Source: Ricordea florida (lineage: Eukaryota > Cnidaria > Anthozoa > Corallimorpharia > Ricordeidae). From it: a DNA stretch of 64,000 nt. Below are positions 1-64,000 of this stretch, piece by piece. Positions within the stretch are counted from its first letter, which is position 1. Each line of letters starts with the position of its first letter. The translations under genes and the position numbers were made by a program. The notes beneath the pieces were generated by a model that was given only the letters and a program-made list of their open reading frames with translations, had not been told where the DNA came from and ran no database searches. Location: NCBI GenBank assembly GCA_949710005.1, contig OX453278.1, positions 10,102,097-10,166,096 of the forward strand. Direction: 5' to 3'.

Positions 1-747
1 TGTTTGACCCGGTTGCTGTACCAGAATATTTGCTGTTTGCAAAATGGCAAAGGTGATTTTGCGGACAAATTGTTGTATATTTGACAGGAAAAGATCCGTC
101 CTTCTTTTCCTGGAGTTCAACTGCGTCCATATTTCAGGGTTGACCTTCGTACCCTTCATATCCTCGCAGTTACCAGGCCGGTTGTATTTATTGAGCAGGG
201 ATTTGACTTTTTCTTGGGAAAGTTTTCTGCCCCATCGCCTTAAAGCAATATCAGCCAGTTCTTGCTGAATCTTTTCGCCAGTGGCATCGTCATCCTCAAA
301 TGTGTTAGCGAGATCCTGGAGTAGTTTTATCTCTGGATCGTTTTCCCGCGCTTTTGGGTCGGTGACCTGAGCTGACTCGGTGAGGAGTTTCACATCCTCT
401 TCATCATCGATACTGTCATTAACATAAAGGCTGACTTCGTCATCACTTAGCTCGTGGCGTGGCCGTTTCGTTCCTTGTGTTTTTTCCCCGTCGTGGGAAT
501 CAGGCTCACCGAGTATTGGTGACCTTCTTTTCTTGCCCGGTGGGCGTTCGTCATGTAATGACCTTGTATCGGTTTGTTGGCATAATGTAGCCAAAAGGCT
601 CGCCATTTGACTCATGTCCCTGTTTATGTCAGCTAGTGATAGCGCCATGTCTCTTTCTTTATCCAGAGATGAATTGCCGTTAGCGACAGGAAGATCGTCA
701 GAAATGGCGCCATCGTGTTCTGAGCTTTGATCGCTCATCTCGCTCAT
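1..747 (-). CDS. gag-like ORF1 of a DIRS-type retrotransposon (partial)
   Basis: Reading the minus strand from an ATG at 747 gives 249 codons without a stop, running off the window start. The N-terminal half is acidic and Ser-rich with a basic patch (GKKRR), and an acidic stretch follows. The last 110 residues hold a conserved-looking helical block (QELADIALRRWGRKLS, then VNPEIWTQLN) that I associate with the gag-like ORF1 of cnidarian DIRS/tyrosine-recombinase retroelements. A second ATG lies at 738. The reverse transcriptase and recombinase would lie beyond the window. The unbroken frame suggests a young copy. The family call rests on memory of similar proteins, not on a catalytic motif. 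Confidence 0.6.
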   Translation of the reverse strand, partial: MSEMSDQSSEHDGAISDDLPVANGNSSLDKERDMALSLADINRDMSQMASLLATLCQQTDTRSLHDERPPGKKRRSPILGEPDSHDGEKTQGTKRPRHELSDDEVSLYVNDSIDDEEDVKLLTESAQVTDPKARENDPEIKLLQDLANTFEDDDATGEKIQQELADIALRRWGRKLSQEKVKSLLNKYNRPGNCEDMKGTKVNPEIWTQLNSRKRRTDLFLSNIQQFVRKITFAILQTANILVQQPGQT

Positions 748-1772
748 TTACTTGAACTGCAAAAAATATATGGTTACTGATTGTGATGTGCACTTACCTT
801 CTAATTCAGCGTACGATACAAGGAAGATAGGAATAAAATGATAGGAAAACCACCGATTTCCAGTAAAACACTCACCAACAATGTTGACCTTCCAGCGAAG
901 CGCCAAGCACTGACCAGCTATGCGCATGCGCACATCTCATGTTACTCTGTAGTGACGTAGACTGATGACAGGATAGAATTCATTTTTATGATGTCAAATA
1001 CAAATATTTAATAACAACCATAATATACAGTTGACCTTTTACACTGGAAAAACTCTATAAGAGAGAAACTAAAGTTTGTAATGCTAAAATTTTTAGCGAT
1101 TTTTCTTATATATTCATTGCAAGGGTGCTGTATGTAACAACAAGTCTTTGAAGTTTCCTAAATGCCATCTCCTTTCAATCATGATTTTCCACACTAACTG
1201 TATGGACATGATTATAATGATGATAATGACTGCACTAGCATGATTGCCACATGTTAGACAGGTCAGGAGTTTGGAGGTCATCACCAGGACTAATTTGTGA
1301 CTTGGGTAAGGGAAAAAGTCAGGGAATTTAAAGATCTTATGGCTGTGGCAACCATGACTAGATTCTAAGCTTAAAAGAAGAAATGGTATTGTTCAGAGTT
1401 GAGTAATTTTTACTTCATATGAGACAAACCCTATTCAGAAGAAAAACGGAATTGCTTGTAGTAGTAGAGGAACAATACCTTTTCCCAGATTAGGACATAC
1501 ACCCCCACCCCATAACAGTATATTATGTTAAATATAAAAAAAATAACAATACTAATAATAATATCAATACCAGTAGTAATATTAAAAATGATAATGATAA
1601 TAATACAATCATAATAATCATGATAATAATTGCAAAAATGAGAAAGTACAAAATATAAAAATAATATAATAATAAGTAAATACATAAATTGGGGTTTCAT
1701 CCCTCGTAGGAAAAACAATTAGGAGTCCTTTAAAAACTAGCTTCGCGAGGTTTTGCGGGAGTCGTATTTCTA

Positions 1773-1773
<1 letters not shown>
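748..1773. other. non-coding AT-rich spacer
   Basis: This is the upstream side of the gag-like gene. I see no ORF with family features. 1540-1680 is low-complexity A/T sequence built from ataat-type words; the ORF crossing it on the minus strand is a composition artefact. Confidence 0.6.

Positions 1774-1822
<49 letters not shown>
1774..1822. repeat. (AAT)n microsatellite
   Basis: About 16 uninterrupted taa/aat units lie just upstream of a decayed hAT-like gene. Confidence 0.95.
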
Positions 1823-1895
1823 TTGTCCTAGCAAGCCGATTATAAAACTTGATAAGACTCGACGTTCTGTTTGATATCTGTCTGCCCAGATCAAA

Positions 1896-2546
1896 ATGGC
1901 GGACGCTTCGTCGAGTGGCGAAGAAATCGAAGAAAATCCCATAGAAACTGCCATAAGTAGAGGCGCTTCATTATCAGAACCGGTAAAAGTGTCCATTTCC
2001 CGAAAGCGAAAGATTATAGTCAATGATGGGAAATATAAAGCGAGTCGTGAGCACAAGAATCTCAACAGTAAACGTCGATTTGGTACAGGATTCGAGACCA
2101 CCCTGGTCAACATTTAGAGTTCGTCAAAGGACAGAAATGCAATGCTTGTCACGAGATACTCGCCCTGAAGAAGAGCTCAGTTGACAGACATATGAAGTCG
2201 AAGAAGCATCTGGCTGGAATTGCAAGAATCACTGCAGACAGAAAAGAGAGTCAGACCATTTTCCAGTGCTTGCAGAGGCAAGACAAGCAAGAAAATGCAA
2301 GTGGTACTACATTGCCGACTCTTTCGTTTTGAGGTAGTGGAAACTCTCCTTTTGGCAGGAATACCTATTTCGAAAGTTGACATTTTGCGCCCCCTCTTAG
2401 AAAAGTATGGACAAAGGTTAACTTCAAGTAGTCACATGAATGACCTTATACCTGCTGTCTTAGATAAGGAGAAAGAGAAGTTGAAAGCCGAGCTCAACGT
2501 TGTTACAGAAGCTTCCATCATATTTGATGGTACAGCAGCATGGTAA
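1896..2546 (+). pseudogene. decayed hAT-like transposase N-terminus with BED-type zinc finger
   Basis: The first piece (1896-2117) begins MADASSSGEE and is acidic then basic. Just after its stop, in another frame (about 2118-2335), lies a zinc-finger pattern CNACHEILALKKSSVDRHMK with a following HL, which fits a BED/C2H2 finger. A third frame (about 2330-2546) contains VVETLLLAGIPISKVDILRP and VIFDGTA-type sequence (here SIIFDGTA) typical of hAT-family proteins at the start of the RNase H-like region. Two frame changes and a final stop break it, and the catalytic core is absent. I infer a truncated, inactive hAT or hAT-derived gene. Confidence 0.55.
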
Positions 2547-3912
2547 CCACAAAAGAGAATTTGAAACTTGATAATAGGGATAAAGAGGTTTTAAAAACGG
2601 AATCAGCAAAAGAATCTCGCATCTGGCAAGAAAACAATCTTACTCTAACAGAAAATAAACCAACATAATGTAAGCTACGATCGAGTATAATTTGCGTTGC
2701 TGAACCCCTTGTCTTTTTAGAATCCCCTTCTGAGTTCCATACATTTTCACAGTAATTTGGTGTTACTGACAATTTGTCATTTTCTTGCTTCGTGTTATCA
2801 AGCATATATACTGAAACTTCTGAGAAGAAAAGGGGAAAAGAAGCGTTGTCCCAGAGCTTTTCTTATTTTTTTTTATTTATTTTATTATTTTTTTGTAATT
2901 TTATATTCTTCTTTATTTTTTCTAAATTTTTTTTTTATCAAAGAATCTAGCTTTGTTACGATTTTACAGGATTTTTTTTAAGATTTTTTTTTATTTTTAT
3001 TTTTTCTCTTTGTTTTCTTTGTTCATATTTTTTCTCTATTTTTTCAGGTGAAGGCTGGGGGGAAGGTGAAAGGGGTGGGGGGCCCAAAGGGGTTTTAAGG
3101 TCATGTACATGTATGCAACTACGTATGTAATGAGATTATCTATCACTAAGTCTGTTACAAAAATATGCTAGTCTAGATTTGATATAGACTATAGTTAGCA
3201 CGAGTGTTGACACAGTCAGCGAAACCTAGTTAGCTAGATAGGACAATAAATCTAAATACCTTAGGTTAACAGTGTCTTGTATCTGAGTGTTCAACCGCTT
3301 CAGTTTCTTTTTTATGGTTTGGATAGACTATCGAATTAAGTCCATCTAATAATGGTTGCTTCTAATAAAGGCTTGCTTATGATTGGAAAGAGATTATGCC
3401 ATTTGTTCAAAAATAATATCATCTGTAATGTCATAATATTCATAAGCGGGGAAATGGCGGACAGCGGGTTTGAATTTAAAAGAAAATTGACTGTACTCAA
3501 TACTGCAACTTTTATTTTCAAAATGAATCATCTACAAAAGTTGTAGGCAAAATCTTGAAGACAACAGCTAAAGCCAAGAATAAGCACAGCTGGGTTTTGT
3601 GTTAACGCTGCTTGCAAAGTATAGCACTCAGAGTAGTTCTCAACAATGGTTTGTTGAGAGCTTAGCACTTGGTGAAACATTTCTCTGTACAGAAGATCAA
3701 CCAGCATTCTCTGTAGCAGCTGTGGGAGCATCGTTTAACACCTAAAGAAATAACAAATCATCGGTTGTTATGTTGTCGCCGTCAATTTTATGCTTAGTTT
3801 AATTTTCATTTTTCTTTGTATCAAACTAATTATCACATATTACCATGACAAAAACAAAATAAACAAAGGAAAATAAAATTTAAACAAAGTAAAAAATTGA
3901 ACCATAACAGTT
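2547..3912. other. non-coding region with T-rich tract
   Basis: 2860-3045 is strongly T-rich on the plus strand. The rest shows no recognisable coding sequence. Short ORFs near 3352-3731 have no family features. Confidence 0.55.
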
Positions 3913-4085
3913 ACACCAAAGTCAAAGCCTGGATGTAACGCCTGGTTATCATAAGCGATGTAGTTAGAGTCAGAGTCGACGGCTTGGAAATAACAAAGCA
4001 TCGGTTGTTACTCAAAAGTCAAGGCCTGGATGTAATGCGTGGTCATCATTAGCGATGTAGTTAGAGTCGGAGTCCAACTTAGAAG
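3913..4085. repeat. diverged direct repeat, about 70-bp unit
   Basis: Two imperfect copies (about 3915-3977 and 4016-4078) share caaggcctggatgtaa-type sequence and the block tagcgatgtagttagagtc. A related block, aaataacaaagcatcggttg (3988), has a further copy at 3745. A third weaker trace of the gatgtag...ggtcggagtc unit is at about 4847-4866. Probably remnants of a tandem array or repeat family. Confidence 0.6.
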
Positions 4086-4584
4086 CGGAGAACACTATAT
4101 GCAGCTAACGTGTTGTACTGAATACAATTTTGAATCGAATGTCGATTCCAAAATGATGGTTCGATTTTACTGGATATAAACTGAAACAAGAGGCTTCAAA
4201 AGCCTTCACTGGGTTGCCTTTGTGAACCCTTAGTACGCAAAAGGCTCAATTTGTTGAAACTGTTTTGTCAATCCATTTTAGTTTGCAGTGTCAGTTGTGT
4301 TAAATAAGAGAAGTGTACAAGGAGTTAATCAAAGGCTCCTATGAACAAACTCATGAATGCATTCGGTGACACATGAGGAGAATTTTAGATTTCAGAACTC
4401 ATTCAAATAATTTAATCAAGAAAGGCCTGTAGGGCTCTGCCATCTCGTGTTCCATTTACCAATTAAAAAAATAGGCAGCCAAGGCCTGCATACAGCTTCA
4501 CATTCTATAAAGACAAGGATATCTTTGAAAAAAAGAAGAGAAAATCGATTCAGTTTAAAAAAAGAACAGAATAGGAAAGGGAAA

Positions 4585-4660
4585 AATATCCTCAATGGGG
4601 ATTGAACTCGGACCATCTGCTCCACAGTCCGAAATGCTATCCATTAGACCATCCAGAAAA
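4585..4660 (-). repeat. tRNA-derived SINE head (tRNA-His-like)
   Basis: The minus strand reads as a degenerate tRNA. An A-box-like TGGTCTAATGGATAGC is followed by a CTGTGGA loop (anticodon GTG, His) and a B-box-like GGTCCGAGTTCAA. The anticodon and T stems no longer pair well, so this is not a functional tRNA gene. An oligo-A/T-rich tail follows on the same strand toward 4510. This layout fits an old tRNA-derived SINE. Confidence 0.5.
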
Positions 4661-7000
4661 ACCTGGTTAGTCAGGGTATATCACGGCTCAAAAGCCAGCA
4701 GCCATGGACAGCTGTTTCGGCCTTGTTAGACCTCATCAGCATGGCACAGCTAGCAGATGAGCTCTGGGTTTCCACTTTATGAATGTCAAGGTGATGAAAA
4801 ATGGTAGAGTTGTGGGATGTGGCTGTAAAGCTGGTTAACACAAGTGATGTAGCTACGGTCGGAGTCGAAATTGAACCGCAGAACAATGACACCCAGTTAA
4901 ATCAAATAACTGGTAGGGTCTTCTATTTTGGTTACGCTCTCCATAGCTTATGATTTAGTTAAGAATACAATTTTAAATTAAACATAGATTGTATCATTCT
5001 CAAATGATTGTTAAATTTCATTGAAAATAATTAAAAGTTCATCAATTCCGCCTTCATTAATAAGCAATATGAAAATAGATTGTAAATTAATTTATCTTCT
5101 TAATTCTTAGTTTATCTGATGGTATTCTTTTTTTCCTCTAGAAGAACTTGTTATCGATCAGCTTTCTGCTCTGAAGGCTATTAACTTTTATTACCGAGTG
5201 ACGTATTTTGTATATCGCTACAAATCAAGATATCGATGACATCATGGCCTAGGCTTTCCTGATTAAATTTGCAATTTTTGTTTGTGAATTTGCTTTTTTG
5301 TCTATATTTACATGTAAGAAAGAAAATTACAAGTTGACTTGAAAGTATAGATTCACAGTTTATAGTGACATGTGCATTGTTCCTGAAATCAGACTCTGTA
5401 CAGTACAGGAGATTAACGTTCACATTAACGAGTGAAGGCCATTACTTTTTTAGGTACGGCATTCATGTGAAAGACCTTTTCCAGAATTACTAGCCCTATA
5501 TCATATTGCATAATGTATTGGTATGGCTAGACAAGAACATGCTATAGAAATGTAGTATAGAGCGTTTGCACATGACGTCACGGAAGCCATGTTGGTGTTC
5601 CCAAACAAAGAGAAGGCGGCCATGTTGGTGTTCCAAAATGATTCTTCAGGAATTAAATTCTATTATTAAGCAAACATATTCTTTTGTTTCCGTTAAAATC
5701 ATGGCCGCTCATCACGTGAATGAAAAGGCTCTATATTAATCCCGTGCATAGCTGATGGCTTTGCAAGGTTCAAATTAGTACGTGTATTCAAATGGTGAAG
5801 AGTGACATTAGGGAATAATTTCTCGCGCGTTTTGCCCATAATCTAATGTTTTAAACGAGGGAATTTTAAATTTTGGGGAAAATCCTTTAAGAATTTCCCT
5901 AATTTCACGAGTATACCATTTGATTGCCTATTAATATCATGGGTGACAAATGACACTCATAGGAAGAAGCTGCCATAACAACATTGCAATTTCACATGTG
6001 AAATTATTTAAAATGAACACTGACATTTCAAACCAAAATTAAGGAGTATAAAAATGACGAAACAGCCATGAATCAATGTTAACCAGGAGCCTGTGTTAAC
6101 TATAAGCCTTGGTGATGGTCCACCACCCCTTTTCCTTTCTCCAATTAAGGTTCCAGGTTCAAGTGTGTTTGCATTGTTAGCAACATCAATATAGATAGGA
6201 GGGTCTGAATAGGGTTTAATGTTTGGTGTTATTTTCGCATAATTTTTAGTGTTTACTGTTAAATTGGCCAATTTTTCAATGTTTACTGTTTCCGAAGAAA
6301 ATATTGTTAAGTGTTTGGACGATTCTTCGGGCATCTTCGGCAATGGTCGGAACGCTTCGTTAATCTTCGACAGTCTCCGGAATGTGCGGCAGCCTTCAGA
6401 AATCTTCTGGAATAATCCGGAATCATCGTAAAATGGCCAAACCCCTTGATAATATTGAAAACTAATATTGGCCTTTTCGGAGCCGTTTTTTCTTCTTCCT
6501 GGAAAATAAATTACTGTTTTATAAAATTGTTTAATGTTATTGTTAAAATGGCTAAAATTTAACTGTTTCGTGTTACAAAGCCAAAAAATAAAATTTAGTG
6601 TTATCCAGGTACCCCATCCAGTCCCTCAGATAGTGGGGGGTTGAAAGGGGTGAGAAGGGTGGAGGGGTTGAGGAACTCGTATGTGTGAGGTAAATTACTG
6701 ACTCCCCAAAAGGTGCAAATTCTCAAGTCGATTTGCAATTTCACAAAAGCAGGAATTGAAAGAAACTGGGGCTTACGTTTTTCAACTGTCATAGAAATAC
6801 CAGTATTCAACTCCACACGGTAAATGGGCAACTTTGCACACAGATTAGCCATATAATCACTTAATACAGAGCGATCCTCAACTTTTCCCACAACTCTGTA
6901 CTCATCTCCACCACCTGTCTCATTGACGTTTGCATGCTGAAATGGACCTTCCTCGCTCTCCTGTTGAGATACAAAAAAGGCAGCCCAAACAATGTCCGTA
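4661..7000. other. non-coding region
   Basis: I see no gene I can support. A short direct duplication at 5586-5634 repeats gccatgttggtgttcc. A minus-strand ORF at 6601-7020 begins inside the neighbouring MITE end and shows no known domain. Confidence 0.5.
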
Positions 7001-7135
7001 TAGCCTACGTGTAGTCGCATCCTCCCCCCGAAGGAAAAAACGGGAGGAGGTAACGTCTACGAAAACCTGACACAAATCGCGTTATGTATGTTATGTTTTT
7101 TCCTTCAGGGGGAGGGTGCGGCTACACGTAGGCTA
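7001..7135. mobile_element. MITE copy 1 (TAGCCTACGTGTAG termini)
   Basis: A near-palindromic element with arms TAGCCTACGTGTAG / CTACACGTAGGCTA. The arms continue inward through a C-rich/G-rich block and an AAGGAAAAAA motif. A second, longer copy lies at 12446-12647. Both begin and end with TA, which could be a TA target duplication. Confidence 0.8.
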
Positions 7136-8322
7136 TTTCCTAGAAGCTCAAACGGCTGAACAGTGGCTTGGGCCCTAACTAAGAAGCAGACTATTAAGAT
7201 TACCAGGAGAGGAAGGAAATGCAGATGATAAGGGGATTTAAACTGGTGTCTCTTGAGCGATTTTTCTGAGACATTAGTTCATCAATTTAAAACTAGAATT
7301 ATCTTAACAGTTACGTCGAGATCAAAACAGTATTTAGCCTTTTTGGGTAAACCAATTGTTGTTCAAGCGATATTTTCCAGTATTTTTCGATTTAGATTGA
7401 CACAGCAAATCTCCAGTCAGTGATCTTTCACGTTAACAAGTGATAGCTTGAATATAGAAAGTGATAGCATAATGTAAAATTTCATCCTTTTTTATTACCA
7501 GAAGTTTGAACACTTGTGTGCTTCTCTCTCTCTCTTGGTTTTGACCACATCTGCGGCCTCTGTTTATAAATGTGGCCCAGAGACTAAAAAGGTACAGTAT
7601 TGTATCTGTGAGTGTATTTTGCATGCAAACAGGCAATGTAAACGGCTCGGTATCAGAGTTCTTAGTCTAACTTCGAGCTTTGCTGAGCAAGTATGGGACT
7701 AGTGGCCAGCACTGGAGTTTCGACTTCTTTTTATTTGACCAGGAACCCATGATTTGACCTATAGCTGGAATCCCTGTCGAGCTGAAGGCAGAAAAAGAAA
7801 GGGGAAAAAGGTGGTAGGGTCCATGATATAGGAGTAAAAACGAGATTTCAATCTGTGTTAATCTCAGTTCTCCCTAGCCAATAGAAAATGAGGTAAGAGA
7901 ACGCATCTTCCATACTGGGTTCTCTTACTATGATGAGAGGACAGAAGCTATTTTTAGATCCGGAAACTCTTTTAACTGACCAATGGTTGATGTCCTTCTC
8001 ATCACGTGGTTGTAATTTCAATGCGCTATGGGAAACCCCCCAGCCATGGAAAGAGATATAAATAGATTCCGCGCTAAAAATAGATTCTGTACCCTTGACA
8101 TAAGTAACTACATCACGTAATATGTGGTTTCGAATAACGTGACGACGGAAGGGCTGGAGTGTACTCTGTTAATTTTCGGGGGCCAGATTTTAGCAGGTTC
8201 TTATACGAGTGAATTTCAGCGCCATTCCTGCGCCCAAACCTAAGAGAATTGTCAAAATTAATCACTCGGCTCTTCCTGGCACTTGCTTTTTGTGCGAGAA
8301 AAAAAAATGGGAAATAAGCTAG
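7136..8322. other. non-coding region
   Basis: I see no supported gene between the first MITE copy and the Tigger-like end at 8325. The short ORFs on both strands show no domain. Confidence 0.5.
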
Positions 8323-8324
8323 TA

Positions 8325-8400
8325 CAGTGGAACCCCGCTCTTCGGACACCCGCTTAATACGGCCACCCCGATATTACGAACAGTTTCGTTTTCCCCGACG
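8325..8400 (+). mobile_element. pogo/Tigger-like terminal sequence
   Basis: CAGTGGAACCCCGC preceded by TA begins a run of tandem words of the type acggacacccgcttaatacg. Such ends are typical of pogo/Tigger DNA transposons. Related words occur at 9680-9694 and 12257-12340 in the same orientation. I could not find the opposite inverted end, so the full element is not defined. Confidence 0.55.
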
Positions 8401-9072
8401 AAAAGCTCATATATTTTTTTTAAAACTAGAAATTTCAATGTGAAAGCGAGTGCTGGCGAGGGGAAGTGGTTTGGAATAGAGAAGGAGTAAGCAGAAAATT
8501 AGGTTAGTTCAAGACCTCTGGATACTCCCGTAGTAAAAAGATGGTGGTATTTGGAAGGAGATATGTTGGAAACTGTTTATTTATGCTCTAACACTTTGGT
8601 ATGTTTTCAAAGCGTGTTTTTGGAATATTTCTACAATTATCGTGTTATTTTTATAGGGAAGTTCTGAGTTCAAGAGAAGTGTATGTAGTGTGAAGGGTGT
8701 GAAATACTGTTAAGACACAATTGAAACTGCAGCATCAGTATTAGAAAGGAATGAACAATTTAATTAATACATACATAATGACATTTAAGCGTAACTTAAC
8801 TGTAAGATCTTGGCATAGATATTTAAGGTAAAAGTGACCTCAATAATAATAACAATAACAAAGAAGTCCAGTTCATTCTGAGAAAAAAACAGTTGCGTAA
8901 ATTGTTGTTGTAACTGTAACTTTAACTTTTAACCTTGGTATACACAATTCTCAGATATTACATGTAAAAGTGAAGGTCATAACGACAAAGAAGTCCAGTT
9001 CATCCTGGAAATAAAACAGTTTAAAACTTTCTTGTTAAAATATTCAGCTGATGGTATGTATTAGTGTCATAC

Positions 9073-9318
9073 TTATTGGCTGTTGACATACACGAGTTTT
9101 CCATCTGCCAAATTGCATGTCACGTTAATCTTGTCTGTCTTCAGAAGAATTTCGGCGATTTCGTCTTCAGTTAGGGCTGGATGGAGTTCCTTGCGATTTG
9201 CTTGAAAGAAGTTTTGCAGTTGGCTGTGAAAAACTGCGACGTAGAACTTTTCATTAGTGGTCATGAAGCAAGACGCAATCGATTTCTTCACACCTCCATT
9301 GTTGAATTGGCCACAACT
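9073..9318 (-). pseudogene. unrecognised coding remnant
   Basis: An open stretch of about 80 codons ends in the stop at 9073. It can be read upstream of its ATG (9291) to about 9318 (CGQFNNGGVKK...). The sequence is balanced and protein-like (for example ALTEDEIAEILLKTDKIN) but I recognise no family. It lies between Tigger-like repeat blocks and may be a captured exon end. Confidence 0.3.
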
Positions 9319-9887
9319 GGTCGCATAGTAAGGCAGACAAACTCATGAAAACCTCCTGTCGTCCACGCGATTCATCACTAAACTGATCATGACCTTGATG
9401 AATACTTCACTGGGCATTTAAAAACATGTAGGCAATCGAAATAAGGAAAAACCTTCACCTTTTCACTCTTCCGAACTTGTCAACCCCCACCATGAAGTGA
9501 AGTGTGGTGAAACGTGCAGAAGAAATCATTGTGACGTCACACAACGAAAACGCCAAACTGCGCATGCCCCGAATCTGACATCCGAAAAATCGAGATTTTT
9601 CACCACTTATGATATGGAACACCGCTGACCCTCTCAAATAGTGTGCTGTCTCGCTAAGGCTCGCCAGCAATTAACCTGCTCATTACGGACACCCGCAGGA
9701 GCGAATCACCCCGGAGCCTCCATCTCTTACTTTGACCCTGTGACACAGCGTATTTACACCTTGGGTTATTTTTAGATGTAAGCTTACCGCGGTAACATGA
9801 CCTAGCTCCGCACACCCCCATCCCGCCTAGACCATTTAGCCAATCAACAGCTATCATCTTGATTACGCATTCTCATTTGAGTTTTGA

Positions 9888-10483
9888 AGATGTCGTGAGA
9901 CGAGGACTTTTTCTCTGAGAGTCAATCTGAATTTTCCAACTCCAGTGACGGGCTTTCCTCCTTCGAACCAAGCTACACGGATAGTGAATCCGAAGGAATC
10001 GAAAGTGACGCTGCGGATTTGAAGGGAAATAGTTCCCGTTCAAACCAAAAGAGAAAAAAACCGCTAATCGAAGTAGTACTATCGGCAGGAGTAAGCAACA
10101 TAAATAACCCAAAAATAAGTCAAAATCTACTCATAAAGCTGCACCAAACGGGTTAGGTGAACGTGAAATGGAGGAGTTATCAACATGGGTGTTCTTCAGA
10201 AGAAGCTGAGAAGGTAGAAAGTGAACTACGGCAACGGCTTCTGAAGTCACCTAGATTAACGGCGTTCGAGGAACGCCGGAAATTCGCCTTTCACTTGGCA
10301 AGCGAAGAGCAGAAGGAAACTTTGAGTCTTTTAATCACTGGCTTTGCCACTAAATTTGTCACTTTATCAAAGGAATGCTATAGCACCAATATCCCAAAAG
10401 AAAGAAAAGCAGCATTCTCTGTTGCGTGGATGAAAATTTTTAAGATTGAACTAGTGAGCAGCACGTCTGCGAACTCTTAGAGT
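9888..10483 (+). pseudogene. decayed left gene of the 9695-12256 element
   Basis: An acidic, Ser-rich leader (EDFFSESQSEFSNSSDG and on) is open to about 10155 but is cut from its ATG by an in-frame TGA two codons in. A second piece in another frame (10157-10480) is helical and basic (EAEKVESELRQRLLKSPRLT). Its last ten residues (LVSSTSANS) come from the foldback element inserted at about 10449. No catalytic motif is visible. Function unknown. Confidence 0.4.
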
Positions 10484-10799
10484 TGTAAAACGATTTATTT
10501 TATCCTACGCGTTTCGTGTGACTAACGTACACTTCTTCGGGGATGTTTTACAATACAACACAAGGGACTTGTATATATACCTACATAATATACTAAGAAT
10601 ATTATCGTATTACGTAAAATCGCTCCTACCACAGCGGATTTGCATGTAGGAAACAGACGGAATGGTGTGCAAGGAGTGACATATTTTGTGCGTGACATAA
10701 TTTGGGGCCCACAGTTTTAGTTTTAGTCACACGAAACGCATAGGATAAAATAAATCGTCTTACAACTCTAAGAGTTCGCAGACGTGCTGCTCACTAGTT
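10449..10799. mobile_element. foldback MITE, ~85-bp arms
   Basis: The arms 10449-10535 and 10716-10799 are almost perfect inverted copies, starting AACTAGTGAGCAGCACG. Because of the symmetry, genes running into it from either side both end in the same SSTSANS tail. It is nested inside the 9695-12256 element and separates its two coding regions. Confidence 0.85.
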
Positions 10800-11680
10800 G
10801 AACCTTTACTATTAGGAGAAAGGTATTTGATGGTGTAGTTGCTGGAAGGGCTTTGGCGTTGATATTTCTTGCCTTTATCAGTGTTGTTTTTGTGGTCGAT
10901 GCGCCGTTCACATAGCCATGTGTCGGAAGACATTCATCACAAACACGAAGCCATCGCGCGTCCGAATCATCCTTGCGAGCTTGAGAGCTAGGAACGTGCC
11001 AAACTTTACAAGAAATGGAGTGAAAACTCTGGACAGGACCAGAAATAGATTTAACAGTTTTGGGAATGTACCCTAATTTCGCCTCAACATTGCCTATACC
11101 TATCAGTCCCGGGAACAGCGTGTGCTCTGGGCTTAACATGCTTGAGACCAGTGAAAGTAACCCGTCTAAGCTAGGACAAGGAAGGGTTCCCTTTGCTACA
11201 TCTTGAAATTAAAATATAGGGCATTTTAAATACCAAGAACTATCGGAAAAGAGCACAAATCTTACCGGTTGAAAAGGTCTTGTCTTGCAGTTATAAGTAT
11301 AATCCTTAAATGGAAAACGATTAACGCGAAATCAGGGATGCGCTTTTGATTTTCTCCTAGAAGAAAAAGAGAGTATCGCTCACTCAGTGAGATCATCTCA
11401 CCAAAGTATCCTGATCTTTTAAGACATTCACACCAATCTTCAAGGTGTCAACGCTCTTCATACGAAGAATCCCCATGCTTCTTTGCAATGCTCTGCTTCT
11501 CTTGGATTTTCAACTTCAACAGGCTGTTAACAGAAAGTTCCTCCTGAGTCGAAGATGGCGTGAAAGGACTACCATTCTGGGCGCTCTTGACGAAGAGACG
11601 TCGTTTTTTTCTGGCAGTCTTGGTTTTTCCCTGGTCTTGCAAAGAATCGCTTTGGCTAAAACGTTTCATATTATACACCG
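10800..11680 (-). pseudogene. decayed right gene of the 9695-12256 element
   Basis: A first minus-strand exon-like piece (11678 to about 11280) is Lys/Gln/Ser-rich, then reads HLEDWCECLKRSGYFGEM after an in-frame TGA. A second piece (about 11205-10800) begins after a good 3' splice-site-like tttcaag. It contains a Cys/His-rich stretch (CKVWHVPSSQ ... LRVCDECLPTHGYV) that could bind zinc. I recognise no family. It lies on the strand opposite the left gene, so the two are convergent. Confidence 0.4.
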
Positions 11681-12256
11681 AGCAGTCGATTAAAGCAAAA
11701 ACTGAAATGTAACAAACTTGAACAACGAGTGCTTTTCAAAATGGCACGGTGCCTCTTGAACTGCCCAACTACTCTGAACATTTGGGGAAGAATGTGCGCT
11801 TTTCAAGTGTCGCAAAGGTGTGTTAACTACGTACGAGAAGTAATAGGAAATGAACGGAAAACTTGTGTCTTATCAAAGATTAGGACGATACGTACGACTC
11901 CAAACGTCGAACTTTCTTCCTACAAGACACTATCCTTCCGCTCAATTCCCATTACATCTCGTCGTCGAATAACACTGCATTCACGCTCTGGAATGGCAAT
12001 AGATAGTACATTGCATTGTGGGTACATAGGAAAAGAAAAGAAGAAATGGACACTGGTTAAAAAGGACTTTAGAACGGTGGATTTGAACGTAAGTTCCATC
12101 ATCTTCCTCTCGATGGAGGTCCGCCATTTTTTTAATTAACGACGCGAGAGGCATCAAAGTTTCGCGGGAAAAAGAAGTCTAAAAATAACCCAAGGTGTAA
12201 ATACGCTGTTGCTCATATTCATGGTAGATGGAGGCTCCGGGGTGATTTGCTCCTGC

Positions 12257-12340
12257 ACCCGTTAATACGGACAACGGAAACTCTTCTGTGTCCGAGCGAC
12301 AAACTCTCATACATCGTCAACCCCGCTTTACGGACACTGT
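12257..12340 (+). repeat. Tigger-like tandem words, continued
   Basis: Words of the type cccgttaatacggac and ccccgctttacggacac match the orientation of the block at 8325. They mark the far side of the Tigger copy that received the 9695-12256 element. Confidence 0.5.
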
Positions 12341-12445
12341 TTGTTTCTGTGCACTGTCTATTGTCATTGTCATGGTCAAATTATGACATTTCGGCGGGTT
12401 AATACAATTTTACTACTAAATAAAACAGTGTGTCAAAATAGCATG

Positions 12446-12647
12446 TAGCCTGCGTGTAGCCGCACCCTCCCCCTGAAGGAAAAACGGGAGGAGTGACACC
12501 TTTGTTTACACAATCGGGGAAAGTGCTGAGACATAAGTTTGCATAAATTAAAGTGACGTCACATAACACGATTTGTGTCAGGTTTTCGTAGACGTTCCCT
12601 CCTCCCCTTTTTTCCTTCAGGGGGAGGGTGCGGCTACACGTAGGCTA
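12446..12647. mobile_element. MITE copy 2 (TAGCCTACGTGTAG family)
   Basis: The termini and the first 35-40 bp match the copy at 7001-7135. The centre is longer (about 200 bp total). Both copies share the internal word acgtctacgaaaacctgac or its inverse. Comparing the two shows an internal deletion in copy 1. Confidence 0.85.
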
Positions 12648-13083
12648 AATAGCATGACGCATTTGACCAGTTTTTTCTTGCAGTTTATTACCCAGTCTGC
12701 AGTCCTTATATAAAGTTTTCTGCCTGATACGCTTACACAAAAGTTTCACTTTTGGTATTTTGCTACAGTCCTTGCTTGTAGCCTTCTTCCTCTTTGACGT
12801 CTTATGCTTGCCACTATCAGCATCGGCCTCCGTTCGTATTGCTGGGTTGTTGCCAACGTCTATTAATTATTCAAGTAAATCCACGTGCTTCCAACACGCT
12901 GGGAAATTTTACTGCCAAATGTGGCCAAGTTGAGTGCACAATATGTTGGTCAGCCGTAACACCCGACACAGTACTTCATGAGTGTGACATTTGAAAGGCC
13001 ATGTGTGTTTGGATACTCAATATGTGTAATGAAGTATTAACCTTCCTGATTCCAACAAATTAAAAATGGCTGCTGTTGTGAAG

Positions 13084-13230
13084 AATATTAGGAATGATTT
13101 CCGCACAGGTCCCTACTTCATTATGCATGCTGTAGTTGAATTGTCTTGGTAAGTGCGCGTCCAAACATTTCTTGTACGGCTACAGCATGCGTAATGAAGT
13201 AGGGACCTGTGCAGAAATTATTCCAAATAT
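13084..13230. repeat. 45-bp hairpin
   Basis: Arms 13091-13135 and 13180-13224 are inverted copies (ccctacttcattatgcatgc against gcatgcgtaatgaagtaggg) with a 44-bp loop. Just upstream (13020-13033) the word atgtgtaatgaagt repeats part of the arm. Probably a small foldback element. Confidence 0.85.
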
Positions 13231-13389
13231 TATCCTCGGTGCACTTACTGTAGGCCGGTCTGAACTATTGTCTCAGGACAATTTAGATCAAGAAAAAGTG
13301 GAGAAGGCTTTTGAAGGCCTTAAAAATCTTGTGGAGCCAAGTACAGAGACCCATTTCGGACCATCGAGGTCAAAACATAGGCATCGCGT

Positions 13390-15462
13390 TGCATCGAAGG
13401 CCTCCGCACAGCCATAAGACAAGAAAAACGAGTTCAGGCCAACAAAAAACAAAAGAACATTGTAACCAAAAAACAGCTTTCGCGCGCTCGGCGCTCAAAG
13501 AAACTGTAAACAAAAACAATGTATCGAAAAGGATCGATGAACTTAGAGCCGAAATCCTGTCATTGGCGACATTGTTAGATGACAACAATAAAGAGAAGAG
13601 AGATTATACCTGTCTACTCTCTGACTCTCGTATTATAAAACGGGGACATGGGAAGAAAAAGCCATCCCAAATACTAAACAAAAAGCGAAAAGAACGCAGA
13701 AAAAAGGATCGAACCAATCGTTTACATGCACAAACAGAGGCAAACAAAAAACACATAAAGAACCTCTCGAACATTATAGACCTCACAAACGACCAAACTA
13801 ACTTGTACTATGTTAGCTAAGGATCTCTAATTTATCCCCACACCAAAAGAAAATGAAACAGAAATAAGGCGCCATCTTTTGAAGGACCTCGACCATTTCG
13901 CTAGAAGAATGCGCATACAATACATTTTTCATGGGAAAGACAACGAACCGCATCCTTTCCAAGTTAAATCAAATTGGTCTCCGCCGGTTCAACAATCAGT
14001 GGCTCTTGAAAGGTACTTAGAAGAGGTCAAAGTTCAACTTGCTGAAGTACAACTTACAAAACCTAAGGATAATCTGCCTAACACAGAACGAAAGGCGTTG
14101 AAAACGCTACAAGAAGATCCCAACATTAATCTTAAAAAGGCAGACAAGGGAACGCGAACGGTTGTCCTAAACACTGAAGATAAAATTCTCGAAGGACAAA
14201 TCCAGTTAGACAACCGTGAACACTACAAACCCCTTAAACGCCCTATGGTTGTAGAGACACCCTTAAGGGTACAATCATTAGTTAAGGAACTCCACCAGCA
14301 CAAGTATATTGATGACATGACCAAACTATGGTTTTGTCAAACACCTAAACCGCGTCGCATACCAGTGTTCTACACGCTTACAAAAATTCACAAACCAACT
14401 CCGGTTGGACGACCCATAATATCTGGGTGTGATGGTCCGACAGAGAGACTGTCTGCATTTGTAGACAAACTCCGTCAACCTAAGGCAAAAGAACAGGAGT
14501 CATATCTTAAAGACTCGACCGACTACATCAATTTCATGGAAAAAAATAGAATACCAAGGAACGCTATCCTTGTATCAATGGACGTGACAAACCTTTACAC
14601 AAATATACCTCAAGAGGAGGAGATAAAAACAGTATGCAACGCATACGAATCTTACCATGAAGGAGAATCCCCCATCCCAACACAATATCTTCTTATACTT
14701 CAAGAAAACTCATTCCAGTTTACTGGAAAAAACTATCTCCAAACACATGGAACAGCCATGGGTACAAAAAATTTTAAAAATTTTAAACCAAAGCGCTCAA
14801 AAACCACTCGTCTGGAAAAGGTATACTGACGATATCTTCCCTATCTGCAATATAAACAAAGACGAAGTCACGCAGTCCATCTATCAGCCACCATCCCACT
14901 ATCAAGTTCACGGCTGAAGTTTCTGACACGGAAACAACGTTCCTCGACACAAAAGTTTACAAAGGCGAAAGATTTGCACAAACGTCTATACTGGACATTG
15001 AAACTCATTTTAAAGCTACTGAAACATTTCAGTACACTCATTTCTCGAGTTGCCACCCACCAGGGGTCAAAAAGGGCTTCATCAAGTGCGAAGCATTCAG
15101 ACTTCTCCGAACTAACTCCTCTGAAACAGCATTTAAAACTGCTATTTCGCAATTTAAAACAAATCTCATCGAAAGAGGGTATCCTGAAACTCTTTTTTCA
15201 ACAACTCTCGCAGAAATTACATTTGAGGAGAGAAAAGCTGCCCTACAACAGAAACGTAAACAATATTTTACAAGACACGCGAATCTTGCCTTTTGTCACA
15301 CAATATCGCCCATCAGTGCCTAACTTAAAGCAAATATATGTAGAACTGGCATTTAATTCAACAACAACCATTGCTTAGAAGAATATTAAAAGATCCCCCT
15401 ATTGTCTCGTACAAAAGGGGCAGATCTCTAAAGAATATACTCGTTAGAGCAAAGCTATAATT
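13390..15462 (+). pseudogene. Penelope-like element reverse transcriptase (broken copy)
   Basis: From 13879 to 14829 one frame carries clear PLE reverse transcriptase motifs: LKKADKG, KIHKPTPVGRPIISG, SMDVTNLYTNIP and HGTAMGTK. Just after GTAMGTK a deletion and frame change remove the next motif region. The catalytic YTDDIF follows in the +1 frame (about 14818). The C-terminal PLE block (FLDTKVYKGERF, SSCHPPGVKKGF, TRHANLAF) continues in other frames to about 15460. The upstream part (13420-13818) supplies a basic N-terminal region in yet another frame, ending in a stop. The GIY-YIG endonuclease is not visible. The copy starts abruptly at 13392, at the same point to which the downstream copy extends. 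Inactive. Confidence 0.85.
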
Positions 15463-15960
15463 AACTGGTTATTACACGTGGATGGGAGTTGTGCAGGCCT
15501 GTCACTCCATTGTTATCACTATTGATTTTATCGGAAAGGCCCCGTCCCATCACGTGCGAGTACCGACTTTACACAAACATTATTATAGCATGTGAACAAA
15601 GTACAATCTCCACATGTACTACAAAAAAATGGGATGAAAATGCAAAATGCAGTATGAAATACCCTACGCCAGTGACCGAAACTTGGCGAGCTACTAGAAC
15701 AAGAAAGGGTCCTTACATCCACTGCTTTATCCCATAAGATATCTGCAACACATGCTCAAAATAAAACATTATAGCCATGAGAAAAAACACAGCATCAAGC
15801 TGTGTACGATAAAATCGAAAAAATTGCTGTCTCACATTGCACTTGTGACAAATTAGCCAATAAAAGTTTAGAATTTTCGATCCTCCTATCGAGTATAAAA
15901 GCTAAAAAAACCACGCCAATAACTGAGTAAAACCGAGCATTAGCCTCTATCGCTCTCCTT
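15463..15960 (+). other. PLE untranslated/pLTR-like region
   Basis: This lies between the end of the PLE reverse transcriptase and the hammerhead-like fold. No coding motif is visible. PLEs are known to be flanked by long terminal-repeat-like regions from partial tandem copies, and this position fits. A TATA-like tcgagtataaaagc lies at 15888-15901, about 120 bp before the next PLE start codon. Confidence 0.5.
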
Positions 15961-16010
15961 ATCAGCAACTGACGAGATCCAGAAGGATCGAAACCGCGGT
16001 ATTGCCTGAG
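15961..16010 (+). ncRNA. type-I hammerhead ribozyme of the PLE
   Basis: The core reads CTGACGA (15969-15975), then a 5-bp stem II GATCC/GGATC with loop AGAA (15976-15989), then GAAA (15990-15993), then the self-complementary ACCGCGGT (15993-16000) forming a minimal stem III, then A16001 as the predicted cleavage base. Stem I forms between TCAGCAA (15962-15968) and TTGCCTGA (16002-16009), with one bulged C. All invariant hammerhead bases I can check are present. PLEs are known to carry hammerheads with very short palindromic stem III that act as dimers. The start codon of the next PLE copy follows at 16022. Confidence 0.85.
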
Positions 16011-16021
16011 TTTTTACGGCC

Positions 16022-16505
16022 ATGAGCCTGCTAACATCAGAGGGTGTATTAGCTGACCACGCTCAAACCAGCAATGACTGTTATATGAATGAAAACAACG
16101 GAGCAACGAAGATGAATGTGAACCACCAGGCTGACAAAATGAACCAAGCGGAAAAATCCGACAGTGAATCAACTGATGGAGAAGAAATTACCCACACTGA
16201 TGAACGCGAAGTCAGACGAGAAAACCACCGTCGCAAACGTAAACACGATCAGCCCGAGGAACTGGAACAGGAACTTGAACGTTACTGAGTAGCGCTAAAA
16301 TCCCTGAAGAAACACCTAGCCGAAAGACTGAAGACTTGCCCAAAGTCGCTACAATACCGAGCCAGAGCCCGCATAAGAGCGGATAATGCCTTCAAGAGAG
16401 ACATTAAACGTCTTCGCTCAAAAGTTGAGGAAGGCTATCTACAAGCGCTGATAAGGTCTCACAATTGAAACATCGAAGGCCTCCGCACAGCCATAAGACA
16501 AGAAC
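16022..16505 (+). pseudogene. PLE ORF, 5' part of a second copy
   Basis: An ATG 20 bp after the ribozyme opens an 88-codon acidic then basic frame (16022-16288). After a TGA the same frame continues with YRARARIRADNAFKRDIKRL, the helical N-terminal region of PLE proteins, to a second stop at 16466. It ends near 16505 in a 35-bp word (catcgaaggcctccgcacag...) also found at 13394, where the upstream copy begins. The two copies together make an offset tandem, a usual PLE arrangement. Confidence 0.75.
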
Positions 16506-16989
16506 AAGGAAATAATCAAGGTAGGACTATAGTGAACTCGTGGATACGTTTACAAAATAGAGAAAAAAGAAATAATTTTAAAATTAACGAAGTGTTTTTT
16601 CATAGTTGTGATTGAATGAACTATGAAGATAATTTTAATAATCTATTAAATAGATTTAGGCAAGCCTAAAAGCGGAGCTCCTCACACAGACCCTCACACA
16701 TTGAAAATGTTGTCACTAAAGTTATTAAATACGCCTGGTGTACGCAACTACTTAAAGAAGATTCGATAGCTCAAATAAATCGTCAAAAAAAAAAAAAAAC
16801 ATCTAGCTCGCGACTCAACGGAAGAACCATTACCTGGTCAGCAAAATTATAATAGTTTTAAAACAACACCAAAAGCAGCTAGGCAGCTCTTTAACAAAGG
16901 AAAAATAGACACTCAGCTTTATGCTTATGTTCCTCCAAAAACGCTTGAAAACTTGTAGGAAGAAAATTTTTCCTCCAAAACCGCTATGA
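16506..16989. other. non-coding region with element end
   Basis: 16648-16680 contains agatttaggcaagcctaaaagcgg-type sequence, nearly identical to the left end of the 18-kb insertion at 38961. A 15-bp A run lies at about 16785-16799. No supported gene. Confidence 0.5.
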
Positions 16990-17156
16990 ATATAGAGATT
17001 ACTTCATGGTTAGTGAGGGCGGACGATTTTTCTTCACGAGTTGTGAAGAACAGAAAACGAACGAGTGAGCGCAGCGAACGAGTGAGTTTACTTTTCTTCA
17101 CAACGAGTGAAGAAAAATGGTACGGGCGAACTAACCATGAAGTAATTTGTTTATTT
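16990..17156. mobile_element. foldback MITE (attacttcatggttagt arms)
   Basis: The arms 16996-17070 and 17078-17148 are imperfect inverted copies starting attacttcatggttagt and meeting at a central gagcgcagcg. It abuts the TIR element at 17160. Confidence 0.8.
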
Positions 17157-17159
17157 TTT

Positions 17160-18051
17160 AGGTACTGAGATTTACTCCTTACAAAATACTACTAACTGAT
17201 CATGAATCACGCTGGGCTAGAAAAATCAAGATACCACAACAAGGTGCAAAACGCACTTAGCAGGCTTTATTTTGGAGCATACCGAATAAACATGACAGTC
17301 AAGTTAAAAATGCGTTCAAAATTTAGTTCTCTAAAATGATACAAACATTGCACGAACTGGAAAATTCTACGTTAAACACTGTTGGAAATGTCGCTAGAAG
17401 TATAAGAACCAAAGACAGTTAAAAACGTTTTAAAACGACTCGTGAATGAGTCAGGAATGTCTTGTGTACGGGAAATACAATGTAAAATTACCTTTTTGTT
17501 TTGATCAGTTTAATGCGGCTCTTGCTTTTTCAAACACCACTTCTTTTGAGATGCTGAATCCGTAGCTTTTTTATTCAAATAACCGTTGCGAAAGAGAGAA
17601 CGGAGCGAACTTGGCTCATAATCTTTGTTTTCCTTCTTTCCCACTGCTACCGGACAAATTCACTCATGAACTGAATTGAGCTCGTTTGAAGGAATTTCTT
17701 CTACGGACCTTGATTCGCCTTTCAACGTCAAGAATTCTTTCAGTGAAGCGACGAGCTGTTCGGATTTGTTATTCGTATTTTCATTTTCTTGATCTTGTAT
17801 GAAGTCCTCGACTGAAGCTGTATCTGCAAACCTAGAATTTCTCAAAGAAGAAGCTGAGGAAGAAGCCGTTATTGCTCACTTTTTGCCGAGTTGATGGCGC
17901 CAAAACTGATCCCACCTCTAAGAACAGTGAATTGGTCGGACCACTTTTTTTCACTAGTGAAGAAAATTGTCCAACCAATCAAATTGCTTCTAGTTTTTTA
18001 CAGAATATTTTTCTCACACAGATTTATAAGGAGTAAATCTCAGTACCTATG
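17160..18051. mobile_element. small TIR element carrying a DUF3504-like fragment
   Basis: GGTACTGAGATTTACTCCTTA at the left and its inverse (taaggagtaaatctcagtacc) at the right bound about 0.9 kb. TA flanks both ends, fitting a TA or TNA-type duplication. It contains the coding fragment at 17660-17845. Probably a non-autonomous copy. Confidence 0.65.
17455..17890 (-). pseudogene. DUF3504/Crypton-like recombinase fragment
   Basis: Minus-strand 17845-17660 reads RFADTASVEDFIQDQENENT, then SLKEFLTLKG and VEEIPSNELNSV. After a stop the frame continues with KDYEPSSLRSLFRNGYL. The order and the word YEPSSLRS match the N-terminal part of DUF3504 proteins (ZMYM/QRICH1/KCTD1-related, derived from Crypton tyrosine recombinases). 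The catalytic Arg-His-Arg-Tyr domain is missing. Confidence 0.55.
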
Positions 18052-18209
18052 GAATAAAATCCGTTTCTTCAGCAAAACATTGTAGACTGCTGTAGACTGC
18101 TGGCTGTAGGTTGTGTAGCCGTAGCAAGCCGCGAAAAGCGCGCGAAAAACAAAGCCTCCTTTCGGTTTAAGACCTTCTAAATATCCCAGATGACTATGGC
18201 CGCCATGTT

Positions 18210-18243
18210 GGGGCAACATCGTCGTCGTCGTCGTCGTCGTCGC
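18210..18243. repeat. (GTC)n microsatellite
   Basis: About nine cgt/gtc units. Short cgacga runs of the same type recur near the ends of the Harbinger element at 32740-36850. Confidence 0.9.
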
Positions 18244-18477
18244 TAGGCGCACGCGCCCGCTAGCCATGCCGCTAGTCACGATGACCATGAAAACTCAAAC
18301 GCATGGTTTTCTCAATTTCTATCCTCGCACGGTAGTTATGGGGCTCCGTATGGAAAGCCATAGTGGACAAAAGTGCCAGTTTTTAGGATACCAAGCCCAG
18401 ATGTCATTCCATCAAGCGAGATGCAAATCCACCCTTTGAGAAGAGATATTGATCTTGCGAGATCTCTTTTCGTTGGT

Positions 18478-18692
18478 CGAGAATTTTTTTACCGGTCGAG
18501 AATTTTTTTTACCGGTCGAGAATGTTTTGGCCGGTCGAGAATGTTTTGGCCGGTCGAGAATTTATTTGTAACCTGTTGAGAATTTTTTTAACTTTCGAGA
18601 ATTTTCTCTTGGTCGAGAATTTTTTTTACCGATCGTGAGTTTTTTGGCCGGTCGAGAATTTATTCTTTACCGGTCGAGAATTTTCTGCCGGT
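18478..18692 (+). repeat. left subterminal tandem repeats
   Basis: Around ten units of about 20 bp (ggtcgagaattttttttacc and variants with gttttggcc). The mirrored array is at about 23740-23925. Arrays like this usually bind the transposase. Confidence 0.85.
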
Positions 18693-18733
18693 GGACGTTT
18701 TCGCGCCAAAACGTATCACATGGTATAAACAAC

Positions 18734-21096
18734 ATGGCGGCTAGTGATGGCAATGCAGTAGGGAATATGCCGAGGCAAATCCTTGGTAGAATCGGCGATT
18801 TATCCGCAGCAATTGACCAACAGGGCTCGTCTTTGAGGAGGGGAACAGCCCCTCAGACAATGACATCAGTGGAAAGCGAAGTTCGTAACGTATTTGGCGC
18901 TGGTTATCAAACTCCTTCAAGTGCCAGCGCATCCTTCCCTGCGGTTAACGCTTCTCAAAGGAAGCCGGTCGTTTCGCATACAAGTCGTTTCGCATACAAG
19001 TCGATTCGCATACATCGAGGTCGTTTCGCATACAAGGTCTTGGTCGATTCGCATACATCGAAGTCGTTTCGCCGACACGATCTTGGTGGATTCGCATACA
19101 TCGAAAAAGTGCAAAATACATTGAAAAAGTTCTCATAAACACTCTAACAAGATAGCTATAGGAAAGAGAAATAAACTTAACCTCAACCCGGCGATATGCG
19201 CGTGTTGTTATTATGTATCGTGCGTTATTTCTGTTCGGCACAGCGAACGCGTTGACAGCGCGTAGACTAAGTTCAAGTTTAACTTGCCATGCACTATATC
19301 TAGAAGAATTTTGTTATGTTGTTTAAATGCTTTTCGCGGTTTGATACTAAACCCGGCCACAAAATATCAAACGACCGACATCCGATCGTGTCGGCGAAAC
19401 GACTTCGATGTATGCGAATCGACCAAGACCTTGTATGCGAAACGACCTCGATGTATGCGAATCGACTTGTATGCGAAACGACTTGTATGCGAAACGACCG
19501 ACATCCTTCTCAAAGTGGTCCTTTATACACTATGAGGAGAAACTTCACAAATTTCAGGACGGCTAACTACCGTTCTTCTCGGGGACGAAAAAGGAAGGTT
19601 GCGACACCTTCAGGCTCCTTCTCATGTGACTTGATACTTCTGGCCAATGGTACATCTAACTTGGAATTGCCTTCTTTAACAAGAGCCACAAGAGAGAAAG
19701 CAACAGTCACAATGAATTTCCCATCAACTAGCTGTAGTGGCAATAATGCCTCTGATGCCATGGGGAGCAACTTATTATCTACATCAGGCAGTGCCTCAGC
19801 CAGCTATGATGAGATGAATGCCAGCAATTCATCAGAGCAGTATCAGCAGCCACTTCTAAATACATATGACAACTATATTGGTGCCCTTAATGAAAGCAGT
19901 CCTGATGATGATGCTGACCTACTTACAGCCATTTATGCAAGTATTGCAGATCAGAAAAGGAGCAGGACGCCCTCTGGTGAGAAGGAGGTTGATGTTGTCA
20001 TAAGAAAGTTCATTGATGACAACCTTCAGCCTGCAAGTAAAGAAGAGTATTGCAACATCTTGATAATAGAAAGAATTTATTGTCAAGCACCCTAGCAGCC
20101 ATTCCGAGAAGTACATTCTCCTTTCTTAAACCAGTTAATGTGTCATTTTCAGGAGAAGAAGCAGTTGATGCAGGTGGTCCCCGAAGAGAATATTTTCGCC
20201 TTTTAATGTCATCATTGAAAAATCTGGGTATATTTCAGGGAAGCTGGTTTTCCCATGACTTACACCTCCTTAGCTGCAAGAAATACGAACTTGGTGGCAA
20301 GTTGGTCTCCTGGAGTGTTCTGCAAGGTGGATCGGGACCCAAGTGCTTATCACTAGAGGGATTTTCAGTAATGAGCAATTTGCAGGAAAATCGTGAAGAT
20401 GCCATTGCTGCTGTTAAAGATGAAGAACTTAAAACAGTTCTTACTGATTTGCAATCCTGTTCAAGTAGTGCTGAGTTTAGTGCACTTGTTCAGAAGAAAG
20501 CTGATGTTATTGCTGGATGTGGTTATTCCCAAATCTACACATCTGATGTTAGCAGCAAAGATGATATCATACATTGTCTTCTGAAACAGGCATTTATTTT
20601 TTCTGTTCATGCTGAAATTGAGCAATTCTGGGATGGCCTAAATTCCATTGGAAAATTTGGAGAAGTTCTTAAAGAAAATCCAGAACTGTTTGCTGCTGTT
20701 CTTGGTGATAATCAAATCAAGCTTAATTCAATTGCCTTCAAGAAATTGTACACTATTGACTTCTCTGATGTTGGGTCTAACCAAAGGGACAAGGAAGAGA
20801 AAACAATTTATTGTTTTGAACTCTTCTTACAGGACTTGGAAGAGGACTTAATCCCAGACCTATCCTTGGAGGATTTACTTATTTTCATTACCGGTGCAGA
20901 TGCCATTCCACCACTTGGATTTGATGATCCCATTGTAATTTCCTTTTATGACATGGAAGAAAATGTGAAAAGGCTACCTTGGTCCTCAACATGTGCACTT
21001 ACCCTCAACCTTCCAAGAGGTATCTATGATCCTCAAGAGTTCAATGCTTTGATTTCAAATGCTCTTCAGAATTGTTATGGATTTGGCAAATGCTGA
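18734..21096 (+). pseudogene. HECT-domain ubiquitin ligase-like gene of the transposon (broken)
   Basis: ATG at 18734 (MAASDGNAVG) starts an N-terminal region that is split at 18961-19505 by a MITE and continues in the same phase after its 10-bp duplication (SGPLYTMRRNF). A Ser-rich linker runs to about 20060. There a small indel shifts the frame, and the HECT part follows: FSGEEAVDAGGPRREYFRLL, FITGADAIPPLGFD, and the catalytic block STCALTLNLP with the active Cys at 20992-20994, ending near GFGKC. HECT ligases transfer ubiquitin through that Cys. The lobe is shorter than in cellular HECTs. Similar G2E3-like HECT genes are known from transposons. The frameshift and insertion make this copy inactive. 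Confidence 0.8.
18961..19505. mobile_element. 545-bp MITE in the HECT gene, 10-bp TSD
   Basis: The direct repeat CTTCTCAAAG (18951-18960 and 19506-19515) flanks inverted arms of about 120 bp made of repeated words such as gtcgtttcgcatacaagtcg. The arms run through to cgtgtcggcgaaacgac. The insertion is clean: one TSD removed restores the reading phase of the surrounding HECT gene. The centre (19130-19370) has no coding sequence. Confidence 0.9.
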
Positions 21097-21117
21097 CTGT
21101 TAAGAATAAGTTACTTA

Positions 21118-21249
21118 GGCTCCTACTCCGTGTACCGACACAGATGACATATGCATTGTTTCACCATTGTGTGTAAATTATTCAGTATCAACTTTTTTAT
21201 TGTCTGTCTTTGTTTTACGTCATCTGTGTCGGTACACGGAGTAGGAGCC
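21118..21249. mobile_element. 132-bp hairpin MITE, 8-bp TSD
   Basis: A perfect 31-bp inverted repeat (GGCTCCTACTCCGTGTACCG...) with a 70-bp loop. GTTACTTA occurs immediately outside each arm (21110-21117 and 21250-21257). An 8-bp duplication and short TIRs fit a hAT-type MITE. It sits just 3' of the HECT gene. Confidence 0.9.
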
Positions 21250-21257
21250 GTTACTTA

Positions 21258-22103
21258 TCAAGTGCTGTTTCTGGTTTATCTCTGTTCTGTAAAATCCTTT
21301 GAAAACACTGTTATTTTAGACTATATAGACAAGTGGAATGTGTTTGCCATTACTATCTGTGCACTCTAACAGAAAACTTAACAAACAATAAAGCAAAATA
21401 CTCAAGGTACTTAAAATTTTGAGGGGATGGAAAGAAGAGAAACCCAGGGAAGAAGGTTGCAAAATCACATGTCCTAGGAACAATGAACAGTGTTATATAT
21501 CTTTAGATCATAGAAACCACAGAAGAGTACCGAAGGACATTGTGTTTTTTTCTTACAAAATATTCATACCTCCCTAACGAGGAGGTATTTTTATTTGAAT
21601 AAGTAAAATAAAATAAGGAATGCTAATAATTATTTTGCCATTAAGGGCGACGCTCTCAGGATATCAAGTGACAGAATGACAAAAAGAAAGAAGGAAAGGT
21701 GGTATTTATTTTTGTTCAATTTTCTTAATCCCAACAGCAACTCTGTTTTACATCCCAATATTTTAATTATTTAATATCTAACAGACAAGATGGCATACAT
21801 TCTCTATGACTGTCTTAAAAGCAAACTTAAACAGAAAGCAGACAGGCAATAACTCAGTCTTTCTTGGTGCCTCCTAATGCAAAATTACATTGCAGTTACA
21901 CCCAACAATTTAGAATCTCACAGGGGCATTAAATTTTGGGTTTTGTGCTTAAGTCTTAGTTAGAACTTGAATTCAAGTTAATATCAATTTAGAGTATTGT
22001 ACACACGTATCAATTATCATTCAAGGAAGTTTTTGGTCCCTTGCATCTCACCTTTACATAACACTGTCTACAACAAGCCATCTGTTAGATCTAACAAGAC
22101 TCA
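21258..22103. other. intergenic region between convergent genes
   Basis: AT-rich, with no supported coding sequence. It separates the 3' ends of the HECT gene and the transposase. Confidence 0.6.
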
Positions 22104-23651
22104 TCAGGATGGATAATGTTCTCTCAGATAATTGCATATGGTAAGGTAATGCCATATTTTGTAATTACCATCATCAACAAGAGGATCTGGGACAAGTTGG
22201 CAGATCTCATTTAGCTGGTATTCTGTTAAGTGAATGGGACTTTCTGGTACAACAACATTGTTATCTGTTTCAAATTCACCAACTGGACCATCAGGATCAA
22301 TGCCAAACAAGGACACATCACCTACATCAAAATCATCAAGACCAGTGTGAACAATTTCTGAATACCAGAGTGCCAGAGGAGAAGTACTGTTCATTGTTCG
22401 CAAACCATGGTGGTTCCATTGCAATATAAATTCATCTAAAGAAGCCTGTATGGCTGGCAGATAAACGAAATGAAGAGCAAATAAATGCTGTTCATTGTGC
22501 AAATCAAGAATGCCATCCTCTTCCATAAAAACAAAGAGGTCTCCGTAAAAGGCAGATACCACTCTGTTTACTTCTGCCCATAGACGTTCAATTCTCTGGT
22601 TATGGACACTACGTCCAGCAATAAAACTTCCTCTGTTAAGCCCTCTGTTCTGAATCATAAAGCGAGCAACGTCCACATTTTCTACACCCCTGTCACCTCT
22701 AACACGAAAAGGGAGCCCAAATTTTTGTGTACCATAAATAAAGCATTGCAAAACTGTGTTTGCAAGATTATTGGTAAAACATTTCAAATACACAATAGCT
22801 CTACTAAATCCATCAATACAGCCATGGAAAACAAATCTCCAGTGAATGAGCTTGTGGTTGGAGTCCAGGTGCCACAAGTGGTTGGGTTTTTTGACGTTGT
22901 AAAGCCGACGCTGAATGGATGATCTTCTCCTTATAGCGCGGCCAACCGGGTCGACAGTTTGCAAAACTTCCCTAATCTTCCATCTTTGAATGAAAATGCC
23001 ACGAGCACGCAAGGCTCCCCGTATGTAAGACTCTCCTGAAAAGGGAGTCAACTTTAGAATATCTCTTACATTCCACTCTAACTCTTCGTTTGTGATGTCA
23101 CTAAATGAGTCTTCTAATCCACACTCAAGCCTTCTTCTGTAAAGAGTTTTTGCACTTACCTCTAGACATCTTGCTATGGCCATCCACCGCATGCCTGTGT
23201 TTCTAAGAGTCTCGATATGTTCCCTTGTGATCACATACCTAGGGCGTCCACCAGAACTTTGGGTTTGAGAGGGCTCCCGCCAAAACACATTGCATGAGTC
23301 CACGATTGAGCTCGCAGTTTTGGTCTTTAAATATTGAAGCAATCTCCACAGATATTCAAGGAGATTTTGAAGCATTTCTTTCAACACCTCATGGCCTTGC
23401 AAACTACTAGCCAGAACCAAAGAAATGGCGAACACGATTTGAATGTGTCCCTCCAAACGATCGTGTAGATATTCCACAAACCTAGGATTTTCACAAGCTG
23501 TACTCTCTATGCGCGTTACGCAATCTTGCAAAGATAAAAAGAAATCCTCCAAATCTTCGTGCGCTACAGCCAATTTACATGTTAACAGTGGCAAGAGTGC
23601 CATACAAACCAGGACAGCTAAAGTGTCCGACATTTTTCTTGTTTGTACCAC
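22104..23651 (-). CDS. rve-type (integrase-core) DDE transposase
   Basis: An intact 515-codon frame. Residues about 135-175 ([10 protein letters not shown] ... [12 protein letters not shown]) form a helix-turn-helix. The catalytic core has D263 in [13 protein letters not shown]320 in [10 protein letters not shown] and E355 in HNQRIERLW, followed by [10 protein letters not shown] and a WNHHGLRT block. This is the integrase_core/rve type found in many animal genomes. The alternative start at 23633 (MSDTLAVLV) removes six residues. The first 30 residues are oddly hydrophobic, like a signal peptide, which is unexpected for a nuclear enzyme. It would act on the TIRs at 18349 and 24039. It is uninterrupted, unlike its HECT neighbour. 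Confidence 0.85.
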
Positions 23652-23734
23652 GTGACAAATTGACTCGTAGACGCCGCTGACCAGTGTATTTTCTCGACCA
23701 GCTGGACCAGCTGACAGAAAAAATTCTGGACCCT

Positions 23735-23930
23735 CATTTTCTCTTGTTCTCGACAGACAGAAAAATTCTCAAACGATGAAAAAAACTCTCAATCGACAGA
23801 AAATTCTCGAAAGTTAAAAAAATTCTCGACAGGTAAAAAATAAATTCTCGACCGGTAAAAAAATTCTCGACCGGTAAAAAATAAACTCTCGACCGGCCAA
23901 AAAATTCTCGACCAACGAAAAGAAATCTCG
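23735..23930 (-). repeat. right subterminal tandem repeats
   Basis: Mirrored copies of the ctcgaccggtaaaaaaattc unit of the left end, upstream of the transposase start. They may also serve as its promoter region. Confidence 0.85.
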
Positions 23931-24039
23931 CACGATCAATATCTTTTCTCAACGGGTGGATTTGCATCTCGCTTGATGGAATGACATCTGGGCTTGGTAT
24001 CCTAAAAACTGGCACTTTTGTCCACTATGGCTTTCCATA

Positions 24040-24104
24040 GCTCCGCTCTGCGGCTCTTCGAGCCGCTGTGGAGCTCCGCTATAATCACTAACCCTAACCC
24101 TAAC
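24040..24104. repeat. ggagctccgc hairpin remnant plus telomere-like CCCTAA units
   Basis: 24040-24082 is the far half of the older hairpin repeat that took the 5.7-kb insertion (ctgcggctcttcgagccgc hairpin then ggagctccgctataat). It is followed at 24084-24104 by three ctaaccc units. This short interstitial telomere-like run lies at an element boundary, not at a chromosome end. Confidence 0.7.
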
Positions 24105-24639
24105 CCTGGCCCCGGTTGCTCGAAAGATGGTTAACTCACGCCGGGCCCACAGATGACAAAAAGCTGCATTGTGATGTCTTCAAAAATGGCGCTGGAAATC
24201 AAGGCGTTCGAGAAGAGACTGGGGCAGAGTTATGTAGCCTATAAATAATGGGCCCTCCTGCATTCTGGGAGATCTGTGGTGCTTCATTCAGCTAAAAAGA
24301 TGGCAGCTTGTTTCCTGAGCTTTCCGCACATACCAAATATGCCATGCTTTTTATTAGAAAACTCGCTCCACCAAAGCGCATTCTTCGAGGTCTAATGGCG
24401 TCGTGTTTGCCGGCGTTGTAAAGCGAAGTTTTCGGCTTGGAAAGAATTTAACAGTGTGCAAAATAACACCACTTCAAAACGAAATTTTACATCTCTGACA
24501 TCTGGGTAAGAATCGTATCGTTTTTGTTTTGCTGAATTTTTGTTTCTATGGCTGTTATATCATATTGAAGTTGGCTCGAATATTGCAGGAGAAGTCCACG
24601 TCTGGGTGTTGGGAATTTTGTCCTTTTGAAAAGAAAAGT

Positions 24640-24800
24640 CGACAAAGTATTGTCCTCATAGGCGACTCGATCAGTCCTCGCATGACAGCCTGCAATCCTT
24701 GGACTGTGCAAGTAATAATAGATTCTCCTGCAGACGTTTTGAGCTGGCAGCTTCACGCCACACACCAAGAACAGACGATTCGATGTTAATGCCTTTATGA
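24640..24800 (+). pseudogene. short remnant related to 26358-26912
   Basis: The plus strand reads DSISPRMTACNPWTVQVIID then SPADVLSWQL. This matches the minus-strand gene at 26640 (RRLSPRMTARDPWTE, then DLPAEVF). DNA similarity covers about 24655-24745. No known family. Confidence 0.45.
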
Positions 24801-25311
24801 AGGCCCGAAAGGAAGCGAGGGAGGTGGCAGTACAAGAGTGTAGAAGTTTGCAAGGAGAAATTAACAGAAACACGAGGAAAATTAGTAGACTAAAATCGAA
24901 GGTTTGTGGAATGTTTGCATTTATGTTTTTAACAGTTGCACTGCAATGCACTTTGTTTAAACTTAAATTACTTTTTTAAGCAAACTATAAGGTATGCGGT
25001 GAAGACACACATGCAATTAATGATAAATATTTCTATAAATGCTATACATCAACTGCCACTGCATTCATGAGCAAAACAGCCCCCATGACTATTCTCAGGA
25101 ACCAAATTCCAGTCCCAACAACTAGATTTTTCTACAAATGTGTTCTTTTTGTTTTTTGTTGGAATGCTAGCTAGTTTCCTGTCTTCAGAATGCACTTTCG
25201 AGGGGGCTTCCTGGATAAAATTCTCAGGGTACCCTGTGATGAGGAGGTGTGTTTTGAAGACAGATATCAGTGTTAATTCTTTCTTTAAATAATGTTCTGG
25301 AAGAGTTAAGT

Positions 25312-25545
25312 TCAGAGAAGTCTTAGGGCCTCTCCTTTGTTAAAGCCTTGTATTATTCCTGATGGGTGGCACATGGAAAAGATCTTGTACTGAAAAGCTT
25401 CACTTGGCTTGAAGTGAGTGTACACATCAAGCACATACTCAGTAAGAAATCTCTCGCCTTTGTAAACAGCAGTATTGAAGAAATTGGTCTCTGTTTCAGA
25501 TATTTCAGATGCTAGGTGGACCCAGGGCACATGGTGACTAATGTC
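25312..25545 (-). pseudogene. Penelope-like reverse transcriptase C-terminal fragment
   Basis: Minus-strand residues EISETETNFFNTAVYKGERF then LDVYTHFKPSEAFQY and CHPSGIIQGFNKGEALRLL match the block after the catalytic motif of PLE reverse transcriptases. The same block of the copy at 13.4-15.5 kb is at about 14915-15120. 5' and 3' parts are missing. Confidence 0.8.
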
Positions 25546-25764
25546 AACCTTTTTTGGCATGCATTCCTCTTTAAATAAAAGCAAAATCCCCCATGTTGAC
25601 ATTGTGAAACATGTCAATCTATTGTTTTCAATCTTGGAGCAATTGAAGGCTATCCAGCCCACTTCTTTGGATGTGTTGGCTGAGGAATAACACAGTAGGA
25701 GCTATTATTTTCAGTGAAAACAAATACATGTAAGTGGGCCAGGTATTCTGCAATTTAGCTGGAA

Positions 25765-26025
25765 TTTCTTTTGAAAATGTTTTGCTATAAAGAACAGCCT
25801 GTTAATAATATTCAGAAGTTACCACATTTGCATTTAAGAAATTTTATTAGAAAATTATATATTTCAAAATGTTTTTGTGAGAAATGTTATTCAAAAGTTA
25901 GCTTAATAATATTGAAAAGTGAGCACATTTGTATTTTAGGAATGTTATTGGAAAATATATTTGAAAATGTTTGCTGGAAATTATATTCAAGAGTTAGCAC
26001 ATTTGTATTTTATGACGAACCATAA
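25765..26025. repeat. diverged AT-rich tandem repeat (~3 units)
   Basis: Words gaaaatgttt, ttattcaaaagtta, gcacatttgtattt and aggaatgttattggaaaa recur three times with a spacing of about 75-95 bp. An ORF through it is a by-product of the repeats. Confidence 0.6.
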
Positions 26026-26357
26026 TGTGCATGTTTGTAAAACTATTGCAATAAACGTTAAACTTGGTTTAAACTTATGCATCGACTGTAGTCTGATTCC
26101 TGCCATCGTACAACAATAACAATGCCCAGGGTGGGGACTTTCATATAAAAGTGACAGGGGGTGCTTGACTTACATCTCAGGGGTCAAAAATGCGGTTTTG
26201 ATACCTATTAAGGTGTTCAGTTTCAAAAGGTCCCAAGTTGTGGCTTTCACGGTACGGGCGAGAGTAGACATGAAAAGTTTCACAACACTGTATTTTAACT
26301 TTCAAAAGTGTATCCATACACATTTGTAAACTTGTAGTAGCACTTCAGCAACACGTG

Positions 26358-26912
26358 TCATTTCCTGAAGTAAGACACTGTAAACGGCTTTTGGGCAGTC
26401 ACAATAACCCTTGCGTTTCCTTTCCTGGGGCCTTTGCTTTTCTTTGAAAAATAATCAAGAACTGATTCTCTGGGGATGTGGCAAAGTCGATACAAATCTC
26501 TCACGACTCGATTGTCCTGCGTGTAAACAATACAATCTACGGGTGGGCTTTCTGAATAGGTGTCACCATACCGTGAGGATGCCTTCTTAACACTCTCCAA
26601 TATGAAACAAAAAACTTCCGCAGGCAAATCTCTTGTAACTTACTCAGTCCAAGGATCACGGGCTGTCATGCGAGGACTGAGTCGCCTATGCAACTTTTTA
26701 AGCCAGAGGTTGACTTTTCCTGGGATAATGGAGCCAACTTCAATTATCGAATGTCGAACTCTTTCAATCGGATTTTGATCACTTCGATGCTTTTCGAATA
26801 ACGTGGATAACACTTCCTCGACTTCTATTTCAAAAAGGACAAAAGTTCTAACATGATCACGCAGAGGAATTAGAGCTCTCGTGGCTGCACGGATTTCTTC
26901 CTTGGCCGCCAT
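26358..26912 (-). pseudogene. unrecognised protein, one in-frame stop
   Basis: ATG 26912 opens a 90-codon frame (MAAKEEIRAATRALIPLRDH ...) ending in a TAA at 26640-26642. The same frame then stays open to 26358 (LPAEVFCFILESVKKASSRY ... HIPRESVLDYFSKKSKG). The related copy at 24640 has Gln at the stop position, so the TAA is a nonsense mutation. It is basic and helical, with no domain I recognise. It lies beside Harbinger-type ends and may be an element gene. Confidence 0.45.
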
Positions 26913-28173
26913 TTTGAAAATCTATACTTTTGCAACTCATACCGCTGGCTAAATAGGAACTACATGCGGGCGCCAAAGTGCAGTTTGGAGGCGTGCGCTG
27001 GCCCAGCGTGACTTTTAACCAATGGTTAAATTCGTTAACCCATGGTTAAAATTTAACCACGGGTTGGTTTGGGTTGCTCGAAAGTTGGTTAGCGCTAACC
27101 GAGCGCTAACCATGGGTTAACTTTTCTCCAAACCTTGGTTAAATTTAACCAAACTAGCGAGGTCCGTTAAATCGCTGATGTAAGGTTACAATAAAAAATG
27201 GCGGTTGATTTGCTTTACGGAGATGTTTATATGGGTCGAAAGCCAAGGAGTTTTAACTTGAAAGAGGATCTTTTAGAAGGTCTAAGTGAACGTGAAATTA
27301 TATCGAGGTACATATTTAGTAGGGAGTCCATCCAATTCATAACAAACCTGATAAAATCAGATATTGAGCGGCAAACTGCGAGAAATCACGCACTCCAACC
27401 AGACTCGCAAGTGCTTGTTGCTATCCGTTTCTTTGCAAGTGGTAGCTTCTTGGAGTTGATCGGTGATACTGTCGGTGGAATTCCAAAGTGTACTGTGTCG
27501 AGAATTATACGTCAGGTTTCAACTGCACTTGCCCGCAAACATCACGACTTTATTAAATGGCCAGCATCGGTGGCGGAAAGGCAACAAATCAAGGAAGGAT
27601 TTTTCGAGAAGGGAGGGTTTCCCGGAGTCATCGGGTGCATTGACGGGACACACATTAGAGTACAGGGTCCAAGTGAAAATGAGAATGACTACGTGAACAG
27701 AAAGGGGTTTCATTCGATAAATGTCCAAGCGATATGTGACAATAGAGGTAAGTGGATTGCCAGTATTTCGCACATTTTACGCCCGTCACGCAAGTGAATT
27801 TCAATGGTTTACTTGGCTGAGCGTACATAAACAGAGGTGCTTAAATTTGGTAAGTTGACAACCTTTTACGTTCATACATTCTCTTTTATTTTATTCACGC
27901 AATTAGAGCCATCTAAACTTCAATTTTACCTGCGTGACCGACGTAAAATAGATCGTAATGTGATGTTTATGTTTATGAATCGCCGCAAAATGGTATTAAG
28001 TGATCCATTTCCGAGTTTCACTGACTCCTTTTTGATTAATTTAGGTCTTAAACACATATCCGTTTACCCCTCTGGCTAATGTGCTCATTAAATATAATTT
28101 ATTTCATTTCTAAAAAAACATGCTGGCACATTTCAAATGTACAAAGCATGCATGCACTTGTAAATATACTTTA

Positions 28174-28424
28174 GGGCTGGTTCACACTTTGACATGAGCA
28201 TAAGCATAAGCATAAACATAAGCATAAGAAAAATATGTGTGAACCGGGGTTACATAAGCATAAGCAGAAGCATAAGAAAATGGGAAAAGTTCCATTCCTT
28301 GTGCTTATGCTTATGCTTATGCTTATGTAACCCCGGTTCACACATATTTTTCTTATGCTTATGTTTATGCTTATGCTTATGTTTATGCTTATGCTTATGC
28401 TTATGTCAAAGTGTGAACCAGCCC
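28174..28424. mobile_element. 251-bp foldback MITE of CATAAG repeats, TTA TSD
   Basis: GGGCTGGTTCACACTTTGAC and its inverse form the ends. Each arm consists of gcataa/ttatgc hexamer runs around an internal caccggggttaca-type block (gtgtgaaccggggttacata). TTA flanks both sides (28171-28173 and 28425-28427), the PIF/Harbinger target. It sits in the intron of the transposase gene. Confidence 0.9.
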
Positions 28425-28769
28425 TTAACACTGAAAAGCACTATTGTATATACTGCTCGTTAATTGAGATTGTTTAGCTTTTTACGAGTTCCAGTATATT
28501 GTCTGAAAGTGATAGTTTTGAACCACTCATTTGAGGTTGGGTTTCTTCTGGGGGAGAGTCAGGGTTTTCTTTAAGGTTTTTTAAAACCTACTTAAAAGTA
28601 ACCTACTTAAAAGTAGCCGGCGTTTCTTGAAAAGTAGACGGTTCTGGGTCCCAAGGACCCATATGATACGATACTAAGTAGTTTAGACCTGATAATGAAG
28701 CAATGAAAGTAGCCGGCGAAACCTGACAGAGAAGCCGGCGAACTTCGCCGGCTGCCGGCTCTTATATAC

Positions 28770-28870
28770 AACCCTGGAGAGTGGGTGTCCATGCAAGCCT
28801 TACTTGATAACACCATATGCAAATCCTGCTCATCCCAAGCAAGAACTTCAACAAAGCTCACTTCACCTAA
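28770..28870 (+). pseudogene. second Harbinger transposase fragment in the intron
   Basis: The plus strand reads ESGCPCKPYLITPYANPAHP KQE, the segment after the second catalytic Asp of Harbinger transposases (GDSGYPCKPFLITPY type). It duplicates the region at 29095-29150 of the host copy but is diverged. Flanking sequence (28600-28770) contains a gtagccggcg-rich repeat. Confidence 0.7.
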
Positions 28871-29441
28871 CTGCAACCTAGTAACAAATTCTTTTTAGAT
28901 ATTTATAATTCAGTATGCAAAAACCTTGCATCTCTTGTTAAATATTTCATTTTTGATTTGCATTCTGCAGGTCTCTTCACCAATGTGGTTGCCAAGTGGC
29001 CAGGCTCTACACATGACAGTTTTGTCTTAACAAATTCATTGATACATGACAGGCTTGAAAGCAACCATGTATTTGAAGATGGGTATCTACTGGTGACAGT
29101 GGCTATCCATGCAAGCCATTTTTAATTACACCATATCAAATGCTGTAAATGCAAAACAGGAGGCATTTAACAAGGCTCATTGCAAGACTAGAGTGGCCAT
29201 TGAACAAACTTTTGGTCGATGGAAGAGACGCTTCCACTTACTTCATTCTGAGTGTCGCATGAAACCTGAAAAGGTGTGCACTCTCATTGGTGCTTGTGCA
29301 GTGCTGCACAACATTTCTATTATACTCAATGATAATATCGATGATGATCCTTTTGATGATGACCAACCTGAGCTTGTTCCATATAATGGACCTGATCAAG
29401 GCAGGTTGCTGCGAGATCACATTTGCAACACATTTTTCTAA

Positions 29442-31071
29442 ATCCTTTATAATTTCACTGCCTGTTTGTAATCGTAATATTTTTGGAGAGGTAAGAAGGG
29501 GACGTTGGGAAAAGTTGTACACCAAAACTGTCTGGTCAGATGTTAAGTGTTGACCACATCACCTCAATCGCTGAGTTGGAAAATGGAAGTGGCTTTGATC
29601 CTGTACTGCACAGTTTGTTGGCTTTCTATAGAGCCATTGCAATACAAAAAATCACTTTTTCTTCAAATTTGGAAGGGGCATTTGCTCTCCCATCTCCTCA
29701 TACAAATTTTAAGCCTTAATTTGATGCATTAACTTAATAAATCCTTCATTATAACGTAACAGCCCAGAATATCTTACCTCAAAAATAATTTGTGAGTCAG
29801 AATAACTCTGTAAAATACACACTCAGTTAAGAATGCAGGGTGTGTGTGACTGATTTAGTAAGTAGCATGGGAGTTCAGAGCATCTTACTTGAGTTTCACA
29901 CTGTCGTTGACCCCTTTCAGCCTTAGAAGTGTCCAGTAATCGCTTTATAATATAAACACTTCATAGAATAGTGCAGCAACGAGAAATAAGGACAAAATCA
30001 CAAGATAAATTTGCTTGATATTTTTTTAACAAATTCTTCCTTTTACTTCCACAGAATATGTGTATGTTTAGGAGAAACAGATGAGAATTTAAATTTTGAT
30101 ATTAGGGTCAATCTGCAATTACACACTGTATCCTAAATTAAGCAAGTCTTTGGAAACATTTCTCCTTTATCCAGCTGTCCGAGGCTTCTTAGTAATTGAA
30201 TCTGAGTAATAGTGGACCGTTAAATGAAAAACTTGCACTTGGGTTACATGGGAATAGTCTTTTGTTGCTGATTTCAAAAAGCAAGTCCTTTAATTTTGAA
30301 TTTTTAAAGACCACAATTATATGGCTAATGTCTGTAGCATGTAATGCATGCTCTGATTGGCTAAGAGCAGCTAAGTAATTCTCAAGTAATGTCCGCATGC
30401 CGATTACGGATTAGGCAAATTAGGAATAAAAAACAAAGAAACAAACTAAAGGTTATCCAAAAGCCAAATGTTTTATTTCCACTGTTGCAACTACAGCCAA
30501 AAAGGGAAAACACGACCATCAAAACTGTCAATGAAAAAGTCTGACTTGGGTTTAGAATGATGAATGAGTAAATAAGCTGGCATTTCTGTGAAGTGACAAC
30601 TCCTGCTTAAACTAAAGCTTTTTTCTTGTGAACCATTTTGTTGTCCACATAGTTTACAACTAAATAGCCTAGACCATTTTTGGTTGTTACTGATGAATCT
30701 CAAACCTCAGCCTAACTGTTTTCATGCAAAGATATCACTTTTAACAGTGAAAAGCTTGCAGAGAAAAGCCTGCAAAACCTGTAAACAGTCACTACAAAAT
30801 GTTCAATTAATGTACTTTTGAAATGCATTTTTTCTTTTTTTTTTTCAAGCTAGTCCTTGCAAATTTTGTCATCCACACAAGTGAAATAATAAATGCACAT
30901 AATTAATTAAAAATAAAATTTGCTTGCGTGGACTAGACTTAATAATTAGCTTCAATTCAAATCATTTAATTACAATTTTGTCTCAAGTGAGGTAATTAAT
31001 TTTCAATGATCCAAACTTTAAAAGTAAAGGTGCTGGGCTGGAATTGTCGAACTTTCAAGTTGAACAATGCC
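29442..31071. other. intergenic region between the Harbinger genes
   Basis: AT-rich, with no supported gene. Short ORFs at 30189-30703 show no domain. Confidence 0.55.
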
Positions 31072-32176
31072 CTACAACTGCTTCTCAAGCAATTTAATTT
31101 GCAGCTCTAATTTTGCCTTTTTTAAAAGTAATGTTTCCTTTTTGCACTGCAGTGTTTCATATTGCAGACAAAGCACATCATCTGATGTGACTTTCTTTTT
31201 CTTACATGCACCTCTGCGTGCTGCACTGTTTGGTTCTGTCTGAGAAATTTCATCTTGTGGACACATATCTGGCAAACGCAGTCTTTCAATTTCATGGCCC
31301 ATTGCAGCTGACATGTCGGCGTCGTTGATTGTTATGACGGGGGAAATGGGAAAGTCTGCTGCTTCATTTGGCACCATATCCATTGAAAGGTTTTCTTCCC
31401 CTGAAATGGTTACAACATAGCAACACATTAAATCACACGAGAAAAGCTAATGCAAGTAAAGCAAAATGGTTCCCACTTGCAGCGTATTATCTAAGTCTCC
31501 AACACTCATATGCTCAACTCTTATTGCTAAATACAATGCTGAAACATCTAAATACTTATCTTTTGCTTCGATGCCCAAAAAGCAGTTTTTCAAAATATTC
31601 AGTTTCTGTGCTGTAGACATTTCAAAACACCGTAACATCATCAACAACGCCAAGGCGTTACCATCACGAGCAAAAGAGCCTGTTGCTAGTCACATGACAG
31701 TCTATTGTTTTAATAAGTAAACAAACTCGTTCTTCACCAACCTGTTTCAAACCTTGCAAACCGCTGAAAGACGGTGTGTCTTTTAACAAATCCAAAATTT
31801 TCTCCGTGCTCGGAGACGGCATTGTTGGCCGCGGGCCACCGCCAGTTTTCCTTTGTTCCTTGCGGAACTTTGACAGTTCGTATTTTGCAGTTCTTTGCAG
31901 GTTTGTCCACTTCTCCTTAACTTCGGCCACACTTCGGTGGGCAGTTCCAACAGCATTTACTGCTATTGTCATCTCTTCCCACAAACTTTGCTTCATTTTA
32001 TTAGTGGTTGTGTTGGTAAACTTCGATTTTAGTACTGCTTGATTTTCCTCAAATTTTTGAGTTATTATCGCAATCTCTTGCATTGAAAAATTTGGCTTTC
32101 GTTTTCTGCAGGGGGTTTTGTTTGCAGCAGGGACTTCAACAGGTTCAAGCTCAAGAGAAAAATTTTCGGTAGCCAT
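31072..32176 (-). CDS. Myb/SANT-like DNA-binding protein of Harbinger element (spliced)
   Basis: Exon 1 (32176 to about 31740) starts MATENFSLEL and contains a Myb/SANT-like domain: FSMQEIAIITQKFEENQAVL, LWEEMTIAVNAVG, VAEVKEKWTNLQ. A conserved-type TGGGPRP motif follows (here KTGGGPRPTMP), as in NAIF1/Myb_DNA-bind_5 proteins. The last exon begins after a ttcag acceptor near 31402 and ends in a Lys-rich coiled coil (YETLQCKKETLLLKKAKLEL) at 31072. A possible middle exon lies at about 31470-31680 (MLRCFEMSTAQKLNILKNCF), in an open frame. The protein would help the transposase bind the ends. Confidence 0.7.
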
Positions 32177-32922
32177 TTTACTGCTAAAAGTGGAAGTAGA
32201 AAGTAAAAAAATCTTACGGGAAAACTTGTAAAACCTGTTCGGAGAGGGTTAAAGTCTGGGATATTTTATTTAACCATTGGTTAGCTAACCAGGGGCTGAC
32301 GTCAGCTTAACAAACCTTTGAGCAACGCAAATTTAACCAACGGTTAGTTAACCCACGGTTAGTAAATTTAACCAACTGTTACCAAATAACATATGGTTAA
32401 ATTAACCATCTTTCGAGCAACCGGGGCCAGGGAGCTGAGTAGCTATTCCAAATAATCATACAGTGAGTGCATAACGCCAATCATTCGACTACACTAGGCA
32501 TCATGTGACGATAAGTTTTTCTTGGCTGGAGGATACGTTTTGACGATAAGTACTGTGAGGATAGGTTTTTCTTGCAACACTGTAAATTTCGGACTGAATG
32601 GGCACTTTACTGACAACTGGGGGAATCTAACTCTTGGAGAGCACTGCTTAGCTGCGGGAACGGAAACTCGTCACGATTTCCTGGTACGCGAGGATCTACT
32701 TTCAATGGTCTTCACTACGGACGTCAAGGACGAGACATTAGGGACCTTAAGCAAGGACGACGAAAAAGACGACGACGACGAATATGTCTGCGCGAAGTAT
32801 GGGTCGAGACCACCGTTCACTGGTAAACAAGGGCGGGAAAATGTAAACTTAAGCTGCTGTCGACGTGAACGTGAACGTAAACAAATAAAAAAAAATTGTT
32901 TCAAATTTCTAGTTTTACCAAT

Positions 32923-34106
32923 ATGGTTTCTTTTCACGAACTTCAGGACCTTTTTCTCCTTAGCGACTTTCATGGATGTTTAAATGATGAAGAACTGTTG
33001 CTGTTATACGAAGAATACACACCAAAAAATCCAGATTTTCCTTTCGAGAATTATGGCAGGTTTTCACTCGAAGACATGAACGATTCAGAGTGTGTGGCAG
33101 AATTTAGATTCAGAAAACGTGACCTTCCACTGCTCGCAGAGGTCCTCCAAATTCCAGATAGCTTTACTTGCTACCAAAGATCCGTTGTGAGTGGAATGGA
33201 AGCCCTTTGTATCCTACTGCGAAGGTTGGCTTATCCATGCAGATATAGCGATATGCTTCCTAAATTTGGGAGGCCAGTACCCGTACTTAGCATGATCAGC
33301 AATCAAGTACTTAATTATATATATATGATGTACACAGCCACAGAATCACGCAGTGGAATCGCGAAATTCTTTCGCCGCAAGCTCTTCAACTATATAGCGA
33401 CGCTATTGCTGCCCAAGGAGCTGCCTTGAATAATTGTTTTGGTTTTGTTGACGGAACAGTTCGTCCAATATGCAGGCCAGGGGAACATCAGCGGTCGGTA
33501 TATAATGGTCACAAGAGAGTCCATGCTCTAAAGTTTCAGTGTGTTGCTCTCCCCAATGGTCTCGTAGGACATTTATATGGCCCAGTAGGTTAGAACTTCA
33601 TTTGATTTCAGTTCCTCTAATTTCAGATGTTCATAATAGAAAAGCAAATCTTTAAGCATTTTTATATAAAAATATTGTATTTGTTCTTTTTAGAAGGAAG
33701 GAGGCATGATGCAGGCATGCTTGCAGACTCAAGACTTCTCAATGACCTTCAGACGTTTGCAAACTCACCTTTGGGGAATCCTTACTGCATTTATGGTGAT
33801 CCTGCTTACCCCTTAAGGGTGCACCTCATAGCTCCCTTCAGGAATGGAGTCTTGACTCCTCCAATGATGGAATTTAACCAGTCAATGAGCACTGTTAGAG
33901 AATCAGTAGAGTGGCTATTCAATGACATCACTAACTACTTCAAGTTCTTGGACTTCAAAAAAAACTTAAAAATTGGCCTTAGCAGTGTAGGCAAAATGTA
34001 TGTTGTTGCTGCCCTTCTTCGAAATGCCCTCACATGCCTCTATGGGAATCAGACATCTTGCTTCTTTCAGTTGGACCCTCCATCAATACAGGAATACTTT
34101 GCTTGA
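32923..34106 (+). pseudogene. DDE_Tnp_4 (Harbinger-type) transposase, spliced, one slip
   Basis: ATG 32923 (MVSFHELQDLFLLSDFHGCL). The first exon runs to about 33590 but changes frame at a (TA)n run near 33316-33328, after which the correct frame reads HSHRITQWNREILSPQALQ and then FGFVDGTVRPICRPGEHQR with the first Asp. An intron (about 33591 to 33691, acceptor tttttag) precedes GRRHDAGMLADSRL with the second Asp, YGDPAYPLR, and ESVEWLFNDITNYF with the catalytic Glu. The stop is at 34106. The dinucleotide slip is the only clear defect. Confidence 0.8.
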
Positions 34107-35113
34107 TTAGAGCAATTTCATTTATTACATTACTACATAGATGGTAATTAGATATCATTAAACACTTGTTGTGAAGAACAATGGGAAGCCATACACTTTG
34201 TTCAAAGTTTCTAAAATTGCACATGCTGATATGCTTGAATGGTCAGCATGTGTTTGCAACTGTTCTTCAAGCAAAATTTAATTTGCATACAAGGGTCAAG
34301 GTATTTTCCAACATTAGACATTTTTATCCCTAACTGCAAGGTAAAGAAGGAGGGTGGCTTAAAGTTCCAGTACAAAACATAGTCCATGAAATTCAAACCA
34401 AATGTAATTGGAAACTTAAAGTTTATTTTAACAAAAAAAGTGTAATCTACATTCCTCTCTCTATTTTCTTAACAACAGCCAGGCCTTGAGGGGCGGGGCT
34501 TGATTTAAATTGGTGAAGAATAGAAGAGTGAGGGGGGGGGGGGGGAATGAGTACCTGACCCCCTCTCCACCAAAAAAACCTGCCCTCCAAAAACCATCAT
34601 CCCTGAATAAGTTACCAATGCTATAATCAGCAGAAATAATACAAATGGCTAATAAACATAGATTTTAGCATGAAGTCATATGAAGTTCAACAAAAAACAA
34701 GTAAATGCACCATGAACAGTATTAGTTGCAATTTCAAAATATAACATTGTTTCCCTTAATTGTCACTGTCTCTTGAATTTAACAACATTCAATTCCTCAA
34801 AATTCATATTGAACTTAACTTACCAAATGGATTGAACCCAACAGTCTCAGTGGTATGTTTAGTGCAATCAAACAAGTTAGAATGATCCTGGAAAGGACCA
34901 TTGTTGTTGAAAATGACTAACATTTAAAAAACACAGGTATCTTCAAGCTGACGTGTCTGGTTTCTTCAGTTGCCAAAATGCCATTCAATGTCACCCAGCA
35001 ACAGCCCTTTTCAGGACTACTCTACACTGCCAATCACATCAGACATACCACTAAATTCAGTTTTCAGTTTTTTTACAACAAACTGAACAATCAATCCTAA
35101 CTTAAAGTTATGG
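34107..35113. other. intergenic region of the Harbinger-type element
   Basis: Non-coding, with a run of about 15 G at 34532-34546. Confidence 0.6.
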
Positions 35114-35787
35114 TCACTTTTGAAATGTAGCCTTTGCAAGCAAGTCTATCAGAGCCTCATTTTGTTTTTGCATCAATTTCATCATTTCCAACTGCTGTTT
35201 GTGTGTGTGACTTTGCTGTTCCAGCATCATTTGCTGCTCTTTTCTCTTCAACTCAATTTCCTCCTTCCTTAGCTCCTTCTCTACTTGAAACTTTTCCTTC
35301 AGGTATTCAACAGCATCTGAACTCTTCTTCCTGTATTTACCAGACTTTTCTTCTCCTGAATCTGCATTTCTTTTCTGTGTCTTACCAAGACGTTCCATGG
35401 CTTGCAGCCTAACCTCTTCTGCACTTGCCTTTTCACTTTCATTTTTCTTGTTACAGCACTAGCCTTGTCATTTCTCTCCAGGTCAGCAGCCCTTTCCTTT
35501 TCAGCTATTTCTTCTAGTGCTGCATCTAGCTGGGTTTCTTCACAGTGTATCCCTGATGCCCTTTCTTCTTCTCTTATTTTCTCCTTATATTTGGTTTGTA
35601 GCAGGGTTAATCTATCTCTTACAGATCGTTTCGACACTCGAAATTTTGGACTTCTCAGACTGTTCAGGTTAACAGCTATTTGCCCCCAAATTTCACCTCG
35701 TTCCTTGCTGCGTTTAGGATATTTGAATGGCTCAAGCACTAGCACTTCTCCACAAAGGGCAAGGTCATGACTTTCTGACCATTCCAT
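35114..35787 (-). pseudogene. Myb/SANT-like partner gene, frameshifted
   Basis: ATG 35787 (MEWSESHDLALCGEVLVLEP) opens a domain with KSERGEIW-like spacing (RSKERGEIWGQIAVNL) and VSKRSVRDRLTLLQTKYK, typical of Myb/SANT-like partners of Harbinger transposases. The frame changes near 35400. The coiled-coil C-terminus (EIELKRKEQQMMLEQQ, MKLMQKQNEALIDLL) follows in another frame to 35114. Sequence upstream to 35865 is open but lacks features. Confidence 0.7.
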
Positions 35788-36853
35788 AGAGTAATTGCTG
35801 GGAATAGAAACAGTGATCAAAATTAAACAAAAACCATCACCTTTTAAACTACAGTCCAATTTCATTTTCGTTTATTTATTGGTCACAAGGATTAGTTAAA
35901 CACCAACAGTACATACAAGGGGAGCAGCCAACCCTGAGGAGACAAGGAGTTTTGCATTCAATTCAAACCAGTTTTTAAGTCCGTAATATTAGCAAGGACT
36001 CCAATGCTGTGAAACTTGACTACGATTTCCCTAGTCTTGCTCTCCATGGGGAAATTTGTACTTTCCTTGGCCTTGGTATATTTTTGAAAAATGCCCGCAG
36101 GTGGGTCTTTTTCTCCCTAGTGTGAAATTTAGATGTCCTGAATGGGGGTATGCCTTTAACAGTTTCCAGAAACTGTTAAATGTTTTGACAATTGCATTAT
36201 CACCCTCCAAATTATATTTGTGTGTGTGTGCGTGTTTAGTTAGCTAGTACAACAGTAATCCCGTCTTAAAGAAGCTGAAAAAACTGAATTTCGAGGGCAT
36301 AAATTTCAAACTTTCCCAAGGAAGCGTGCCCCTGAACCCACAGATAATTTTGCATTTAATAGTGCAAATGGAGAGTCAAAGTAAGTTTTTTTCACGTACA
36401 CATATGCTGGAAAATTTTCAGTTCATTAATTACTTAAGCTTCACGGTAATAATCGCCAACCAATCTATTACAACTCTTGAAACCTACCCAGTTTCAGCCG
36501 CCATTCTTAAAGAAGTGCCTACAAAAACAAACAAAAATAAAGCGATATACAAAACGTTACGGCCAAAAATTGTGATCAAAAAAATATTTCTAACTAATTT
36601 AGATGGCATATTCCTAAACTATTTCGGTTTTCTGGGGACAAAACCTTTCAAACGGAGAAAAAATAGCCTAATGAATACTCACGTTCACTAGTCGACGTGA
36701 AGATGCACGATTTCACGTTGTGAACTTCCAGTGGACAACGAGCGGTGGACAGTGGAGTGGCATCGTGACATGCGCACTACCCCTAGATAATGGAAAATTA
36801 CTTCCGGTTCGTCGTCGTCGTGTTCCTCGTTGTCCTTGCTTAAGGTCCCTATT

Positions 36854-38530
36854 ACTTGGTCCAACAGTAGTTTATTCTGCACTCTAACGTCAAGGGTGAA
36901 ATTGACATACTCGGGAAGGTAGTCGCTGTGAAATCGCTGTAAAATCGCTGTAAAATCGCTGTAAAATCCGAATCATCTTTACAAACGCACTTACTTATAT
37001 ACCATCCGTTACACGTCAGAGTGTTTACAAAATGCTAATGTAACTTCAAGTATACAATACGAGCGGAAAGTACTTAATTAAGATAGCGAATTCTAATCAA
37101 CACCACGAGGCTTCAAGATTAAAAATAGAGTGCTAGGATTAAAATTACACAGGCTAAGATTAAGATAGAACAAACTTAGGAAATTAAAAGTGAGATACTT
37201 GAATTTGAAATTCTGACTTGGTGTTATCGGCAGCAAGGAAAATTATCCTATGAATAGTAAGCATTAGAACTTCATTAGTGAAAGCTAGTTCTGCTGGCTA
37301 ACTTACGAGGAAACTAATAAAACTTCATTAGTGAAAATTAGTTCAGCTGGCTAGTTTCTGAGGGAACGGAAAGTAGATTTTAATAATGAACGAAACTCAA
37401 ATGACCCGATAACGAACTATTTGTCTTCTAAATGAAAGTTAGTGAAAACAGCTTTGCACACGCTCAGGTGTACAAGCAGTCGGCAAAGTACAAAGCAGAC
37501 AATAACTTAAGGTTTCTAGCTGTTAACTGAAGAGAGGCTACTGTTGGCTTTTCTGTATTTTCGTGTCGGTTATAATATTTCGGGAAAGCGAATACATGCA
37601 TTTCAAATCGAACAAATGATGATTAAAGGGCTCGGAAGCGAGCAATTTACAATATTTTCATAGCAATACTCTGGGTGCACTTAATATAATAATAATGTAG
37701 TAACGGTAAAGAAAGGTTGGGGCTACTTCGCCTATTGCTCCGTAGCAATCAGTTATAAGGCACATGACAAGCATACAGTTGTTAAAAACTTTGATAACTT
37801 AACATAAGGGTACAGGATTAAATGGAGCCAAAACCAAATGCAGTTCTGGTATCCTGCTGCTCCCTGTCTGTGTGTTCAAAGTTTCTAACACTTGTAACAG
37901 GGTCCTTCTAAATAAGGTCTGACTTTTGTTGCCATGACATTGTCAATTTTATCATCATTATAGTTTTTGTTGTCTACAAGTCTATTCAATGTTTTCAACA
38001 GAAATATCTACCTTGATTCTGCAGCTGATAATGAACACAACCATGTAAGATTGCTCAGCTGACAAATCATACCAAACAAGTCTTTCTTGCATTTTTGCAA
38101 AGTATGTTAGTGATGATCTTGAAATCTTTAAGACTCTCAATCCTTCGTCAAATTGAATTAGTTTATTTACATTATCATCTGATTTTAGGTCATCAGTGGT
38201 ATATTTCTTCCCTTTGGTGTTATACTTTCTTAAAGAAATACTTACCGTCTTATGAATTTGCTGAATTTACATATTATTTAGCCACTTCTCCTCGACTTAT
38301 CAGTATATGCTCATTTTAAAATAGTTTACTGGTTTCAACACTTTCTTGGTCTAACACTTTAAAACTTATAATGATGCATGTGACTTAATTTTCTTTTCAA
38401 TTTGATGGGAATTGCTTGTAATTCATTTATAGGTGTCGGCAGAGTGTTAACAACTGAATTCACATCAGCTGGTACATTAACAACCTTGCTATCATTAGAA
38501 ATAGTTCTCCACCTCTATTTAGGCATTCTG
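36854..38530. other. non-coding region with short tandem repeats
   Basis: 36922-36965 has four units of tcgctgtaaaa. 37270-37370 repeats cttcattagtgaaa..ttagtt..gctggcta. No supported gene. Confidence 0.55.
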
Positions 38531-38534
38531 GTTT

Positions 38535-38959
38535 CACAGGGCAATTGCTAACCGTCTAAAAAATTTCTTCCCGAACTTAATTAACAATGACCAGACAGGC
38601 TTTATTAAAGACAGATTTATTGGTGAAAACATTTGACTAATGGACAGTATCATACGCTATGCAAAAGAAAAAAATATACCAGGATTACTACTGTTTCTTG
38701 ACTTTGAAAAAGCCTTTGATACAATTGAATGGTCTTTCATCAGGAAAATTCTAGAATATTTCGGTTTCGGCATTGGTATAATAAAATGGTTAAACCTTTT
38801 TTACCAATCTTCTGAAAGTTGTGTCTTAAACAATGGCTGGGCGAGTGATTTTTTTAAAATTCAAAGAGGTGTTAGGCAGGGGTGCCCCCTTTCGCCTTAT
38901 TTGTTCGTTTTATCAGCTGAAGTATTAGCCAAAGCAATTCGCAAAAATAGAAATAATAT
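38535..38959 (+). pseudogene. LINE reverse transcriptase, 5' half
   Basis: RAIANRLKNFFPNLINNDQT and GFIKDRFIGENI are followed by one TGA (38634). Then IIRYAKEKNIPGLLLFLDFE (first catalytic Asp), KAFDTIEWSFI and VRQGCPLSPYLFVLSAE follow. This is an L1/Tx1-like LINE reverse transcriptase. The frame is interrupted at 38959 by the 18-kb insertion and resumes at 56934. Sequence upstream of 38535 is not recognisable as LINE. Confidence 0.85.
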
Positions 38960-39488
38960 ATAGATTTAGCCAAGCCTAAAAGCGGGGCTCCCGTTAGTAC
39001 TTTCATTTCACTTTAAACTGTAAGAGCTTTCTAAAATATTGCGAAGGAATTCACAAGCGTTTTTAACTATAGTTAAGTGTCGAGGTCGGTTAACTTGCTG
39101 TGATTTTTGTCTAAACTTTCGTCTGCCATTAGTACGGTCTTCCTACCTACAAAGTCATGGAGTATATTCTACAAAAAACACAAATTATCAATGTACTGTA
39201 TTCTATTCCTGATAAAATTAACCATTCTATTTGCGTAAATGTATTTAAAAGATTTGTACACGCTACTGGGAAATGCAGGACACAACTCTTGTCATTTTCG
39301 TGTTAAAACGAACACCTCGGTAAAATAAATGTTTACTCCAAGCAGGGTGCAAAGAAAATTAATTTTACAGATTGCCCTTCGGGCAAGCTGTAACCAACAT
39401 CTACCAGCCCGAAAAACATTTTTCACGAGAATGAAAAAATAATTATTAATTATTCTTTTCTTAATTACATTGTAAGTTTAAAAAATTA

Positions 39489-39640
39489 CTGCCTTCATTT
39501 ATTCACTACAATCAGCTGTAGTTAACAAAAGAAATAAATAACCGTAAAAGTGTGAACTAAAATACTGCCTTCATTTATTCACTACAATCAGCTGTAGTTA
39601 ACAAAAGAAATAAATAACCGTGAAAGTGTGAACTATAAGT
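39489..39640. repeat. 76-bp tandem duplication
   Basis: Two nearly identical copies of a unit starting ctgccttcatttattcacta, differing by about one base. Confidence 0.95.
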
Positions 39641-39986
39641 AGACCTGGTCCAACGCAACACGTGAATGACTAACATACATCTGAGACATTTTACAATATA
39701 GAAGAACATTTTTTACGAAAACAACGGCGTTGAAACCAAAGTTCTCAATCGACACACTAAATGACAACGTCGACAACGCGAAAAGCTGCCAGTGAAAGCG
39801 CTACATTCTGCAATTAATTGCCGCCAGGAGAAAATTCCCGCGGGAGTATTTCTTAGCCGTCGACAGGGGAGATGTTTATATGATTAAAGGACATAAAAAT
39901 TTGAAATCTTTCATCAGTTTGCTTCTCATTCAAAAGTAGTGCATTCAGAAGATCATTTTTCTGAAGAAGGTTTGTTTAGAAGTCGG

Positions 39987-40280
39987 AGAGAGTATATAAC
40001 GACGATTCGTGCGCAGTACTTTAAAAAAATTCGTGCGCAGTACTTTAAAAAAATTCGTGCGCAGTACTTTGAAAAAAAATTCGTGCGCAGTACTTTGAAA
40101 AAAATAAAAAAAAATAATCATAACGAAAAATTAAAAAAAAAATGAATTTTGAAAAAAAGAGATTTAAAGATTTGTGTATACAGTAACAAAGATGGAAGGT
40201 TTTACAGTAAAACAACTGAAAGCCATCGCCAAAGAGCGGGGTATTAAAGGATATTCTGGAAAGCGTAAAGCTGAAATCAT
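39987..40280 (+). repeat. Polinton left TIR
   Basis: Matches 55685-55977 inverted over 294 bp. It contains four copies of a 24-26-bp unit (attcgtgcgcagtactttaa, starting 40005, 40029, 40053, 40079), an A-rich tract, a promoter-like gatttaaagattt, and the first 29-30 codons of the PolB gene. Confidence 0.95.
40161..40173 (+). promoter_or_regulatory. TTTAAAGA promoter-like element, PolB
   Basis: GATTTAAAGATTT lies 19-31 bp before the PolB ATG at 40192. The same word precedes most Polinton genes (see findings). Confidence 0.6.
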
Positions 40281-43200
40281 TAAAAAAATAGAACAAGCAT
40301 CTGCCCCTAGACTAATATTCTATGATGATCCGATTCCAACTACTGGAACTAATATCCCAAACCAACCGCAAAGACACATTCTTGATGAACCGATACCTGA
40401 GATTAATGTTCCCATTCTCGAACCTTCTAAACCCATATTAAAACCCACATCAATTGAACATTTTGAAAACAAAGTTGTCAAACCGATAAAGAAAGCGAGT
40501 AAAAAGTTCACAGATTGGATTCTATCTTTAACCCCAGAAAATATCAAAAAGACTGTGAAAAAACGAGTAGAAAGTCAGAAGGAAAGGTTTAACCGAATAT
40601 TCAAAAGCTTCATTCCAAAAGAACAAGAAACAGCGTTGAAGGGTTATCTGAAAACCTACAGGATAGATGGACAGAAAGGGTATGGTCCAAAGACATTTAT
40701 CAATAAAATAAAACAAAAAGTTATAGATCTCATTAATCAGAAAAAGAAATCACACAAGGTGAAATTTATCTTAACGTGTAAGTTTATAAAAGAGAGTCTA
40801 CTCACTGATCATATTGATGAAACTTTAAGATACTTTAATTCACCTTTAGAAATAATTCTTGAAGCAACCGATTTATCTAAATTATTCGATACTATGACCA
40901 ATCAACTACTTGAAGAGTTTGAGAGATTTATAGTTAACGGCTACGGTTGGAAATTCAGCTATGTAGAATACTTTGATATACACATAGACTCATTTGAACC
41001 TCTTTCTGGAAGTTCTTATATTCCATTACCATTAAAATTAGCATACAAGAGGGCAATCATTAATGTTAGGAATGAGAAGGATCATGAGTGTTTCAAGTGG
41101 GCAGTAACTTCAGCTGTGTTTCCAAGGGAGAAAGATCCACAAAGACTAAATAAACAAATGAGAGAGAACTCTGAGAAGTTTGACTGGTCAGGAAAAGAGT
41201 TCCCAGTTGAATGGAAACATATTGATAAGTTTGAAAAGCAAAACCCTTATGCGATTAACGTCTATGAATATGAAGGTGATTTACGCCCTTTAAGATTAAG
41301 TAAGAAACAAGGAGGTGAATTTATCAACTTACTTCTCATATCAGAAGATGAAAATAAACACTACTGCTGGATAAAGAATTTTAGTAGAGCTTCATCCTCT
41401 CAATTCAATAATCACCAACACGCACGAGAACCTTGCCATAGATGTCTAAACTCATTCAATTCAAAGGACTCATTGGAAAAACATCTCGAATATTGCAACA
41501 CAAACGAAGTCAAGATTGATATGCCTAAAGATAAAGATGGAAATCCTAGGTATATTAAATTCAATAATTATAACAGAAAAATGCGAGTACCATTTGTTGT
41601 ATATGCAGACTTTGAGAGCTATACAGAGAAAATACACACCTGCTCTCCAGATGAAAGTAAAAGCTTTACTAAACAATACCAAAAGCACAAACCATCAGGA
41701 TTCTGCTATCTCATAAAGTCTTTTGATGATAAAATATTTCCACCAGAGCTTGTACAATACACTTCTGAATCCCCAGACGATGATATCTCACAGATATTTG
41801 TAGATACATTAGAGGCAGATATTAAGAAAATTTATGATGAGATCAAATCCAATAAGTCAAAATTCCATAAGAAGGTGGAGGATATGCCAGAAATGGATAA
41901 AAAAGACTATAAAAATGCTACTCACTGTCATATATGTGAGGGTGAATTGGGGAAAGATAAGGTATTAGACCACTGTCACCTTACAGGAAAGTATAGAGGA
42001 GCAGCTCATAATGAATGCAACTTAAATTACAAGATTCCAAATTTCTTCCCAGTAATATTTCACAACCTATCTGGATATGACTCTCATCTTTTTGTCAAGA
42101 ATCTTGGTACATCAGAAGGTAATATAAACTGCATACCTAATAATGAGGAAAAGTATATTTCTTTCACAAAACAGATTGTAGTTGATACCATTATAAATGA
42201 AAAAGATAAGCAGGTTGAAGTGAAGCGAGATATTAGATTCATAGATTCATTTAAATTTATGGCAACAAGTCTGGATAAATTAGTAACTAATCTACCAAAA
42301 GAATCTTTCAAAAACTTAAATATCTTCTATGAAGGTGAACAATTAAAGCTATTGTTGAGAAAGGGTGTATTTCCATATGATTGGTTTGATGGATTCGATA
42401 AACTAAACGAAACCAAACTTCCACCAAAGGAGTCATTCTATTCAAAACTAAACGATGAAGATATAACAGAAGATAACTACCAACATGCTCAAAAGGTGTG
42501 GGAAACCTTCAATATGAAAACAATGAGGGAATATCACGATCTATATCTTAAGTCAGATGTATTACTTTTAGCGGATGTATTCGAGAACTTTAGAGATGTT
42601 TGTAGTAAAAACTATGGATTGGATCCTGCATGGTATTACACAGCACCTGGACTAGCTTGGGATGCAGCATTAAAGTTAACGAAAGTGAATTTAGAGTTGC
42701 TAACTGACATCGACATGCTACTTATGTTTGAGAAAGGAATTCGAGGAGGTGTATCTCAGATCTCTAATAAATATGGTAAAGCTAACAACCCATACATGGG
42801 TGAATATGATCCCAAACTACCCACAAAGTATATAGAATATCTTGACGCAAACAACTTATATGGTGGGGAAATGAGTAAACCACTACCAACTCACGGTTTT
42901 AGATGGATGACTGATCAAGAGATTAAAAACTGGAAGAATATACCATGCATACTCGAGGTTGATTTGGAATATCCTCATCACCTTCATGATTTACATAACG
43001 ATTATCCACTAGCTCCAGAGAGACTTGTAGTTAATAAGGTTGAGAAATTGATCCCAAACCTCAACGACAAGGTAAAGTATGTAGTTCACCGCGAGACCCT
43101 AAAACTTTATAAAAGTCTTGGACTAAAAGTAACAAAGATTCATAGGGGTATTACATTTGAAGAGTCAGCTTGGTTAAAACCATACATTGACTTGAATACT

Positions 43201-44067
43201 AACCTAAGGATGAAAGCAAATAACGATTTTGAAAAAGATTTCTTCAAGCTTATGAATAACTCTGTCTTTGGTAAAACCATGGAAAATATTAGAAAAAGGG
43301 TGGATGTACGATTGGTTACGAATAAAAAAGATGCGAAAAAATTAATATCAAAACCTAACTATAAGCATCGTACTATATTTTGTGAAAATCTGATAGCCAT
43401 TCACATGAAGAAAACAAAGATAGTATTCGATAAACCTGTTTACTTGGGTATGTGCATTCTAGATTTAAGTAAAACAACAATGTATAACTTTCACTATAAT
43501 TATATAAAACCCAAATATGGTGAAATGGCTAAGTTGCTGTTTACAGATACGGATAGTCTTGTATATGAGATAGAAACAGAAGATTTCTACAAGGATATTA
43601 GTCCAGATGTGAGAGAAATGTTTGATACTAGTAATTATCCTAAAAACCACCCATCAGGTATCGAGACTGGTGTAAACAAAAAAGTAATCGGTATGTTCAA
43701 AGATGAATCTGGTGGTAAACAGATAGCTGAATTTGTAGGTCTACGAGCCAAGCTATACTCATACAGGATGGATAATGGAGAAGAGATAAAAAAGGACAAA
43801 GGGGTAAAGGCATCAGTTGTAAAAAATACCATATCATTTAATGATTACATGTATTGTTTATTCAATAAAAAACCTCAGATGAGACAGATGAATTTAATTA
43901 GAAGTGATAAACATGATGTTTATACTGAAACTGTTAATAAAGTTGCACTATCTGCTGATGATGATAAGAGAATCATTTGTGAAGATGGAATACATACTTT
44001 TGCCTACGGACATTATCGTTGCAACACAGAATTGGGTGGTAGTTTGGTATCTTCTAGTACAACCTGA
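40192..44067 (+). CDS. protein-primed family B DNA polymerase (Polinton PolB)
   Basis: 1291 residues from ATG 40192; the upstream in-frame GTG is less likely because it abuts the promoter-like word. Residues 1-30 form a SAP-like helix pair (FTVKQLKAIAKERGIKGYSG). A Pro-rich linker with ILDEPIPEI follows (about 62-72). Then come a C2H2-like finger (CHRCLNSFNSKDSLEKHLEYC at ~415), Exo I YADFES (~473), an endonuclease VII-like Cys/His cluster (CHIC ... VLDHCHLTGKYRGAAHNECN at ~579), Exo II NLSGYDSHLF (~624) and Exo III YHDLYLKSDVLLLAD (~782). Polymerase motifs: DANNLYG (~885), LMNNSVFGKT (~1020), TDTDSL (~1117). It replicates the element from protein-primed ends. The last 55 bp overlap the convergent integrase gene, giving an unusual C-terminal tail. 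Confidence 0.95.
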   Translation: MEGFTVKQLKAIAKERGIKGYSGKRKAEIIKKIEQASAPRLIFYDDPIPTTGTNIPNQPQRHILDEPIPEINVPILEPSKPILKPTSIEHFENKVVKPIKKASKKFTDWILSLTPENIKKTVKKRVESQKERFNRIFKSFIPKEQETALKGYLKTYRIDGQKGYGPKTFINKIKQKVIDLINQKKKSHKVKFILTCKFIKESLLTDHIDETLRYFNSPLEIILEATDLSKLFDTMTNQLLEEFERFIVNGYGWKFSYVEYFDIHIDSFEPLSGSSYIPLPLKLAYKRAIINVRNEKDHECFKWAVTSAVFPREKDPQRLNKQMRENSEKFDWSGKEFPVEWKHIDKFEKQNPYAINVYEYEGDLRPLRLSKKQGGEFINLLLISEDENKHYCWIKNFSRASSSQFNNHQHAREPCHRCLNSFNSKDSLEKHLEYCNTNEVKIDMPKDKDGNPRYIKFNNYNRKMRVPFVVYADFESYTEKIHTCSPDESKSFTKQYQKHKPSGFCYLIKSFDDKIFPPELVQYTSESPDDDISQIFVDTLEADIKKIYDEIKSNKSKFHKKVEDMPEMDKKDYKNATHCHICEGELGKDKVLDHCHLTGKYRGAAHNECNLNYKIPNFFPVIFHNLSGYDSHLFVKNLGTSEGNINCIPNNEEKYISFTKQIVVDTIINEKDKQVEVKRDIRFIDSFKFMATSLDKLVTNLPKESFKNLNIFYEGEQLKLLLRKGVFPYDWFDGFDKLNETKLPPKESFYSKLNDEDITEDNYQHAQKVWETFNMKTMREYHDLYLKSDVLLLADVFENFRDVCSKNYGLDPAWYYTAPGLAWDAALKLTKVNLELLTDIDMLLMFEKGIRGGVSQISNKYGKANNPYMGEYDPKLPTKYIEYLDANNLYGGEMSKPLPTHGFRWMTDQEIKNWKNIPCILEVDLEYPHHLHDLHNDYPLAPERLVVNKVEKLIPNLNDKVKYVVHRETLKLYKSLGLKVTKIHRGITFEESAWLKPYIDLNTNLRMKANNDFEKDFFKLMNNSVFGKTMENIRKRVDVRLVTNKKDAKKLISKPNYKHRTIFCENLIAIHMKKTKIVFDKPVYLGMCILDLSKTTMYNFHYNYIKPKYGEMAKLLFTDTDSLVYEIETEDFYKDISPDVREMFDTSNYPKNHPSGIETGVNKKVIGMFKDESGGKQIAEFVGLRAKLYSYRMDNGEEIKKDKGVKASVVKNTISFNDYMYCLFNKKPQMRQMNLIRSDKHDVYTETVNKVALSADDDKRIICEDGIHTFAYGHYRCNTELGGSLVSSSTT

Positions 44068-45008
44068 AGTTCTTCCCTCACAAAACCACGCCTCGGACCA
44101 TCTAGTAAATAATACAAAACTGGTTGATTAGATGAAACCACACTACGTGATAGATCATAAACCTGAATACTCCAAATGGGATCCGTAGCTCGTCTTCGTT
44201 CACCACCCTCAAGTTCACCAGGAGCAAGTAAGTATCTAACTTTAACACCAGGTGGTAACCTAACCTCATCATATCCAACAACTCGCTTATATTTTGGAGG
44301 ATTAATATCAACCTCTTTCAGTCTTATAGCTTTATCAGGCTCTTTACCAGTTATTCTAGTTGGTATACTATTCAAAGTTTTCAAAATATCTGGTAATCGT
44401 TTCACCCATACTCTAGACCTATCATCACTAATCATTTCTTGTGCATATTGATGACTAAATAATCGTTCACTTAATGTTCTATTTGCTCTTTCAACAAATG
44501 CTTGAGCTCTATGGTTTCCAGCTTCACTTCTCTGGATGTTTACATTATGTATGTTCATAAGTTTTGTTACATCTCCCATAAATTCTCTTCCAGGATCAAC
44601 AATTAATGTTTTGGGATATTTTAACTTTCTGGAATATATTTTTGTTAAAGCTTTTGAAATCTCATTACTTTCTTTTGAGGTTAGTGGTTCTGCACCTTTA
44701 TATCTCGAGGCAATATCAATCACAACCAGAGCATATCGATATGTCTTTCTTCCTACTCTATCATGTGGTAAAAATAATAAATCTGCTTGGTGAATCTGAT
44801 TCGGTTTATCCACAGCCCAGTGCGGTCTAGGAATATACTTTGGAGCTGGTAGATAGATTTGCCATAAAGCCTGTTTCTCAAGCCATCGTTTAGCATCATC
44901 TTCACTTACTTTTGCTTTTTCAGCTAATTTAGGAATGGCAGAATACCCTTTCCAATATCCATAAGTTGAATAGTATATTTTTGAAAGCATATTTTTGTTG
45001 TTACTCAT
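44013..45008 (-). CDS. Polinton retrovirus-like integrase
   Basis: 331 residues. N-terminal helices (residues 1-60) precede the rve core, with D76 in IHQADLLF, D138 in LIVDPGREF and E173 in AFVERANRT (the DDE triad), then a basic C-terminal region with an SH3/chromodomain-like stretch (VGYDEVRLPPGVKVRYL). It would insert the element and make the 5-bp TSD seen here. It is divergent from the capsid gene (35 bp between starts) and overlaps PolB tail to tail by 55 bp. The frame is intact. Confidence 0.95.
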   Translation of the reverse strand: MSNNKNMLSKIYYSTYGYWKGYSAIPKLAEKAKVSEDDAKRWLEKQALWQIYLPAPKYIPRPHWAVDKPNQIHQADLLFLPHDRVGRKTYRYALVVIDIASRYKGAEPLTSKESNEISKALTKIYSRKLKYPKTLIVDPGREFMGDVTKLMNIHNVNIQRSEAGNHRAQAFVERANRTLSERLFSHQYAQEMISDDRSRVWVKRLPDILKTLNSIPTRITGKEPDKAIRLKEVDINPPKYKRVVGYDEVRLPPGVKVRYLLAPGELEGGERRRATDPIWSIQVYDLSRSVVSSNQPVLYYLLDGPRRGFVREELQVVLEDTKLPPNSVLQR

Positions 45009-45036
45009 TTAAAAGAATACTACACCTATCTTTAAA
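45007..45036. promoter_or_regulatory. divergent promoter with two opposed TTTAAA words
   Basis: The 35-bp gap between integrase and capsid starts contains TTTAAAAGAAT on plus (45008-45018, 25 bp before the capsid ATG) and TTTAAAGAT on minus (45036-45028, 19 bp before the integrase ATG). Confidence 0.6.
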
Positions 45037-45992
45037 ATAAAACATGTCTCAAGCTATATCTGAAAAAATTAATCCAAACAGGATTCCACTAGAGCCTCTA
45101 GGTTTGAAAGCGGAATCTTCATTGAATCGAATTACTCTAAATCCCTCATCCGCAAGTCCTGGAGAAACCTTATATATAAATATTCCACAACTTTCTCAGA
45201 ATGTAGTGATTGTACCAGGAAGTGTATCTCTATTATTTGACTTGACTGTTAGTGGTCATGCTAACAATACCCTTGTGAATAACGTAGGAAGTAACCTTGT
45301 ATCCAGACTTAGGGTTCTTTTTGGTGGAGAAACACTACAGGATACTCAAAGATACGATCTCTTTCAAACCTACCATGACTTATACTTATCAGCTGAAGAT
45401 CGTCAGAATGGAATAAAACAAGGTATTTCTTCTGAAAACATGAGGAAGCTTAGAACAAATGCTGGTGATAAGGTAACATCAGGAAATGCTAAGGAAGTAA
45501 CTCTTTCAGCAGTATACAACACCAAGTACCATATACCACTAAACCATCCTATTCTCAACAATCATGGGGTTTTCTATCCAAAGGCGTTACCTCATTCACT
45601 AATCTTTGAGATTACACTAGCTCCAGTTTATGATATTGTTGTTTATTCTGACACGGTCAAAACCCCATCTTATAAAATCACAAACCTTGAGTTGGAATAT
45701 GCTTGTATCTCAAGTGAATACTTAGCTAGTGAGGCTCAGTCAGCTTATCAGGTTGGTAAAGTATTCTTTTACGAGAATGTTATTCTTCACAAAACTTTCA
45801 CCATATCCAGACCTAATGACAGTGTTATAAACGAGCACATTAATTTACCGAGGAGGTCAATGACAGGGATATTATGCTTGTTCACAGAGGGTCACACTGG
45901 AGGAGCACGAGATTCTGAAAAGTTTGCAAATCCGAATATTACATCAATCGACATTAACGTTGACGGTATGCCAAACCGTATCTACTCTAAGG

Positions 45993-48521
45993 AGGGTCCT
46001 GAAGGGGGGTCCTAAATCCCAGTTCCCAGCCCAATTTTGGTCCAAATCCCAGTTCCCAGGCTAATTTTGGTCGAAATCCCAGTTCATAAACAAGAAATCC
46101 CATTTTCATAAGTACAGGTTAAAAACATGCATATAATGACTACAATAAATTAAAAGCGCAAACTGTTGATATTTGGATGTATGTACCTTTATCTGGACTG
46201 AAGAAAATCTCTCATTCTGCTGGTTAGCACTCTTTGTCTCCCAGCCCTTGTTGGCATAACCATGTTAAAACCAATCCCGTCATCTGCACTTTCTTCATCA
46301 GACTCGCTGTCCCCACTGTCACTACCACTGTATTCGTTAGGTTGATCATGGCAAGTGGCACCCTCCACAGTCTCAGCAGGCTGTTCATCTGTTTCCGTCG
46401 TCTGAGTTTCTGCACTTTCATCTAGAGGTCCATCTGGCACTATGCCTTGCGTGTGAGGTAATACCGAATGCAAATCTAATGGATAAGCACTGTCTGTGCT
46501 TCATACAAGTTCAAAGGCAGTGTCCCAGCTCTGTCCATGGTGTTGTCTTGTCGGACACTACGTTGTCTTACACACTTGCCGTATCGTTTCGCCCAAAACC
46601 TCATCTCTGCTTCATCATTTCTGGACAATCGTTGTCCAACTGGTTTGGGAATTTCGGCACGAACTAACTGGCCAGCATCAGAGGTTTCAGAGAGGTAGTA
46701 AGAGTTAGGGTGTGTGTAATAATGTGCAGACCATGGTGTCACTCTCTTTACTCCTTCTTCAACGGATGAACCAAAAATCTGTGCATATTCGTAGAGAGTA
46801 AATGTTTCCTTCTTAAAGTGAGTAACTGCATGCTGGTTCTCGACATTCATTGTCAGCAGTGATTCCAAGTTTAAGTTCAATTCGAATCCAGGAAATGAAG
46901 AAAGATCTTTCATGTTGTTCTCTAGTTTTCGAAGCGATTGTGCCATTAGCTCCAACGACTTCAAGCATTTGTTTGACAGGGTACCTTCTGGACCATCTGT
47001 GGTTTCTCTCCTTAAGGACTGCAGTTGTCTTGCCTTCTGTGAGCACGTCTTCACATACTCCAGGACTTCATCAACCATCCCAATTGCTTCTCCAACTGAC
47101 TTTTGGGGCTTTCTTTCTGTGCTTCTTTTGGAATGGATGTTAAAAGCCGTGACCAGTACTTGTAACTTCCCAAGGAACTCTGCAATTCCTGCCAAAGGTC
47201 TATTGACAAGCTTGATGGCACCACAACCAGAGTCTGCAACATAAATATTACGGTCAAACTCCACGCAAATTCCAATTGGTTGGCAAAGCTTGGAGTGTGT
47301 TTGCGAACCATCGCTATCACCTTTACCGTTCCCTGCAATCACATCAACTACTCCAGATTGAAAGATCTTAACGGAGTGATCCTCACAGAACAGAATGTCT
47401 TTTCCAATCCGCGTAACATTAACTGCTTGCGATGATATGGCTTGGCCATCCAAATCTCTTACAATTCTTGTTACACCCCGTGTTGGATCAAAGATATGAA
47501 CTGTGGGCCAGTTGCTAGCTTCTTAGCTGGGCAGATGTGCACACGCCGGAAGTATTTCAGATGGCCACTTGAGGTTCTCTTGCTTTTGTCAAGTTTAGGC
47601 GTCTTACTGCAAAGCAAACATGTGATGCCTTTCCCATCTTCGGCTAGTTTTACATCATCAGTTTTGTCCAACAAATCTTTCAATTTTTCGTGTGTGCCAG
47701 GTATGCTTGTTTTCTTTGCTGCTTTCTTGGGCATTTTGCCCGCGTGAGTGGCGGCACTTGCTGTGCTGCCCGAGGTCGTTGACCCTGAGATTCCCGGGAC
47801 TGTTGACTCTGTAGTTTCTGTAGCTTTCTCGAACACAATGTTCACAGATGCCTTTTTAAATGTCGTAACTCGTTGGATAGTCCTCACCAGTAGTGACCGG
47901 GATTCACTGCCTCGAAGCATTTCTACTTGTTCTTTCGTTCTAAGAACAAAAGGCGCTCTTTTCGTGCTGCCCGCTTCAACGAAATCCACATTAAAAAATT
48001 CAATAACAAAGTCGCCAAATCCTCTTTTCGCAGCAGAGTCCACAATTCTCCACAATGCTTGCCTGCAAGTCTGTTGGGCTGCGCTTCAGATCTAATTCGA
48101 TCTTGCTGTTTTCCGTGTGTACTATCGCATTGTTCGAAGAAACGTATTTCAATTCGATAATCATAGTTCGCCGACAGCAATTGCTCATGCTTGACGACGC
48201 CATGTTTGTTTTAAACAAACCGCTGATCAAGGACGTGACATGACCGCAGCGTAAAGCTTGGTAACGAGAACTTGCAATAGGAGGCCAAAACGTGGAAAAA
48301 TACTGACTTTTTTGTGTCATCAAATGCGATAATTCGAGTATTTGTGTCAAATTATAGGTTCGGAGACTAGCAAGTCTCACAAAGAAGAGAAATCCCATTC
48401 CCATTTTCCAAAGTGTTAGTCCCATTCCCAGTGGTAAAATCCCAGTCCCAGTGCACGAATCCCATTTTCCCAGCCCAAAAAGAGGCAAATCCCAGCTCCC
48501 ATTTTACCCCTTCAGGACCCT
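45993..48521. mobile_element. 2.5-kb hAT-type element in the capsid gene, 8-bp TSD
   Basis: TIRs AGGGTCCTGAAGGGG / CCCCTTCAGGACCCT, with CTCTAAGG directly repeated outside (45985-45992 and 48522-48529). Subterminal words aatcccagttccca/aatcccattttcc recur at least eight times across both ends. An 8-bp TSD and short TIRs fit hAT. It carries a decayed minus-strand gene with zinc-finger and NHL-like parts and no visible hAT transposase, so it is probably non-autonomous and has captured another gene. Confidence 0.9.
46189..48250 (-). pseudogene. zinc-finger/NHL-like gene inside the hAT-type element (broken)
   Basis: From the right: a start near 48210-48200 (MASSSMSNCCRRTM, then LKYVSSNNAIVHTE), a frame change near 48040, then FGDFVIEFFNVDFVEAGSTK and a Ser/Thr-rich linker. 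A zinc-finger-like CLLCSKTPKLDKSKR ... GHLKYFRRVHICP follows at about 47620-47545. After a one-base slip near 47510, an NHL/propeller-like part (VNVTRIGKDILFCEDHSVKI, GICVEFDRNIYVADSGCGAI) and a helical region run to 46476. A last frame change leads to an acidic tail ending RMRDFLQSR at 46189. At least three slips make it inactive. Function unknown; a captured host-type gene is possible. Confidence 0.55.
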
Positions 48522-48827
48522 CTCTAAGGGAATGAAACCGCCAGACTTTTGGGATTCGGTAATGAAACGTTTCGGTAAAGAGGGTGTAAAGATAAATGAT
48601 TTTTATAGCGATAAGTTTGCTTTATGGATTGACTTGAGAACTCATCATGACAATAGTATTCATGGGGGAGGTATGGCTTTGAACAACACAAGAGATGGAG
48701 TAAAACTTGAAATGAAACGACAAGTTGGAGGAACAGGAAATATCACCTGCTACATGTTTGTGGTAGCCGACGCGTTGATGGAGATCATGAATTCAAACTT
48801 AAGATCAATTATGTATTAGTTAAAAAG

Positions 48828-49454
48828 ATGGAAGAATTGAGAGATAAAATTCCTTTTCATTGTATTATAACAGGTCCAACAAATTGTGGAAAGACAAAGT
48901 ATATCACTGATCAGCTACGAGGACCCTTCAAAAAAGTGTTTGAATACATTGTTCTAATTTGTCCAACTTATTCTAAAAATAAAACCTATCATAAATTTGC
49001 TAACAGAGATAAACGTTTCTTTGTATTATCACCAGATGCTAGTAACAGTGATGAGATTAATGAATTGTTAACTGATTGTCAAACTTTGTTCTCTGGTACT
49101 AATACACTAATAATTTTAGACGATTGTGCTGTTTCGAATGATCTAAAGAAACGATCGAACAAGTTTATAGATCTAGCATTCTCTGGAAGACATCATGGAT
49201 TATCAGTGTGGGTATTAACACAACAATTAACATCCATAGCAAAACCATTCCGTGAAAATGTAACTTGTGTTGTTACATTCCATAATCCATCACAGAAAGG
49301 TATGAAGATGCTTTTCGAAGATTATGGAGGTGATTTAGACTCTGAAACATGTAAAAAATTTGTAGAAATGTTGAAAACTGAAAAATATTCTAGACTATGT
49401 TTATGTTTACGTTATCCATTCCAATGTTATTTAGAGATTCCTGCGGTGATTTAA
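48828..49454 (+). CDS. Polinton genome-packaging ATPase (FtsK/HerA, A32-like)
   Basis: 208 residues. Walker A is GPTNCGKT (16-23), Walker B is LIILDDC (94-100), and ALSGRHHGLSVWVLTQQL-type sequence (here AFSGRHHGLSVWVLTQQL) carries the sensor/Q motif. This ATPase type pumps DNA into capsids in Polintons, virophages and large DNA viruses. It starts 8 bp after the capsid stop, so the two are likely co-expressed. Intact. Confidence 0.95.
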   Translation: MEELRDKIPFHCIITGPTNCGKTKYITDQLRGPFKKVFEYIVLICPTYSKNKTYHKFANRDKRFFVLSPDASNSDEINELLTDCQTLFSGTNTLIILDDCAVSNDLKKRSNKFIDLAFSGRHHGLSVWVLTQQLTSIAKPFRENVTCVVTFHNPSQKGMKMLFEDYGGDLDSETCKKFVEMLKTEKYSRLCLCLRYPFQCYLEIPAVI

Positions 49455-49461
49455 AAGAATC
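49448..49461 (+). promoter_or_regulatory. TTTAAAAGAAT element before the 166-aa gene
   Basis: GATTTAAAAGAATC contains the ATPase stop codon (49452-49454) and ends 24 bp before the next ATG (49486). Confidence 0.55.
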
Positions 49462-49485
49462 TATGTATTATTAGAAAATTGCAAG

Positions 49486-49986
49486 ATGACAGAAGTTGAA
49501 GATTTTATTGAAGAACAGCCAGAGGTAAGAGATGACGATACCAAAGATAATGATGATATTGAAATAAAACAAGAATCACTAGCTATTCTCGCATCTCTTG
49601 GAACTACAAAGGAATATTTAGGTGTTGATATGAGTCTAGGTGATATAAAGAAACTCACGGTAAAAGATGTTGAAAAATATTATAATCGATACCAGACAGT
49701 ATTAGGTAAGAAAATTAGTGGTGGATTAGTAGATTCATCTCTTCAATTAGTTTCTCATGTTATTTCTTACATGGTTCCTGTGGATGATATCGAAGCGCTT
49801 TGTAAAGACTTGAAGAATGATGAGTTGGTTAATCGTGAACTGACAAACTTTGTAGGTCTCTTAGCATTAAAAGGTGGAAGATTGGTAGCACTTGCTAGCG
49901 GACTATTCCAGATTGCTAAACACATTAAAATCAACAAAATACAAGAAGTTTCAAGTACAAATGCTGATGATTCTAACAAAAACTGA
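49486..49986 (+). CDS. Polinton protein of unknown function, 166 aa
   Basis: An acidic N-terminus (first 30 residues rich in D/E), then a helical body (LGDIKKLTVKDVEKYYNRYQ) with a hydrophobic segment near 123-142 (VGLLALKGGRLVALASGLFQ). I recognise no domain. Its position after the ATPase in the late cluster suggests a virion or assembly role. Confidence 0.8.
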   Translation: MTEVEDFIEEQPEVRDDDTKDNDDIEIKQESLAILASLGTTKEYLGVDMSLGDIKKLTVKDVEKYYNRYQTVLGKKISGGLVDSSLQLVSHVISYMVPVDDIEALCKDLKNDELVNRELTNFVGLLALKGGRLVALASGLFQIAKHIKINKIQEVSSTNADDSNKN

Positions 49987-50006
49987 GAAGGTCACTGAGC
50001 ACAACT

Positions 50007-50019
50007 GATTTAAAGATTC
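50007..50019 (+). promoter_or_regulatory. TTTAAAGATT element before the 136-aa gene
   Basis: GATTTAAAGATTC ends 24 bp before the ATG at 50044. Confidence 0.6.
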
Positions 50020-50043
50020 TTTACTTTGTGAAATAAAATAATA

Positions 50044-50454
50044 ATGTCTGATCAAGTTGTTGAGCAAATTACAATGGATCCTATACCTGAAAAGAAAGAT
50101 CCTAAAAAGAAAGAGAAAGATCCTAAAAAGGTTGCTGCTGGTAAGAAACTAGCAGAATATAACAAAAAAGCTAAAGAAGCGTTAGCCAGGGAAATGAAAC
50201 GTGAAAAGGAACAAGCGGAGACTAAACAGGAAGAAAATTACAATGAAGAGAGTGAACCTAAAGCATGGATTCCAGAGCTATCTTTTACTACTGTGTTATC
50301 TATTGTTGGAATAGGGTTTACTGCAGTTGACATGTTTATGAGGTACTACAAAAACAGAAAACCACCAAACCAACCATCACCCTCAAATATTCTTACTCAT
50401 CCACCACCCCCACAGACCACCACCAGACCAACTCCAAAAACGGTAATGCTCTGA
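50044..50454 (+). CDS. Polinton Lys-rich single-membrane-span protein, 136 aa
   Basis: The N-terminal 75 residues are highly basic and charged (KKDPKKKEKDPKK repeats) and could bind DNA. One hydrophobic segment (FTTVLSIVGIGFTAVDMFM, about 80-98) follows, then a Pro/Thr-rich tail. A core or membrane-active virion protein is plausible, but this is inference. Confidence 0.8.
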   Translation: MSDQVVEQITMDPIPEKKDPKKKEKDPKKVAAGKKLAEYNKKAKEALAREMKREKEQAETKQEENYNEESEPKAWIPELSFTTVLSIVGIGFTAVDMFMRYYKNRKPPNQPSPSNILTHPPPPQTTTRPTPKTVML

Positions 50455-50462
50455 TGAAAGTA

Positions 50463-50473
50463 GTTTAAAGATA
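50463..50473 (+). promoter_or_regulatory. TTTAAAGATA element before the 72-aa gene
   Basis: GTTTAAAGATA ends 25 bp before the ATG at 50499. Confidence 0.55.
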
Positions 50474-50498
50474 TTATATAACAACAATAAAAAAAATC

Positions 50499-50717
50499 AT
50501 GTCAACTGAAAACAAACTTGTGAAAACTGTTACTGATTCGGCTGTCATTATCGGATTGGCTGCTGGAGTTGGATATGTGGCTAAAAAGGCTTTGAAAGAA
50601 TCATTTATGAACGATCCATCCTCAAGTATTACAAACTATGCTAAATGGGTTGCTGTCCTATCTGGTAGTATGTACCTAAAAACATATTTAGAGGATCAAA
50701 AGATTTTACCAAATTAA
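50499..50717 (+). CDS. Polinton small membrane protein, 72 aa
   Basis: Two moderately hydrophobic segments (SAVIIGLAAGVGYVAKKAL, about 14-32, and WVAVLSGSMYLKTYL, about 49-63). No known domain. It lies six bases before the next gene, with a shared aattaaagattt word between them. Confidence 0.75.
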   Translation: MSTENKLVKTVTDSAVIIGLAAGVGYVAKKALKESFMNDPSSSITNYAKWVAVLSGSMYLKTYLEDQKILPN

Positions 50718-50723
50718 AGATTT

Positions 50724-51116
50724 ATGGCAGCAATAGCAATGATGGTTGGTGGAGCTATTTTGAATGCTACTACCTTCGTTGGTGGTTCATATCTTGCAAA
50801 ATATCTCTCAGGTGATAAAACAGATACAGAGCGAATAAGACACGATAAGGCAATTGAAAAATATCAAAAAGATTATGCTACATACCAGGAAAAGAGACAG
50901 AATCTAATTGATTGGTACTCTAAACAGAAGGATGCTAAATACCAGGTTTCAAAAAATATTTCGAATACCGATGAAGCTTTTAAATTTTATAGTCAGACAC
51001 ATGAACCAAAATTCTCTGATTATTATAGACCTAGTGACAATCAAAAGATGGGGGAGATGGCATATGTGGGTGGTGGTATGCTGGCATTGGGTTATATGGT
51101 TAGTAAATTCTTTTAG
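50724..51116 (+). CDS. Polinton membrane protein, 130 aa
   Basis: Hydrophobic ends (MMVGGAILNATTFVGGSYLA at the start and YVGGGMLALGYMVSKFF at the finish) flank a charged helical middle with Lys/Tyr-rich sequence. Probably a membrane or inner capsid component; not recognised. The promoter-like aattaaagattt (50712-50723) touches the ATG. Confidence 0.75.
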   Translation: MAAIAMMVGGAILNATTFVGGSYLAKYLSGDKTDTERIRHDKAIEKYQKDYATYQEKRQNLIDWYSKQKDAKYQVSKNISNTDEAFKFYSQTHEPKFSDYYRPSDNQKMGEMAYVGGGMLALGYMVSKFF

Positions 51117-51130
51117 GTAATTGTGTGATA

Positions 51131-51143
51131 AGTTTAAAGAATT
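51131..51143 (+). promoter_or_regulatory. TTTAAAGAATT element before the 400-aa gene
   Basis: AGTTTAAAGAATT ends 22 bp before the ATG at 51166. Confidence 0.6.
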
Positions 51144-51165
51144 TATTACTGATAAGTAAAAAATC

Positions 51166-52368
51166 ATGGAAGAAGGTGGAGATATACCTAAAGAAAATCC
51201 TTTTGATGAATCAACCGATCTAAGTGATTATTATGGTGATACAACAAATTATGGCACTCCATTAGACACACTTACATCAACCACTAATCCAAATGACCCT
51301 TATGGTGGTTTGGATGATGATGATGATAAAGAACCTACACTAACTAATAAAAGTAAAGAAGACAATAGGTCTCTAGCTTTAAAAAAGATAGAAGAGAAGT
51401 TCTACAATTTCAATCCACTAGATTCACCATTCAGTGCAAGAATCGATGATGAGGGAGGGGTATGGGTTAAATTAACTGATCAAGTTAACAATAAGGAACA
51501 TTTACTTATTAGCTCCAAAGGAGATTTGGTAGATTATGACAAACTTCCTATGACAATCAAGAGAGCAATTGGTGTGGATTCTCAGAGTCTTATTATGAAT
51601 AATAATAAACTAATTGATAATTTGAATGAAAAAAATGAAGAAATTAGGGATTTACGTAATGCATTAAATGGGTTAAGATCAGTAGTGGAAACAAATGATT
51701 TGGAGATACAACGTTATATTGTTAATGATAAAGAGAAGCGTAGAATAATCGATCAACATCAAACTAGAATCGCGGAAATTGAAAGCTATTTGGATTTAGC
51801 TGTTAAACAGAAGATAGAAGTTAAAACAGAGGTTGATAAACTTAAAGGTGAATTAAATCAATACAAAGATGAAATTGATAAGTATAAGAAGGGACTATCC
51901 AATTTAACAAAGGTAGAACAAAGTAGAGATCTTTTAAAATCCAGGGTTGATGAATTTGAAGAACTATCGAGAAAGAATATAATTTCCAATCAAGAACAAA
52001 TAAGCGATCTAGAGAGACAAAATGATGAAATATTTAAAAAGATGCCTCTTCGTGATCGTGTTAAGGCTATCTTCAAAAAGTACGGTTTTACAGTATTTGC
52101 AGTTGTGAGTGCTGTTGGTGTTGTCATTGGTGTTATCGTTTCTAATCTTTCTAAAGGTCTAACTAAATTGGGTAAAGGTGTTGGTAACGGTTTGAAAACT
52201 ATTGGTAAGAAACTCGGTGAAATATTTCCTGGAATGGTTGGAGCTATCGTAAGCTTTCTATTCAAAACAGCAGGTGAGGTTATTGGATTTTTAGGTAAGA
52301 ATTCTTGGCTGTTGATAGTGGCTGTGGTTCTATATTTTGTGGAACAATTTAAAAAGAAGAGGCGATAA
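51166..52368 (+). CDS. Polinton coiled-coil protein with amphipathic/membrane C-terminus, 400 aa
   Basis: Residues 1-65 are acidic and Asp/Pro-rich. Residues about 145-290 form a long coiled coil (EKNEEIRDLRNALNGLRSVV and on). Residues about 305-392 hold three hydrophobic segments with a Gly/Lys-rich amphipathic stretch (LTKLGKGVGNGLKTIGKKLG). Such melittin-like or pVI-like tails are known in adintovirus/Polinton virion proteins and may help pass membranes. The tail is basic (KKKRR). Exact role unknown. Confidence 0.85.
   Translation: MEEGGDIPKENPFDESTDLSDYYGDTTNYGTPLDTLTSTTNPNDPYGGLDDDDDKEPTLTNKSKEDNRSLALKKIEEKFYNFNPLDSPFSARIDDEGGVWVKLTDQVNNKEHLLISSKGDLVDYDKLPMTIKRAIGVDSQSLIMNNNKLIDNLNEKNEEIRDLRNALNGLRSVVETNDLEIQRYIVNDKEKRRIIDQHQTRIAEIESYLDLAVKQKIEVKTEVDKLKGELNQYKDEIDKYKKGLSNLTKVEQSRDLLKSRVDEFEELSRKNIISNQEQISDLERQNDEIFKKMPLRDRVKAIFKKYGFTVFAVVSAVGVVIGVIVSNLSKGLTKLGKGVGNGLKTIGKKLGEIFPGMVGAIVSFLFKTAGEVIGFLGKNSWLLIVAVVLYFVEQFKKKRR
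52347..52359 (+). promoter_or_regulatory. TTTAAAAAGA element before the 129-aa gene
   Basis: AATTTAAAAAGAA lies inside the 3' end of the preceding coding region and ends 21 bp before the ATG at 52381. A weaker match than the others. Confidence 0.4.
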
Positions 52369-52380
52369 GTAAAAAAAATA

Positions 52381-52770
52381 ATGAATGATACAATATTTCT
52401 AACTATCACTATGCTAACTACTGAAACAAGAATTTACCTAGATCCACCCTTAACCAATGTAAAAGAGATACAATTACAATATTGTTTCCTTCGTAAAGCA
52501 AGCTATACAAATCCTTTATACTTAATGTGTGATCTTATAGAGTCAAAGTCTTCATATTCAACTTGTTGTAAACCCATCGGTAAAAATTTAGAACTTAAAC
52601 CCTCACAAGTACTAGCTGTTATTCCACCATATGAAAAACATCCTTGTTTAAAAGTTCCACAAACCAAAAATCCAATCAACTACTTTAATTTATGGCTTAT
52701 TGATGAAAATGGAAAAAAGCCTAACACAAATAACGAACCTGCCCTAATTAATTTAAAGATTCACTGTTAA
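52381..52770 (+). CDS. possible Polinton minor capsid (jelly-roll) protein, 129 aa
   Basis: A beta-rich sequence without membrane segments (TRIYLDPPLTNVKEIQLQYC, LYLMCDLIES, VLAVIPPYEKHPCL, YFNLWLIDENGKK). The strand pattern and size suit a single jelly-roll, so a penton-type minor capsid role is possible. I cannot confirm the fold by eye. Confidence 0.75.
   Translation: MNDTIFLTITMLTTETRIYLDPPLTNVKEIQLQYCFLRKASYTNPLYLMCDLIESKSSYSTCCKPIGKNLELKPSQVLAVIPPYEKHPCLKVPQTKNPINYFNLWLIDENGKKPNTNNEPALINLKIHC
52751..52763 (+). promoter_or_regulatory. TTTAAAGATT element before the 198-aa gene
   Basis: AATTTAAAGATTC lies within the last codons of the 129-aa gene and ends 19 bp before the ATG at 52783. 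Confidence 0.55.
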
Positions 52771-52782
52771 TCAGCAAAAAAA

Positions 52783-53379
52783 ATGGATGAGTACAATAGA
52801 GTTTATCCACAATTACCTATTAACGGAGAACCACTTAATTTCAGACTACAAAAGTCATGCGAAGTACTACAAAATCTTGAGAAGGAAATTAAACATTATG
52901 AGGATGTTAGGAAAAAATACAATAGAGCAAGAGGAATATTTACTAAAATCAGTGTTGGTAGTGGGGTGGTTTCAGTTATCCTATCTGCAAGTGGACTTGG
53001 AACCTCTCTTACTGGTTTTGGTGCTGTTGTTGGTATCCCATTAGGAGTTGTTGGAGGTCTTTGTGGTGGTATTTCAGTCGGATTCGGTGCGGCTTCTAAA
53101 CGACTTTCACAAAAAGTTAGTAAACATGAAAAGACTGTTTCTCTAGCAAAAGCAAAGGTAAACACCATTAACGACTTGGTTTCAAAGGCATTGAAAGATA
53201 ACACCATCTCCGACCAAGAATTTTCAATAATTTTAGCAGAGTTAGAAAAGTTTGAAAAACTAAAACTCGAAATCCGTCAAAAATTTCGGAAAGATACTGA
53301 AAAAAACTTAAATATGTCTCAGATAAGGAGAGAGGTTCGTGCAGACATATTAAAGGAGCTAACCGTTCCCACACGTTAA
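52783..53379 (+). CDS. Polinton protein with Gly-rich hydrophobic centre, 198 aa
   Basis: Helices (KEIKHYEDVRKKYNRARGIF) flank a Gly/Val-rich hydrophobic core at about 56-104 (GSGVVSVILSASGLGTSLTG, then GIPLGVVGGLCGGISVGFGA). A charged coiled coil follows to the end. The core could span or disrupt membranes. Not a named family to me. Confidence 0.8.
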   Translation: MDEYNRVYPQLPINGEPLNFRLQKSCEVLQNLEKEIKHYEDVRKKYNRARGIFTKISVGSGVVSVILSASGLGTSLTGFGAVVGIPLGVVGGLCGGISVGFGAASKRLSQKVSKHEKTVSLAKAKVNTINDLVSKALKDNTISDQEFSIILAELEKFEKLKLEIRQKFRKDTEKNLNMSQIRREVRADILKELTVPTR

Positions 53380-53418
53380 AATTTTCATTTGAGCTTAATA
53401 TTAGAAAAGAACGGTGTT

Positions 53419-53432
53419 GATTTAAAAGAATC
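53419..53432 (+). promoter_or_regulatory. TTTAAAAGAATC element before the large late gene
   Basis: GATTTAAAAGAATC ends 5 bp before the first ATG (53438) and 23 bp before the second (53456). That favours the second start, given the spacing seen elsewhere. Confidence 0.55.
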
Positions 53433-53437
53433 CTGTT

Positions 53438-55006
53438 ATGAACATAAATAATAAGATGGGCTTATTTAATGATTTCAGAAATAGATATCCAAAGGCTGAT
53501 ACAGGTCAATTCGAAGTTGTAGCTGATCCGTATGGTGGTTACATTAAGTGGAGATTTAATGGAACAACAATCATGTCTCATGATGACCCTACTGGAAAAA
53601 CATGGACTGAAGACCTATCACCCCGTTTAAAAAGACTTTTATGGAAAGATTTAGGATTGAATGATGATGCATTGAGTTCATTCCCAAAGAGTTTAACTAT
53701 AACCAATCGATCTTACCCAATACCCGCAATTGATTTTGATGACTTTACAAGTAATATTACAAAAATGCTAACCTCACTGGATATATACGTATCTAATACT
53801 AAGAAATTCACAGCAAATATGAGAAACATATTTACATCTCAAGTTGTAACTTTCAAATTTGGTAAACAGAGTAGAAAATGGTTGAACGCGCCTGATATGA
53901 ATTATTGGCCTCAACAACTTAACTTTGCAGTTTGGTGTGCGACCTCTGGTTGTGGTATAAGTCCTTTCGAGAGTCTAAACTATCCCAAAGTAGTGAGTAG
54001 CTTTATCAAGTTTCATGTATATTTCACTATAAGGCGGATATTATATGAATTGAGTCTTCCACTACCTGTTGATAAACCTTTTGTAATAAATAATAATCCC
54101 TATAATAAAGTTGCATATCAACGATTGTGTGCTGAATTTGGAATTAGTAATAATTCTGATTTTAGATGGAAAAGTGGTAGAAACGGAGGATTGGGTGATA
54201 TATTTATTGATTATGGTGCTGGATACAATGGAAGAGGTGGAGGAAATCAAAATATTCATATTGTAAGGAATTATGATGTTAGAGCTGATCAGTGGCCTGG
54301 TGAAGGTGGTAAATTTTCTGATGAGGGAGGTAAGAAAGAAAAAGGTAATCTCATCTCATTCATACGTAATGACGATTTTGCTGATTTCAAATATGCATGG
54401 TTTATCCCAACAAGTGGTCATGGACTCACTAAAGCTGGACTTGGTAGATTGAATCGATCTGTTGAAGCCTTTGTTTACTGTATATTAGGAGCGCAAGTCA
54501 ACACTAGAAACTCGATTTATGGTAATGGTGGTGGAGCGATCGAGACTTAACAAGAATTCTTACATCTGTTTGAGAATAGTGTTATTGAAAATGACATTTC
54601 TAGTTCTATCCAAAGGTATCAATTAGCTGTACAAGAAGCGAAATTACGGCTTGATTTAGCTATTGCTCCTGGTGTATGGTTAATGCCTAGTAATATGATA
54701 ATCAATACAGAGAGCGTGACTGGTTTTAATAATAAACTTATGAAAGCTAGTAGTGATATGAATTTTGGAGTGAATAATTCCCTAAACACTAAAACAAAAC
54801 AGGTTGGAATAAATCATAACATGGGATCTTCAAAAGTAAAGTTACCTCATAGAACTGAAACGAAACCAAAACCCACAATGAAAACAGACTCTACACAAAC
54901 ATACTCAACGAAACATGAAAATGATATGGACTCAACGCAACATGAAAAGAATATATTAGCATTTATAGTTTTAGCTGGTGGATTAGCGTGGTATCTATTT
55001 CGGTAG
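53438..55006 (+). pseudogene. large Polinton late protein, one in-frame stop
   Basis: A 370-codon frame (possible starts 53438 and 53456) ends in TAA at 54548-54550. The same phase then stays open for another 151 codons (QEFLHLFENSVIEND and on) to 55006, so one nonsense codon splits a protein of about 520 residues. The body is mixed alpha/beta with Trp-rich patches (DMNYWPQQLNFAVWCATSG) and Gly-rich loops. The C-terminal part is Lys/Thr-rich with a final hydrophobic segment (ILAFIVLAGGLAWYLF). I recognise no domain and no protease triad. Probably a structural protein. Confidence 0.75.
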
Positions 55007-55236
55007 TTCATGAGTATTTCATGTGATTATGATTGTGTGTAAATTAGTATGCACGTGTAGAACAATAGATTACATACTTTTACAACATAGCAACAAGCAA
55101 GTTGGAAAGTAGATTTGAAGTTTACTTTTAAAAGGCTGTTTTCTAACATCGCTCAGTAATGTTATTACGTTAATGTAAATTCCGTAAATTTTGTTATGTA
55201 ACACTGACTTGTGTTATATAACTTAATGTTTTTTTG
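55007..55236. other. intergenic gap between convergent late genes
   Basis: AT-rich with no coding sequence. It separates the 3' ends of the late cluster and the zinc-repeat gene. A terminator function is possible but no clear signal is visible. Confidence 0.5.
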
Positions 55237-55773
55237 TTAATTCTCTTGTTTTGTGTGACATTCTTTACAGATATATTTAATCTTTCTATGAATACATATT
55301 TGAGATCCTCCACACTCTTTACAGTAATCCTTTCTTTTTCTATGAATACATATTTGAGATCCTCCACACTCTTTACATAATGCCTTCTGTTTGTTGTGTT
55401 CACATATTTGAGACCCTCCACAATCCTTACAAAACCATCTTTGTTTTCCATGACTACAATAATACTTATTAGTTTTTGTTTTATCAATATCAGGTATCGG
55501 TTCATCCATAATTAGTCTTTGCGGTTGGTTGGGTATATTTTTTCTAGGTGTAGGGATTGGTGTAGTTTGTGGTTTGTTTGGAATATTTTTTCTAGGTGTA
55601 GGTATTGGTGTAGTTTGTGGTTGGTTTGAGATCTCTTCAGGTAAGTTGTTTGGTGTGGTGATGTCTATATCACGCAACACTTCGATGATTTCAGCTTTAC
55701 GCTTTCCAGAATATCCTTTAATACCCCGCTCTTTGGCGATGGCTTTCAGTTGTTTTACTGTAAAACCTTCCAT
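55237..55773 (-). CDS. SAP-like plus tandem zinc-knuckle repeat protein, 178 aa
   Basis: From ATG 55773 the first 29-30 residues are identical to the PolB N-terminus because both lie in the TIR. A linker with two copies of a 15-residue unit (TTPIPTPRKNIPN) and the peptide QPQRLIMDEPIPDI follows, echoing the PolB linker. The C-terminal half has four tandem units of about 18 residues of the form C-x2-H-x5-C-x2-CGGSQI (for example CKECGGSQICIHRKRKDY), each able to bind zinc. Repeats of this kind are common in giant-virus proteins. A DNA-binding or regulatory role is inferred. It runs opposite to all other late genes. Confidence 0.85.
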   Translation of the reverse strand: MEGFTVKQLKAIAKERGIKGYSGKRKAEIIEVLRDIDITTPNNLPEEISNQPQTTPIPTPRKNIPNKPQTTPIPTPRKNIPNQPQRLIMDEPIPDIDKTKTNKYYCSHGKQRWFCKDCGGSQICEHNKQKALCKECGGSQICIHRKRKDYCKECGGSQICIHRKIKYICKECHTKQEN

Positions 55774-55977
55774 CTTTGTTACTGTATACACAAATCTTTA
55801 AATCTCTTTTTTTCAAAATTCATTTTTTTTTAATTTTTCGTTATGATTATTTTTTTTTATTTTTTTCAAAGTACTGCGCACGAATTTTTTTTCAAAATAC
55901 TGCGCACGAATTTTTTTAAAGTACTGCGCACGAATTTTTTTAAAGTACTGCGCACGAATCGTCGTTATATACTCTCT
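55685..55977 (-). repeat. Polinton right TIR
   Basis: The inverted copy of 39987-40280, with the same four 24-bp units, A/T tract, promoter-like word and SAP-module codons. Differences are limited to a few single-base changes and A-run lengths. Confidence 0.95.
55792..55804 (-). promoter_or_regulatory. TTTAAAGATTT element, zinc-repeat gene
   Basis: The TIR copy of the PolB promoter-like word, 19 bp before the ATG at 55773. Confidence 0.6.
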
Positions 55978-56066
55978 GTCGGTTTTCCAAGTCAAGTGTC
56001 AAGTTTAAGGGAAAAGTGTGAGTGCTGAGTCACGCATCAGTGAGCAAATATTATGCAGACAAAACC

Positions 56067-56354
56067 TTATGCAAATTTGTGGTCCATAGCACGGAGTCTT
56101 TCCACTTCTCGGCTTTCTTCGCCACAATTTTGTCTGTTTTCCACAGCACGGAGTCTTTCCGCTTCTCGGCTTTCTTCGCTAAAATTTTGTCTGTTTTCCA
56201 CAGCACGAAGTCTTTCCGCTTCTCGGCGTTCTTCGTTAACATTTTGTCTATTTTCTCGAGCCCGGACTCTTTCTGCTTGTCGGCGTTCTTCGCTATAATT
56301 TCGTCTCCTTTCTCTTTCCCGAGCGCGCCTTCTTTGGCGATCTACTTCGCTCAT
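56067..56354 (-). CDS. Arg/Glu-rich protein of 19-residue repeats
   Basis: 95 codons (MSEVDRQRRRARERERRRNY) built from four 19-residue units of the type NRQNFSEESREAERLRAVE, encoded by four 57-bp DNA repeats (56088-56315). Such charged repeats form one long helix. Similar N-terminal repeats occur before helicase genes in some animal mobile elements, but no such gene follows here. It may be a gene fragment; translation is uncertain. Confidence 0.4.
   Translation of the reverse strand: MSEVDRQRRRARERERRRNYSEERRQAERVRARENRQNVNEERREAERLRAVENRQNFSEESREAERLRAVENRQNCGEESREVERLRAMDHKFA
56088..56315. repeat. 57-bp tandem repeat, four units
   Basis: The unit starts agcacggagtctttccgctt. The first two copies are about 93% identical; the last is diverged. 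The period is divisible by three, keeping the frame. Confidence 0.9.
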
Positions 56355-56930
56355 TCTTCCTCAGTTAATTCTTGCTCTCTTCCCCGTTGCTCTTCACCTG
56401 AACCCTGTGTTCTGCAAATTATATTTCCTCCGCTATTGTTTGTTGACATAGCAATAGAAATTGTTTCGTTTATCCTTTAGTAAAACTTTAACAGTGTAGA
56501 GTAGTAATATTGTGTCTCAAAAAGACAATGAACTGAAAATTTCTTTTTCAGTCGTTAACGCAATTTCCCGCCAAAAATATGCGGGCCACCAGAACAGCTT
56601 CCAAATAAATCACGTCACCTCGATGAGTTGACACATGAGCCCACAATATGGTCATGTGATGCTGGTCAGTGGCTATCCCGTTTTGACAGCTGTCAATTGA
56701 CCATATTGTGAATGTCCAATATAAAAGATGTGGATTTGCCAAGACAAGCCTGAGATACCCCTCCCTTCCTTTTGATAGTCTCCCCTACCCTACCCGTACA
56801 ATCTGTAGATGCGTACGTACGTACGTACGTACGCTCGGTCAGTCACGTGACAACCAAACGAAAAGAGGTTGACCATATTCCATGAGTATGGGGCTCTGCT
56901 CCACGCGCGCTTCGCGCGCGGGAGCCCCGC
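56355..56930. other. non-coding end of the 18-kb insertion
   Basis: Contains a (GTAC)n-like run at 56813-56834 (gtacgtacgtacgtacgtac) and a C/G hairpin at 56907-56930 near the right boundary. No gene. Confidence 0.6.
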
Positions 56931-56933
56931 TAT

Positions 56934-57300
56934 TATAAGAATTCCGGTTAAAAATAAAGAAATTGAGTTAAGCCATTACGCGGACGACACAGCTTTAGTT
57001 CTAAATGGGTCAAGAGAATCTTTAATAAACTGTCTTCAAACTTTGGATGATTTCTATAAAGCCTCCGGTTTGAAACTAAACGACAAAAAAACGGAAGCTC
57101 TCTGGATCGCATCAAAATGTGGAAGCTGTGAAATATCACTTCCTGGAAGAAACTTCAAGTGGCCAAAAAATAAAGTAAAAGCTCTTGGTGTTTGGTTTTC
57201 AGTTGACGCGAAAGAAACCGCGACGTTGAACTATAATGAAAAATTAGAAAAGGTAAGGACTGTCTTAAGCTGCTGGAAACATGAGGAACCGCAAGGCTTA
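56934..57300 (+). pseudogene. LINE reverse transcriptase, 3' half
   Basis: It resumes the frame of the piece ending at 38959. IELSHYADDTALVLNGSRES carries the catalytic YADD, then LDDFYKASGLKLNDKKTEAL, then KVKALGVWF, all in normal LINE order. The LINE-like sequence ends at about 57290 and a stop follows at 57322. The 3' end of the LINE is missing. Confidence 0.85.
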
Positions 57301-57324
57301 GTTACGGCAGCGATGGTCATCTGA

Positions 57325-57683
57325 AATGATCAATTGCGCAATCTTAAACAATAGAGGCGATGAAAGAATAAGCCAGGACCAAGAGAGACCGCACTTCGGG
57401 AGTCCATGAAAATGCATGGTACATGTAAATCACACGTCATCGACTTTCAAATTATAGAAAACACAATTCATTTTATTCAAGATTAGAAAAAAGTGGTCTG
57501 TTTCTCTAAGAAAAAAAATTGATCTACCTTCTTTATACACACAGGAAATAGAATTCTTACAAATCGCTCGAGTGCGGTTGACAATTTCCCTAAAAACTCA
57601 ACTAGTATTCTGTTTTGTAAGAAAATCATATTAAGTATTACTGGAGCGTAAAATGTCGAAGATTGTACGCTTTTTTCTTCAAA
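57325..57683. other. non-coding region
   Basis: Between the LINE end and the kinase-like remnant I see no gene. Confidence 0.5.
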
Positions 57684-57689
57684 CTAGAA

Positions 57690-58125
57690 TGCAGACCAGG
57701 CAGACCACACGGCAAAGGCCCCAGGAGATCTTACGTACGAGGGCGCGAGGAAACGCGAGACCTCGACGTGTTTATTTTTCTCGAGTAACAGAGACACTGC
57801 AATAGCAGAGTTTCTCTCCGAACGGATCGATGACGTTGTGTTTGAAACTATGATTGAAAATAAAGAGTAAAAGCTTCGTCCAACTACTGCATTATCAAGC
57901 ATTTTTCCAAAGGAAAACACGTCACTTGCGGTGCTTCCTGGCGCGCCTGATTTGACTTCCGGTGCAATGTAGTCGCCATCTGTTGTCCTCTTATATTCCT
58001 GTACGTTTCCCTGGTATTTTTAGATTTTTCAAAGTCAATGATGATCGGAAAAAAATTGCCTTTCTCTCGGCAATGCATGATAACATCGTTTGTTTTTAAA
58101 TCATTGTGCAGTAAGCCCAAAAAAA
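57690..58125 (-). pseudogene. protein kinase-like catalytic domain fragment
   Basis: Minus strand: GLLHNDLKTNDV matches the kinase catalytic loop (HxDLKxxN). IIDFEKSK stands where DFG is expected, with Gly replaced by Glu. After a frame change near 57990, YIAPEVKSG (APE motif) and ASDVFSFGKML (subdomain IX) follow. The N-lobe is absent here. The frameshift and the altered DFG argue for a dead copy. Kinase-like families of this style are numerous in cnidarian genomes. Confidence 0.7.
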
Positions 58126-58392
58126 CTCACAGAATCACGGGCGTGCCACCTAGTGTTTCTGTTGCATCTCAAAACTCGCACTTAGGAGTTCCAGACATCA
58201 TGGCATTATAAATAACACTTGTTCAGTCAAATGAAAATGAATGTAAGTCCCTTAATTCATCATTCAGTAAGCAAATGAATTCATAATGCCAGGCTGCCTA
58301 ACTCACAGAATCACGGGCGTGCCACCTAGTGTTTCTGTTGCATCTCAAAACTTGCACTTAGGAGTTCTAGACACCTTGGCATTATAAATAAA
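58124..58392. repeat. ~90-bp direct repeat, period 172-175 bp
   Basis: Two copies (about 58124-58214 and 58299-58390) of a unit containing cagaatcacgggcgtgccac and gcatctcaaaact, differing at a few bases. A third trace of the surrounding spacer was not found. Confidence 0.9.
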
Positions 58393-58639
58393 CAGAATTA
58401 ATAACTTTCAGAGAACAGTATCACAATGAAGGTACCCTTAAAACTGATTTGATAGTGCCTGCCATCAACTTGAATTCCATTTTTCTTTAATGTGTCCTTC
58501 TGCTTGTTCAAGTTGGTAACCAGTCTTTAAATCTACCCTAAGAAACAAAATTGTTAAATTGAATTATCCAGTTATAAAAAGTCTGAATGTAGTCATGGAA
58601 ATAAAACTGCCATACCTCTTCAGATAGCAAACTGGAGAA

Positions 58640-59167
58640 TTCAGGGATCACTCCTTGTCCACCATCAAATCAAATAATGACTTCACAGTGTTCTGAGCGA
58701 ACTTTTCCTTTCCTGACCAGAGAGAGCATTCCCCAAGGACAGTCCCGAGTGTCGCTACTTCGCTATCGCAAATTTGCTCAATCTTGGCCACCAAACGTTT
58801 GGTACATTAGCGGAGTTTCACTTTCTTGGTCTTTGGTGATAGATCTTGATCTAATTTTAATTGAGCAATGGTTTTTTTCGTGGATGGCTTTGCAGTGAGG
58901 AACTTTCGTGGCATTTGGCGCGCCTTGACTACATTTTGGCGGGCTCGGTGTTGATGCTGGATTGTTCGCCTGGAGCCATTGCAAACTCGAAATTTCCCTT
59001 TTTAACGCCGCCACTGCTGCCTCCAGAGCTTTCTCTTTCGCCTTCAAACGTTTTACTTCAGCTTCGTCGCTTCCTACTTGAGTATTATTATGTGCATCAT
59101 TAAACCCTACGGCATACGTATTGACAATACAAACAAGTGAAACTACCTCGTCCGGATAAATGGACAC
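58640..59167 (-). pseudogene. coiled-coil N-terminal part of the kinase-like gene
   Basis: From 59167, MSIYPDEVVSLVCIVNTYAV leads into a coiled coil (DEAEVKRLKAKEKALEAAVA). After a frame change near 58790, RLVAKIEQICDSEVATLGTV and FAQNTVKSLFDLMVDKE follow, a pattern I associate with the region upstream of the kinase domain in these families. The orientation and distance fit one broken gene together with 57690-58125. Confidence 0.45.
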
Positions 59168-59410
59168 CTTTCCAGCGACTTCAGCCTTAAAATTACGAGA
59201 AGAATTCCAAAGACTGCCGCAACGAACACATGCTCAGCATACCCCTTTGAAAACCACTTAGAACGAGCGGGAAAACCATCTTCCCCTCGCGTAGTCACCG
59301 AATCGTAATACAGCACTAGTAGTTGTAAAAGGCGGGTTCTGGCGCAAAGGGCGTGGTCAAAATTGATCCAAAGACTGCAAGTGTGCAGGATCGATTTTGG
59401 ATACAATCAA

Positions 59411-59421
59411 CTTAAAGAAAT
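59411..59421 (+). promoter_or_regulatory. TTAAAGAAAT element before second PolB
   Basis: CTTAAAGAAAT ends 25 bp before the ATG at 59447, at the spacing seen in the first Polinton. Confidence 0.4.
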
Positions 59422-59446
59422 GTTACTATACATCCAAGAACTCATC

Positions 59447-62400
59447 ATGTCCAAACAAAATGTCAAAGAGCTCCGCGCCATTGCCAAGGAACGCAAGATA
59501 CCAAAATATTACAAGATGCGTAGAGACGAGTTACTAGAGGCGCTGGGGATTCCTGAAGAGGTACCTAGTGGTAGTAGTGGTAGTGGGGGAACAACGCATA
59601 TTCTCGATGAGCCTGTACCAGAAATAAGCGTTCCGATTCTTAGGCCTACCAAATATATACCTCCAAGTGTCCCTAGTCGGTGGAAAACACTTGTTTCGGA
59701 ATATAACAAACGAGTACAGAAGAAAATAAACAAGTTTGCGAATTGGATTTTGAATTATGTTCCAAAGAGGATCAAAAAGCCAGCTAACGAAAGAATCAGG
59801 AAGTTGAAGGAGGAAGTAAGAAGCATCTGGGACTTAATAGAGCCATTCAAAGTGAAAGAAAGGGAACAAGCACTGAAAGGGTTTTTCAAGACCTATCGGA
59901 TCGATGGTAAAAAGGGGTACGGTCCTCAAGAATTCATTAAGAAAATAAAACCAAAGGTTTTGGAGTTACTTTATACTAGAAATAAACCCATCAAGGTGAA
60001 GTTTATATTAACTTGCACATTCATAAAAGAGAATCTTGCTACGGGTAAGATTGAAGAGACTGAGGGGTACTTTCATACTAATGTTGAAATAATAACGGAT
60101 TCAACTGAGCTATCTAAGTTATTCGATGCAATGACGGAATTACAACTTGAAAAGGTTGCGAGATTTGAAGGTGAAAAGTCTGGATGGCAATTTGATCGAG
60201 TTGAGTACTTTGATATACACATTAATCCATTTGAGCCTATCTCTGGGACTTGTTACATACCCCTACCAAAGGTTTTAGCTGAGAAGAAAGCTATAATCAA
60301 TGTCAAGAACGAGAAGGACCATGAGTGCTTCAATTGGGCAGTGACATCTGCTGTATTTCCCAAAGAGAAAGATGGTCAAAGACTGAATGCTGAGATGAGA
60401 GAGAACTCTAAGAAGTTTGACTGGACGGGAATGGAGTTCCCTATTACACTAAGGGATATTGCCAAGTTTGAGAAGCAAAACCCTTACGCTATTAACGTAT
60501 ATGGATACGCGTCTGAGGTAAACGTTTTGAGAATTAGTAAGCGCCGAGATGTGACAGTGATAAACTTGCTTCTATTATACAACAGTGAAACGAACCACTA
60601 CTGTTGGATTAAGAATTTGAGTAGATTATTAGCTTCACAAGTCAACAAACATAAATCCGTAGTACACTTCTGCCATAGATGTCTTAATCCATTCAAGTCA
60701 CAATCATCCCTGGACAAGCATCTAGAGTATTGCAATAATCATGAAGCAGTTAAGATGGAAGTCCCTGTTAACGAAGATGGAAGCCCACAGTTCTTCGGTT
60801 TCAAAAATCGCAACAGAAAGATGGAGGTACCCTTTGTTGTGTATGCAGATTTTGAGTGCTACACTGAAAAGATATACACGTGTTACCAAGATGAGGGTAG
60901 AAGCTTTACCAATAGATACCAGAAGCATAAACCATCAGGTTTTTGTTACCTGATCAAGTGCTTTGATAATGCTATATTCGAACCCAAACTTGTAAGGCAC
61001 ACAGCTGAATCACCAGACGAAGATGTACCCAAGATGTTTATAGAGAGCTTGGAGTCGGATATCAAAGAAATTTATGATAAGTTCAAGATCCCTAAGAATG
61101 CTCACGTTAGTGAGGATGAGAAAATAGACTATGAAAATTCCACGCACTGTCATATCTGTGGATTGATGATTAGCCATGACAAGGTATTAGACCATTGCCA
61201 TATTAGTGGAAAGTATAGAGGCGCAGCGCATGAAGAGTGTAACTTGAATTATAAGGTGCCTAAATTTGTACCAGTTATATTCCATAACCTATCCGGATAC
61301 GATGGTCATTTATTTGTGAGGAACATAGGGGAATCGAAAGGTAAGGTTGATTGCATACCAATCAACGATGAAAAATACATTTCATTCACCAAGGATATTG
61401 TTGTTGACTCTTACAAGAACAAGGAAGGTAACACGGTTGACATTAAACGGGGAATTAGGTTCATTGATAGCTTTTGGTTTATGGCAGCGGGTCTCAGAAG
61501 GTTAGTTGACAATCTACCACAATCTTCTCTGGTGAATGTAACGAGTTGGCATGAAAGGGTAATGGAAGAAGATGCTCCAGACTTGAAGTTACTGACTAGG
61601 AAGGGTGTATTTCCGTACGATTGGTTTGATGGATTTGATAAGCTCGGTGAAACTAATCTCCCACCAAAAGATGAGTTCTATTCGAAGCTCTACGAAGCAG
61701 AAATATCGGACGAGGATTACCAACATGCACAAAACGTGTGGAAAGCCTTTGGGATTAAATGCTTCAGGGAATACCACGACCTTTACCTTGAGCTGGATGT
61801 CTTATTGTTAGCTGATGTTTTCGAGAACTTCAGAGATGTTTGTAGAAAGAACTACGATTTGGATCCAGCTTGGTATTACACTGCACCTGGATTGGCATGG
61901 GACGCAGCCCTGAAAATGACCAAGGTGAGTTTGGAACTTTTGAAGGACCCTGACATGCTTCTCATGATTGAGAAAGGCATTAGAGGGGGTATCTCCATGA
62001 TCTCCAATAGATATGGTAAAGCCAACAATCCATACATGAAAGATTATGACCCATCATTACCAACAAAGTACATCACATACCTGGATGCAAACGGTTTGTA
62101 CGGATGTGCAATGAGTAAAGCTTTACCAACACATGACTTTCGATGGTTGACTGAAGAAGAGCTTGTATTGAAGTGGAAAGATATACCATGCATACTAGAG
62201 GTTGATATGAGGTATCCAAAGAACCTTCACAAACTGCATAATGACTATCCATTGGCACCAGAGAGAGTTACGGTGAATGGCGTGGATAAGCTAATTCCAA
62301 ACCTAAGGCACAAACTAAAATACATTATTCACCACGAGACGCTGAAACAATATTTGAGTCTCGGGCTCAAAGTCTACAAGATACATAGAGGCATCACATT

Positions 62401-63283
62401 CAAAGAGTCCGCATGGCTGAAGCCCTATATCGACTTGAATACCGAACTAAGGACGAAAGCAACAAACGATTTCGAGAAGGATTTCTTCAAGTTGATGAAC
62501 AACTCAGTCTTTGGGAAAACTATGGAGAACGTAAGGAACAGAGTGGACGTTCGTTTGGTCACGAATGAGTCAAAAGCCAAGAAGTTGGTATCGAAGCCGA
62601 ATTACCACCACAGCACGATCTTTTGCGAGAATCTAGTTGCAGTACAAATGAAGACAAAGTTGGTGTTGGACAAACCCATTTACCTAGGCTTTTCAGTCCT
62701 TGAGATAAGCAAGACTATAATGTACGACTTCCACTACAACTACATCAAGCTCAAGTATGGTAGCAATTCCAAGTTGTTATTTACAGACACTGATTCACTG
62801 GCGTATGAGATAGAGACGGATGACTTCTACAAAGACATAAGCCTAGATGTGAGAGACCGGTTCGACACCAGCAACTATCCTGAAGATCATCCATCCGGCA
62901 TTGAGGTGGGCTTGAACAAGAAAGTCGGGGGGATGTTCAAGGATGAAGCGGGTGGCCAACAGATCATAGAATTCGTAGGTCTCCGGGCCAAACTATATTC
63001 ATATATGATGGATGAGGGAAAGGAAGAAAAGAAGTGTAAGGGTGTGAAGAAAGCGGTCGTGAGAAAGAGCATAAGCTTCAACGACTACAAGGATTGCCTC
63101 TTCAATCAAAAACTACAGAGGAGGACAATGAATATCATCAGGAGTCACCTGCACGACGTGTACACAGAGACTGTGAACAAGGTGGCACTATCATGCGAAG
63201 ACGACAAAAGGGTGGTAAGGGAGGATGGGATACACACATATGCATATGGTCACTTTAGGACGCTAACTTCGGTAAAAACTTAA
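59447..63283 (+). CDS. second Polinton family B DNA polymerase
   Basis: 1278 residues from ATG 59447 (MSKQNVKELRAIAKERKIPK); the upstream in-frame ATG at 59363 would add 28 residues unlike the first PolB. SAP-like start, then linker peptide HILDEPVPEI (~51-60), C2H2-like finger (CHRCLNPFKSQSSLDKHLEYC at ~408), Exo I YADFEC (~465), endonuclease VII-like cluster (CHIC ... DHCHISGKYRGAAHEECN at ~568), Exo II NLSGYDGHLF (~614), Exo III YHDLYLELDVLLLAD (~775), then DANGLYG (~879), LMNNSVFGKT (~1015) and TDTDSL (~1113). All catalytic residues are present and the frame is intact. It ends HFRTLTSVKT, lacking the overlap-coded tail of the first copy. Confidence 0.95.
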   Translation: MSKQNVKELRAIAKERKIPKYYKMRRDELLEALGIPEEVPSGSSGSGGTTHILDEPVPEISVPILRPTKYIPPSVPSRWKTLVSEYNKRVQKKINKFANWILNYVPKRIKKPANERIRKLKEEVRSIWDLIEPFKVKEREQALKGFFKTYRIDGKKGYGPQEFIKKIKPKVLELLYTRNKPIKVKFILTCTFIKENLATGKIEETEGYFHTNVEIITDSTELSKLFDAMTELQLEKVARFEGEKSGWQFDRVEYFDIHINPFEPISGTCYIPLPKVLAEKKAIINVKNEKDHECFNWAVTSAVFPKEKDGQRLNAEMRENSKKFDWTGMEFPITLRDIAKFEKQNPYAINVYGYASEVNVLRISKRRDVTVINLLLLYNSETNHYCWIKNLSRLLASQVNKHKSVVHFCHRCLNPFKSQSSLDKHLEYCNNHEAVKMEVPVNEDGSPQFFGFKNRNRKMEVPFVVYADFECYTEKIYTCYQDEGRSFTNRYQKHKPSGFCYLIKCFDNAIFEPKLVRHTAESPDEDVPKMFIESLESDIKEIYDKFKIPKNAHVSEDEKIDYENSTHCHICGLMISHDKVLDHCHISGKYRGAAHEECNLNYKVPKFVPVIFHNLSGYDGHLFVRNIGESKGKVDCIPINDEKYISFTKDIVVDSYKNKEGNTVDIKRGIRFIDSFWFMAAGLRRLVDNLPQSSLVNVTSWHERVMEEDAPDLKLLTRKGVFPYDWFDGFDKLGETNLPPKDEFYSKLYEAEISDEDYQHAQNVWKAFGIKCFREYHDLYLELDVLLLADVFENFRDVCRKNYDLDPAWYYTAPGLAWDAALKMTKVSLELLKDPDMLLMIEKGIRGGISMISNRYGKANNPYMKDYDPSLPTKYITYLDANGLYGCAMSKALPTHDFRWLTEEELVLKWKDIPCILEVDMRYPKNLHKLHNDYPLAPERVTVNGVDKLIPNLRHKLKYIIHHETLKQYLSLGLKVYKIHRGITFKESAWLKPYIDLNTELRTKATNDFEKDFFKLMNNSVFGKTMENVRNRVDVRLVTNESKAKKLVSKPNYHHSTIFCENLVAVQMKTKLVLDKPIYLGFSVLEISKTIMYDFHYNYIKLKYGSNSKLLFTDTDSLAYEIETDDFYKDISLDVRDRFDTSNYPEDHPSGIEVGLNKKVGGMFKDEAGGQQIIEFVGLRAKLYSYMMDEGKEEKKCKGVKKAVVRKSISFNDYKDCLFNQKLQRRTMNIIRSHLHDVYTETVNKVALSCEDDKRVVREDGIHTYAYGHFRTLTSVKT

Positions 63284-63324
63284 GGATTTATTTATACATA
63301 TATATCCAACTAGACAAAGTTGGT

Positions 63325-64000
63325 ATGGATTACGATTCAGAGGAAACTTATCACAGCCTTGCCGATCATTTTCAGTCTATGTTCAAGAAAGCTGATGAGG
63401 AGGACGAACAGGTTTGTAAGCATGAAAGTGTGTATAGGGATAAATCAGGGATTGTTATTTGTAGCCTCTGTAAGACTGAACTAGAATCGATGGACTACTC
63501 TCGACGGGAATGGGTGTATGACTTTTCAGCTAGTAGGTGTGATATGCGAAGATCAAAACTAAAGGGAGTTCGTAATGTATTCGAGAGACATGACTTGAAT
63601 GTGTCTTCTATGATGATCGATATCATAGAAGCCAAGTATCAAGAGATTCTAAAGTTTAAGTGTAAAAATCGCGGTCAGATTCGTACGTCTTTGGTGGCTT
63701 CATGCTTGTTTTATACATACCCAGAATTTGGTGAATATCGTACGTTAGATTACATTAGAAATTTGTTTGGACTCAAGCAAAGAGCCATGTAATGTGGTTT
63801 ACAAATGTACTTGGAAGCATTCCCAGAGGTGAGAACCAACCATGTTACACCAGAGAAACTTATTCCCTGGATAATGAGAGTTACTGGTATTGATGAATCT
63901 CATCAAAGACGTATTTTATCCATTGCCAAGTACTTTGAAGCAACATCACAGATTCTTGAGCGCAGTACTAGCAGCATAACTGCAGCGAGTATTGTCTTCT
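63325..64000 (+). pseudogene. TFIIB-like transcription factor, one in-frame stop, partial
   Basis: ATG 63325 starts a protein with a zinc ribbon C31-x-H33 ... C46-x2-C49 (VCKHESVYRDKSGIVICSLC). A first cyclin-like repeat follows (YQEILKFKCKNRGQIRTSLV, ASCLFYTYPEF, RTLDYIRNLFGL). TAA at 63790-63792 stops it at 155 residues. The same frame continues to the window end with a second cyclin-like repeat (VTPEKLIPWIMRV ... ERSTSSITAASIVF). TFIIB recruits RNA polymerase II to promoters, and homologues are known in archaea and large DNA viruses. The stop is probably a point mutation. Its place 41 bp after PolB suggests it belongs to the Polinton. Confidence 0.75.

Follow-up and report, generated by a model that had tools for sequence, protein, structure and literature searches.

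How do the genes of Polintons come to be transcribed, given that these elements are not known to encode a recognised RNA polymerase? The question is posed anew by a stretch of the Ricordea florida genome in which a TFIIB-like gene stands directly behind a Polinton DNA polymerase (PolB). This stretch, hereafter the window, comprises 64,000 nucleotides (C7:10102097-10166096 of a 538-Mb genome) and holds two Polinton-type elements. The analysis described here shows that one large, repeated Polinton family has a TFIIB of its own, with which its elements may steer the host RNA polymerase to their own genes.

A TFIIB-like gene inside a Polinton

The TFIIB-like gene starts with an ATG at 63325 on the forward strand, runs to the window's end at 64000, and continues in the contig, where the match ends at C7:10166224, equivalent to position 64128. 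It comprises a zinc ribbon, a reader/linker, and two cyclin repeats. As the preliminary description of this DNA had it, the gene lies 41 bp 3′ of an intact PolB on the same strand (59447..63283, stop included, open throughout), and the C-x-H ... C-x2-C ribbon reported there is found in the ORF as C-x-H-x12-C-x2-C. That description also spoke of two frame-matched parts; the matched frame stands, but the two parts do not, since the window copy has a single in-frame TAA (63790-63792) beyond which the frame continues, and is therefore one frame with a nonsense codon. That the genome has 140 or more copies of it argues that the ORF is not a product of chance.

A profile search, suggested at the outset as the test of the TFIIB assignment, gave no TFIIB match in Pfam, NCBIfam or PDB for the 155-residue window piece alone, and a clear one once 22 relatives were included; PF08271 was found at E<=0.1 in nine of the 22. 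Of 35 ORFs, 34 preserve the CxH..CxxC zinc ligands, and both cyclin-like repeats are complete in a structural model of the Polinton TFIIB. The proposed identity is thus supported. The B-reader motif (EWR...DPSR) of wider-family relatives is partly kept, its EW being altered in 5 of the 35 Polinton TFIIB ORFs, and the LDFxQEWRWYG...DPSRC motif of the wider family has a similar counterpart, LDYSPEWRYFG...DPTRC, in relatives that bear PF00382. The domain layout is retained by relatives from other datasets that are 32-52% identical; several relatives have two ribbons, whereas the Polinton TFIIB here has one. Two proteins (P0008 and P0010) match PHROGs phrog_20431 (E 8.4e-7 and 6.3e-7), which is perhaps a TFB-like protein of an archaeal virus. 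Cellular TFIIB, archaeal TFB and Brf1 differ, at 10-14% identity in structure alignments, and the Polinton ribbon reads C-x-H where human TFIIB has a C-x2-H spacing. As a putative TFIIB, the protein would be expected to bind TBP and polymerase and to support initiation. A host exon carried along with the element is unlikely, because a genome search with PF00382 does find exons of host type, the best of which, L085, has TFIIIB 70 kDa as its nearest match, and none of its 35 matched places coincides with any of the 140 copies (coordinates, compared by eye).

The PolB of this second element (element 2) is of the Polinton type by Pfam and by its motifs DANGLYG, KLMNNSVFGK and TDTDS, and includes a Rho_N-like segment at its N-terminus and an internal one resembling endonuclease VII. 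A full-length Pfam scan listed Rho_N (2e-6) and Endonuclease_7 (3.8e-4, below its cut-off) and not the polymerase; the resulting suspicion that PolB is not real was ruled out by scanning sub-segment 60857-62260, on which PF03175 (DNA_pol_B_2) matched with E 4.4e-12, over its cut-off. Against PDB, PolB had no match at E<=1. The Polinton gene set further comprises Pox_A32 (4.7e-12) and Capsid_N (2e-5), both over their cut-offs, and an rve integrase just under its own (E 1.3e-7; 32.2 versus 32.6 bits).

The left terminus of element 2 (AGTAGT, 59318..59323, forward strand), where its left TIR starts, was placed by alignment to the left ends of other copies; the right end of this element is not intact. 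In three of four element pairs, TIRs of 271-281 bp that are 97.5-98.9% identical and end in AGTAGT/ACTACT enclose the TFIIB gene, and these three resolved elements have 5-bp duplications (ACGTG, GGAAC, GCTCT) and, as calculated by hand from their coordinates, are about 16.4-16.7 kb long. A TIR search of the fourth pair (L045/L053) gave no match. The alternative that a Polinton TIR between 63283 and 63325 leaves the gene outside was rejected, given the terminus at 59318 and the sister-element TIRs surrounding the gene, which is thus inside a Polinton, as first supposed. Towards its right side, element 2 is cut short inside its homologue of ORF 53426 (L031:9601 to L032:9998, C7:10175600-10185997), where an inverted Polinton with genes like those of element 1 adjoins.

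Two Polinton lineages in one genome

With 140 of 285 candidate matches to the TFIIB-like gene scored, the genome holds at least 140 copies (listed in 141 rows, since one copy is in two pieces). No stop interrupts the match in 130 of those listed, down to 75% identity to the query; the other ten, including the window copy, have one or more. Each of the top 30 copies is preceded by a PolB in the same orientation, with a gap of about 0.7 kb in L024 and only the PolB end left in L005, and each of the eight divergent copies examined is flanked by PolB and, on its other side, by a convergent integrase. Viewed from the polymerase, 28 of 36 PolB loci of the element 2 type (36 scored of 7700 candidates) adjoin a listed TFIIB copy (coordinates, by eye). 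Six of the other eight have a nearly full-length TFIIB gene (with a stop in L067 and in two frames in L070), L072 has its start only, and L071 has no TFIIB gene within 1 kb. Integrase and capsid, which were expected past position 64000, follow 3′ of TFIIB together with the ATPase in nine of nine elements read; seven of them continue with further genes of the element 1 type in the same order, and in L033 and L040 the stretch read shows no such gene past the homologue of ORF 49450. Across the copies examined, TFIIB, placed between PolB and integrase, is a regular part of the gene set of one Polinton lineage.

Element 1 (39987..55977), bounded by TIRs with AGAGAG/CTCTCT ends and a 5-bp duplication (GTCGG), is a TFIIB-less Polinton of a sister lineage and provides the comparison. 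Its PolB (40192..44067, forward strand) is about 74-77% identical to that of TFIIB-bearing copies, a figure that refers to the C-terminus and to those copies whose match is long. Its integrase (44013..45008, reverse strand; rve E 1.3e-7, just under the cut-off) is convergent with the PolB ORF and overlaps it, at the very junction that TFIIB occupies in the other lineage. No TFIIB profile match at E<=0.01 was found in element 1, in keeping with its initial description as lacking the gene, and the same holds for the 12 relatives read behind PolB (see below). None of 36 element 1-type PolB loci (scored of 7639 candidates) adjoins any of the 140 TFIIB copies listed out of 285 candidates (coordinates, by eye). 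In the 0.8 kb read behind 12 of these 36 PolBs, integrase adjoins PolB every time (in L082 by its last 24 residues only) and no TFIIB profile match occurs at E<=1. Presence or absence of TFIIB therefore follows the lineage, as far as the PolB flanks were read in both. In element 1, the capsid gene seems, by eye, to be divided into an N-part (45041-46015) and a C-part (48358-48819), between which lies a more GC-rich stretch with minus-strand ORFs (46016-48358). Its right TIR repeats the PolB start, in a reverse-strand ORF (55237-55797) that fuses the PolB N-terminus to repeated CKECGGSQICIH zinc-like motifs.

Promoters, constraint and possible roles

The 41-bp stretch between PolB and TFIIB (63284..63324, forward strand) contains the TATA-like ATACATATAT and AACTAGACAAAG, and this stretch is found again, slightly altered, before the TFIIB start of all 38 copies inspected (its last part only in L024). 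In element 1, a TTTAAA-type word, a candidate shared promoter motif, precedes 8 of 10 genes within 60 bp (1.25 expected); in nine elements of the TFIIB-bearing lineage, TTTAAA is found at 25 of 68 gene starts (4.5 expected). A promoter difference between the lineages was considered and set aside, the motif being enriched in both with no clear difference from the one TFIIB-less element compared.

No RNA polymerase was matched by those element ORFs that were scanned with Pfam, so that the element probably uses that of its host. A precedent is offered by an algal giant virus, whose TFIIB is proposed to redirect host RNA polymerase II (PMC12085832). By analogy, we infer that the Polinton TFIIB assembles with the host's TBP and polymerase on the promoters of the element. 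In the nucleus, the protein would become part of the pre-initiation complex of host RNA polymerase II: ribbon and reader would touch the polymerase, while TBP and promoter DNA would be bound by the cyclin repeats. Initiation would thereby be biased towards the element's own promoters. A Polinton lineage with a regular TFIIB gene, viral in origin, that biases host RNA polymerase II to element promoters is the reading we regard as probable.

The evolution of the gene bears on this reading and on its rivals. The median pairwise dN/dS of TFIIB is 0.46-0.54 by NG86, a measure in which post-insertion decay and the selection acting on active lineages are mixed. Pooled over the same 14 copies, it is 0.45 for TFIIB versus 0.12 for the PolB C-terminus, with a dS of 0.09 for TFIIB, lower than the 0.17 of PolB. 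By region, values are 0.25 in the N-terminus, 0.78 in the ribbon, 0.57 in the reader/linker, and 0.59 and 0.50 in the repeats. The open frames speak for a gene that active lineages use, and the high dN/dS argues for weak or changing constraint, or for decay after insertion. A ratio near 0.5 is also what might lead one to regard TFIIB as a functionless passenger, captured once and amplified with the element; this is very improbable, given the 130 stop-free copies among the 140 listed, reaching down to 75% identity, and the domain layout that distant relatives preserve. Conceivably, the protein could instead be a decoy or inhibitor that occupies TBP or RNA polymerase II without initiation, damping transcription of the host or of competing viruses. 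The faster evolution of the whole gene relative to PolB, the dN/dS of the ribbon, highest of the five regions (albeit in a small one), and the eroded reader in 5 of 35 ORFs would all suit such a role, whereas both repeats are complete in the model and zinc ligands are retained in 34 of 35 ORFs, and a decoy has no obvious need of a ribbon; it is on the whole unlikely. Slightly less likely still is that the factor acts with the RNA polymerase of a giant virus, as in virophage-like systems. Small and giant viruses are generally known to exchange genes, and the closest named viral relative is indeed a giant-virus TFIIB (see below); the at least 140 chromosomal copies and the 5-bp duplications at the three resolved elements weigh weakly against it.

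Viral relatives and a second TFIIB-like gene

That TFIIB is typical of large nucleocytoplasmic DNA viruses had been noted at the outset, and the fold search favours a resemblance to them: the closest named viral relative is the TFIIB of the marseillevirus-like giant virus LCMAC102 (A0A481YU70), which shares the fold and is 40% identical across an alignment of 247 columns. Neither a cellular TFIIB nor a named NCLDV one is among the rows of the tree computed. LCMAC102 also encodes RNA polymerase subunits (PMC6401483), whereas the element ORFs scanned have no match to any. Exchange of the TFIIB gene with marseillevirus-like giant viruses, or its inheritance from a common viral pool, is probable; its recent capture from the host is less favoured. 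Scans of viral contigs gave no confirmed relative, and phage records gave none.

With animal Polintons/Mavericks (adintovirus-like), the elements have in common a PolB with DNA_pol_B_2, an rve integrase, a capsid, an A32-type ATPase and TIRs; the extra TFIIB gene between PolB and integrase sets them apart. The TFIIB-bearing elements are also alike in their length, about 16.4-16.7 kb, and share the AGTAGT/ACTACT ends given for vertebrate Mavericks in PMC8097293, in the main text of which the word "transcription" does not occur. The term TFIIB is likewise absent from the main texts of PMC11071308 and PMC10120064, and TFIIB in Polintons was not found reported in the literature searched, which left out most subscription papers. 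Amoebidium adintoviruses carry VLTF3 (PMC11244446), and are thus also Polinton relatives with a viral transcription factor, in their case a poxvirus-type late factor and not TFIIB. Some adintoviruses have genes remotely similar to zinc-finger regulators. Together, these cases indicate that Polinton relatives can carry transcription factors. The TFIIB described here bears on how Polintons without a recognised RNA polymerase get their genes transcribed and, as an added gene common to Polintons and giant viruses, on the debate over their common history; its presence in one of two lineages within one genome offers a natural comparison of promoter use in a single host.

Among the 35 places matched by PF00382 is a second, short TFIIB-like gene in another Polinton context, at L087:1468-1731 and L088:1468-1731 (C10:8355709 and C10:8508737), which has one TFIIB repeat (Pfam E 1.2e-11 and 2.9e-11, two of six loci); the L087 copy matches the second repeat of human TFIIB with E about 2e-6. 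This family has 73 genome matches at 25-100% identity, part of which may be host exons, and its Polinton context was read at two loci. A broader proposal, held tentatively and as somewhat less than evenly likely, is that animal Polintons repeatedly acquired TFIIB and use it to retarget host RNA polymerase II, one lineage having the full gene behind PolB and another the short one behind the capsid gene. If true, small integrating viruses would have captured initiation factors as a strategy more than once, and the TFIIBs of Polintons and of marseillevirus-like viruses would form a single exchanged lineage. At both loci, the repeat stands directly 3′ of a capsid C-terminal piece (by tblastn in L088 and by eye in the ORF of L087), and in L087 two later Polinton gene homologues come next. 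Upstream of this second gene, a ribbon-like set of cysteines is discernible in another frame, with stops.
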